Source: Alphaproteobacteria bacterium
GTDB lineage: Bacteria; Pseudomonadota; Alphaproteobacteria; Geminicoccales; Geminicoccaceae
Assembly: GCA_030431615.1 (NCBI GenBank)
Contig: JAUIID010000026.1
Coordinates: 1 to 37,343 of the forward strand
Direction: 5' to 3'
DNA length: 37,343 nucleotides
In this document: one piece after another, positions 1 through 37,343 of the stretch
Numbering within the stretch: position 1 is the stretch's first letter
Layout of the letters: each line of letters begins with the position of its first letter
The notes under the pieces: generated by a model
The model's input: the letters and a program-made list of their open reading frames with translations, nothing else
Told to the model about the DNA's origin: nothing
Database searches by the model: none
Made by a program: the position numbers and the translations under genes

Positions 1-1
1 C

Positions 2-199
2 CAGGCCTTCTACGCGCCGCCCTTCCTCGACATGCACAACCGCATGAAGGAATGCCTCGTCATGCTCGGCCGGCTCGACCGGGCGGTGGTCCGGCCGCCG
101 CTCATGAAGCTCGGCGAGGCCGAGCTCGACCGGCTGCGCAAGGCGCTGGACGCGGCCGGACTCGGCCGGTCGGGCGCCTTCGCCGCCGCTGCCGAATAA
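2..199 (+). CDS. DapA/N-acetylneuraminate lyase family protein, C-terminal fragment
   Basis: This is the 3' end of a gene that begins before the window; about 65 codons remain, ending with TAA at 197-199. The visible text includes YAPPFLDMHNRMKE followed by a helical tail (MLGRLDRAVVRPPLMKL). This pattern is typical of the C-terminal helical part of dihydrodipicolinate synthase/N-acetylneuraminate lyase family class I aldolases, which cleave or condense pyruvate-type substrates through a Schiff-base lysine. The catalytic Lys and Tyr lie upstream and cannot be checked. Such genes are often found with TRAP transporters and CoA-transferases in sugar-acid or hydroxy-acid catabolic clusters, which fits the neighbours here. 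The family is fairly secure; the substrate is unknown. Open from the left edge in frame 2. Confidence 0.75.
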   Translation, partial: QAFYAPPFLDMHNRMKECLVMLGRLDRAVVRPPLMKLGEAELDRLRKALDAAGLGRSGAFAAAAE

Positions 200-268
200 C
201 CGAACCCAACGACGCGGCGGGCGGCCATCGTTGTCGCCTGCCGCGCCCTTCTCACCGGGTGGGACGCG

Positions 269-1468
269 ATGCTCGATCTCCTGGACGGCGTGCGCGTCGT
301 CAGCTTCAACCACTTCCTGCTCGGCCCGGTCGGCATGCAGATCCTGGGTGATCTCGGCGCCGACGTGATCGCCGTGGAGCCCATCGAGGGCGCCTTCCAG
401 CGGCGCTTCGCCGGCGGCGGCACCTGGGTCGACGGCCAGTCCTCCCTCTACCTCACCGGCAACCGCAACAAGCGCAATCTCGCCGTCGACCTCAAGTCGG
501 AGGCGGGCCGCGCCGTGGTCCTGCGTCTCGCCGAAAAGGCCGACGTGGTCAGCGAGAACTTCCGCCCCGGGGTCATGGAGAAGCTCGGCCTCGGCTACGA
601 AGCGCTCAAGGAGAAGAACCTGGGCCTCGTCTACGCCGCCGCCTCCGGCTATGGCGCCGACGGCCCCTACGCCAGGCGGCCGGGTCAGGACATGCTGATC
701 CAGGCCATCTCCGGCCTCGCCAAGATCACGGGCGAGGCCTCGACGGGCCCCCGGACGGTCGGCGTCTCGGCTGCCGACCACCATGGTGCGGTGCTCCTCG
801 CTCTCGGTGTCGTCGCCGCCCTTTTCCGGCGCGGCCGCACCGGCAAGGGCTGCCGCGTCGACGTCAATCTCCTCTCAGCCGCCATCGACCTGCAGATGGA
901 ATCCTTCGTCTGCTATCTCAACGCCACGAAGAAGCACGACGTCACGGCCCCGCACCGGGTGGGCGGCTGGTACTACACCGCGCCCTACGGCATCTATCCG
1001 GTCAAGGGCGACCACGTCGCCATCTCGCTCACCACCATGAAGGCCCTAGGCGCGGCCCTCGATTCGCCCGAGCTCGCTGCCGTTCCCGAGGAGGAAGCGG
1101 CGGCGCGCGGCGACGAGATCGTGGCGGCGCTGAACCGCATCCTGCCGACGCGAACCTTCGCCGAGTGGCAGCCGCGGCTCGAGGAGCACGACATCTGGCA
1201 CGCCAAGGTCAACGACTACGACGAGGTTCAAAAGGACCCGCAGGTCCTGCACAACGAGAGCTTCCTCACCGTCGAAGGTGCGACCGGGGCACCCATCAAG
1301 GTGGTCAACCACGCCATCCGCTATGACGGCGCCGCCGCATCGGTGACCCTGCCGCCGCAGCCGCTCGGGGCCCAGACCCGCGATATCCTGGCCGAGGTCG
1401 GCTATGCCGCGGCCGAGATCGAGGAGCTGATCGCGAGCGGCGCCGTCCGCGCCGCCGAGCCGCGTTGA
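269..1468 (+). CDS. CaiB/BaiF family (class III) CoA-transferase
   Basis: A 399-residue protein of normal family length that should move CoA between an acyl-CoA donor and a carboxylic acid through an aspartyl-CoA thioester. It opens with LDGVRVVSFNHFLLGPVG and LGDLGADVIAVEP, the classical N-terminal signature of the family. It then has NRNKRNLAVDLKS, VVSENFRPGVMEKLGLGY and YAAASGYGADGPYARRPGQD. The Asp in PGQD, near residue 141, is in the position of the catalytic aspartate. The start ATG at 269 follows a GGGTGGGA purine run. The stop overlaps the next gene by 4 nt (TTGA), so the two are probably translationally coupled. Together with the TRAP transporter and MaoC gene downstream it suggests uptake and CoA activation of an organic acid. 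Substrate is not inferable. Confidence 0.9.
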   Translation: MLDLLDGVRVVSFNHFLLGPVGMQILGDLGADVIAVEPIEGAFQRRFAGGGTWVDGQSSLYLTGNRNKRNLAVDLKSEAGRAVVLRLAEKADVVSENFRPGVMEKLGLGYEALKEKNLGLVYAAASGYGADGPYARRPGQDMLIQAISGLAKITGEASTGPRTVGVSAADHHGAVLLALGVVAALFRRGRTGKGCRVDVNLLSAAIDLQMESFVCYLNATKKHDVTAPHRVGGWYYTAPYGIYPVKGDHVAISLTTMKALGAALDSPELAAVPEEEAAARGDEIVAALNRILPTRTFAEWQPRLEEHDIWHAKVNDYDEVQKDPQVLHNESFLTVEGATGAPIKVVNHAIRYDGAAASVTLPPQPLGAQTRDILAEVGYAAAEIEELIASGAVRAAEPR

Positions 1469-2274
1469 TCGCCGATCTCGACATCGATCTGGACGGCCGG
1501 CGCCTCGCGGCGCGCCGCATCGGCGACTGGGGGCCGGAGGAGCCCGTGCTGGTCTTCCTCCACGAGGGCCTCGGCAGCATCACGATGTGGCGCGACTTCC
1601 CCGAGGCGCTCGCCGCCCGTACCGGCCTGCCGGCGCTCGTCTACGACCGCTTCGGCTACGGCCGCTCCGACCCCGCCCCGCAGCCCCGGCCGCGGGACTT
1701 CCTCGGCAAGGAGGCGAGGGGCGTGCTGCCGGCGGTCCTCGCCGAGACGCGCGTGGGCCGCCCCCTCCTCGTCGGCCACAGCGACGGCGGCACGATCGCC
1801 CTCATGTTCGCCGCCGCCTTCCCGGAGCGGCCCGCGGCCTGCATCACCCTTGCGGCCCACGTCGTCCTCGAGGCGCAGACCAAGGCCGGCCTCGGTGCCC
1901 TCGCCGAGCGCTGGCAGGACGATGCCGAGTTCCGCCGCCGCCTCGCCAGGCACCATCAGTCGGTCGATGCCCTGGTCAAGGGCTGGCTCGACGTCTGGCT
2001 CGGCCACGTGCCCACCGGCTGGAACATGCTGGACGACCTCGCCCGCATCACCTGTCCGGTCCTCGCCATCCAGGGCGAGCTCGACGAGCACGGCACGCTG
2101 GCCCAGCTCGACGAGATCACCAGTCGCGTCGCCGGCCCGGCCGAAGCCGCCATCCTGCCCGGCTGCGGGCACGTCCCGCACCTCGAGCAGCCGGAAGAGG
2201 TGCTCGACCGGATCGCGGGTTTCATCGCGAATCGGTTGGGATCGGCGACAGTCGCGGCCAGTGACGCAAGCTAG
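1465..2274 (+). CDS. alpha/beta-fold hydrolase
   Basis: A 269-residue alpha/beta hydrolase. The strand and oxyanion region reads VLVFLHEGLGSITMWRDFP. The nucleophile elbow is GHSDGG (the usual G-x-S-x-G) near residue 108, an acid loop lies near LAIQGELDEHGT, and the catalytic His is in GCGHVPHLEQPEEV near the C terminus. The GELDEHGT loop matches the usual G-x-x-D-x-x-x form. It starts with TTG at 1465, overlapping the stop of the CoA-transferase gene. There is no ATG in frame near the N terminus, and the homologous region begins almost at once, so the TTG start is likely. Its role may be hydrolysis of an ester, lactone or C-C bond in the same catabolic pathway; this is inferred from context only. 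No signal peptide, so cytoplasmic. Confidence 0.85.
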   Translation: MIADLDIDLDGRRLAARRIGDWGPEEPVLVFLHEGLGSITMWRDFPEALAARTGLPALVYDRFGYGRSDPAPQPRPRDFLGKEARGVLPAVLAETRVGRPLLVGHSDGGTIALMFAAAFPERPAACITLAAHVVLEAQTKAGLGALAERWQDDAEFRRRLARHHQSVDALVKGWLDVWLGHVPTGWNMLDDLARITCPVLAIQGELDEHGTLAQLDEITSRVAGPAEAAILPGCGHVPHLEQPEEVLDRIAGFIANRLGSATVAASDAS

Positions 2275-2490
2275 ACCGCGAGCTCCAGGATATCATCGCC
2301 TGAACCGGTAGCGAGAAGTCGCGTGGATCAAGCGCCGGTTAACCGCGTTATAATTGCGCTGATTTTTGTTTATCGCCAACGCAACCAGTATATGGCTCGA
2401 GTGTGGCGTGTTCGATCATTATCGATTGACAAATCGGGGTCAGGGTGCAACGGCGTATGCTAAGGTCTCATTAAACAAGGGGAGGTCCCG

Positions 2491-4002
2491 ATGCCGAGCT
2501 TGACTGGCATGTGGGCAAGAGATCGGGTTGCCTCGGCTCCCCGTGGCGCGCCTCGTCGCCGTTCCCTGCTCCGACATTGCCTGATCTGCGGCCTTGCTGC
2601 CGTGCTCACGATCTTCAGCGAACCATCGCCGGGCGCCGCGCAAGGCCTTTCGAGCCTGCAGGAGACCCTGAGAAAGCCGGGGACCAGCCTGCAGACCCCT
2701 GCCTACAAGACGACTCTGCAATACGTCATTCAGTTCTACCCCTTGTGGTTCACGTACTATCAGTCGGTCATCGGGTCCGTGAACCGCCTGATTGGTCCGA
2801 ACAGAATCTCGCCGATCTACAAGAGTGTCGTCGCGATCAATGACGACACGCTCTATGCCAGCACCTTTGTCGATGTCGCGGCGCAGCCGGTGATCCTGAC
2901 GATCCCGAGCACCACGGCGACCTACTCGATCCTCACGCTGGACCCCTACGGCAACATCTTCGACTCGGGCATTCCGGCGGCAACCCCGGGCACTTTTGGC
3001 CTTACCGGACCCGGCTTCACCGGCACGCTGCCGCAGGGGGTCACGCCGATCGCCTTGCCGCTCGACTTCCAGATGCTGATCTTCCGGGCGGACAAGTACT
3101 CCGTCACCAACGAGGACGAGACCGACGAGGCGGAACAGTTCCGCCGGTCGCTCACCATGCAGACGCTCTGCCGCTACCTCGATGAGCCCTGTCCCGACGG
3201 GCCGCCCAACGACCGCGGCGGTGACGCCACACTCATCCTGCCGGAAGCGGCATTCAGCGTGCCGTTCAAGCGGACCGCCGACTTCCTGGCCAGGCGGACC
3301 CCGATGGCGTTTCTCCGGCAACTGCAGGTGGCCGTCGCCTCCTCCAACACGCCGCCGCTGACGCCGGAGGAAAAGGCACTGTCGGACACGTTCGACACCC
3401 TCTTCCAGGGCGGCCATGGCGGCGTGAATGGTATCGGGTTCCGGGCGGGTGCCCGGGACGCGCACCAGATGATCGTGGACAACTACCTCGACAACACGAA
3501 CCAGACCAACTGGATCAACTTCACCAATATCGGCGAGTGGGGGGACGAGGTCCTCGATCGCGCGTCGATCACCGAGTACATCCAGTATGGCAACGGGTTC
3601 GCCACGGCTGCCTACTTCCATGCCTTCGAGGACGGCGCGGGCGACCCGCTCAACGGGGCGAGGCGGGCCACCTACGTCCTGACCTTTCCCAACGGGCAGA
3701 TTCCCGATGCGAAGCGCTTCTGGTCAGTCACCGCGTACACGCCGGTCGACATCGAGCTCGTCCGCAACTCGCTCGGAAAGTACCTGGTAGCCAGCTACAC
3801 GCCGGGGCTGCAGTTCAACCAGGATGGCTCGCTGTCGATCTACATGTCCCGCTCGCGTCCCGTCGGCGTGCCGGCGGCCAACTGGCTTCCGGTGCCAGAC
3901 GGACAGTTCAACATCATGATCCGCGTCTATGGTCCGGCGGGAGATGTCGCTGCCGGCACCTATATCCCACCGGCGATCCAGAAGGCCGGCAGGAGGCGCT
4001 AG
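2491..4002 (+). CDS. secreted DUF1254/DUF1214-domain protein
   Basis: A 503-residue protein with an N-terminal export signal: an Arg-rich stretch near residues 14-27, a hydrophobic core (CLICGLAAVLTIF) at about 30-43, and a likely cleavage after GAA near 50. The first half matches the DUF1254 pattern (IGPNRISPIYKSVVAINDDT followed by LYASTFVDVAAQPV and TYSILTLDPYGNIFDS). The C-terminal ~110 residues match DUF1214 (FWSVTAYTPVDIELVRN, YMSRSRPVGVPAANWLP, IMIRVYGP). These families are widespread in the periplasm but have no settled biochemical function. The gene stands alone, with a strong Shine-Dalgarno GGGGAGG at 2479-2485. Upstream 2275-2490 is AT-richer than its surroundings and probably carries the promoter, although no standard -35/-10 pair is clear. 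Family call is firm; function unknown. Confidence 0.88.
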   Translation: MPSLTGMWARDRVASAPRGAPRRRSLLRHCLICGLAAVLTIFSEPSPGAAQGLSSLQETLRKPGTSLQTPAYKTTLQYVIQFYPLWFTYYQSVIGSVNRLIGPNRISPIYKSVVAINDDTLYASTFVDVAAQPVILTIPSTTATYSILTLDPYGNIFDSGIPAATPGTFGLTGPGFTGTLPQGVTPIALPLDFQMLIFRADKYSVTNEDETDEAEQFRRSLTMQTLCRYLDEPCPDGPPNDRGGDATLILPEAAFSVPFKRTADFLARRTPMAFLRQLQVAVASSNTPPLTPEEKALSDTFDTLFQGGHGGVNGIGFRAGARDAHQMIVDNYLDNTNQTNWINFTNIGEWGDEVLDRASITEYIQYGNGFATAAYFHAFEDGAGDPLNGARRATYVLTFPNGQIPDAKRFWSVTAYTPVDIELVRNSLGKYLVASYTPGLQFNQDGSLSIYMSRSRPVGVPAANWLPVPDGQFNIMIRVYGPAGDVAAGTYIPPAIQKAGRRR

Positions 4003-4235
4003 TCGCGCGAGGACGACATCGCCCGAGCTCCGGTCCGAGGCGATCGCCGACGTCCAGCGCTCCTCGCCAATCCGCCCCGGGACTCCCCCCCTGCACTGGC
4101 CCCAGCGCCGGCCCCTGGCCGCTCTCGGTCGCGAAGCACCGCACCGGACCCTCGCCGGCGAAGCTGGAATCCAGTAGGCCTCGGCAGAGGTCCAGTTTGC
4201 CAGCCGGCATAGCGGGCAGCCAGGGAACGTCTTGA

Positions 4236-4985
4236 ATGAACAACAGAAAAATCCTCGTCACCGGCTCGGGCAGCGGGATCGGGGCGGCCATTGCCCGCCG
4301 GCTCGCCGGCGACGGTGCGCACATCATGCTGCATGCGCGGGCGAACCGGGCGGGCTGCGAGGCGGTTGCCCGTGACCTGCGCGAGCGGGGTGCCGAGGTC
4401 GCGATCCAGCTTGGCGACTTCGAGGACCCGGCGACCCCGGAAGCGCTCGTCGATGCCACGGTGGAGCGCTTCGGCGGGCTCGACGTGCTGGTGGCGAATG
4501 CCGGGTTTCCGGTGCTGGCACAGTTCGGCGAGCTGACCCGGGCCGATCTCGACCGCTGCTACGCCGTGATCCAGGCAGGCCTCTTCCAGATGGCGACCCG
4601 GGCGATGCCGCATCTGCAGCGCTCGGCCGCCGGGCGGATCGTCGCCATCTCCACCGGCAACGCGCATGTCTTCCGCCCCAACTACCCGATCTACCCGGCC
4701 TCCGGTGCGGCCAAGGCGGCAGCCGAGGTGCTGGTCCGCTGCCTCGCCGTCCAGCTCGCCCCTTTCGGGGTCACCGCCAATGGCGTCGTCCCCGGGCTGA
4801 TCGCCAAGGACGACGGCGTGCTCGGCCACCACGGGGCAGAGGAGGTGCCGGACTTCCTCGAGCACATTCCCATGGGCCGCATCGGCCGCCCGGACGAGGT
4901 CGCGGCCATGGTAGCCTTCCTCTGCTCGCCGGATGCCGGCTACGTCACCGGCCAGATCATTCACGTGAACGGCGGCCTGGTCTGA
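4236..4985 (+). CDS. short-chain dehydrogenase/reductase (SDR), atypical active site
   Basis: A 249-residue classical-length SDR, predicted to be NAD(P)-dependent. The Rossmann motif TGSGSGIG lies at residues 9-16, a VANAG motif follows the FGGLDVL strand, and the end reads [14 protein letters not shown] as in 3-oxoacyl-ACP-reductase-like enzymes. The catalytic region is unusual. The lysine that aligns with the family ([17 protein letters not shown]) is preceded by YPASGAA, so the residue four before it is Ser, and the nearest Tyr is seven before it instead of four. Either three residues are inserted or the Tyr has been replaced. A candidate catalytic Ser is present in IVAISTGN. Start ATG at 4236 has only a weak purine run (GGGA) upstream. 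It lies between the DUF1254 gene and the TRAP operon; substrate unknown. Confidence 0.88.
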
Positions 4986-5092
4986 GGTCCGACGAAACGT
5001 CTTTATTTCCGGGCTGCCCTGTGGCAAGCTGACCTCCAAGTAAGTAAGTGGTTGGCCATGCAGGCAAAACGCCATCAGGGAGGCAAGCGGCA

Positions 5093-6082
5093 ATGAGCTT
5101 TCACGCGAGGATCATGGGTGCGGCGCTGGCTGGCGCCACGCTGGCATGCGCCACGGCCGCCTCAGCCGAGACCCTGCGGCTCGGGCACGACCAGCCGGAG
5201 GCGCACGGCTATCAGGAGGTCGGTGTCCACCTCGACAAGCGGCTCAAGGAAGAGCTGGGCGACGACTGGGCCGTGACCATCTTCCCGGGTGCCCAGCTCG
5301 GCAACGAGATGGCGATGCTCGACAGCGTCATCGCCGGCAATCTCGACATGTCGATCGCGGCCTCGGCCAACGCCTCGACCTTCATCCCCGAGCTCGGGCT
5401 CTTCAGCGTCAGCTACGTGTTCGACGATGTCGACCACTTCCGCCGCGTGCTGAACGACGCCGAGTTCAATGCGATGATCGACGAGATCATCGCGTCGAAG
5501 GAGCTCGGCATCAAGCGCCTCGCCACCTTCACCGCCGGCGTGCGCAACGTCTACAACCGCGACAAGCCGATCACCTCGCTCGACGACCTCGACAGCATGA
5601 AGATGCGGGTCATGGCCTCGCCGGTCGAATCCAAGGTCTGGGGCGAGCTCGGCACCCTGCCGGTCGCGATCCCCTTCGGCGACGTCTACACCGGCATGCA
5701 GACCGGCCTCGTCCAGGCCGCCGAGAACGCGGCCGCGGTCTATGCCTCGAACAAGCACTACGAGGTGGCACCCTACTACTCGCTGACCGGCCACCAGTGG
5801 CTGATGGCCAATCTCTACATCAGCCAGGAGGTCTTCGACGGCCTGACGCCGGAGGCGCAGGCGGCACTGGTCGAGGTCGGTGCCGAGCTCACCGACCACA
5901 TCATCGACTACGTGGTCGCGAGCGATGCCGCGTTCGTCGAGAAGATGCAGGCCGAGTACGGCGTGCAGGTGAACGAGGTGGACACGGGCCCCTTCGTCGA
6001 GCGCCTGTCCGCCACCCAGGACGAGGTGGCGGCCGAGCTCGGCGTCGAGAACGTGCTCGCCCGGATCCGCGAGCTGAAATAG
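5093..6082 (+). CDS. TRAP transporter substrate-binding protein, DctP type (copy 1)
   Basis: A 329-residue periplasmic binding protein of a tripartite ATP-independent transporter. I chose the ATG at 5093 instead of the GTG at 5048. It has GGGAGG at 5078-5083 and begins directly with a signal peptide (MSFHARIMGAALAGATLA, cleavage about ATAASA-E). The mature part has RLGHDQPEAHGYQ, IFPGAQLGNE, the conserved ligand-pocket segment MRVMASPVESKVWGELG, and FGDVYTGMQTGLVQAAEN, all characteristic of DctP. It delivers an organic acid or related solute to DctQ/DctM. The next gene encodes a paralogue 52 nt downstream, and one 113-nt tract is nearly identical between the two. The ligand cannot be read: no family member with a known ligand is recognised here. 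Confidence 0.92.
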   Translation: MSFHARIMGAALAGATLACATAASAETLRLGHDQPEAHGYQEVGVHLDKRLKEELGDDWAVTIFPGAQLGNEMAMLDSVIAGNLDMSIAASANASTFIPELGLFSVSYVFDDVDHFRRVLNDAEFNAMIDEIIASKELGIKRLATFTAGVRNVYNRDKPITSLDDLDSMKMRVMASPVESKVWGELGTLPVAIPFGDVYTGMQTGLVQAAENAAAVYASNKHYEVAPYYSLTGHQWLMANLYISQEVFDGLTPEAQAALVEVGAELTDHIIDYVVASDAAFVEKMQAEYGVQVNEVDTGPFVERLSATQDEVAAELGVENVLARIRELK

Positions 6083-6094
6083 GCGAGAAACCCA

Positions 6095-6121
6095 GGGCGG
6101 GTTCCGGTCCGGGGCCCGCCC
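6095..6121 (+). promoter_or_regulatory. intercistronic stem-loop between the two dctP genes
   Basis: GGGCGGG at 6095-6101 is complementary to CCCGCCC at 6115-6121, with a 13-nt loop. The next gene's AAGGAGG ribosome site begins 1 nt after the 3' arm. There is no T run, so this is more likely an mRNA stability or translation-modulating hairpin than a terminator. Confidence 0.5.
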
Positions 6122-6134
6122 CAAGGAGGACACG

Positions 6135-7139
6135 ATGCAGAATGCCACGATGAGGGGCGCGCTCGGGGTAACGGCGACCGCCATGGCGCTGGTCATGGGC
6201 TGGTCCGCCGATGCGCTGGCGCAGAAGGTGCTGCGGCTCGGCCACGACCAGGTGACCGCCCATACCTACCAGCACACCACCGAGTACTTCGCCGAACGGG
6301 TGAAGGAGCTGAGCAACGGCGAGCTCGAGGTGCAGATCTTTCCGGGCGCCACGCTCGGCACCGAGACGTCGATGCTGCAGGAGGTCATCTCCGGCAATCT
6401 CGACATGTCGGTCTCGACCACCGCCAACGCCTCGAGCTTCGTGCCGTCCTTCGGCATGCTCAGCGTCAGCTACCTCTTCAGCGACGGCGACCACTTCAAG
6501 CGGACGCTTCTCGACGAGGGCTTCACCGCCGAGCTCGATGCGCTGATCGAGGCCCAGGACCCGGGCTTCATCCGCGTCGCCTCGATCACCCCGGGGGCGC
6601 GCAGCGTCTACAACATCTTCGGCCCGGTCGAGGCGCTCGACGACATCGAGGGCAAGAAGATGCGGGTCATGGCCTCGCCGGTCGAATCCAAGGTCTGGGG
6701 CCAGCTCGGCACGCTGCCGGTCGCGATCCCCTTCGGCGACGTCTATACCGGCATGCAGACCGGCCTCGTCGAGGCGGCGGAGAACTCGCCCGGCTCCTAC
6801 GTGCTGAACAAGCACTACGAGGTCGCCCCCTACTTCTCGCTGACCGAGCACCAGTGGCCCGTCTCCCTGATCTTCATGGGCGACACGAGCTGGGAGGGGC
6901 TGAGCGAGGCCGAACGCGAGGTCATCCTCCAGGCCGGCCGCGACACCGCCGCCTTCGGCGTCGACGACGCCATCAACGGCGACAACGCCCTGCTCGAGGA
7001 AATGGCGAGCAAGTACGGCGTCACCGTGAACCGCCTGGATACGGCGCCCTTCGTCGACCAGCTCGCCGCCCTGCAGGACGAGACGGCCGCCGAGCTCGGC
7101 ACCGAGGCGCTCCTCGCCCGCGTCCGCGAGCTGCGCTGA
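6135..7139 (+). CDS. TRAP transporter substrate-binding protein, DctP type (copy 2)
   Basis: A 334-residue paralogue of the preceding gene product, about half identical by eye, with the same order of motifs: RLGHDQVTAHTYQ, IFPGATLGTE, KKMRVMASPVESKVWGQLG, FGDVYTGMQTGLVEAAEN and HYEVAPYFSLTEHQWP. A signal peptide covers about residues 1-30 (TATAMALVMGWSADALAQ). The start ATG follows AAGGAGG at 6123-6129, an excellent ribosome site and stronger than that of copy 1. It should bind an organic acid in the periplasm and hand it to the shared DctQM permease. Two binding proteins with one permease may widen the substrate range, or one copy may act as a sensor. A strong hairpin follows the gene at 7150-7195, as is common after highly expressed binding-protein genes. 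Confidence 0.92.
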   Translation: MQNATMRGALGVTATAMALVMGWSADALAQKVLRLGHDQVTAHTYQHTTEYFAERVKELSNGELEVQIFPGATLGTETSMLQEVISGNLDMSVSTTANASSFVPSFGMLSVSYLFSDGDHFKRTLLDEGFTAELDALIEAQDPGFIRVASITPGARSVYNIFGPVEALDDIEGKKMRVMASPVESKVWGQLGTLPVAIPFGDVYTGMQTGLVEAAENSPGSYVLNKHYEVAPYFSLTEHQWPVSLIFMGDTSWEGLSEAEREVILQAGRDTAAFGVDDAINGDNALLEEMASKYGVTVNRLDTAPFVDQLAALQDETAAELGTEALLARVRELR

Positions 7140-7149
7140 ATGACCGATA

Positions 7150-7195
7150 GAAGCCGTCGGCCGGGGCGCCGATCCATGTCCCGGCCGGCGGCTTC
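7150..7195 (+). promoter_or_regulatory. strong intra-operon stem-loop between dctP copy 2 and dctQ
   Basis: The 16-nt arm GAAGCCGTCGGCCGGG (7150-7165) pairs with CCCGGCCGGCGGCTTC (7180-7195) with one G-U pair and a 14-nt loop. There is no T tract after it, and dctQ begins at 7220. It probably protects the upstream binding-protein mRNA or attenuates transcription into the membrane-subunit genes; that role is inferred from position. Confidence 0.65.
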
Positions 7196-7219
7196 GTCGT
7201 GTCCGGCCCGGGGGCGCGC

Positions 7220-7765
7220 ATGAGCGACTCGCCCGCAGCGACCCCTGGGCCCGCCTATACGCGGCTCTGCTGGCTCAACGAGCGGATCGAGCGGGTCTTC
7301 GCGCTCGCCGCCGGAGCCTGCCTCGCCCTCTTCACTGTGGTCGTCGCCATCGACGTCGTCTACCGCCAGGTGCTGGCCCAGCCGATGATGTGGCCGTCCG
7401 AGTGGTCGGTCATGGCCTTTGTCTGGTCGGTGATGCTGGGGGCTGCCGTCTCCGCCAGCCGGCAGTCGCATTTCGTCGTCGTGCTGGTCGCCGACCGGGG
7501 GCGCGCCGGCGACCACGTGCTGCGCGCCGTCGTGGCCATTGCGGCCGTGCTCTTCTCCCTCGTGCTCGTCTATTTCGGCTGGCGCATGATGATGACCGGG
7601 ACGCGCCGCTTCACCCCGATGATGGGGTATCCCATGACCTACGTCTTCGCCGCCTTCCCGGTGGCCGGCATTGCCTTCCTCCTCTTCTCGGTCGAGCAGC
7701 TCATCGCCGCCGTGCGCCGCTACACGCCACGGCATTCGCCGCACACCGAGGTGGGCGGCGAATGA
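7220..7765 (+). CDS. TRAP transporter small permease, DctQ type
   Basis: A 181-residue membrane protein, usual for DctQ. Four hydrophobic segments are visible: FALAAGACLALFTVVVAIDVV, the WSVMAFVWSVMLGAAVSA helix, VVAIAAVLFSLVLVYFGW, and MTYVFAAFPVAGIAFLLFSV. The pattern DVVYRQVLAQPMMWPSEW and the RQSHFVVVLV segment are typical of the family. The ATG at 7220 is preferred; an in-frame GTG at 7199 would add seven residues and cannot be excluded, as both have G-rich sequence upstream. The 3' end overlaps dctM by 4 nt (ATGA), as in most TRAP operons. Acts with DctM in the inner membrane. Confidence 0.9.
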   Translation: MSDSPAATPGPAYTRLCWLNERIERVFALAAGACLALFTVVVAIDVVYRQVLAQPMMWPSEWSVMAFVWSVMLGAAVSASRQSHFVVVLVADRGRAGDHVLRAVVAIAAVLFSLVLVYFGWRMMMTGTRRFTPMMGYPMTYVFAAFPVAGIAFLLFSVEQLIAAVRRYTPRHSPHTEVGGE

Positions 7766-9057
7766 ACCCGGTCACCGTCCTCTTCGTCAGCTTCTTCGTA
7801 ATGATCGCGCTGCGCGTGCCGGTCGCCTACGCGCTCGCTCTGGCCTCGCTGCTCATCATCGTCCAGGAGGGCCTGCGCGCCGACCTCGTCGTGCAGCAGA
7901 TGTTCCAGGGCCTGAACTCGTTCACGCTGCTCGCCGTGCCCTTCTTCCTGCTCGCCGGCCAGCTCCTCAACAGCGGGCTGATCACCGACCGGCTGATGCG
8001 CCTCGCCGAGGTCATGGTGGGCTGGATCAGGGGCGGGCTCGCGCATATCAACATCGTCGTCTCGATGATCTTCGCCGGCATGTCCGGCTCGTCCACCGCC
8101 GACACCGCGGGCGTCGGCTCGGTCATCATCCCGGCCATGTACAAGCGCGGCTTCGACCGCCGCTTCACCGTGGCGCTGACCGCTGCCTCCTCGACCATGG
8201 GCTCGATCATCCCGCCCAGCATCATGATGGTGGTCTACGGTGCCCAGGGCGGGGTCTCGATCGGCGGGCTCTTCCTCGCTGGCGCCATTCCCGGGCTGAT
8301 GATCGGCCTCGGCATGATGATCTACAGCTACGCCTACGCCATCCACCGGGGCCTGCCGGCCGAGGCGCGGCCGACCGTCAGGGAATTCGCCGTCGCCTGG
8401 AAGGAGGGCTTCCTGCCGCTCCTGGTCCCCGTCATCATCATCGGCGGTGTGCTCACCGGCAAGTTCACGGCGACCGAATCCGGCATGGTCGCCACAGTCT
8501 ACGTGCTCTTCTTGATGTTTGTCTTCTACCGCTCGGCCCGGCTCCGGGAGCTGCCCCGGATCCTCTCCGAGGCCGCCGTGCTCTACTCGCAGCCACTCCT
8601 CGCCGTCGCCGCCGCCAGCGTCTTCGGCTGGTTGCTCGCCTACTTCCAGGCGCCGCAGATGATCATCAACGTCGCCGGCGACGTGACCGGCAGCATCCCT
8701 TTGACGCTGCTCTCGATCATGGTGGTTTTCATCATCGTCGGCACGTTCATGGATGCCATCCCGGCGATCATCATCTTCATGCCGATCGTCAGCAAGCTGC
8801 TCGAGACCAGCGGCGCCAACGCGATCCATGGCGGCATCATCGTCGTCATGACCCTGGCGCTGGGCCTCATCACCCCGCCCTACGGCCTCTGCCTGCTCCT
8901 CGCCTCCGCCATCGGCAAGGTGCCGGTGGTCAGGGTGCTGCCGCACATCATGGCCTTCTACGCCATCATCATCGGCATCATCGTCACGATCATCTTCGTG
9001 CCGGAGCTCGCCCTCTTCCTGCCGCGCCTCGTCATGCCGCAGTTCGTGGGCATCTGA
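7762..9057 (+). CDS. TRAP transporter large permease, DctM type
   Basis: A 431-residue, strongly hydrophobic protein with about 11-13 predicted membrane spans, the usual DctM size. Diagnostic stretches are VPFFLLAGQLLNSG, NIVVSMIFAGMSGSSTADTA, AASSTMGSIIPPSIMMVVYG and the ALGLITPPYGLCLLL segment near the C terminus. It is the sodium- or proton-coupled transport subunit that moves solute delivered by the DctP proteins. Start ATG at 7762 overlaps the dctQ stop, giving translational coupling. It is the last gene of the operon; 134 bp separate it from the convergent maoC gene, and that gap holds a large imperfect palindrome. Confidence 0.93.
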   Translation: MNPVTVLFVSFFVMIALRVPVAYALALASLLIIVQEGLRADLVVQQMFQGLNSFTLLAVPFFLLAGQLLNSGLITDRLMRLAEVMVGWIRGGLAHINIVVSMIFAGMSGSSTADTAGVGSVIIPAMYKRGFDRRFTVALTAASSTMGSIIPPSIMMVVYGAQGGVSIGGLFLAGAIPGLMIGLGMMIYSYAYAIHRGLPAEARPTVREFAVAWKEGFLPLLVPVIIIGGVLTGKFTATESGMVATVYVLFLMFVFYRSARLRELPRILSEAAVLYSQPLLAVAAASVFGWLLAYFQAPQMIINVAGDVTGSIPLTLLSIMVVFIIVGTFMDAIPAIIIFMPIVSKLLETSGANAIHGGIIVVMTLALGLITPPYGLCLLLASAIGKVPVVRVLPHIMAFYAIIIGIIVTIIFVPELALFLPRLVMPQFVGI

Positions 9058-9069
9058 GGCCTCAATACC

Positions 9070-9193
9070 GAGCGCCTCCCCCCCCTGGCCGTAGACGAGG
9101 AAGGCAAGACGAACGGCGTGCAGCGTAGTCCGCCTACGTGAGCACCGATCGTTCGCAGCCTGACGAAGTATACGGTCGGCGGGGGAGGCGCTC
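9070..9193. repeat. ~124-nt imperfect palindrome between convergent dctM and maoC
   Basis: The outer arms GAGCGCCTCCCCC (9070-9082) and GGGGGAGGCGCTC (9181-9193) are perfect 13-nt complements. Inside, the two sides still match imperfectly (CCGTA..AC near 9089 against GT.TACGG near 9171; GAACG near 9111 against CGTTC near 9150). The centre is a small hairpin, CGTAG-TCCGC-CTACG, at 9125-9139. It fills nearly the whole gap between two convergent genes and touches the maoC stop. It may be a bidirectional terminator or a copy of a dispersed intergenic repeat; no second copy is in the window. Confidence 0.6.
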
Positions 9194-9632
9194 AGACGTC
9201 GCGTGGCACCCAGGCGAGGAGATGCTCCGCCACCAGCACCGTCTCGCCTGCCTGGTTGGTCATCTCGACCCTGCTTCTCGAGCGCCGGCGCTCCTGGTCC
9301 ACCTCGGCCACCTGGTAGGCGACGGTGATCGTGTCGCCGATGAAGACGGGCTTGAGGAAGCGCACCTTGTCGTAGCCGGCCGAAACCGGCGTGAAGGGCG
9401 AATCGGCCGTCGTGTAGCGCGAGCTCATCATCGAGGCCGTGTTCGAGGAGAGCGAGAGCACCAGGAGCCCGTGCGCGATCCGCCGGCCGAAGACCGTCGT
9501 CTTCATGTACTCCTCGTTGACATGCACCTTGTCGAAATCGCCGCTGATGCCGGAGAACAGGTAGAAGTCCGTCTCGCCCAGGGTCTTCGAAAAGCGCACC
9601 TCGGCGCCGATCTCGGCCGGAATGGCTGTCAT
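9192..9632 (-). CDS. MaoC-like (R)-enoyl-CoA hydratase/dehydratase
   Basis: A 146-residue single hot-dog domain protein. The catalytic motif is present as SGDFDKVHVNEEY near residues 30-42 (the Asp and His of the D-x4-H hydratase-2 motif), followed by GRRIAHGLLVLSL, the helix that packs under the active site. PVFIGDTITVAYQVAEV is the usual second half. It should hydrate trans-2-enoyl-CoA or act on a related acyl-CoA. The ATG start at 9632 has GGAGA about 9 nt upstream. It is convergent with dctM but belongs logically with the CoA-transferase as a CoA-ester pathway enzyme. Its upstream side faces the phased palindrome array at 9777-9922, which is therefore a candidate regulator binding region for it. 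Confidence 0.9.
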   Translation of the reverse strand: MTAIPAEIGAEVRFSKTLGETDFYLFSGISGDFDKVHVNEEYMKTTVFGRRIAHGLLVLSLSSNTASMMSSRYTTADSPFTPVSAGYDKVRFLKPVFIGDTITVAYQVAEVDQERRRSRSRVEMTNQAGETVLVAEHLLAWVPRDV

Positions 9633-9776
9633 GTCCGCGTCTCTCCCTGCATGTCGGGTCGTGGCGCCGCCTGGGGTGCCGAGGCGAGCAGCATCCCATG
9701 GCGTTTACATACGTGCAAGTAAGCCGGTAGCATGGCGCTTGCGAGGGAGCAAACCCTGGCGGGGCTGCATGCTGGG

Positions 9777-9922
9777 TGTCGCATCCGACGCAACGAAAGC
9801 GCTCGGGTTGTCGCATATAACGCGACACTTTGCTCGGCACTGTCGCGTTATATGCGACAGTGAGCGCATGGCTGTCGCATATGATGCGACAGATTTCCGG
9901 CGATGTCGCATATTCCGCGACA
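9777..9922. repeat. phased array of five TGTCGC-N7-GCGACA palindromes
   Basis: Four intact 19-bp sites lie at 9809-9827, 9841-9859, 9873-9891 and 9904-9922; a degenerate fifth (TGTCGC followed by GCAACG) is at 9777-9795. Centres are 32, 32, 32 and 31 bp apart, about three helical turns. Spacers are 12-13 nt. The site at 9841-9859 is the exact reverse complement of that at 9809-9827, so the pair could also fold into a 19-bp hairpin. This looks like an operator or protein-loading array. It lies 145-290 bp upstream of the maoC start and about 770-920 bp upstream of the exopolysaccharide transferase gene. The binding protein is unknown. Confidence 0.85.
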
Positions 9923-9928
9923 GTTCGC

Positions 9929-10010
9929 GACGATCGAACCCACGGAATCGACGAACCAACCCAGGGATTCGACGAACGAACCCGAGGGATGACCAACGAA
10001 CCCAGGCATC
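9929..10010. repeat. four tandem 20-21 bp direct repeats
   Basis: Four contiguous imperfect units begin at 9929, 9950, 9971 and 9991, each of the form GACSAWCSAACCC followed by an RGG/AGG-AT tail. Period is 21, 21 and 20 bp, two helical turns. The block starts 6 nt after the last palindrome of the neighbouring array, suggesting one composite element. No gene runs through it convincingly. Confidence 0.75.
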
Positions 10011-10694
10011 CGCAACCTGCTGCATTAGAAGCCATTTTCGCCGTTCACGGCAATCCTACAGGCCGCCCGACCGCGCCCGAAGCCGCATTTTGCCGAAGGA
10101 ACCCGCGGGCTTGCATTCGCTGTAGAAATAGGATAATATACTCAATAGTCGCATGGCCGGTCGCCGGCGGCGTGGCGTTGGTGCAACGATCCGGCTCTCG
10201 AATGCCTGGATGAAACTGCCGCAGCGCCGGGGCCGTCTCACTCCATCCTGGGCACCCCACGGCCGCCGGCCAATAGCTGCGTGAAGTACCGATGAAAATC
10301 AAAGCGAATACGACGATTCGATCATAACCATTCGGTGAACGGCCGGGTAACCGTGAAATCCGGTTGGTTGCTGCAGTGCGTCAAGTCTTCGATCACGCCG
10401 GAGCGCGGCAACGCTTGCAAGTCGATCGGCCCGTCTGCCGCAACATCGACGGGTCAAGTGTTTCAGCGCGATGGCCGAAATTTTCCGGCGACAGAGCGGC
10501 TGCCGATTCTTGGATAGGGCGGCTGTAGTTGATGATCTCCGCCGCGGGCGACATCCGGTCGTTAAGAGCGGGTGGCAATGAGCGTCGACTTTTGGTAGAA
10601 TACAAGCTGGAAACGAAGAGAATGGGCAGCTCGTTCCGGAGCCGACCGGCCGAGAACTGCCGCGTGCAAGCGGGTGGTAATAGGAGCGGTCGCC
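10011..10694. other. long non-coding leader region before the exopolysaccharide locus
   Basis: About 680 bp without a convincing gene. Base composition is less GC-rich than in coding neighbours, and short open frames here (for example 10335-10517) lack a good ribosome site and recognisable sequence. A good sigma70-type promoter lies at 10111-10139. The final stretch 10590-10690 holds AT-richer sequence and the TAGGAG ribosome site of the first exopolysaccharide gene. No tRNA or IS end was seen. Confidence 0.5.
10111..10139 (+). promoter_or_regulatory. candidate sigma70-type promoter
   Basis: TTGCAT (10111-10116) and TAATAT (10134-10139) are separated by exactly 17 bp, and the following bases are AT-rich. 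It is the best sigma70-like pair in this gap. The first gene downstream on this strand starts at 10695, so the transcript would have either a ~550-nt leader or be a small RNA. Confidence 0.5.
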
Positions 10695-12125
10695 ATGAGT
10701 ACGGTGATGGCCCGGGCTGGTATCCTGCGCGACTCCGTGTCGATGCGGGCCATGGATCCCTGGCAGCGTTCATTGGCTGTAACGCTGCGCATCGCGGACA
10801 TAAGCATCGTTCTCCTGGCGGGCTTCGCCAGCTATGCGCTGCGGTTCGACGGTGATTTGCCGGACGAGCATGTGGAGTTCCTGGCGCTGACGCTGGGTGT
10901 GCTGTTCGCGGTCCAATGCCTGACCATCGCCGGTTGCTACAACGAGCGGAGCATCGACCGGCTGTCGAGCCAGCTGCCGCAGGCGGTGGTCGGCTGGTCG
11001 GCAGCGCTCGGCTGCACCCTCGCCACCCTCTTCCTGCTCAAGCAGATCGATCCCCTCTCGCGCATGTGGATCGCGACCTGGTTCGTCCTGGTGCTGGTCG
11101 GGCTCCTGGCGGTTCGCTGCACGGGCAAGCAGCTCATCATCCGCGCCCGGGCGAGCGGGGCACTCCTGCGCCGGGTGGCCATCGTCCGCGAGCAGGGCAT
11201 GTCGCTGGAGCGGATCCTCGACGGCATCGAGGCCAACCCGTCGCTGACGCCGGTTGCCGAGATGGAGGTCGACTTCACCGACCCCGAGCAGGTCGACGCC
11301 GTGATTCGCGAGGTGCCGCGCGTGGGCCAGATCGAGCAGCTGGTGCTGGTGTGCAACCCGGCGCATACGGTCGCGCTCAGCCGCATCGTCGAGGCGCTCC
11401 GCCAGTTTCCGATCGAAGTCAGCCTCGTCAGCGGCGTGCTCGCCAAGGAGCTCCCGGTCATCGGCATGCGCGCCATCGGCTCCTTGCCCGCCACGGTCCT
11501 GGTCGAGCGGCCTCTCGACGGCCCCGTGTCCACGCTGAAGGATGCGTTCGACCGGCTGGTCGCCCTGGGACTGCTCGTCCTGCTGGCGCCGCTGATGCTC
11601 CTCGTGGCGCTCGCCATCAAGCTGGACAGCCCTGGCCCCGTGCTCTTCCGCCAGATGCGCGTGGGGTTCGATCGCAAGCGGATCGAAGTGCTCAAGTTCC
11701 GCACCATGCGCCACGAGCTCTGCGACGCGCCCGGTGCCGTAACCGTGACGCAGGCGACGCGCGACGACCACCGGGTAACGGCGGTGGGTCGCATCCTGCG
11801 GCGCACCAGCCTCGACGAGCTGCCGCAGCTCCTGAACGTGCTGAAGGGCGAGATGTCCCTCGTCGGGCCGCGTCCGCACGCCGTCGCCCACAACGACCAC
11901 TATGCCGCGCTGATCGACGGCTATCTGGGCCGCCACCGGGTCAAGCCGGGCATTACCGGCTGGGCCCAGGTCAATGGCTGCCGCGGCGAGACGATCACGG
12001 TCGACGACATGCGGCGGCGGATCGCCCTGGACCTGCAATATATCGACAACTGGTCGCTGGGGCTGGATCTGAAGATCCTGCTGCGCACTCCACTCGTCGG
12101 CCTCGTCAATGAGAAGGCGTACTGA
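10695..12125 (+). CDS. polyprenyl-phosphate sugar-1-phosphate transferase (exopolysaccharide initiation)
   Basis: A 476-residue enzyme of the WcaJ/ExoY/PssY group that transfers the first sugar phosphate to undecaprenyl phosphate at the inner membrane. The N-terminal half has about four hydrophobic segments (ADISIVLLAGFASYALRF onward) and a cytoplasmic CoA-binding-like region. The last ~190 residues form the bacterial sugar transferase domain: a membrane hairpin (LVALGLLVLLAPLMLLVALA), then KLDSPGPVLFRQMRVGFD, FKFRTM-like VLKFRTMRHE, RRTSLDELPQLLNVLKGEMS, LVGPRPHA and KPGITGWAQVNG. Start ATG at 10695 has TAGGAG at 10681-10686. It is the first gene of the polysaccharide locus. The sugar it transfers (glucose, galactose or other) cannot be told from sequence alone. 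Confidence 0.93.
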   Translation: MSTVMARAGILRDSVSMRAMDPWQRSLAVTLRIADISIVLLAGFASYALRFDGDLPDEHVEFLALTLGVLFAVQCLTIAGCYNERSIDRLSSQLPQAVVGWSAALGCTLATLFLLKQIDPLSRMWIATWFVLVLVGLLAVRCTGKQLIIRARASGALLRRVAIVREQGMSLERILDGIEANPSLTPVAEMEVDFTDPEQVDAVIREVPRVGQIEQLVLVCNPAHTVALSRIVEALRQFPIEVSLVSGVLAKELPVIGMRAIGSLPATVLVERPLDGPVSTLKDAFDRLVALGLLVLLAPLMLLVALAIKLDSPGPVLFRQMRVGFDRKRIEVLKFRTMRHELCDAPGAVTVTQATRDDHRVTAVGRILRRTSLDELPQLLNVLKGEMSLVGPRPHAVAHNDHYAALIDGYLGRHRVKPGITGWAQVNGCRGETITVDDMRRRIALDLQYIDNWSLGLDLKILLRTPLVGLVNEKAY

Positions 12126-12284
12126 GCTTGCGGGGACCGGCTCGCGGCTTGCGAGTGCGCCACAGGGCGATGCCGGAGCAGTATTCCTTTGGCGACTTTG
12201 CGGAGTTGTGGCTGGTATGACTGACTGAAAGCGGTTAAAATAAATAACGATGAGGAATTCGCCAATTGATTGATAAATGACCAG

Positions 12285-13271
12285 ATGATGCGCGCATTGG
12301 TTACAGGCGGCGCCGGCTTTGTCGGGCGACACATGTGCAGGGCTCTGCTGGACAAGGGCTGGCATGTCGTCTGCGTGGATCCGGTCGTTCCCCGGACCGG
12401 TGGCCTGGAGCCGGCCGACTGGCCGGCTGGTGATCCGCGTGACTTCGGCGGGTTCGAGTTCAAGAAGATGGATTGCCGCGAGTATTTCCGCGCGGCCAGC
12501 GGCGAGCCCTTCGACTATGTCTTTCATCTGGCCGCCATGGTGGGTGGCCGGCTGATGATCGACTACGAGCCATTGGCCGTCGCCGAGGACCTGGCGATCG
12601 ATGCGGGCTACTGGCGCTGGGCGGAGCACGCGAAGCCGGTCAAGACCGTGTATTTCTCGTCGAGCGCCGCCTATCCGATCGGTTTGCAGCGGGCGGATAG
12701 CTACCGGCTGCTGCGCGAGGACGATATCGATTTCGGCGATTCGCTCGGCATGCCCGACATGACTTACGGGTGGGCCAAGCTCACGGGCGAGTATCTGGGC
12801 AGGCTGGCCCATTCCCGTTACGGGCTCAAGTCGGTCGTCTATCGGCCGTTCTCGGGCTATGGCGAGGACCAGGACCAGACCTATCCGTTTCCCGCCCTGA
12901 CCCAGCGCATCCTCGATCTGGACGGCCCGACCGTGACGGTGTGGGGCAGCGGCCGGCAGATGCGCGACTTCGTCCATATCGACGACTGCGTGCGCTGCGT
13001 GCTGGAGACGATGGACCAGGTCGACGACGGCGCAGCCATCAATATCTCGTCCGGCGTCCTGACCTCCTTCACGGAGCTTGCCACGCTGATGCTGGAGCGT
13101 GTCGGCAAGCAGGCGACGGTCACCAACCTGTCCGACATGCCGGAGGGCGTGTTCGCCCGCGGCGGCGACACGGCGCTGCAGAACCGCCTCGGCTTCTCGC
13201 CGCGCGTGACGCTGGCCGAGGGTGTCGATCGGGTGGCGGCGTCATTGGCGGAGCGGGCGGCGGCCGCCTGA
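12285..13271 (+). CDS. NAD-dependent epimerase/dehydratase (nucleotide-sugar type)
   Basis: A ~328-residue extended SDR. It has the NAD-binding motif TGGAGFVG, an FHLAAMVGG segment, the active-site strand VYFSSSAAYP and the catalytic YGWAK (Tyr-x3-Lys), then VVYRPFSGYGEDQD and the substrate-side motif GSGRQMRDFVHIDD. All key residues are present, so it should be an active NDP-sugar epimerase, dehydratase or epimerase-reductase providing an activated sugar for the polymer. Start codons at 12285 and 12288 are adjacent ATGs; a TTG at 12270 is possible. No good ribosome site is close, although GAGGAA lies about 30 nt upstream. A 160-nt AT-richer gap precedes it. The exact NDP-sugar is not inferable. 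Confidence 0.88.
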   Translation: MMRALVTGGAGFVGRHMCRALLDKGWHVVCVDPVVPRTGGLEPADWPAGDPRDFGGFEFKKMDCREYFRAASGEPFDYVFHLAAMVGGRLMIDYEPLAVAEDLAIDAGYWRWAEHAKPVKTVYFSSSAAYPIGLQRADSYRLLREDDIDFGDSLGMPDMTYGWAKLTGEYLGRLAHSRYGLKSVVYRPFSGYGEDQDQTYPFPALTQRILDLDGPTVTVWGSGRQMRDFVHIDDCVRCVLETMDQVDDGAAINISSGVLTSFTELATLMLERVGKQATVTNLSDMPEGVFARGGDTALQNRLGFSPRVTLAEGVDRVAASLAERAAAA

Positions 13272-13347
13272 GGCGGCCATGCGCGCGGCCGGGGTACCGG
13301 GTGAAGAGGCTGTCGACAAGAGCGAGAAGACGCGGAGGAAATGACAG

Positions 13348-14130
13348 ATGGGCGGTGTCTTTGGCATAAGCTTCTCGACAGCGGACAAGGATTCGCTGGT
13401 TTCGTCGGTGGTCCGCGACGCCGTGCCGAGCGGTGACGGGTTGCGGATGGTGGCTACGGCCAACATCGACCACATCGTCAATCTTCTGCGCGACCGGCGT
13501 TTCCGCGACGCCTATCGGACAGCCTGGGCAACCACCGCCGATGGCGCGCCGGTGGCCCTCTATGCCCGCTGGCGCGGCGCCGGCGTGCCCGGCCGGGTGG
13601 CGGGTCCCGATCTCTTCGCGGCCCTGATGCCGGAGCTCGCGGCCGGCCGGCATCGACCGTTCTTCGTGGTCAGTCGCGAGCGTACCGGTGCGCTGCTGCG
13701 GCGGTGGCTCGAAGCGCGTGGTTTCGCCCCGGAATCGATCGGCGTCGTCTGTCCGCCCTTCGGCTTCGAGCGCGACAGCGCCTATTCCTCCACGCTTGCT
13801 AGCGACATCCGCGAGCACGGCACCACGCACCTCTTCATGGGCGTCGGCTCGCCCAAGTCGGAGGTCTGGCTCTGCGACCATGCGCGCGAGCTCGGCGACT
13901 GCTACGGCTTCGGCATCGGCGCGGGCATCGACTATTTCGTCGGCACCGAGTCCCGTGCCCCGATCTGGATGCAGGCCTGTGGCATGGAATGGCTCTGGCG
14001 TGTCCTGTGCGAGCCGCGGCGGCTGTCGCGACGCTATTTCATCGATGCGATGCTTTTCCCTGTTGCCGTCATGCGCGATGCGACCGGCAACTGGCAGCTG
14101 GACGAGCCGACCACCACGCTCTCGCGCTGA
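13348..14130 (+). CDS. WecG/TagA/CpsF family glycosyltransferase (GT26)
   Basis: A 260-residue protein of the normal GT26 length. It has VATANIDHIVNLLRDRRFRDAY, the catalytic-region segment TTADGAPVALYARWRG with the conserved Asp, VAGPDLFAALMPELA, and the GVGSPKSEVWL motif with GAGIDYFVG and RAPIWMQACGMEWLWRV near the C terminus. Members transfer the second sugar (such as ManNAcA or a mannosyl residue) to the polyprenyl-linked primer at the membrane. A strong ribosome site (GGAGGAAATGACAG) precedes the ATG. Downstream of the initiating transferase and epimerase it is probably the second step of repeat-unit assembly. Confidence 0.92.
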   Translation: MGGVFGISFSTADKDSLVSSVVRDAVPSGDGLRMVATANIDHIVNLLRDRRFRDAYRTAWATTADGAPVALYARWRGAGVPGRVAGPDLFAALMPELAAGRHRPFFVVSRERTGALLRRWLEARGFAPESIGVVCPPFGFERDSAYSSTLASDIREHGTTHLFMGVGSPKSEVWLCDHARELGDCYGFGIGAGIDYFVGTESRAPIWMQACGMEWLWRVLCEPRRLSRRYFIDAMLFPVAVMRDATGNWQLDEPTTTLSR

Positions 14131-14171
14131 ACGTGGTGGTGCCTGCCGTTCGGGCCGTTCGGTAGGCGCGC

Positions 14172-15449
14172 GTGGCATCGACGGGCCGGCTGCTCAATGT
14201 CCATCGCTATCGTTACCGCAAGGGCGGTGCGGAGGCGGTTTATCTCGATCACAGCCGACTGTTTGCCGAGCGGGGTTGGGCCTGCGCCGAATTCGCGATG
14301 GCGCATCCGAGGAACCCGCCATCGGCCTGGGACGGGCATTTCCCGGCGCAATTCGATCCCCGACCCGGCTGGCGCGGCCTGCTCGATATCCCGCGCTTCA
14401 TCTACTCGCGGGAAGCGAGGCAGCAGATGGCGCGGCTGCTCGAGAGTTTCAGGCCGGACATTGTCCATGTGCACGGGCTCTATCATCAGCTCACACCGTC
14501 GGTGCTCGAGCCGATCGCTGCGGCGGGCATACCGGTCGTCTACACGATGCATGATTTCAAGCTGCTCTGCCCGGCCTACAGCATGTTCACCGACAAGCTC
14601 GGTGTCTGCGAGCGCTGCGCCTCCGGCAGCTTCTGGAATTGCGCCGCCAATGCCTGCCTGCACGACTCGCAGGCGGTGAGTGCCGTCTATGCGCTGGACG
14701 CCTACGTCCAGCGCTGGCGGGGTGCCTATGACGCGGTGTCGGCCTTTGTCATGCCGAGCCGGTCGATCCTGGAGAAGCATCTCGAGCACGGCTTTCCGGC
14801 CGAGAAGCTGCATCACATCCCCAATTTCTTCGAAACCACGGCCGACGAGCCCGCCACGCCGGCGCTCATCGCCGAGGCCCGGCAGCGCTACGGACGGTAC
14901 GTCGTCTATTTTGGGCGGCTTTCGCCGGAGAAGGGGTGCGGCGTGCTGATCGAGGCCTGCGACGCCGCTGGCCTGCCCCTGGTGCTGGTCGGCGAAGGGC
15001 CGGAAGAGGCACGCCTCCGGGAGCAAGCGGCCCGGTCGAGCCAGCCTGTCCATTTCGCCGGCTACCTTACCGGCGGGCCGCTCTGGGCAGTGGTCGAAGC
15101 GGCCCTGGGCGTCGTGCTGCCATCGATCTGGTACGAGATCGCCCCCAAGAGCGTGCTCGAGGCCATGGCGCGGGCCAAGCCGGTCGTGGCGTCGGCAATC
15201 GGTGGATTGCCCGAGCAGGTCGAGGATGGCGCGACGGGCTACCTGGCGCCGCCGGGGAACGCGGCAGCGCTGGCCGAGGTTCTCGAAAGACTCGCTGGAC
15301 TCCCGAACGCCCAGCGGGAGGCCATGGGCGAGCGGGCGCGGGAGAGGGCGCTCTCCAGCTTCACGACCGAGCGCTACTTCAATTCGGTTGAAGAGCTCTA
15401 CAATCGCGTCGGCCGACGAACCGAGCCGGCTGGAGGAGGATCAACGTGA
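14172..15449 (+). CDS. GT4-family glycosyltransferase
   Basis: A 425-residue GT-B fold glycosyltransferase. The N-terminal domain begins NVHRYRYRKGGAEAVYLDH and includes PDIVHVHGLYHQLTPSVLE and TMHDFKLLCPAYSMFTD. A cysteine-rich stretch (CERCASGSFWNCAANACLHDS) is shared with a subgroup of GT4 enzymes in polysaccharide loci. The C-terminal domain holds YFGRLSPEKGCGVLIEA, LVGEGPEE, the E-x7-E region PSIWYEIAPKSVLEAMA and SAIGGLPEQVEDGATGYL. GTG at 14172 is the likely start, since similarity begins at once. It should add a sugar to the growing repeat unit on the cytoplasmic face. The stop overlaps a short coupled reading frame at 15446. Confidence 0.92.
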   Translation: MASTGRLLNVHRYRYRKGGAEAVYLDHSRLFAERGWACAEFAMAHPRNPPSAWDGHFPAQFDPRPGWRGLLDIPRFIYSREARQQMARLLESFRPDIVHVHGLYHQLTPSVLEPIAAAGIPVVYTMHDFKLLCPAYSMFTDKLGVCERCASGSFWNCAANACLHDSQAVSAVYALDAYVQRWRGAYDAVSAFVMPSRSILEKHLEHGFPAEKLHHIPNFFETTADEPATPALIAEARQRYGRYVVYFGRLSPEKGCGVLIEACDAAGLPLVLVGEGPEEARLREQAARSSQPVHFAGYLTGGPLWAVVEAALGVVLPSIWYEIAPKSVLEAMARAKPVVASAIGGLPEQVEDGATGYLAPPGNAAALAEVLERLAGLPNAQREAMGERARERALSSFTTERYFNSVEELYNRVGRRTEPAGGGST

Positions 15450-15559
15450 GGCTTCAGGGTGGCAGTTCCGACCTTGCAGGCATTGGCAAGGGGGCCCGGT
15501 GCGGTCGTATCCGCGCCCTCTTGCCGTCCGCTCAAATTCCAATCGGGTGCAACGGATGA
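15446..15559 (+). CDS. short overlapping ORF (37 codons), possible coupling peptide
   Basis: This 37-codon frame starts with GTG at 15446, inside the stop of the GT4 gene, directly after the strongest Shine-Dalgarno in the region (GGAGGAGGATCAAC). Its TGA at 15557-15559 overlaps the ATG at 15556 of the methyltransferase gene. The peptide begins MRLQGGSSDLAGIGKGARCG and resembles nothing I recognise. It may be a real small protein, a translational relay that carries ribosomes from one gene to the next, or the trace of a frameshift in an originally longer methyltransferase N terminus. Layout is seen; function is inference. Confidence 0.35.
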   Translation: MRLQGGSSDLAGIGKGARCGRIRALLPSAQIPIGCNG

Positions 15560-16392
15560 TGTTCGAGTCCCAGCCCGCGTTCATTCGCAAGATCCTCTAT
15601 CGGCTGCTCATCCTGAAGCGGACCCGATACCAATGGCTGCATGGCGACCGCGAGTACCCCCTGCTTCGCCACCTGGTGGAACCCGAGGAGACGAGCGTCG
15701 ATGTCGGCGCCAATACGGGCGTCTACACTTGGTTGCTGGCTCGGCGGAGCCGCAAGGTCTACGCGTTCGAGCCGAATCCCCAGCTTGCAAAGCTGCTGCG
15801 CGAGACGTTCGGCAAGCGGGTCGAGGTGTTCGCCTGCGGCGTCTCAGACACGGAAGGCACGTTGACGCTCTGGATCCCGCGCCGAGGCGAGCGGGAGTTG
15901 ATTGGGCGGAGCAGCATGATGCGCGAGGCGATCGACGAGTTCGAGCTGCGCGCGGTCGAGGTGCCCGTCCGGACGCTCGACTCGCTCGATCTCCAGGACG
16001 TGGGCTTCATGAAGGTGCATGCCGAGGCGCATGAGTACGCCATTCTCCAGGGTGCGAGGCAGACACTGGAACGCTGCCGCCCGAACCTGATGGTCGCGGC
16101 GCAGTCGCGGTTCACGCTCGAGGATCCCGACCGGATCTTCGCCTACTTGTCCGATCTGGGTTATCGTGGTTACTTCTTCGAGAAGGGCCGGATCAGACCT
16201 TTTCGCTGCTTCGATATCGAGGTCCACCAGCGGCCCGACACTGTCTTGCAGGTCGGGCAGGCCGCCTACAATCCGGACTATATCTACAACTTCATCTACA
16301 TCCATCCCAGCCGGTCGGTGGTGTTCGAGCGTCTGGCGGAACTGTTCAGCGACGAGGTGACGGCGGACGAAAGATCGCCAGCGAAGCGATAG
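15556..16392 (+). CDS. FkbM-like SAM methyltransferase with altered core motif
   Basis: A 278-residue protein; the frame stays open upstream but similarity begins after the adjacent ATGs at 15556/15559. The SAM-binding region is clear: SVDVGANTGVYTWLLA and VYAFEPNPQLAKLLRE, followed by VRTLDSLDLQDVGFMKV as in FkbM-family enzymes. The family's usual KIDVEGHE core is here KVHAEAHE, with the Asp changed to His and Gly to Ala; the following LVEI-type strand reads MVAAQSR. The enzyme may therefore have changed chemistry or lost activity. In this setting it would methylate a sugar hydroxyl of the repeat unit or of a lipid intermediate. It is convergent with the flippase gene, 38 nt away. Confidence 0.8.
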   Translation: MMFESQPAFIRKILYRLLILKRTRYQWLHGDREYPLLRHLVEPEETSVDVGANTGVYTWLLARRSRKVYAFEPNPQLAKLLRETFGKRVEVFACGVSDTEGTLTLWIPRRGERELIGRSSMMREAIDEFELRAVEVPVRTLDSLDLQDVGFMKVHAEAHEYAILQGARQTLERCRPNLMVAAQSRFTLEDPDRIFAYLSDLGYRGYFFEKGRIRPFRCFDIEVHQRPDTVLQVGQAAYNPDYIYNFIYIHPSRSVVFERLAELFSDEVTADERSPAKR

Positions 16393-16430
16393 CGGGCTGG
16401 CTGAACGGGTTGGCAGGTGGCCCCGAGGGG

Positions 16431-17786
16431 TTAGCCGCCGGCCTCCCTGTGCCGATCGAACTGCCGGAGCCGTGCCCCGACATAGCCGACGAATGTCAGC
16501 ATCATCACGCCCTGCATCGATGCTGCCACAGCTATAGCCAGCGTTGCCTCGCCACCCTGCCGGGCGATCACGATCACGACCAGCGCACCGAGCACGGCAC
16601 GAACCGTCTCGATGATGGCGTAGGACGCCTGGATATTGAACAGGGCGGTCGCGGTGCGCGCCGGAAAGCCGATGAGATAGGCAAAGCTGGCGAGGGCGAT
16701 CCAGCGGGCGTAATGCCCGGCCTGCTCCCATTCCGCGCCGAAGATCAACGCGAAGAGCGGTGGACCGAAGAGGATGATGCAGCCGAACGGCACGAGCGAG
16801 GTCAGGGCGAGCGTGGCGGTGGAGCGCCAGTAGAGTTTCGAGACCGGTTGACCGTGCTTTCGCTGGTCAGCCGCGTGTTGATAGTAGACCCGGGCGACGT
16901 TCGAGCCCCAGATGATTGCCGGTCGCTCGAGCAGGCGGTTGGCGAACCAGTAGAAGCCGACGGCGTCGAGGGCATAGAACATGCCGAGCATGACGGGCAG
17001 CAGCTGCTGGCTCAGCTGGCCGAAGATCGCAGCCGGCAGCTGGTAGGCGGGAAAGCGCCAGTGGCGAACCGCCATGAGGCGCATCCGGCGGAAACTGATG
17101 GCGCGCAGGCCCTGCCTGCCGATCTGGCGCATGACCTGTTGCATGCCGTGCAGCGCGGCGGCCGCCGTACCGAGCCAGCGACCGACAATCAGGCCATAGG
17201 GCCCCGCGCCGATGAGGCCGAAGGTAATCTGGGAGAGGGCAATGCCGCCGCCCTCGATGAGGCGATTGATCAGCTGCGGTCGAAAGTTCCCGTGCCGGGT
17301 CTCCCAGAGGCGGGTCACGGACAGCACGTTGACCACGATGATGAACGCCGGGATGGTCCAGAGATAGGGCGCCACCCCGATCAGGGAGCCTGGCAGCAGG
17401 CCGGGATTGAATTGCAGGTAGAGCGCCGCCAGCAGGGCCAGCGCGGCGCATAGCGGGATCAGCGTCAGCGAGAGAAAGAGGACGTTGATAGCCTCGCTGC
17501 GGCTCCGCGAGATGCCGACCGCGATATAGAAGAGACCGGTGGCCATAAGCTCGGGCACGGCGCCCAAGGCCTGAACCAGGCCGGCAATGCCGAAATCTGC
17601 CGGATCGAACAGTCGCGCGACGATCGGCGCGCTGGCGAAGGTGATGAGATTCTGCAGCAGCGAGGCGGAGGTCAGGATGGCGAGCCCGCGCACGAAGGTG
17701 CTGCGCGAGACGCGGGACCAGGTCATCCCAAAGGTTCTCTCGGCGATCGAGACGAGGCGCCGCATCGGGCCGGGTCCCCCCGCCAT
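16431..17786 (-). CDS. Wzx-like polysaccharide flippase (MATE/MOP superfamily)
   Basis: A 451-residue integral membrane protein with about 12 hydrophobic segments and the start typical of oligosaccharide flippases: FVRGLAILTSASLLQNLITF, then APIVARLFDPADFGIAGLVQ. GLIGAGPYGLIVGRWLG and the RPAIIWGSNVARVYYQHAADQ segment are also usual. It should move the lipid-linked repeat unit across the inner membrane. ATG at 17786 is used; an ATG seven codons later at 17765 is a possible alternative. It is on the opposite strand from the first five genes of the locus and shares its strand with the sulfotransferase upstream of it, 163 nt away. Family assignment is secure; the exact polymer is not known. Confidence 0.9.
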   Translation of the reverse strand: MAGGPGPMRRLVSIAERTFGMTWSRVSRSTFVRGLAILTSASLLQNLITFASAPIVARLFDPADFGIAGLVQALGAVPELMATGLFYIAVGISRSRSEAINVLFLSLTLIPLCAALALLAALYLQFNPGLLPGSLIGVAPYLWTIPAFIIVVNVLSVTRLWETRHGNFRPQLINRLIEGGGIALSQITFGLIGAGPYGLIVGRWLGTAAAALHGMQQVMRQIGRQGLRAISFRRMRLMAVRHWRFPAYQLPAAIFGQLSQQLLPVMLGMFYALDAVGFYWFANRLLERPAIIWGSNVARVYYQHAADQRKHGQPVSKLYWRSTATLALTSLVPFGCIILFGPPLFALIFGAEWEQAGHYARWIALASFAYLIGFPARTATALFNIQASYAIIETVRAVLGALVVIVIARQGGEATLAIAVAASMQGVMMLTFVGYVGARLRQFDRHREAGG

Positions 17787-17949
17787 CCGCCTTTATGCGG
17801 CCGTACAGGGATTAGAGGTGAACAGCCCGGCTGGAGGCAACCGAGCATGTGACGCTGGCCGGTTTGCGTTGCCTTGCGCTGAAACAGAGCGACTCCTGAG
17901 GGAAAGCACCTGAAAATGTAATTTTAACGTCATAGACGAAGTATTCTGA

Positions 17950-18732
17950 TCATGCCGCAAGCTGATTTTTTGCTGTCTCATAAATCTCGAAATTTATGGT
18001 GCTCAAGGCTTCGATTTTCCGACGAGCTGTCGGCGTCAAGAGATCCGTCTTCTCACCTGCCTTGGATTCGCTCTTGTTGGCATGACCGATCCAGAGGCGC
18101 ACGCCGAGTATCTCGGATAACCGCCGCCTGAACTTCGCCATATCCTCGAGAATGCCGACAAGAGTAAATTTTCGAAGATTTTCGGTGGAGAGTTGCACGG
18201 CCTGATTGTTCGAAATCAGCTTGTCTTGCGGCAGCTCAGAAAAATACAAGGCATAAAAAGTTCCAAACAGTTGCGCAAGCGGTGTATCAAGAAACTCTTC
18301 CAAAGTGTAGTCGATCTTCCACCGCTCTTCATCTGAATAGAACATTTGTAAATAAAATGAAACAAAGAATTCCACAGGATCTCGCAGTGTGGTTATAAAA
18401 TGGTACTTGTCTGAAAAAAGGGAGTGCGCTCGGTTTGAGAAATAGACATGGCCGGCTATGCAGCGAATGTCTTGGTAGAGATAGTCGAGCAGCTGAATTT
18501 CGCGGATGCGCGCGCTGTGCAAGTCCAGATCGTCGGCATTGAATTCGGGGCGAAGCGTCTCGATTGAACTATAAAGGGAGCGAAGCGGGAAGGTTTGGTA
18601 TGAAATTCCGTATCTGATCCGCAGCGAACGTTCGATCGACGTCCCACCGCATTTGGGCACATGGTGGAAAACGACCCGGTGACCGCAAAGCGAGTCCACT
18701 ACAGTTTTTCGAATCCGCGAAATGCCTTGCAT
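17950..18732 (-). CDS. sulfotransferase family protein
   Basis: A 260-residue protein with the two PAPS-binding elements of sulfotransferases: the 5'-phosphosulfate loop HHVPKCGGTSIERSL near residues 23-37 and the 3'-phosphate motif FITTLRDPVEFFVSFYLQMF near 112-131. GHVYFSNRAHSLF lies between them, as in the Sulfotransfer_2 group that modifies carbohydrates. It probably adds sulfate to a sugar of the exported polymer, or less likely to another carbohydrate. Codon use is much more AT-rich than in neighbouring genes (many AAA, ATT, GAA codons), a sign of transfer from another lineage. ATG at 18732 has AAAGGA just upstream. It is transcribed toward the flippase gene. Confidence 0.85.
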   Translation of the reverse strand: MQGISRIRKTVVDSLCGHRVVFHHVPKCGGTSIERSLRIRYGISYQTFPLRSLYSSIETLRPEFNADDLDLHSARIREIQLLDYLYQDIRCIAGHVYFSNRAHSLFSDKYHFITTLRDPVEFFVSFYLQMFYSDEERWKIDYTLEEFLDTPLAQLFGTFYALYFSELPQDKLISNNQAVQLSTENLRKFTLVGILEDMAKFRRRLSEILGVRLWIGHANKSESKAGEKTDLLTPTARRKIEALSTINFEIYETAKNQLAA

Positions 18733-19402
18733 TGTCCTTTGGACTTGCCTTCTTCGGTGTGCCAGAGAGTCGCGGATCGCGATTCTTTAGAGAGGCGTCC
18801 GGTCGACGGCGCCATGCGCTATTTGCGCAACGCGCCGTTCACCAAGGAGTTATCCGAGTTAAAGACAGCGACGAACTCGGTTGCGTCACGCCTCTTTCTT
18901 GAATTGCTTTGGGGTGGAACGCAACCCGCAACGATGAAGGCGGACGATTTCATGCAGGTCGGCCCCGTTGCTGCAGACCGCCCGAAATTTCCCGGAGGCT
19001 CGATGGGGTGGGGAGGAATGGGGCCGAATGGCCTCCCGAGGTGGGCACTCCTGGAACCGGCCATGACACGGGCGGCGCCCTGCGGCGAAGTGTCTGCCTC
19101 GGTCGACGTTTTGGGGAGAAAACGCGCATCGCGATCGACAGCCAGTTTCGGATCGCAGACAACTGTTTGAAAGTGCAGCCGTTCCATCTGCTCGCGCAAA
19201 AGATCGTTGCAACGGTGCGATATCTACTATAGGTAGAATTGGGGTTCGATTCCGGGCTGAGCGACCTTGTTGCAACAGGCGCGGGAATAAACGCTCGCCA
19301 TGCCCGTCTGTGAACTATCCGTATCCGCGGTTGGATACGCAAACGCTACCGAAGCCCTAACCGGGCGTCCCTTAGCATCACCGCCTACGCCGGAGCTATG
19401 GC
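18733..19402. other. 670-bp gap between divergent sulfotransferase and secreted-protein genes
   Basis: No convincing gene. Overlapping open frames of 100-170 codons exist on both strands (for example 18661-19170 plus and 18819-19199 minus) but none shows recognisable motifs or a good ribosome site. The composition is intermediate between the AT-richer sulfotransferase and the normal genome. The right end has GTTGCAAC at 19206-19213 and 19269-19276 and a short palindrome at 19320-19339, and should hold the promoter of the secreted protein. Confidence 0.45.
19320..19339. promoter_or_regulatory. short inverted repeat upstream of the secreted-protein gene
   Basis: CGTATCC (19320-19326) and GGATACG (19333-19339) form a perfect 7-bp inverted repeat around 6 nt, 64 bp before the ATG at 19403. 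It could be an operator or a leader hairpin. Confidence 0.35.
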
Positions 19403-21118
19403 ATGAATTTTCGTTACCTGAGCCGTCATCTCTTGAGTTCGGCTGTCGCTGCCTCATTGATGATGGTCACGGCGACGAGCAGTTTCGCCCAAACTGCTTG
19501 TTCCGCCCCAAAAGACGTCTTTCTCAACCCCTTCAGCAAGAACAGTGCGCACCATCGTCCAATCGGCACTGGCGCGCAGTATGCCAGCAGTTCACATGCC
19601 GCAACGCGGGACTGGTTGAAGGCCGGTTCACTGGCAATCAACGTGGGTGGCCCGTGGGGTGTCGACGCTGTCCGCGTGGCATCTTCGGATCCTGTCCACC
19701 GCGTTACCGGCAAGAGCAATGGCATTGGTCTTCCGGCATCGGTCCGTCTGCCTCGCGGGGGACTGATCACCAATATCCAGTACAGCTCGATCGGTTCCTA
19801 CGACGGCGTGGCCGTCATTTATGACCAGACCTCTGGTACTGCTCATGAGATGTTTCAGTATGACTGGAACGGCGGACGGCCATTGGCCAGCATCCACAAG
19901 ACGTGGAACATTCGGGGACTGGGACATGGCACCGCAAGTGGACAACGGCTAGGCACCAGCGCTTCCGGCGTTGCCATGCTGTTTGGTATCCTGCGGGGCT
20001 ATGAGATCAACACCGCCGGGCACGAGATCGGCCATGCGCTGCAGATCGGTCTGCCCGCCTTTCCCAACTGCAAGATGATGCTGTCCAAGCAGGTCGTTCT
20101 TCCGGCAACGGCCCGCGACGCGTTCGCGTCCAACGCCGGCTACAATACCGGGAATATTCCGTACGGTGCGCTGATGGCCCTGCCGCGGAACATCAACATC
20201 AACAGCCTCGGGCTGTCGGAGCCGGGGCGCCGCCTGGCCCGTGCGCTTCAGAACTACGGTGCTTATGTCGTCGACAATGCGGGCTGTGGTGGTGGGGCAA
20301 TCCGCGCCGATCAGGACGTGAAGTCGCAGATCCGCAACCAGCTCAGCGGTGACATTCCGAAGATCTACAAGCACATGCGGATGGTGCTCAACAACAGTAA
20401 CGTCCTGGGAACGGCGGTTGCCGGTGGCGGCCAGCCGCTCGCTCCGAATTGTGCCTTCGACGCCGGTGCTACATCCAACGTCGCCAGTGCGCCGTCCACC
20501 GGACAAGCGACGGCCCAGAATCCGTCGTCCGGCTCGAACACGAGTGCCGGCAACACGTCTGGCAGCTCGGGTTCTAGCCAGTCCTCGGCGACTGCTGGCA
20601 ACAAGCAGCCGCAGCCGGGTACCGCGGCTGCCGTGAACTGGGAAAAGGCCGTCCAGTTCTACAAGTGGGCGATGATGGGCAAGGACGCCATGAAGGTGTA
20701 CCAGCCCGGCACCGCCAAGTACGCGAACGCGAAGGAAGGCTACGAGCGCAACATCCGGCTTTATGTCGAGCATGCCGCCCGCGCCGGCATCAAGGTGGAT
20801 GCCAACACGTCTCCCACCCAGGCGCTTGCCGGCGGCTCTTCCGGATCGACCAGCACGGCTTCGAACTCGACCGCGTCGAGCTCGAACAAGCAGCCGCAGC
20901 CGGGTACCGCGGCTGCCGTGAACTGGGACAAGGCCGTCCAGTTCTACAAGTGGGCGATGATGGGCAAGGACGCCATGAAGGTGTACAAGCCCGGCACCGC
21001 CAAGTACGCGAATGCGAAGGAAGGCTACGAGCGCAACATCCGGCTCTACGTGGAGCACGCTGCTCGTGCCGGCGTGACCGTGACCGCCGATACACCGCCC
21101 CACAATGTGTTTGCCTGA
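19403..21118 (+). CDS. secreted protein of unknown function with two C-terminal 63-residue repeats
   Basis: A 571-residue exported protein. Residues 1-30 are a signal peptide (SAVAASLMMVTATSSFAQ, cleavage after FAQ). Residues ~31-350 form one domain beginning NPFSKNSAHHRPIGTG, with few Cys and many Gly; I do not recognise it with certainty. It contains HEIGH at 207-211, which fits an HExxH zinc pattern by letters but has no clear third ligand. A Ser/Thr/Gly-rich linker (about 355-399) leads to two near-identical modules at 400-462 and 495-557 (QPQPGTAAAVNW, FYKWAMMGKDAMKVY, KYANAKEGYERNIRLYVEHA), joined by a second Ser-rich linker. Lying inside an exopolysaccharide locus, it may bind, cleave or anchor the polymer; this is inference. 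A perfect hairpin follows the gene. Confidence 0.85.
   Translation: MNFRYLSRHLLSSAVAASLMMVTATSSFAQTACSAPKDVFLNPFSKNSAHHRPIGTGAQYASSSHAATRDWLKAGSLAINVGGPWGVDAVRVASSDPVHRVTGKSNGIGLPASVRLPRGGLITNIQYSSIGSYDGVAVIYDQTSGTAHEMFQYDWNGGRPLASIHKTWNIRGLGHGTASGQRLGTSASGVAMLFGILRGYEINTAGHEIGHALQIGLPAFPNCKMMLSKQVVLPATARDAFASNAGYNTGNIPYGALMALPRNININSLGLSEPGRRLARALQNYGAYVVDNAGCGGGAIRADQDVKSQIRNQLSGDIPKIYKHMRMVLNNSNVLGTAVAGGGQPLAPNCAFDAGATSNVASAPSTGQATAQNPSSGSNTSAGNTSGSSGSSQSSATAGNKQPQPGTAAAVNWEKAVQFYKWAMMGKDAMKVYQPGTAKYANAKEGYERNIRLYVEHAARAGIKVDANTSPTQALAGGSSGSTSTASNSTASSSNKQPQPGTAAAVNWDKAVQFYKWAMMGKDAMKVYKPGTAKYANAKEGYERNIRLYVEHAARAGVTVTADTPPHNVFA
20600..20788 (+). repeat. 189-bp coding repeat, copy 1
   Basis: Encodes residues 400-462 of the secreted protein. 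It matches copy 2 (20885-21073) almost base for base over the first ~155 nt, then differs mostly at silent positions. Repeat start-to-start distance is 285 bp (95 codons). Confidence 0.9.
20885..21073 (+). repeat. 189-bp coding repeat, copy 2
   Basis: Second copy of the module, residues 495-557 of the secreted protein. Amino-acid differences from copy 1 are very few (Glu to Asp after NW, Gln to Lys before PGTAKY). The clustered silent changes at the 3' end suggest recent homogenisation of the 5' part. Confidence 0.9.
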
Positions 21119-21141
21119 CCGCTACGTCTGATAATTCTGGC

Positions 21142-21172
21142 ACTGCCGGTGGACCCATGGTCCACCGGCAGT
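21142..21172 (+). terminator. perfect 14-bp hairpin after the secreted-protein gene
   Basis: CTGCCGGTGGACC (21143-21155) pairs perfectly with GGTCCACCGGCAG (21159-21171), loop CAT; an A-T pair extends the stem. It lies 24 nt after the stop. The following TTGACCTCAT is not a T run, so termination would be of the hairpin-only kind common in high-GC bacteria. Confidence 0.7.
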
Positions 21173-21506
21173 TGACCTCATACGATTGATGCACCGCATT
21201 TCCGCATCTCCCCGATTTTAGATCGCGGGCCCGAAATCCCAAAACTGGCCCAAGCTGCTGCACCACAGCTTGCTTCAAGATGGCGCCGCCGGTGCCCACG
21301 ATCTCGCATCGAGAGACCCAGCCAGGGCTTGTCCCGGCGTTCGACGGTCCCCTGACGTCACCCCGGAATATGCCGGCATCACGGCACTCGGGTCACAGTG
21401 AGCCATGGGCGGACCGTTTTGGCGACGGCTGACCCAGACGGTGATTGACGCAACTGACCCGACAATCGATAAACAATAGAGTGCCTCATCTGGACTGACG
21501 TGCCCT
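21173..21506. other. 334-bp gap before the methyltransferase pair
   Basis: No gene seen. The right end, from about 21440, is AT-richer and holds a promoter candidate. The middle contains no repeat or recognisable remnant. Confidence 0.4.
21445..21473 (+). promoter_or_regulatory. candidate promoter for the methyltransferase pair
   Basis: TTGACG (21445-21450) and GATAAA (21468-21473) are spaced by 17 bp, about 33 bp before the ATG at 21507. A good -35 match and four of six bases at -10. Confidence 0.45.
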
Positions 21507-22373
21507 ATGCGCGATGAAGTTCGTCCAAAAGATTCGGTGGCTGGTTCCGTTCGCCGTTGGTATGATGAGCACGGCTGGCAGCGCGATGTTGGAACCGGAC
21601 TTTTTCACGACACAGCCACATTCAGCGGCGCTGGCACCGGGTCGGCTGGCGCTGCCCTTTACGAGGCGGAGTCCTACAAGGACCTCAATCCCTTTTTCGG
21701 AACCGGCCGCCATTTTCTCGATGCAGCGTCCGGGCCGATCGCGCATGGCGAATATCTGCCATGGTCGGCGGGCTATACGAACAGGATATGCGTGGATATA
21801 TCCGTGGTCGCCTTGCGCGAGGCGCGCGCTCGCGCCGGCACGCATGGCATCTACATCAATGGCGATCTGACCCGGCTGCCGCTGCGGGACGGCTCGATCG
21901 ACGGCGGGGTCTCGGCCTATACGATCCAGCACATCGACGCCGAGCAGCAATTGGCTGCATTGCAGGAACTGACCCGGGTCCTCGCCCCCGGGCGGAGCTT
22001 CTGCATCATCACCGGTATCGAGCCGCCACTTCGACGTTGGGCGTTCGCGATGCTGCGGCCGCTGCTGCGCAAGCATACCTACAAGCACAAGCAGCGGGTC
22101 GGCTCCCTCTACTACCACGCACGAACGCCGGAATGGTGGCGCTCGACCCTGCAGGGCCTGGGCGTTCAGGTGGAGATGCGCACGTTGCGACTCCTGAGGA
22201 TGAACGAGTACAAGCTGCTGTTCGGCAGCTCGATTCGTCACGTCCGCTGGCTTCGATTCGTGGAGAGAAAGTGCCCCAGGCTGTCCCTGGTGCTTGCCGA
22301 GAGTGCGGTCGTTCTCGTCACCAAGGTCGAACCTCGCGCGGCCACGTCGCCGGGCGGGCGGGTTCCGGCATAG
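21507..22373 (+). CDS. class I SAM-dependent methyltransferase
   Basis: A 288-residue protein with a class I methyltransferase core. Motif I is HFLDAASGP (a less common form of the Asp-x-Gly-x-Gly loop), motif II is NRICVDISVVALREAR, then GDLTRLPLRDGSIDGG and YTIQHIDAEQQLAALQELTRVLAPGR as in the Methyltransf_11 group. The first ~50 residues (VRRWYDEHGWQRD) resemble the lead-in found in enzymes of O-antigen and exopolysaccharide loci. The C-terminal part (LRPLLRKHTYKHKQR, YHARTPEWWRSTL) probably forms a substrate lid. It should methylate a sugar or lipid-linked precursor. The ribosome site is weak. The second methyltransferase gene follows 22 nt downstream, so they form a pair. Confidence 0.85.
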   Translation: MRDEVRPKDSVAGSVRRWYDEHGWQRDVGTGLFHDTATFSGAGTGSAGAALYEAESYKDLNPFFGTGRHFLDAASGPIAHGEYLPWSAGYTNRICVDISVVALREARARAGTHGIYINGDLTRLPLRDGSIDGGVSAYTIQHIDAEQQLAALQELTRVLAPGRSFCIITGIEPPLRRWAFAMLRPLLRKHTYKHKQRVGSLYYHARTPEWWRSTLQGLGVQVEMRTLRLLRMNEYKLLFGSSIRHVRWLRFVERKCPRLSLVLAESAVVLVTKVEPRAATSPGGRVPA

Positions 22374-22395
22374 AGCTGAACGAGGAACGGCGGCG

Positions 22396-23100
22396 ATGGC
22401 GGGCGAGGAGACGATCTACACGGATGGCCGCTACCTCGAGCACAACCCTCTATGGCACGAGGAGGATGCGGCCTGGAAGGCGCGGAACATCGAATCGATG
22501 ATCCAGCGTCACCGGCTGGCGCCGACGACGATTGCGGAGATCGGTTGCGGTGCCGGTGGCGTGCTTCTGGCGCTGACGAACGCGCTTGGCCCCGCCGTGC
22601 GTGCCAAAGGCTTCGAGGTCTCGCCGCAGGCGTTCGAACTGGCCAAGCCGCGTGAAACGGCGAACGTCGAGTTTCTGTACGGCCAGCCTCTTTCAGAGAT
22701 CGAGGAGCGTTTCGATCTCGTCCTGGTGATCGATGTCCTGGAGCATCTGGAGGATTATTTCAGCTTTCTGCGACAGGTACGCCCCGTGGGTCGCCAGAAG
22801 ATCTTTCACTTTCCGCTCGATCTGTCCGCGCAGTCGGTGCTGCGCGGGCGGCCACTGATGAAGTGGCGGGCGGAGGTCGGTCATCTGCACTATTTCGTCA
22901 AGGAGACGGCGCTGGCCTGTCTCCGGGAGACCGGCTACCGGGTGATCGACAGCTTTTACACCAACACCAATCTCGAGCTGGGGAACCGGGGCTGGAAAGC
23001 CGACCTGATGAAATTGCCTCGCCGCGCGCTGCTACGGCTCCACCCCGATATCGCCGTCCGGCTGCTCGGCGGCTTCTCCCTCATGGTCCTGGCGGAGTGA
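22396..23100 (+). CDS. class I SAM-dependent methyltransferase
   Basis: A 234-residue enzyme starting at the ATG at 22396, which has GAGGAA at 22382-22387; an open frame extends upstream but overlaps the previous gene and is not similar to the family. It begins with TDGRYLEHNPLWHEEDAAWK, a lead-in often seen in methyltransferases of polysaccharide clusters, then motif I IAEIGCGAGGVLLAL, motif II GFEVSPQAFELA, and DLVLVIDVLEHLEDYFSFL. The C-terminal half (HFPLDLSAQSVLRGRPLMKW, GHLHYFVKETALACL) is typical of the same subgroup. It probably methylates a sugar hydroxyl of the repeat unit. It is convergent with the polymerase gene, 44 nt away. Confidence 0.88.
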   Translation: MAGEETIYTDGRYLEHNPLWHEEDAAWKARNIESMIQRHRLAPTTIAEIGCGAGGVLLALTNALGPAVRAKGFEVSPQAFELAKPRETANVEFLYGQPLSEIEERFDLVLVIDVLEHLEDYFSFLRQVRPVGRQKIFHFPLDLSAQSVLRGRPLMKWRAEVGHLHYFVKETALACLRETGYRVIDSFYTNTNLELGNRGWKADLMKLPRRALLRLHPDIAVRLLGGFSLMVLAE

Positions 23101-23144
23101 CGGGAGGGCTCGCACGGCCGCCCGGTGGCCAGCATTTCGCGGCG

Positions 23145-24365
23145 CTAAACTCTCAGTGACCCGCCCTTGAGGCCGGGGAATTCGCCCCTGAGGAGCGAAG
23201 CGAGGAGCGAGGTCGACAACACGATCGCGAGCCAGCCGGCCAGCATCGGCGTGCGGAAATAGCCGTTGTCGACAACCGAGGTTATCACGATCGCCAGGAC
23301 GATGGCCCGCCCGTAGTCGCCGACGCGCATCCAGAGCCCGAGCAGGAATGTAGCGGGGATCAGGAGCCCGACGATGCCGTGGTCCGTCAGGAAATACAGA
23401 TAGTCGTTGTGCGATATCAGCGTATCGTCGCCCCAGCCCCATTGCGGGGTCCACATGTTGTCCGCGCCGACGCCACTGCCGAACAGCAGCGTCACGAGAT
23501 CCCGCTCGGCGATGAGCTGGATACGATATTGCCAGGTGCCGATGCGCCCGCTGCCCCAGGACTCGATGTCCGTCCCGACCTGAAGCGCAATGATCGCTGC
23601 GGTAACAGCAAGGACGAACCCGAGAGCCGGCAGCCACCGTACGACGAAGTCCTGGCGATAATTGCAGTAAAACAGGTAAGCCCAGTAAATTGCCACGAAC
23701 AGGAGCTGCGCGCGGGCGCCGTAGCCATCCATCAGGATGACGCAGATACCGATCATTGCCCAGGCCACCACCGGGTTCATCAGCCTGGCACGGCGCAACA
23801 GATCGAGCAGGACGATCTGGAGGGCCACGAACTTCGCGCTCAGGTGGACCTGGTCGAAGCCACCGGTCAGCGACGCAAATCGCAGAAAGCCATCGTTTAT
23901 GTTGTAGACGAATTGCGGTTCGGTCAGGACGATGTAGCCCGCATAGACCGTGCCGAAGATGGCCGCACCCTTCAACAGGCGCACCGGCAGCGCCAGGGGG
24001 TAACTCAATGTCCAGATCATCATCAATGGCAGGACGAGCCGGCGGCTCAGCTCGGCCATGTCGAGGCCGCGCATCTCACTCAGACCCAGCATGTGCGGGG
24101 GCAAAAGGACGGCAATGTTGATCGTCGCGGAAAGCAGCAGGATCATCGCCCAATGCGCCCGTCGGAGCAGCAAGGTCACGGCAGCCAGGGTCAGATGAAT
24201 TGCCGCCAGCATGGCAGACAGCGGAAGGCGGAGCTCGGGGTGCCAGTTGAACGTGAAGATATTGAGCAACTGGAGAACGATGACGACGCTGAAGGCACCG
24301 TAGATGATGCCCTTGGGCACATCTTCCAGCAGGCTCGGTGCGGTATCGGGGGTGACCGTTGCCAT
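23145..24365 (-). CDS. Wzy-like polymerase / O-antigen ligase family protein
   Basis: A 406-residue integral membrane protein with about 10-12 spans. A large periplasmic loop near residues 265-315 carries RIGTWQYRIQLIAERDL, LFGSGVGADNMWTPQWGWGD and ISHNDYLYFLTDHGIVGLL. The pattern R...GSG.G......H.D....L...G..G is the hallmark of the O-antigen ligase/Wzy superfamily (WaaL-like His in the loop). In a locus with an initiating transferase, flippase and co-polymerase it most likely polymerises repeat units in the periplasm. The start ATG at 24365 lies 35 nt after the GT2 gene on the same strand, so the two belong to one operon with the Wzz/BY-kinase. Confidence 0.88.
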   Translation of the reverse strand: MATVTPDTAPSLLEDVPKGIIYGAFSVVIVLQLLNIFTFNWHPELRLPLSAMLAAIHLTLAAVTLLLRRAHWAMILLLSATINIAVLLPPHMLGLSEMRGLDMAELSRRLVLPLMMIWTLSYPLALPVRLLKGAAIFGTVYAGYIVLTEPQFVYNINDGFLRFASLTGGFDQVHLSAKFVALQIVLLDLLRRARLMNPVVAWAMIGICVILMDGYGARAQLLFVAIYWAYLFYCNYRQDFVVRWLPALGFVLAVTAAIIALQVGTDIESWGSGRIGTWQYRIQLIAERDLVTLLFGSGVGADNMWTPQWGWGDDTLISHNDYLYFLTDHGIVGLLIPATFLLGLWMRVGDYGRAIVLAIVITSVVDNGYFRTPMLAGWLAIVLSTSLLASLLRGEFPGLKGGSLRV

Positions 24366-24400
24366 GTCGGCTCAGCCCGGCGGCCGGAACCGCTTGCCGT

Positions 24401-25363
24401 TCATCCCTGACTGAGGCGCGGCGTCGCGCCGGCGATGCGTGCGGCCTTGCGCCTTACCCGTTTGGTCAGCAGCTTGGCAATGTCGCCGAGGGCGACCATG
24501 GTGGCGCGCCATCGATCTCGCGGCTCGAGTGGCGCACGTACGGCAGCGGCGACGATGTCCCAATGCATGCGGGCCATGTACCAACGCGTGCCGCCCCTGG
24601 TATCGATCCAGTTCCGCAAGTCCGAGTGCTTCATGTTGCGGCTGGCGGCCTTGTGGAAGCGATTGACGTAGAGCCTCTCGGGCACCTGATGAAACCGGCC
24701 CATGAGCACCAGCTGCGCCAGCATCGCTCGATCGGAGCCGTAGTAGCTGGCGTGCAGCCCGGTGCGCTCGATCGCAGCCGTGCGCATGACGCCGAAGATC
24801 TCGAATGAGCCGAGCTTCAAGCTCAACTGCTCGTCGAGGCGCGCGACCGGGTCATTGCCTTCCGCCACGCGCAGTGGCCCCATGACCCAGGCCGGCCGAC
24901 CTGCCGCATCGACGAAGCTCTCCAGCACGTTCTGCTCGAGGCCAAGCTCCGCTGGTGCCGTGCCGCGGCCAGTCTCGTCGACCATCACCGTCACGGGATA
25001 GGCGACCATGATCTCCGGGTCGGCGTCGAGCGCCTCGATACAGCGCTCGAGATAGGTCGGCTCGTAGAGATCGTCGTGCGCCGCCCACTTGTAATAAGGG
25101 GTGGCGTGATCGAGCTCGAACACACGGTTGAAGTTCGGTGCTGCTCCTATGTTCGTCGCATTGCAATGGTAGCTGAAGCGTGGATCGGCATCGACGAAAC
25201 GGCGTGCGGTCGCCGCCGTGTCATCGGTGGACGCGTTGTCGCAGATCACCACTTTGAAGTGCGGATAGGTTTGCCGTTGCAGGGATTCCAGCATCTCGGC
25301 AAGGATTGCGGCGCCATTGTAGACAGGAACGCCAATTGTTACCCGCGCTGACCCACTCTTCAT
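24401..25363 (-). CDS. GT2-family glycosyltransferase
   Basis: A 320-residue GT-A fold glycosyltransferase. It opens with VTIGVPVYNGAAILAEMLES and has VVICDNASTDDTAATAR (nucleotide-binding Asp) and NIGAAPNFNRVFELDHA. The metal-binding DxD-like motif is AAHDDLYEPTYLERC near residue 95. There is no membrane segment, so it is cytoplasmic or peripheral. The C-terminal third (RLYVNRFHKAAS, RDWRATMVALGDIAKLLTKR-like) may pack against the membrane. It sits between the polymerase and co-polymerase genes on the minus strand, with 63 and 35 nt gaps, and should add one sugar of the repeat unit. A weak GAAGG precedes the ATG. Confidence 0.92.
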   Translation of the reverse strand: MKSGSARVTIGVPVYNGAAILAEMLESLQRQTYPHFKVVICDNASTDDTAATARRFVDADPRFSYHCNATNIGAAPNFNRVFELDHATPYYKWAAHDDLYEPTYLERCIEALDADPEIMVAYPVTVMVDETGRGTAPAELGLEQNVLESFVDAAGRPAWVMGPLRVAEGNDPVARLDEQLSLKLGSFEIFGVMRTAAIERTGLHASYYGSDRAMLAQLVLMGRFHQVPERLYVNRFHKAASRNMKHSDLRNWIDTRGGTRWYMARMHWDIVAAAVRAPLEPRDRWRATMVALGDIAKLLTKRVRRKAARIAGATPRLSQG

Positions 25364-25426
25364 GATTGGAACGCCTTCAATGGAACATCCTGTGTGACTG
25401 CGTCGTACTTCATGAGACTGTTGCCG

Positions 25427-27811
25427 TCATGACTTCTCGAGGTAATATTTCTTGTGCTTGCCATGATACTGGCCAGCGTCGCCATAGGTGTAGTTCGCCG
25501 CGCGGCGAATATCGACGCGGGACAGCACCAGGCCGATGATCGAAGCACCGCTCTGGGCGAGCTGACGAACCGCGAACGTCACTGTTGGCTTGCGGGTCTT
25601 GCCCCAGCGAACGACGAAGATCGTGGCGTCGACAGCCTGGGCGATCACTGGCGCATCGGCGACGGAGAGGACCGGCGGCGAATCGATGATGATCAGCTCG
25701 TAGAGCTCGCGGGCATCGTTGACTATCTCGGCAAGCTGGCCGCCGATCAGAAAATCATGGGCGTGCGGAATGAGCTTTCCGGCCGTGATCAGATACGCGC
25801 CCGAAACCGGGTCCTGGCGTACGACCTCCTCGACGCTTCTCTGGCGGGACATCAGCTCGGTAAGCCCTGGCGTCGAGGGCAGGCGCAACATGGCGGCGAC
25901 GCTCGATTGGCGGAAATCCGCGTCGATGAGCAGAACCCGGCGACCGGCCCTAGCGTGCATCTGCGCCGTGCATAGCGCCAGGCTGGACTTGCCTTCCTCT
26001 GGCTCCGACGACACGAACTGGAAGACGGCCGATCGCCGGTCGCCGCGAAGGAGCAGCATGCGCGCGTTGATCGCCCGCAAGGCTTCGCTCACCGCGGTAT
26101 TCGGATGGTCGTGCAGATAATTGTGGAGGCCACGTTTGCGGACCGCGCGTATGCGTCCAAGATCGGGCACCGAGGAGAGCACCGGAAAGCCCAGCTCTTC
26201 CTCCAGCTGCGAGGCGCTGCGGAAAACGGCGTCGAACCGCTCGAGCAGCAGAGCCAGGGCCACGCCGATCACCCCACCGACGACGATCGCTGCGGCGACG
26301 GCCAGCGTCTTGCGCGGATAGGACGGATTGCGCGGTATGGCCGAATAGGAAATGACGGTGGCATCGGCCCGATAGGCGCCGAGGTCGTCTTGTGACTTCA
26401 ACTCCTGGGATTGTTGCAGAAAGGTTTCGAGCAGCGTGCGTGCGGCGCTCGCCTCGCGTTCCAGGGCGCGCAGGGTCACCGAAGCCTGATTGGAATCCGA
26501 GACGCGGTCCTCGAGCTGGCGCATGCCTTCCTCGAGCAGGCGCTCACGCTCGCGCGCGACGTTCACCTCCGCCTGCATGCTGTCGGCGATGCGAGCGGTC
26601 TCAGATCGTATCTTGCCTTGCAGATCCTCAAGCTCGGCCTGGGCGCTGAGCAGAAGCGGATGGCGAGCGCCGTAGACCTGCGAGAGATCGGCAACCTTGC
26701 GTCGAAGCCCTACTTCCTGCTCGACCAGCGAGCTGATAAGCGGCGAGCCCAGGACCTCGGTGGCGCTGGCGAGGCCTTCACCACCGGCGTTGAGGAGGCG
26801 GCGGACCTGGTCGCGTCGCGCCTCCCGTTCGGCGCGCTCGGTACGCGCCAGGATCAGTTGGCTGTTGAGCTCGGACACCTGCTGTGCAGCCACGGTCCCG
26901 CCGTCGGTCTCGAGCAGTCCCGTCTGGCCCCGATACTCCTCGACCGCAGCCTCGGCTACCGAGACCTGATCGCGCAATTCGCCGATGCGCTCATCGAGCC
27001 AGCCCGTCGTACGCTGGATCTCGTCGAACTTTGCCTCGAGGCGCTGCTGCAGGTAGCTGTCGGCGACGGCATCCGCCAGCTGGGCCGCCATGGTCGGCCG
27101 CTCCGAGGTAAAGCTGATCTCGATGACGGTCGAGTTTGGCACAGTGTCGACCGTCAGACGGTCGAGGAAGCCGTCGAGGATGTACTCGTTGAACATGCGC
27201 TCGCCGATGTCGTCGGTGGTTCCCTCGGCGACTGGATCGGCATTTTCGGGATCGGCGGCGGAGAGCATTTCGAGGTCTTCGCCGATTGCCGGAGAGGAGA
27301 GCCCGGCATAGCCGAGCCCCATCGAGATCATCGCTCGCAGCTTCTGCCGCAACCGGGTGAGGAACGGCTCGGGCTGCAGTTCGGGGTTGAACTCGGGATC
27401 GGCCCGCAGATCGAGGTTGTCGATGACCCGCTGCGCCACGGTGCGCGAGCCGATGACCTGGATCTGCTCAGTCGGCAGCTTCTGGTTGATCAATCCCGGC
27501 AACAGGTTGATCTGCTGCTCCTCGAACAGCAACTTCACGCTGGCAGTATAGAGCGGCGTCATGTTCATCACGACGCCCGCGGTGGCGCCGGCGAAGAACA
27601 GGGTCGAGAAGATGATCAGCCACTTGCGCCGCCAAAGCGTCAGCAGCGCTTCCTTGAGATCGATGTCGCCGAGATCGGCGTAGGCCTTCAGTGTCTGGCT
27701 GCGATCGGCCGCGGACAACGCATCGTTAGAAACGGCCAGCCGCGGGAGACTCTCAGCCACGGTCTGTCGCGACGCCAAAGCAGGTTGCCGGCAACGCGCC
27801 CATGGAGCCAC
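25427..27811 (-). CDS. fused Wzz co-polymerase / bacterial tyrosine kinase (BY-kinase)
   Basis: A 794-residue protein that controls polymer chain length and export by tyrosine phosphorylation. An N-terminal Wzz domain begins with DLKEALLTLWRRKWLIIFST and membrane span 1 at ~62-82. A long coiled-coil-rich periplasmic part (~255-470) follows, then a GNVR-like region ending RNPSYPRK and membrane span 2 at ~502-523. The cytoplasmic kinase has Walker A SSEPEEGKSS (601-610), Walker A' VLLIDADFR (626-634) and Walker B LIIIDSPPV (706-714). The C-terminal tyrosine cluster has five Tyr (774, 776, 782, 789, 790). No ATG exists near the N terminus; GTG at 27811 is used, and GTG at 27760 is possible. It heads a minus-strand operon with the GT2 and polymerase genes. 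Confidence 0.92.
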   Translation of the reverse strand: MAPWARCRQPALASRQTVAESLPRLAVSNDALSAADRSQTLKAYADLGDIDLKEALLTLWRRKWLIIFSTLFFAGATAGVVMNMTPLYTASVKLLFEEQQINLLPGLINQKLPTEQIQVIGSRTVAQRVIDNLDLRADPEFNPELQPEPFLTRLRQKLRAMISMGLGYAGLSSPAIGEDLEMLSAADPENADPVAEGTTDDIGERMFNEYILDGFLDRLTVDTVPNSTVIEISFTSERPTMAAQLADAVADSYLQQRLEAKFDEIQRTTGWLDERIGELRDQVSVAEAAVEEYRGQTGLLETDGGTVAAQQVSELNSQLILARTERAEREARRDQVRRLLNAGGEGLASATEVLGSPLISSLVEQEVGLRRKVADLSQVYGARHPLLLSAQAELEDLQGKIRSETARIADSMQAEVNVARERERLLEEGMRQLEDRVSDSNQASVTLRALEREASAARTLLETFLQQSQELKSQDDLGAYRADATVISYSAIPRNPSYPRKTLAVAAAIVVGGVIGVALALLLERFDAVFRSASQLEEELGFPVLSSVPDLGRIRAVRKRGLHNYLHDHPNTAVSEALRAINARMLLLRGDRRSAVFQFVSSEPEEGKSSLALCTAQMHARAGRRVLLIDADFRQSSVAAMLRLPSTPGLTELMSRQRSVEEVVRQDPVSGAYLITAGKLIPHAHDFLIGGQLAEIVNDARELYELIIIDSPPVLSVADAPVIAQAVDATIFVVRWGKTRKPTVTFAVRQLAQSGASIIGLVLSRVDIRRAANYTYGDAGQYHGKHKKYYLEKS

Positions 27812-27939
27812 TCGGCCCCGTCGGGCGATTCTTATCGGCGGGTTGGCTCCACACCCGCCACCATGTCCGGACCGAGCGCCACATCATCAACCCAGAAGCC
27901 CCATTGGAGGAAGGGTCAGCAAGGAAATTCTTACCTTGC

Positions 27940-27969
27940 TTTATAGTAGCACAATCCGGGCTCCATCAA
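27940..27969 (-). promoter_or_regulatory. candidate promoter for the Wzz/BY-kinase operon
   Basis: On the minus strand TTGATG (27969-27964) and TATAAA (27945-27940) are separated by 18 bp, about 130 bp before the GTG at 27811. The surrounding gap (27812-28077) is clearly AT-richer than the flanking genes. It holds no gene and no clear terminator for the amidase. Confidence 0.5.
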
Positions 27970-28077
27970 GCGCCGAGCACCGAAATGACCTGCAGCAGGG
28001 TGCCCCGGATGGCCGAATTCGCACGCAATCGAGCGGCCGGGATACACCAGCCCGGGGCGTCCGGTGCATCCAGCCAA

Positions 28078-29472
28078 TCAGATAAGCGAAAGAACCGTGC
28101 GAGCTGCTTCCAATACGCGAGCATCCGCACCGCGCGGGCCGATGAGCTGCAAGCCCACGGGCCGGCCGTTGCCAGTGAGGCCGCATGGCAGCGAGCAGGC
28201 AGGTTGCTGGCTCAGATTGATCGGGTAGCTGAAGCCGGCCCACTCGGTCCAGCGCCCGAGGCCGGAGCCGGGTGGGACCTCTTCGCCGGCAGCGAAGGCG
28301 GCGATGGCAGTCGCCGGCGACAGCAGCAGGGCGAACCGCTCGAGGAGCGCGTCCATGGCGGCCCCGAAGGCAACCCGACGCTGGGTCGCGAGCACGTAGT
28401 CGTGAGCTGGAATCGCCCGCCCCGCGGCGGCGACAGCCTGGAGTCCCGGATCCACCTGATCCAGCCGGTCCGGTGGCAGGGCGGCGACGCGGGCGGCGGC
28501 CCCCGCATACCAGTGGGTCGTGAAGATCTCGAAGAGGTCGTCGTGATCCGGCAGGTCGATCGGCTCGATGCGAGCACCCTCGGCGCGCAGGCGGTCGACC
28601 ACTGCGTCGATCCGGGCCGCCACCTCGGGGTCGACCGAGCCATGCGGAGAACGGTGCCAGTAGCCGATGCTGGCGCCCTCGAAGGTGAAGCGTGAACCCG
28701 CCAGCGACGGCAGCTCGACCGGGGGTTGCATCCAGTCCGATATATCGCGTCCCGCCATCACCTCGAGCATTGCCGCGGCGTCACCGGGGCTGCGCGCCAT
28801 GGGTCCCACATGCGAGACCGAGCCGAACGGGCTCGGCGGATGGGCCGGAACCCGGCCGAACGTCGGCTTGATGCCGAAGATGCCGGTGAAGGAGCTGGGA
28901 ATGCGGATGGAGCCGCCGCCGTCCGAGCCGAGATGGAGAACGCCGGCACCGGTCGCCGCGGCGACCGCGGCGCCACCGCTCGACCCTCCAGGCGTGAGCG
29001 TGGCATTCCACGGGTTCGTGGTCACGCCCGAGCGGGGACTGTCGGTGATCGCCTTCCAGCCGAACTCCGGCGTGGTGGTAAGGCCGAGAAAGACAGCGCC
29101 GGCGGCGCGCAGGCGGGCAACGGCCGGGGCATCCCTGGAGGGTGGAACGGGCTCTGCCGCGACGCTGCCATAGCCGATGGCGCGATCCTTGACCCAGACG
29201 ATGTCCTTGATGGTGGTCGGCACGCCGTCGATCGCAGAAGCCGGCGATCCGGCACGCCAGCGAGCCTCCGCGGCGCGCGCCTGAGACAGAGCCGCCTCGT
29301 GGTCGATCAGCGTGAACGCATTGTGCGCGCCCTGCACCTCCTCGGCCCGGGCTAGACAGGCACCGGCGACCTCGACCGGCGACAGGGTGCCCGCTGCATA
29401 CGCGGCCGTGAGCTCGGCGACACCGAGGCGACAGAGGTCGGAAGCATCGTTCAGGGGATCGGAAACTGTCAT
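28078..29472 (-). CDS. amidase (amidase signature family)
   Basis: A 464-residue amidase-signature enzyme, cytoplasmic (no signal). The Ser-cisSer-Lys triad is visible: the Lys in GVPTTIKDIVWVKD near residue 87, and the serines in TPGGSSGGAAVAAATGAGVLH near 155-175. GSDGGGSIRIPSSFTGIFGIKPTFGR is the conserved segment holding the nucleophilic Ser. It should hydrolyse a carboxamide; GatA is unlikely because gatC/gatB neighbours are absent and the C terminus differs. ATG at 29472 is preferred over an in-frame start at 29487, because it makes the standard TGATG overlap with the upstream xth stop. Co-transcribed with xth and possibly erpA. Confidence 0.9.
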   Translation of the reverse strand: MTVSDPLNDASDLCRLGVAELTAAYAAGTLSPVEVAGACLARAEEVQGAHNAFTLIDHEAALSQARAAEARWRAGSPASAIDGVPTTIKDIVWVKDRAIGYGSVAAEPVPPSRDAPAVARLRAAGAVFLGLTTTPEFGWKAITDSPRSGVTTNPWNATLTPGGSSGGAAVAAATGAGVLHLGSDGGGSIRIPSSFTGIFGIKPTFGRVPAHPPSPFGSVSHVGPMARSPGDAAAMLEVMAGRDISDWMQPPVELPSLAGSRFTFEGASIGYWHRSPHGSVDPEVAARIDAVVDRLRAEGARIEPIDLPDHDDLFEIFTTHWYAGAAARVAALPPDRLDQVDPGLQAVAAAGRAIPAHDYVLATQRRVAFGAAMDALLERFALLLSPATAIAAFAAGEEVPPGSGLGRWTEWAGFSYPINLSQQPACSLPCGLTGNGRPVGLQLIGPRGADARVLEAARTVLSLI

Positions 29473-30242
29473 CAAGCGAGCTCGCACCAGACGGGGATAT
29501 GGTCGGAGATGCCTTTACCGGCGCGCGTGCCGGGATCCGCATCGGCGTTCTTCAGACGGTCCAGGGCCGGTGCCGAGAGCAGCAGGAAATCGATGCGCAG
29601 CCCTTCGTCGCGCTCCCAGGAACCACCGCGCAGATCCCACCATGTGAACTGCCGCCGGGTGGGCGCCACGGCGCGGACCGCATCGTAAAGACCGGCATGC
29701 ACGAGGCCACGAAGGGCGTGGCGTTCGGCGGGATGATAGCAGATGTCACCTTCGCACGCATTCGGGTCGTAGACGTCGATCGGCTCGGGGGCGACGTTGA
29801 AATCGCCGCCGAGGACGACCGGGCGGGAATCCTCCAACGCCAGATCCATGTAGGCCATCAGCCGGTCGTAGAACCTCAGCTTGTAGGCGAAGTTTTCGGA
29901 ATCGACGCGGGTGCCGTTGGGCACGTAGAGAGAGGCGACGCGCACTCCGCTCACCTGGCCTTCGATATAGCGCGCCTGCTCGTCCTCGGCTTCGCCGGGC
30001 AGGCCGCGCGTGATGGTGTCGATCGGCGAGCGGGCGAGGATGGCGACCCCGTTGCGGCCGCCCGTCTGGCCATGCAGCGCCAGGTGCCAGCCGGCGGCCT
30101 CGAAGCCGGCACGCGGAAACTCCGCGTCGGTCACCTTGGTCTCCTGCAGGAGCAGCACATCGGGTGAGTTGGCCTGCAACCAGTCAAGCACGACGGCCTC
30201 ACGCCGGCGGATCGAGTTGACGTTCCAGGTGACGATCTTCAA
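29472..30242 (-). CDS. xth: exodeoxyribonuclease III
   Basis: A 256-residue EEP-fold nuclease (AP endonuclease family 1) of normal length. It has the N-terminal MKIVTWNVNSIRRRE, the metal-binding Glu in LLLQETKV, GGDFNVAPEPIDVYDP, the Trp-rich TWWDLRGGSWERDEGLRIDFLLLS and the terminal ISDHIPVWCEL with the catalytic Asp-His pair. It acts in base-excision repair at abasic sites. The nearby erpA and dGTPase genes are common neighbours in Alphaproteobacteria. Its stop overlaps the amidase start by 1 nt. Start ATG at 30242 is the first methionine of the conserved sequence. Confidence 0.95.
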   Translation of the reverse strand: MKIVTWNVNSIRRREAVVLDWLQANSPDVLLLQETKVTDAEFPRAGFEAAGWHLALHGQTGGRNGVAILARSPIDTITRGLPGEAEDEQARYIEGQVSGVRVASLYVPNGTRVDSENFAYKLRFYDRLMAYMDLALEDSRPVVLGGDFNVAPEPIDVYDPNACEGDICYHPAERHALRGLVHAGLYDAVRAVAPTRRQFTWWDLRGGSWERDEGLRIDFLLLSAPALDRLKNADADPGTRAGKGISDHIPVWCELA

Positions 30243-30272
30243 GAATCTGCCCAGCCGGACTGCGCCATCGGG

Positions 30273-30647
30273 CTAGATGGCAAAAGAGGTACCACACCCA
30301 CACGAGGCCGTGGCGTTCGGATTGCTGACCCTGAAATAGGAGCCGGTCAGGTCCTCGACGAAGTCGAGCTCGGATCCCAAGACGTACATGAGCGACATGC
30401 CATCCACCACGACGGTGATGCCATCCTTCTCGATCGCCACGTCGTCGGGCTCGCTGTTGCTGTCGAGGGCGAAGCCATACTGGAAGCCCGAGCAACCGCC
30501 GCCGGAAACGCTGACCCTCAGCCGCAGGTCGGTCTGCCCTTCGGCTTCGATGATCCGCCTGACCCGGCGGGCCGCGCTCTCCGTCACGGTCAACGGCGCC
30601 GGGCGGCCGTTCTGCGCGACATTGTCGCCTGCCTTGATCTCAGTCAT
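30273..30647 (-). CDS. erpA: iron-sulfur cluster insertion protein ErpA
   Basis: A 124-residue A-type Fe-S carrier. The three cluster-binding cysteines are present in SVSGGGCSGFQYGF and ATASCGCGTSFAI, and ITVVVDGMSLMYVLGSELDFVED is the family's middle segment. It carries [4Fe-4S] or [2Fe-2S] clusters to target enzymes. ATG at 30647 is chosen: AGGTGG lies 6 nt upstream, while the in-frame GTG at 30656 would only add three residues. A promoter candidate lies just upstream. Placement next to xth and divergent from the dGTPase gene is typical for the class. Confidence 0.93.
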   Translation of the reverse strand: MTEIKAGDNVAQNGRPAPLTVTESAARRVRRIIEAEGQTDLRLRVSVSGGGCSGFQYGFALDSNSEPDDVAIEKDGITVVVDGMSLMYVLGSELDFVEDLTGSYFRVSNPNATASCGCGTSFAI

Positions 30648-30686
30648 GGCGCCCACCTATGTTCCCGCACGTCCCCCAAGTACCAG

Positions 30687-30715
30687 CTATGTAAGAAGCG
30701 GCTGACCCTTGTCAA
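30687..30715 (-). promoter_or_regulatory. candidate erpA promoter
   Basis: On the minus strand TTGACA (30715-30710) is followed after 16-17 bp by TACATA/ACATAG (30693-30687), giving a leader of about 35 nt to the erpA ATG. The -35 is perfect; the -10 is poor. Confidence 0.4.
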
Positions 30716-31899
30716 ACCGGCCAACGTCCGAGCGGGTCGCTCCCGCGGCCTCGCGAGCGCCTCACGCCGCCTTCGGTTGCCAGAGCCGTGGCCGGCTGGT
30801 CGACGAGCCCGCAAGCGGGCTGCGGGGCGCTTTCCAGCGTGATCGCGACCGTGTCGTCCATTCCACCGCCTTCCGGCGGCTGGAGTACAAGACCCAGGTG
30901 CTGGTCAATTTCGAGGGCGACCATTTTCGCACGCGACTGACCCACAGCCTCGAGGTCGCCCAGATCGCGCGCACGCTGTCGCGGGTGCTCGGTCTCGACG
31001 AGGATCTCGCCGAAGCGCTGGCGCTTGCCCATGACCTCGGCCACAGCCCCTTCGGTCACGCCGGGGAGTGGGCGCTCGATGCGGCGCTGCAGCCGTTCGG
31101 CGGCTTCGACCACAACGTTCAGACATTCCGCGTCGTCACCCGGCTGGAGCAGCGCTACGCCCTGTTCGACGGGCTCAACCTGTCGGTCGAGACGCTGGAG
31201 GGACTGGTCAAGCACAACGGCCCCCTGCCGACGCCGCCGGCGGCGATTGCGGATCATCCGCTGGCGGAGGCCATGCAGCTCGCATTGCAGCCGCCGCTGG
31301 AGGCGCAGATCTCGGCGATCGCCGATGACGTCGCCTACTGCAACCACGACATGGACGACGGCCTGCGGGCGGGCTTCTTCGCCCTTGCCGAGCTACGCGA
31401 CCTGCCGGTCGTCGGCCCGGTGGTGCGGGCGGTCGAGACCGCGCATCCGGCCGTCGATGCCCGGCGGCTGATCCACGAGACCAATCGCCGGCTGATCGAT
31501 CGAATGGTGGCCGACCTCGTCGCCGAAACGCAGCGTCGGCTGGCGGATGCGAAGCCTGGTTCGGTGCAGGACGTGCGCGAGGCCGGCCGGCCGCTTGCCG
31601 GCTTCTCCGAAGAGATGGCGGCGGCCGTGGGCGAGCTGCGCCGCTTCTTGCACGCCCGCATGTACCGCCACTACAAGGTCAACCGCATGGCGCGGAAGGC
31701 CCAGCGCCTTGTGACCGAACTGGTCGGGGCTCTGCTCGATGCACCCGACTGCCTGCCGGATCGCTGGCAGCAGCGCGCCGGTGCGCCGGGCAGCACCGCG
31801 ACCGCGAACGCGGTGCGGGATTATGTGGCCGGCATGACGGACCGATATGCGGTCGACGAGCATGACCGGCTTTTCAGGCTTGCCGGGTTTCGTTCCTGA
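30709..31899 (+). CDS. dGTPase-like HD-domain phosphohydrolase
   Basis: A 396-residue HD-domain enzyme of the deoxyguanosinetriphosphate triphosphohydrolase-like family. The metal-binding residues are all visible: His in FRTRLTHSLEVAQIART, the HD pair in LALAHDLGHSPFGHAGE, and the final Asp in ISAIADDVAYCNHDMDDGL. FQRDRDRVVHSTAFRRLEYKTQV is the conserved N-terminal segment. It hydrolyses dNTPs and controls nucleotide pools. The start is uncertain: TTG at 30709 has no good ribosome site and overlaps the proposed erpA promoter; no ATG occurs in frame before the conserved region. It is 37 nt upstream of argS and probably co-transcribed. Confidence 0.9.
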   Translation: MSNRPTSERVAPAASRAPHAAFGCQSRGRLVDEPASGLRGAFQRDRDRVVHSTAFRRLEYKTQVLVNFEGDHFRTRLTHSLEVAQIARTLSRVLGLDEDLAEALALAHDLGHSPFGHAGEWALDAALQPFGGFDHNVQTFRVVTRLEQRYALFDGLNLSVETLEGLVKHNGPLPTPPAAIADHPLAEAMQLALQPPLEAQISAIADDVAYCNHDMDDGLRAGFFALAELRDLPVVGPVVRAVETAHPAVDARRLIHETNRRLIDRMVADLVAETQRRLADAKPGSVQDVREAGRPLAGFSEEMAAAVGELRRFLHARMYRHYKVNRMARKAQRLVTELVGALLDAPDCLPDRWQQRAGAPGSTATANAVRDYVAGMTDRYAVDEHDRLFRLAGFRS

Positions 31900-31936
31900 C
31901 CTTGCGTCCGGAACCCAATACCCCTGATCGGATACG

Positions 31937-33688
31937 ATGATGGACCCCTTCGATACGATACTTTCGGCCGTGCAGGCGGCGCTTCGCCGGCTGGTCGCGG
32001 CGGGTCGGCTGCCCGAGGACCTGCCATTCGATCGAATCTCGGTCGAGCCGCCGCGCGAACGAGGGCATGGCGACGCGGCGACGAATGCGGCCCTGGTCCT
32101 GGCCAAGGCGGCACGCACAAAGCCGCTCGCCATTGCCGAGGCGCTGGCCGAGGAACTGGCAGGCGAAGCGGTGCTGGTGTCGGTCGAGGCGGTGCCGCCA
32201 GGTTTCGTCAACATGTACTTCGAGCCGAGCTTCGTGCAGGGGCAGATCGGCGCCATCCTCAGGGCGGGCGACGACTACGGCCGATCCACGGTAGGGCAGG
32301 GCCAGAAGGTCAATGTCGAGTTCTGCTCGGCCAACCCGACCGGCCCGCTGCATGTCGGGCACGGGCGCGGGACGGTCTTCGGCGACGCACTGTCGGCTCT
32401 GCTTGCCCATGCCGGATTCGAGGTGACCCGCGAGTACTACGTCAATGACGGCGGCGCGCAAATCGAGATTCTAGCGCGGTCCATCCACCACCGTTACCTC
32501 GAGGCCCTGGGCGACGATCCCGGGCCGGTGCCGCAGGGCCTCTATCCGCTCAAGGAACTGGTGCCGGTGGCCCAGGCGATCGCCGAGCGCGATGGCGCCC
32601 GTTGGCGGAATAGACCCGAGCAGGAATGGCTCGATCCTTTCGGCCGCGAGGGGGTCGACTGGATGCTCAAACGGATCAAGGACGATCTGGCGGCCCTGGA
32701 CGTCAGTTACGACGTCTTCACCTCCGAGCGCGCCCTCGTCGAGGCGGGCCGGGTGGACGCGGCCCTTTCCCATCTCGATCAGCTCGGCCTGCTCTATACC
32801 GGCACGCTGCCGCCGCCCAAGGGCAAGCCCGTGGACGACTGGGAACCGGTGCCGCAATTGCTCTTCCGGGCGACTGCCTATGGCGACGACGTCGACCGGC
32901 CGCTGAAGCGGTCGACCGGGGCCTGGACCTATTTCGCCGCCGATCTCGCCTATCATCTCGACAAGTTCGAGCGCGGCTTTCCCCTGATGATCGATGTCTG
33001 GGGCGCCGATCACGGCGGCTACGTCAAGCGCCTGCAGGCGGCCGTCCAGGCGCTGAGCCAGGGGGCGGGCCGGCTCGAGGTGCGGCTCTGCCAGCTCGTC
33101 AACCTCCTCGACGGCGGCCAGCCGCTGAAGATGTCGAAGCGGGCCGGGCGCATCGTCACCCTGCGCGACGTCATCGACGAGGTCGGCAAGGACGTCTTCC
33201 GCTTCATCATGCTGACCCGCAAGAACGACGCGGCGCTCGATTTCGACCTCGCCAAGGTGGTCGAGCAGTCGAAGGACAACCCTGTCTTCTACGTGCAGTA
33301 CGCCCACGCGCGGATCTGCTCCGTGCTGCGCAACGCAGCGGGCGAAGGGCGGGAGGAGTGGCTGACCGCGCCCGGTGAGGCGGCCCTCGAGCGGCTCGTG
33401 GATCCGGCCGAGTTGGCCCTGGTCAAGACGGCGGCGCTCTTTCCGCGGGTGGTCGTCAATGCCGCCGTGCAACAGGAGCCACACCGCGTCGCCTTCTTCC
33501 TGCACGAGCTGGCGAGCGACTTTCATGCGCTCTGGACCCGTGGCAATGAGGATGCGGAGATGCGTTTCCTCAGAACGGACGCGCCTGAGCTCAGCCGTGC
33601 GCGTCTCGCCATGCTCCAGGCTGTCCGGCAGGTGCTGGCCAACGGGCTTCGGATCATGGGCGTGACGCCGGTGGCCGAAATGCACTAG
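31937..33688 (+). CDS. argS: arginyl-tRNA synthetase
   Basis: A 583-residue class I aminoacyl-tRNA synthetase of normal length. The HIGH-type motif is in FCSANPTGPLHVGHGRGT near residue 133, and the KMSKS-type loop is LKMSKRAGRIVTLRD near 398. GADHGGYVKRLQAAVQAL and VQYAHARICSVLR (C-terminal anticodon-binding region) are typical of ArgS. It charges tRNA-Arg and is essential. Two consecutive ATGs (31937 and 31940) are possible starts. It is followed closely by the SPOR-domain gene, an order conserved in many alphaproteobacteria. Confidence 0.97.
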   Translation: MMDPFDTILSAVQAALRRLVAAGRLPEDLPFDRISVEPPRERGHGDAATNAALVLAKAARTKPLAIAEALAEELAGEAVLVSVEAVPPGFVNMYFEPSFVQGQIGAILRAGDDYGRSTVGQGQKVNVEFCSANPTGPLHVGHGRGTVFGDALSALLAHAGFEVTREYYVNDGGAQIEILARSIHHRYLEALGDDPGPVPQGLYPLKELVPVAQAIAERDGARWRNRPEQEWLDPFGREGVDWMLKRIKDDLAALDVSYDVFTSERALVEAGRVDAALSHLDQLGLLYTGTLPPPKGKPVDDWEPVPQLLFRATAYGDDVDRPLKRSTGAWTYFAADLAYHLDKFERGFPLMIDVWGADHGGYVKRLQAAVQALSQGAGRLEVRLCQLVNLLDGGQPLKMSKRAGRIVTLRDVIDEVGKDVFRFIMLTRKNDAALDFDLAKVVEQSKDNPVFYVQYAHARICSVLRNAAGEGREEWLTAPGEAALERLVDPAELALVKTAALFPRVVVNAAVQQEPHRVAFFLHELASDFHALWTRGNEDAEMRFLRTDAPELSRARLAMLQAVRQVLANGLRIMGVTPVAEMH

Positions 33689-33739
33689 GTCTTTGCCAGT
33701 CGAGCTCCATGTCGGAGCTGGCGGAGGATCGGACGAGAG

Positions 33740-34876
33740 ATGAATCAGGTACGACCGCACGAAACGATCGACGAGAACTCGGTCGACGTGGCGGCTCTGC
33801 GCCGGACGCCCGCGCGGACGCGCCCGAAGCGACGCTATCGCGGCTTCGTCCTCGGCGGCCTGGTCGCCGTGGTCCTGCTGCTCTTCGTCTCGGTCGTCTG
33901 GTTTGCCTATCAGGACATGATGCCGGGCGGCGACGAGGCGCCACCGGTGGTGCGGGCCGAGGCGGGGCCGCTCAAGCGGGCGCCGAGCGAGCGAGGCGGC
34001 GCGCCGGTCGTCAACGAGGAGTCGGTGGTCGTCCAGGCCCTCAACGAACCGGACTCGCCGGTGCGGGTCGAGCGTCTGATCCCTCGCGACGAACCGGCGC
34101 CGCGCTCGGCTGCCGATGTCATTCCCGATGAATTGCAGGCGGAACCGACCTCGCCCGAAACCGGCGCGGAGGACAGCCTCGATGCGCTGCTCGCCGATCT
34201 GGCCGAAGGGCCGACGGAACTGCGCGAGATCGAGCCCGCCGATGGCGGCGTCGTGGGAAATGTAAAGGACGACGAGCCGATCCCCGTCGTTCCGGACGTC
34301 CCGCCCGTACCAGCCGCCGAGCCTGTCGCGGCGCCACCGGCTTCCCAGACGCCGGCGCCGGCCGATGAGCCGGCATCGCAGGCGACGGCGTCGGCTCCGC
34401 CTGCTCCAGGCGCCCCCGCGGTTGCCGCGACTGCGACGGAGCGTCCGGCGACGGCCCCGTCGCCCGCTGCGGCTCCGGCGACCGCCCCCACAGCGGCGCC
34501 CGCTGCACCGGCGGTGGCCGCAGCACCGCCTCGAGCCACGGATACTGCACCGGCCCGGCCGGCGGCGTCGCCGGCGCCCCGCACACAGGTGGCTGCGGCA
34601 CCGCCCGCATCGGGCGAGCTGACGTCGAGTTTCCGCCTGCAGTTGCTGGCGGTGCGCGACCGGGCTGCCGCCGCGGCGGCCTGGTCGGACCTGCAGCGGC
34701 AGCACCCGGCGGTGCTCGGTGGCATGCGCAGCAGGGTCGAGCAGGCCAATGTGAGTGGCAACACGTTCTATCGGTTGCAGGCAGGCCCGTTCGAGAGCCG
34801 CGAGGCAGCCGACCGGGCCTGCCGGTCGCTGCAGCAGGGTGGCAGCGACTGCTTCATCGTCGGGCCGACTTCTTGA
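33740..34876 (+). CDS. SPOR-domain cell-envelope protein
   Basis: A 378-residue bitopic inner-membrane protein. A short cytoplasmic basic stretch is followed by one membrane span (GFVLGGLVAVVLLLFVSVVWF, about 35-55). A long Ala/Pro-rich, low-complexity periplasmic linker covers ~180-290. The C-terminal SPOR domain (~295-375) reads SFRLQLLAVRDRAAAAAAW and FYRLQAGPFESREAADRAC, ending QGGSDCFIV. SPOR domains bind denuded peptidoglycan at division sites. Its neighbour nagZ, also a peptidoglycan gene, overlaps its stop (TTGA), supporting a shared role in wall turnover. Linker sequence is expected to vary freely between relatives. Confidence 0.92.
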   Translation: MNQVRPHETIDENSVDVAALRRTPARTRPKRRYRGFVLGGLVAVVLLLFVSVVWFAYQDMMPGGDEAPPVVRAEAGPLKRAPSERGGAPVVNEESVVVQALNEPDSPVRVERLIPRDEPAPRSAADVIPDELQAEPTSPETGAEDSLDALLADLAEGPTELREIEPADGGVVGNVKDDEPIPVVPDVPPVPAAEPVAAPPASQTPAPADEPASQATASAPPAPGAPAVAATATERPATAPSPAAAPATAPTAAPAAPAVAAAPPRATDTAPARPAASPAPRTQVAAAPPASGELTSSFRLQLLAVRDRAAAAAAWSDLQRQHPAVLGGMRSRVEQANVSGNTFYRLQAGPFESREAADRACRSLQQGGSDCFIVGPTS

Positions 34877-35913
34877 GGGGGCCGGCGGGGACGCACGAGG
34901 TCAAAGCCGCCGTCGTCGGGATTGCCGGAACTGTCCTCGAGCCGCGCGAGCGGCAATTGCTTGCCGCGAATCCCCCGGCCGGCTTCATCCTCTTCAAGCG
35001 CAATTGCGAGAGCCGGGCACAGCTGCTGGCGTTGACCAACGAACTGCGTGCGCTGTTCCCCGATCGCTGGGTGCCGATTCTCGTCGACCAGGAAGGCGGC
35101 CGGGTGCAGCGCCTCGGCCCCCCGCATTGGCCACAGCTCTGGCCGGCGCGCACCCTGGGCCGACTGGCGGAACGCGACCGGGCGACCGGCGAGGCGGCCA
35201 CCGCCCTGCAGGCGAGGGCCATGGCGACCATCCTGCGCGAGGTCGGCATCGATGTCGTCTGCGCGCCCTGCCTCGATCTGCTGATGCCGGAGACGACGAA
35301 GGCGATCGGCGATCGGGCCTTTGCCGCCGACCCGGCGCTGGTCGCGGGGCTCGGTCGCATCACGGCCGATGCGCTGATGGAGGCCGGCGTCCTGCCGGTC
35401 ATCAAGCATCTGCCCGGCCATGGCAGGGCGACCTGTGACAGCCATCTCGAGCTGCCGCGGGTCGTGGCCGACCGGGCGGTCCTGGATGCGACCGACTGGC
35501 AGGCTTTCCGGCCGCTGGCCGACCTGCCGCTCGGCATGACCGCGCATATCGTCTTTGCGGCGATCGATCCCGACCGCCCGGCGACCCAGTCGCCCCGGGT
35601 GATCGCCGAGGTGGTCCGGGGTGCCATCGGCTTCGGGGGGCTGCTGCTGAGCGACGATCTCAGCATGCAGGCGCTCTCCGGACCGATCGAGGAACGCGCC
35701 GCTCTCGCCCTTGCGGCAGGCTGCGATCTGGCCCTGCATTGCAATGGCGATGCGGCAGAGGTCGACGCCGTCCTGCAGGTGGCACCCCACCTCGGGACCG
35801 ATGCCATGGCGCGCCTGCAGGCGTTGCGTCCAGGAGCCGCCGCAGAAGTGCCCCTCGACGAACTCGTGACGACGCTCGCCGGGCTGCTCGAAACCGAGGT
35901 CGGCCGTGCCTGA
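34873..35913 (+). CDS. nagZ: beta-N-acetylhexosaminidase NagZ
   Basis: A 346-residue glycoside hydrolase family 3 enzyme, cytoplasmic, that removes GlcNAc from peptidoglycan fragments during recycling. The catalytic segment KHLPGHGRATCDSHLELPRV (acid/base Asp-His pair) is intact, and the nucleophile region is LLSDDLSMQAL. VPILVDQEGGRVQRLGPPHWP and GIDVVCAPCLDLLMP are further family blocks. TTG at 34873 overlaps the upstream TGA and is the best start, since similarity (AAVVGIAG) begins about 12 residues later and no ATG precedes it. The stop overlaps the M50 protease start by 8 nt, so the chain of genes is translationally coupled. Confidence 0.95.
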   Translation: MRGPAGTHEVKAAVVGIAGTVLEPRERQLLAANPPAGFILFKRNCESRAQLLALTNELRALFPDRWVPILVDQEGGRVQRLGPPHWPQLWPARTLGRLAERDRATGEAATALQARAMATILREVGIDVVCAPCLDLLMPETTKAIGDRAFAADPALVAGLGRITADALMEAGVLPVIKHLPGHGRATCDSHLELPRVVADRAVLDATDWQAFRPLADLPLGMTAHIVFAAIDPDRPATQSPRVIAEVVRGAIGFGGLLLSDDLSMQALSGPIEERAALALAAGCDLALHCNGDAAEVDAVLQVAPHLGTDAMARLQALRPGAAAEVPLDELVTTLAGLLETEVGRA

Positions 35914-36595
35914 TCTCGTAGCACTCGGCCATACGCTCTCGGTCTGGTTCCTGCCCGTGGTGATCGCGATCACCATGCACGAGGCGGCGCATGCCTGGGC
36001 TGCCGACAAGCTCGGCGACAACACGGCAAAGTCCCTGGGTCGGCTCAGCTTCAACCCGATCCGGCATGTCGATCCCTTCGGCACCCTGGTCCTGCCCGGC
36101 CTGTTGCTGCTCGTTGGTGCCCCCTTCCTCTTCGGCTGGGCCAAGCCCGTGCCGGTGGCGTTCCATCGCCTGCGCAACCCGAAGCGGGACATGATCTGGG
36201 TGGCGCTGGCCGGCCCCGGCATCAACATCGCGATGGCCCTGGTGGTGGCGGTGGTGATGCATGCCTTCGTCGGGTCCGAGAGCGAGATCGGCCAGTGGAT
36301 CTGGCAGAACCTCGACAACGCGCTCCTCATCAATGTCGTGCTGGCATGCTTCAACATGCTGCCGCTCCTGCCACTGGACGGTGGCCGGGTGCTGACCGGG
36401 CTCCTGCCGGTCCCGCTGGCCATCAGGTTCGCCCGGACCGAGCGTTACGGGCTCTTCATCCTGCTCGGCGTCATCTTCGTCCTGCCGCTGATCGCGCGCG
36501 AGCTGGGCTTCGCCATCAACCCACTGGCGGCGATCCTCTTCCCCATCGTGCAGGGCGTTCACTCGCTGGTCCTGCTGCTCACCGGATGGGGCTGA
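35906..36595 (+). CDS. M50 family (site-2-type) intramembrane protease
   Basis: A 229-residue polytopic zinc protease. The HExxH motif is in ITMHEAAHAWAADKLGD within the first membrane segment, and the third zinc ligand region is NMLPLLPLDGGRVL near residue 155. About five hydrophobic segments are visible. It belongs to the small S2P-like group often found beside scpA in alphaproteobacteria; its natural substrate is unknown. GTG at 35906 overlaps the end of nagZ. The stop is joined to the scpA ATG as TGATG. No PDZ domain is present, so it is not RseP. Confidence 0.9.
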   Translation: MPDLVALGHTLSVWFLPVVIAITMHEAAHAWAADKLGDNTAKSLGRLSFNPIRHVDPFGTLVLPGLLLLVGAPFLFGWAKPVPVAFHRLRNPKRDMIWVALAGPGINIAMALVVAVVMHAFVGSESEIGQWIWQNLDNALLINVVLACFNMLPLLPLDGGRVLTGLLPVPLAIRFARTERYGLFILLGVIFVLPLIARELGFAINPLAAILFPIVQGVHSLVLLLTGWG

Positions 36596-37326
36596 TGAGC
36601 GATCTCTCGACTGATCGTTTCGTCGTCGACCTCGACGGTTTCGAGGGGCCGCTGGATCTCCTTCTCGAGCTCGCCCGCGCGCAGAAGGTCGATCTCTCGC
36701 GGATCTCGATCCTGGCGCTGGCCGACCAGTTCCTCGCCTATCTCGAGGAGGCGCGGGCGCGCGAGCTCTCGCTGGCGGCAGAGTACCTGGTGATGGCGGC
36801 CTGGCTCGCCTTCATGAAGTCGCAGCTGCTCCTGCCGAAGGAGGCGCGCGAGGACGAGGACGTCGACGCGATGGCCGAGGCGCTGGCTGCAAGGCTGCGC
36901 AAGCTCGATGCCATCCGCCGGGCCGTCGCCTGGCTCGAGCTTCGCCCCGAGCTCGACGTGGCGCGCTTTGCGCGTGGCGCGCCCGAAGCAGCCCCGGTCC
37001 GCCACGAGGATCACTGGCGCGCCGATCTGGCCGGGCTGATGGAGTCCTATGCCCGGGTGATGGCGCGGCGGCGCCAGCAGACCATCCGGCTGGTGCCGCG
37101 CAAGGCGATGAGCGTCGAGGCGGCGCTCGAGCGACTGTCGCGGCTCCTTACGGGCCGCGACTGGCAGGATCTCGCCGGCTTCCTGCCGCCCGGCCTCGCC
37201 GATGTCTTTCTCGGGCGCTCGGCCCTGGCGGCGTCGCTGGTCGCGAGCCTGGAGCTGGCCAAGCGCGGCACCATCGAGATCGACCAGCCGGCACCGTTCG
37301 GTCCCATCCGGATCCGGCGCAGATGA
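36595..37326 (+). CDS. scpA: segregation and condensation protein A
   Basis: A 243-residue kleisin. The N terminus has the hallmark FVVDLDGFEGPLDLLLELAR followed by KVDLSRISILALADQFLAYL and EYLVMAAWLAFMKSQLLLP. The C-terminal winged-helix region reads VASLELAKRGTIEIDQPAPF. It links the two heads of the SMC ATPase and, with ScpB, helps organise and separate chromosomes. ATG at 36595 makes a TGATG overlap with the protease gene; an ATG three codons earlier is also possible. The scpB gene overlaps its stop. Confidence 0.95.
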   Translation: MSDLSTDRFVVDLDGFEGPLDLLLELARAQKVDLSRISILALADQFLAYLEEARARELSLAAEYLVMAAWLAFMKSQLLLPKEAREDEDVDAMAEALAARLRKLDAIRRAVAWLELRPELDVARFARGAPEAAPVRHEDHWRADLAGLMESYARVMARRRQQTIRLVPRKAMSVEAALERLSRLLTGRDWQDLAGFLPPGLADVFLGRSALAASLVASLELAKRGTIEIDQPAPFGPIRIRRR

Positions 37327-37343
37327 GCGACGAAGGCGAGGGT
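37323..37343 (+). CDS. scpB: segregation and condensation protein B, first 7 codons
   Basis: Only MSDEGEG is visible before the window ends. The ATG at 37323 overlaps the scpA stop (ATGA). The call rests on gene order alone, since scpB follows scpA in most alphaproteobacteria. Confidence 0.5.

Follow-up and report, generated by a model that had tools for sequence, protein, structure and literature searches.

The question raised by this locus is why five palindromes lie on one face of the DNA helix in a gap between genes, in a part of an alphaproteobacterial genome where no regulator is encoded. The window, by which is meant the whole stretch of 37,343 nucleotides that was analyzed, carries this array between a MaoC-like gene and a polysaccharide locus.

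An array of five dyads beside a polysaccharide locus

The five TGTCGC-N7-GCGACA dyads of the original prediction are present at 9777-9922, four of them perfect and one degenerate, and the steps between their centers (9786, 9818, 9850, 9882, and 9913) are 32, 32, 32, and 31 bp, as had been claimed. The array lies outside genes, on one side of a polysaccharide locus of which the first gene encodes a sugar transferase (Table 1). The absence of a regulator was also borne out: none was found near the window copy, and the copies have no recurrent gene family as a neighbor. The dyads are followed by further parts that belong to the same element, up to an outward promoter. Compared with the family form TTGACC-N17-TATAAA, this promoter is weak, and it was missed by a strict promoter scan; a second promoter-like match is available to the exopolysaccharide gene. 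At the corresponding locus of the congeneric genome G002, the contig appears to stop within the sugar-transferase gene.

Table 1 Parts of the element and neighboring features in the window
Feature	Positions	Strand	Sequence or remark
MaoC-like gene	9192-9632	-	
Dyad 5 (distal, degenerate)	9777-9795		TGTCGCATCCGACGCAACG; two mismatches
Dyad 4 (perfect)	9809-9827		TGTCGCATATAACGCGACA
Dyad 3 (perfect)	9841-9859		TGTCGCGTTATATGCGACA
Dyad 2 (perfect)	9873-9891		TGTCGCATATGATGCGACA
Dyad 1 (perfect)	9904-9922		TGTCGCATATTCCGCGACA; 31-bp step, adjoins the direct repeats
Four direct repeats, each ~21 bp or two helical turns	9923-10002	-	minus-strand reading GGTTCGTTCGTCGAATCC...; in nearly all copies and in the congeneric genomes
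Variable stretch, distal repeats to promoter-proximal motif	10003-10087		
Promoter-proximal motif (single, repeat-like)	10088-10103	-	GGTTCCTTCGGCAAAA; family form GGTTCGTTCGGCAAAA
Outward sigma70-like promoter, left end of the element	10111-10139	+	TTGCAT-N17-TAATAT; faces the exopolysaccharide locus
Second promoter-like match	10572-10601		for the exopolysaccharide gene
Sugar-transferase gene, first of the polysaccharide locus	10674-12125	+	

Copy number, anatomy, and dispersal of the element

The genome from which the window comes (G000; Geminicoccaceae-type; 5.33 Mb in 314 contigs) contains 124 matches to a paired-dyad pattern and 87 to a three-dyad pattern, vs none for a reversed-pattern control in either case, and 197 single dyads with one mismatch or none vs 13 in the control. 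The dyad array is not a chance product. That the motif might occur as random single sites genome-wide was checked and does not hold. Nearly all dyads of the genome fall within such arrays. At least 38 copies of the element are present, two of them partial (L030-L060, L095-L098, L126, L128, and the window copy). Most arrays have exactly five dyads, at steps of 31, 32, 32, and 32 bp when the direct repeats are on the left; the spacing is thus polar, with the 31-bp step adjoining the repeats. A dyad-chain search gave scores of 35-40 out of 40 in 47 of 47 arrays, 34 from this genome among them, while control windows scored 22.7 ± 1.3 with a maximum of 28, and a sixth slot on either side of the array was at background level. 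Copies recovered independently of the dyads, with the promoter or the direct repeats as the query, carry dyads too, some being partly decayed (two dyads in L095, four in L126).

Each array is part of a non-coding element of ~350-450 bp in which no gene is apparent. With the repeats placed on the left, the order is outward promoter, GGTTCGTTCGGC motif, three to five direct repeats of 21 bp, and dyads. The left end reads TAGGATTTATAGCCTAT-N~12-GTCAAGC and forms, on the reverse strand, the sigma70-like promoter that points away from the array. It is followed by the promoter-proximal motif GGTTCGTTCGGCAAAA, some 60-100 bases of variable sequence, and the direct repeats, which are units of GGTTCGTTCGTCGAATCCGTG. 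In 29 of 34 copies, the best -35/-10 pair of the outward strand had a spacing of 17 bp; the mean promoter score was 9.1 on this strand vs 7.4 on the other strand and 7.2 in shuffled sequences. The distance from promoter to array showed no clear 10.5-bp phasing (p about 0.05). The left-end pattern has 31 matches in the genome, most of them in dyad-bearing elements; the inspected matches L125, L127, and L129 are without dyads.

The right end in many copies is a 17-bp near-palindrome, CATAAGCGTTCGTGATG, which mostly begins 67 bp past dyad 5 after bases that are not conserved. In one orientation or the other, this near-palindrome also makes up spacer 2 of almost every copy with the right-end one, the two occurrences being ~164 bp apart in the genome of the window and ~163 bp in G002 (measured by hand). 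Between dyads that otherwise match, the sequence TCACGATCGCTTA is found now in one orientation and now in the other, as though it had been flipped (spacer 2 in L030-L058 and spacer 1 in L077-L093).

The sequence GANTC is found 6.6 times per kb in the elements vs 1.3 in the flanks, a difference of about five-fold, and 109 times in total vs 78 ± 9 in shuffled elements. It occurs in 72 of 177 direct-repeat units (41 %). Over the elements of G000 and of the congeneric genomes G001 and G002, its frequency is about 5 to 11 times that of the flanks, and the enrichment sits mainly in the 21-bp repeats and in TGAGTC half-sites. Genome-wide, GANTC is not specifically avoided: palindromes that share its base composition are about equally rare.

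The sites at which the element resides differ between species. Only 2 of 18 sampled positions are common to the elements of the relatives and those of the window genome (L078/L030 and L090/L057). When the ends of four genes that precede elements in the window genome were located in G001 and G002, 6 of 7 orthologous ends were without an element; at the remaining one, a single repeat, a single site, and the right end are left as a remnant. No common function and no recurrent dedicated gene family was found among the flanking genes, and a shared regulon was rejected. Tandem neighbors are co-oriented with the element in about 11 cases and opposed in about 2, by simple GC-based gene calls that are approximate. 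By a hand count on equally approximate gene calls, the promoter is antisense to the left neighbor in about two thirds of the copies and sense in about a third. An origin from phages or plasmids was rejected, as viral contigs, phages, and plasmids gave no match to the element; three viral matches to the repeat pattern are without the rest of it.

Constraint on the sites and their divergence between species

The twelve arm positions are near-invariant across 165 sites, which partly reflects the way in which copies were found. Mean pairwise identity is 0.99 in the arms and 0.46 in the spacers. Among close copies, L040 and L049 differ at 15 of 86 non-arm positions and L030 and L036 at 9 of 86, vs 0 of 60 arm positions in both pairs. 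Arms that stay unchanged between diverged close copies argue for selection, and arms that are held where cores and spacers vary would favor a function of the resident copies over neutral relics.

The cores are always of the form R-N5-Y, position 7 being A or G and position 13 C or T in 165 of 165 sites. The outer pair is G..C in 58 of these, A..C in 51, G..T in 48, and A..T in 8; because A..C and G..T are common, base pairing is not what is kept. These counts bear on the proposal that the elements act as folded RNA or as single-stranded DNA hairpins. Every site in G000 is an inverted repeat, and the arrays of G001 and G002 fold far better than shuffled sequences (z down to -11) because neighboring sites there are often complementary. 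However, both strands fold about equally well, the sites of G001 and G002 are often not self-complementary, and, far from being maintained, pairing across the core is avoided, with A..T in 8 and A..C in 51 of 165. RNA structure was rejected as an explanation: the inverted sites account for the strong folding, the core statistics contradict a role of RNA structure, and no Rfam family matches the element. A hairpin function is therefore considered very improbable.

The mean dyad spacing is 31.7, 31.6, and 31.5 bp in three genomes, which is ~3 x 10.5 bp: a spacing of 31.7 bp corresponds to three turns of DNA, and the direct repeats to two. These means and the purine/pyrimidine statistics of the cores lend good support to the original suggestion of operator-like sites on one helical face, as expected of a cooperative dimer.

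The exact dyad pair is absent from G001 and G002. The same element was reached in these genomes through the direct repeats, and it has five sites at 31-32 bp with R-N5-Y cores, with half-sites TGGCGCA, TGAGTCG, TGTGTCG, and TGCGTCA (TGDSKC) vs TGTCGCR in the window genome. CAKZLS, a MAG labelled Rhodospirillales (L114 and L115), has a third type of half-site, YGTTGC, in the same layout. Conservation in close relatives thus applies to the spacing and not to the sequence of the arms. The direct repeats were not found in 20 other genomes of the family, nor the dyad chain in 28, and the exact paired dyad, a pattern blind to other half-sites, did not occur in any of 384 further genomes of the class. 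Repeat-pair matches outside the Geminicoccaceae and Rhodospirillales MAGs are presumed to be due to chance because the taxa are scattered.

The right-end near-palindrome has its second occurrence in spacer 2 in the window genome and in spacer 1 in the relatives. As five sites are shared despite this shifted register, the comparison suggests that the number of sites may matter. The layout has stayed fixed while the half-site preference of a putative binding protein would have diverged between species. A more specific version of this is possible but doubtful: a genus-restricted protein with a fast-changing half-site preference would nucleate a five-dimer complex at about 40 elements and co-evolve with them, the layout of five sites, three helical turns apart and with R-N5-Y cores, remaining fixed and hundreds of half-sites per genome shifting together to TGTCGC, TGDSKC, or YGTTGC.

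Some further observations were made in the relatives. The element L092 of G001 directly follows a tRNA-Ala-like sequence, and this element and L087, L088, L090, and L091 of the same genome are no more than about 140 bases away from a contig end; because repeats break assembly, the copy number in G001 is probably underestimated. In the right flanks of L081, L082, and L089 (G001/G002), a terminator-like hairpin, GGGGAGGCAGCGCCTCCCCG, followed by GGGCCCCTCCGG, is present just past the element.

Possible roles and comparison with known systems

The favored but still tentative reading, to which we assign a probability of roughly 0.38, is that of a dispersed non-coding regulatory element, or promoter cassette, in which a dedicated dimeric protein binds the dyads cooperatively and controls the outward promoter. 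Dimers of this putative DNA-binding protein would fill the five dyads on one helical face, and a second protein would probably read the GGGTTCGTTCG (GGTTCG) repeats, both beside the promoter and farther up by the dyads. Together, the two proteins might loop or wrap the DNA into a nucleoprotein complex. Such a complex would control the outward promoter and probably keep it silent for the most part, as the promoter is often aimed into the 3' end of a neighboring gene. The element itself would spread between intergenic sites. Counting against the promoter-cassette reading are the mostly antisense direction of the promoter, its weakness in the window, the lack of a shared function in the flanks, and the absence of clear phasing.

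The dispersal could also be that of a non-autonomous transposable element: a transposase or recombinase complex would bind the dyads and repeats as subterminal sites, and the promoter would be incidental or derived from a lost coding part. Dispersed copies that are present or absent between congeneric genomes, without an apparent gene and beside unrelated neighbors, fit this, as do the sharp ends defined by close copies at unrelated places and the asymmetric cores within inverted arms, which resemble recombinase core sites. However, inspection of the defined ends by eye showed neither terminal inverted repeats nor target duplications, a longer version with coding sequence was not found, and arms unchanged where 10-17 % of the other positions differ suggest selection on resident copies. 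Transposition is rated as rather unlikely, and no lower, because a transposable element with a fast turnover could give a similar picture.

The original prediction had also offered a partition or loading site and a replication or conjugation element; a single partition, loading, or conjugation locus is not supported, given at least 38 copies whose positions vary from species to species. A related proposal is that the arrays are chromosome-organizing sites at which an architectural, segregation, or nucleoid-occlusion protein nucleates at about 40 places. It would account for at least 38 scattered copies without a functional theme, the fixed number of sites, their helical phasing, and the confinement of nearly all dyads of the genome to arrays, but positions are mostly unshared between congeneric genomes (2 of 18 sampled) and the promoter is a near-constant part of the element. 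A candidate protein was considered at L126 (contig C307 of the window genome), where a VirC1/MipZ-like ParA ATPase and a 94-aa ribbon-helix-helix protein are encoded at 4437-5343, directly before the element. The pair was rejected as specificity factor: the ribbon-helix-helix protein also occurs in genomes of the family without arrays, its recognition strand is identical in species with different half-sites, and it has no adjoining element in G001 and G002. The wider occurrence of the pair, the invariant strand, and the missing element also weigh against chromosome organization. The arrangement of type Ib ParA/ribbon-helix-helix partition, a centromere array read by the adjoining ribbon-helix-helix partner, was thus not found. 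On the far side of the L126 element lies an AT-rich island (5501-7500; about 44-55 % GC vs about 65-75 % in the adjoining DNA) with frames of 392 and 286 aa that have no Pfam, NCBIfam, or PADLOC match; on this side, dyad 5 is missing. Chromosome organization is regarded as improbable and, like a hairpin function, as less likely than transposition. The remaining probability is that of causes not considered.

No description of a dispersed five-dyad element was found in the literature. Like the present element, the Caulobacter CcrM-associated intergenic repeats (CIR), one kind of alphaproteobacterial intergenic repeat, are dispersed and intergenic (PMC10969869). Repeats of the CIR type are associated with GANTC sites; the approximately five-fold enrichment of GANTC reported here comes mainly from the direct repeats, of which 41 % carry it. 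To our knowledge, CIR do not include arrays fixed at five dyads together with an outward promoter. Correia elements of Neisseria are many small intergenic elements with sigma70-like promoters and protein-binding sites, and they are MITEs with terminal inverted repeats; no such repeats were found in the present element, and a phased dyad array does not figure in that account of Correia elements (PMC10969869). The left end, TAGGATTTATAGCC, is unrelated to the right end, CATAACGATTCGTGATGG, by eye in close copies, and no target-site duplication was seen by eye at the defined ends, where a clean empty site for comparison is lacking. The element is MITE-like in being small, non-coding, multicopy, intergenic, and present or absent between relatives. 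REP sequences and REPINs have a stem palindrome of 8-9 bp with a short loop and a CGTC/TGTC or GTAG tag (PMC3733652); the arms here are of 6 bp, the 7-bp core often has A..C or G..T as its outer pair, and the unit is fixed at five sites. The arrays also differ from CRISPR arrays, in which longer repeats alternate with unique spacers of similar size beside a leader and cas genes: dyads are of 19 bp and spacers of 12-13 bp, their number is nearly always five, the promoter faces away, and there is no common neighbor gene.

Phage L5 stoperators and the plasmid centromere sopC are repeated palindromic or operator sites with a dedicated binding protein. They belong to one phage or plasmid, whereas here at least 38 chromosomal copies with species-specific half-sites are present. 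The BOX elements of Streptococcus pneumoniae are intergenic repeats of a composite, modular build, in which the middle module is repeated in tandem, and they can affect nearby expression (PMC3049150); the number of boxB modules varies, whereas the dyads are fixed at five, operator-like, and near-invariant in their arms. The element resembles composite intergenic repeats, but with an unusual operator-like fixed architecture. Dispersed intergenic repeats are common, but few have the look of a control region assembled in advance, in which the number of sites is fixed and the sites show helical phasing and polarity. With at least 38 copies in one genome and sister species that have the same scaffold with different half-sites, a natural series is at hand in which both the possible spread of a mobile repeat as a regulated promoter and the way in which hundreds of half-sites would change specificity jointly with the protein that binds them become testable.

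Follow-up and report, generated by a model that had tools for sequence, protein, structure and literature searches.

A putatively secreted modular protein in a polysaccharide locus carries a domain of an unnamed phage-and-bacterial family with a probable carbohydrate-enzyme fold

A modular protein gene within a Wzx/Wzy-type locus

We analysed a window of 37,343 nucleotides, which is one whole contig of its assembly and contains a Wzx/Wzy-type polysaccharide locus (Table 1). Beyond the right end of the locus lie amidase, exonuclease, HD phosphohydrolase, argS, SPOR and GH3 genes. Encoded within the polymer biosynthesis locus is a modular protein gene, positioned between the sulfotransferase and methyltransferase genes as the earlier note on this DNA had described. 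Its ATG is preceded at a distance of 7 bases by GGAG, and the GC content at the three codon positions (0.57/0.53/0.75) is coding-like. The GC content falls to 0.52–0.59 at positions 18001–20000, compared with 0.66 for the window, and this local dip suggests that the sulfotransferase and the modular protein gene are later arrivals in the locus.

Table 1 Features of the window, with residue numbers referring to the 571-residue protein
Feature	Position	Strand	Remark
TRAP transporter: two consecutive DctP solute-binding genes, then one DctQ and one DctM	5048–9057		left of the locus
Initiating sugar-phosphate transferase (Bac_transf)	10674–12125	+	
Epimerase	starts 12285		
WecG	starts 13348		
GT4	starts 14172		
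FkbM methyltransferase	starts 15202		
Wzx-type flippase (Polysacc_synt_3)	16431–17786	−	
Sulfotransferase (Sulfotransfer_2)	17950–18732	−	E 9e-6
Putatively secreted modular protein gene, 571 aa	19403–21118	+	intact ORF, ATG start
Signal-peptide-like segment, residues 1–29	19403–19489	+	judged by eye
N-terminal domain, residues 39–350	19517–20452	+	phrog_17388-type, predicted double-psi β-barrel-like
Conserved E201 and H211	20003–20035 (20003–20005, 20033–20035)	+	
Invariant D239 codon	20117–20119	+	A6 position 212; position computed from residue number
Invariant D291 and acidic D303 at +12	20273–20311 (20273–20275, 20309–20311)	+	candidate catalytic pair, MltA/3D analogy
Ser-rich linker 1, residues 351–399	20453–20599	+	
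Basic module 1, residues 400–466	20600–20800	+	direct repeat, composition
Ser-rich linker 2, residues 467–494	20801–20884	+	
Basic module 2, residues 495–561	20885–21085	+	direct repeat, composition
Perfect 14-bp inverted repeat, 3-nt loop	21142–21172 (21142–21155/21159–21172)	+	no T-run
Methyltransferase	21507–22373	+	
Second methyltransferase	starts 22303		
Wzy-like polymerase	23145–24365	−	Wzy_C E 6.5e-4, under Pfam cut-off
GT2	starts 24401	−	
Wzz/Wzc-type chain-length protein with kinase-like ATPase	25427–27811	−	

The protein begins with a signal-like segment, followed by a domain of about 310 residues and then by two basic modules, each preceded by a Ser-rich linker. Judged by eye, the N-terminus resembles a Sec signal, with an Arg-bearing n-region, a hydrophobic core and an SFA|QT cleavage site. 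The layout thus agrees with the earlier note, which had listed a signal peptide, a large unassigned domain and Ser-rich linkers (14 Ser in 49 residues of linker 1 and 10 in 28 of linker 2). The two near-identical 63-residue modules rich in Lys, Tyr and Trp were likewise confirmed. They match at 61/63 residues and fall within a 231-nt direct repeat (20600–20830 and 20885–21115) whose copies are 88% identical, far beyond chance. Across the 63 core codons the copies differ at 10 nucleotides, leaving 8 codons synonymous and changing 2 (E15D and Q35K). Taken as 67 residues, the modules contain 8 Lys, 5 Tyr and 2 Trp, with pI values of 9.6 and 9.8. Searching 289 genomes of the class for the module returned this gene only, besides a chance-like 36-column match with stops, while the search of plasmids gave a single match (E 5).

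The earlier note had also given the gene its own terminator. A perfect stem does follow the stop codon, but it lacks a T-run and was not called in a terminator scan; it is not a canonical intrinsic terminator, although it may nonetheless end transcription.

Relatives on phage tails and in secreted bacterial proteins

Using PHROGs, we found that phrog_17388, annotated 'minor tail protein', matches the N-terminal domain (E 2.2e-21; residues 42–337 against profile positions 194–468 of 702). Pfam and NCBIfam returned nothing meaningful for the window protein, and single and profile sequence searches of the PDB gave no meaningful match. In the strict sense, therefore, the protein is not unrecognised, as had been thought: its domain belongs to a PHROG phage tail protein family, and most of the relatives found are phage tail proteins. 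By tBLASTn, 69 of 50,697 phage records matched the domain, all from Gordonia phages and one annotated 'glycosylhydrolase'. In 7 Gordonia phages of several genera whose surroundings were read, the domain gene lies among tail, head or packaging genes. Matches were also found in 6 of 72,556 plasmids, and profile-guided scans added 17 bacterial-genome loci together with viral contigs, several of the latter being one contig counted twice. Foldseek against BFVD gave 5 matches at E ≤ 0.001, four of them at E ≤ 1e-17, a Gordonia minor tail protein included.

Among the bacterial relatives are secreted proteins from Rhizobium, Bradyrhizobium, Mitsuaria and Massilia as well as from cyanobacteria and actinobacteria, and by record titles the family spreads over six phyla. 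In some relatives the domain stands alone behind a signal-like start; in others it is fused to NPCBM and PA14 (L028), a ricin lectin (L038, L041), LamG (L002) or a phage baseplate-hub protein (L053). NPCBM, PA14, ricin-lectin and LamG partners are typical of glycan-directed proteins. On the basis of these sequence matches, we regard the domain as an unnamed family that occurs both on phage tails and in proteins secreted by bacteria. The family profile matched 5 of 398 genomes of the phylum and 2 of 385 of the class, own genome included in both counts. The whole window protein was found in its own genome only among 145 genomes, and no close homologue of it was confirmed among bacterial genome contigs or viral contigs.

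A far branch (L015, L016, L018 and L109) comprises proteins of ~20% identity that consist of the one domain, look secreted and begin with a PADNAWNRD-type sequence. In two viral contigs, L080 and L088, the domain lies at the end of exceptionally long frames (1591 and 1996 codons); Pfam found no match in 1545 residues of the L054 frame, which is identical to L080. The Massilia terrae contig NZ_JANUGU010000004.1 has two domain genes (L031 and L032), 96% alike and ~18 kb apart. In a phylogenetic tree of the domain, L025, from a Candidatus Saccharibacteria MAG, is nested in the Gordonia phage clade, and for this reason its contig may represent a phage that was placed in the MAG during binning. The near-identical viral rows L044, L047, L049 and L052 and the far members L015, L016 and L018 were left out of this tree, in which L053 and L054 carry the label 'bact', although both are of viral origin and correspond exactly to the contigs L081 and L080.

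The closest relative found is a 751-residue protein combining LamG with the domain, encoded on contig C278 of the same assembly (G000:C278, L002). It shares 37–39% identity with the window protein over ~235–243 residues, as well as an SAHHR motif, and differs from it in having LamG_3 in front, no C-terminal modules and an acidic domain. The two are sisters in the tree with support of 100/99; long branches make other placements unsure, and L002 is itself long-branched. C278 (34 kb) has genes of major head, tape measure, tail and tail-fibre type, with the domain gene (L104:7735–9987) located between tail genes and an endolysin; the adjacent frames (L104:1309–4953, 4953–7001 and 7153–7698) had no PHROG match. 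Between C278 and the window there is no nucleotide similarity besides short chance matches which, together with the modest protein identity, indicates that any exchange between them is old. No relatives of the C278 copy were found in viral contigs. The assembly comprises 314 contigs, with 96.9% completeness and 4.94% estimated contamination, and C278 may be an integrated phage or a free phage binned into it.

The earlier note had reasoned that homologues mainly outside polysaccharide loci would speak against its reading, and a survey of the neighbours of bacterial relatives partly bears this objection out. Among 14 loci scanned in part (1–6 genes per locus; 10 of the 17 bacterial-genome loci and 4 plasmid loci, two of these by deposited annotation), 6 lie clearly beside polysaccharide genes, 1 is suggestive and 7 showed none. 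The 6 are from Bradyrhizobium barranii, Mitsuaria, Rhizobium rhododendri, Williamsia, an Oscillatoriales genome and Massilia terrae, where one domain copy adjoins a MurJ/Wzx-like flippase; the suggestive neighbourhood is that of Massilia timonae. No polysaccharide genes were seen among the 1–4 neighbours each in Planococcus, Actinomycetospora lemnae, Anabaena, Telluria, Herminiimonas, Labilithrix and Rhizobium grahamii.

Predicted fold, conserved residues and charge

The earlier note had proposed structure prediction and a fold search for both domain types; this was carried out for the N-terminal domain. MltA entries ranked first for both of two models, at low Z (3.0–5.1), and Foldseek against the PDB returned nothing at E ≤ 0.001 for either. 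The model of the window domain, built from 25 rows, was mediocre (pLDDT 65.6), and in VIA-align it retrieved MltA entries only (Z 3.1 and 3.0). A model of the Massilia terrae relative, built from 37 rows, reached pLDDT 93.2 and pTM 0.91, and VIA-align of this model against 879 chains gave 10 rows with Z of at least 2. At the top were MltA 7esj (175 residues aligned, 5.3 Å), whose Z of 5.1 is under the level that VIA-align deems safe, and MltA 2pi8 (Z 5.0). These were followed by LtgG (4.2), YuiC (3.2 and 2.9), Sugarwin (3.1) and, weakest, three RNA polymerase largest subunits (2.2–2.4); LtgG, Sugarwin and the polymerase subunits contain double-psi barrels. The double-psi β-barrel is thus found in 9 of the 10 rows, with one F1-ATPase subunit as the outsider. 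MltA is stated to contain such a barrel (PMC8562663), and YuiC has been likened to it (PMC4499186). The aligned parts cover both ends of the Massilia model, which fits a barrel interrupted by an insert; MltA is built that way.

Kinship with MltA by profile was rejected: hhalign against 19 MltA sequences, and against their 3D domain alone, gave a probability of about 0 at three settings each, and neither the Pfam 3D (PF06725) nor the MltA profile matched the window protein at E ≤ 10. On the basis of the models, the N-terminal domain probably shares a split double-psi-barrel architecture with MltA. Given the low Z, the Foldseek result and the profiles, we claim this architecture and not membership of the MltA family.

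An alignment of 25 rows shows no variation at nine positions, which in window numbering are E201, H211, P234, D239, Y247, Q283, Y285, G286 and D291, and the same set is mostly kept in the 37-row alignment. D291 closes a strand in the Massilia model. Of 55 distinct rows, 45 have an acid 12 residues beyond it (10 lack one there), a spacing picked after inspecting the alignment, and 50 have one within +9 to +13. In MltA, D297 and the catalytic D308 are 11 residues apart (PMC4499186), and by analogy it is suggestive that D291 and D303 correspond to this pair. When the three Asp of MltA are compared, D239 and D291 are conserved, and the third one in the 3D motif is without an invariant counterpart.

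The window domain has a pI of 9.9, the highest among the 55 rows, and a net charge of +12, while its C278 sister has a pI of 5.4 and a net charge of −12. A basic domain is also seen in several rows from Massilia and in the one from Anabaena, so the trait is not unique to the window. Taken together, the basic domain, the basic modules and the adjoining sulfotransferase fit a polyanionic target; the charge contrast with C278 means that the two proteins need not share one polymer substrate.

Possible functions and comparison with known systems

With a little less than even confidence, we favour the explanation that the protein is secreted, represents a new family of enzymes that cleave glycans, and has as its target the polymer of its own locus, perhaps sulfated, with the basic modules holding that polymer. 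It would leave the cell via the Sec pathway and work outside the inner membrane, and its substrate would be the polysaccharide from the surrounding Wzx/Wzy-type locus. An anionic or sulfated polymer is plausible because the sulfotransferase is the next gene. The N-terminal domain, as a split double-psi barrel of MltA type, would most likely cut glycan chains, with catalysis by conserved acids, D291 foremost, and with D303, E201 and H211 as other possible participants; the two modules, together with the flexible Ser-rich linkers, may keep the enzyme on the polymer. Glycan enzymes encoded inside exopolysaccharide clusters are a known pattern (PMC9075953, PMC8829089), with roles such as the clearing of stray polymer reported for AlgL, and a similar housekeeping role is the natural guess. 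A carbohydrate-directed secreted protein in a polysaccharide locus, with a domain and repeat modules, is what the earlier note had envisaged, and the Wzx/Wzy gene set, the lectin, NPCBM, PA14 and LamG fusions and the carbohydrate-enzyme-like fold support it. Its observation is right; as an interpretation, it named the correct kind of protein but fell short of the full identity.

We regard as possible, if doubtful, the broader proposal that a new depolymerase family, built on a barrel like that of MltA, is used by phages on their tails and by bacteria within the capsule locus, here shifted in charge (+12 versus −12) and with modules added for a sulfated polymer.

Somewhat unlikely, in our estimate, is a non-catalytic binding protein, in which a glycan-recognition domain, used by phages for adsorption, would cross-link the capsule or anchor it to the cell. 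The phage relatives are located where receptor-binding proteins sit, and the repeated basic modules, flexible linkers and weak match to enzyme folds are consistent with binding. However, E201, H211, D239, Q283, Y285 and D291 are kept in very distant members, a pattern more active-site-like than lectin-like, and relatives already bear separate lectin or CBM domains.

We judged it distinctly less probable that the protein is a peptidoglycan lytic transglycosylase, which would open the wall to let polymer out or, in phages, to let DNA in. The fusion of L053 to a baseplate hub, a place where wall-cutting domains occur, would suit such a role. The draft genome also has no 3D-domain (MltA) match, which 21 of 25 genomes searched have, two congeneric ones included, but in an assembly of 314 contigs and 96.9% completeness this absence may reflect a gap. 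The nearest folds, MltA, LtgG and YuiC, cut peptidoglycan (PMC4499186); against this, there is no sequence kinship with MltA/3D, and the NPCBM, ricin, LamG and PA14 partners are not known wall-binding domains.

A phage-gene relic with no present role is very unlikely: the nearest relative identified lies on a phage contig and the GC dip at 18001–20000 is compatible with this origin, but the 571-codon frame is intact, with a signal-like start, a coding base pattern and module differences that are mostly silent. A zinc metalloprotease is barely credible and was rejected, as the HEIGH string at residues 207–211, although it fits HExxH, is private to the window sequence (1/55 rows), relatives having YIPHA, GPRHA and similar and keeping the last His (H211) alone.

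The finding is an unnamed phage-and-bacterial domain family with a probable carbohydrate-enzyme fold, which recurs on phage tails, on CBM- or lectin-bearing secreted proteins and in polysaccharide loci without a Pfam or PDB sequence match. If the family cuts glycans, it would represent a new fold among capsule depolymerases, explain a 'minor tail protein' that is common among Gordonia phages and supply candidate enzymes, ready for use on exopolysaccharides of bacteria.

In tail location, the phage relatives of the domain resemble capsule depolymerase tailspikes. The Massilia model is mixed and barrel-like, in contrast to a right-handed parallel β-helix; the tailspikes described are typically trimeric β-helices (PMC13385381). 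In the open-licence PMC literature, we found nothing on a depolymerase tailspike with a double-psi β-barrel and nothing connecting the tail protein of Gordonia phages to a depolymerase, a glycosylhydrolase or exopolysaccharide.

PslG, AlgL and PelA are periplasmic or secreted glycan enzymes encoded inside the locus of their own polymer, as the window protein may be. Their folds differ from that predicted for the window domain, and to our knowledge enzymes of this type have no duplicated basic modules. MltA/3D-domain lytic transglycosylases belong to GH102. They and YuiC may resemble the window domain in the predicted insert-split barrel and a similarly placed Asp, but show no significant sequence or profile similarity to it, and their three-Asp set is not fully conserved in the window family. 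Gordonia tail proteins of phrog_17388 (such as GalacticEye gp9 and Stormageddon gp18) have a homologous domain with ~30% identity; in contrast to these, the window domain is borne by a putatively secreted bacterial protein, accompanied by basic modules and encoded in a capsule locus.
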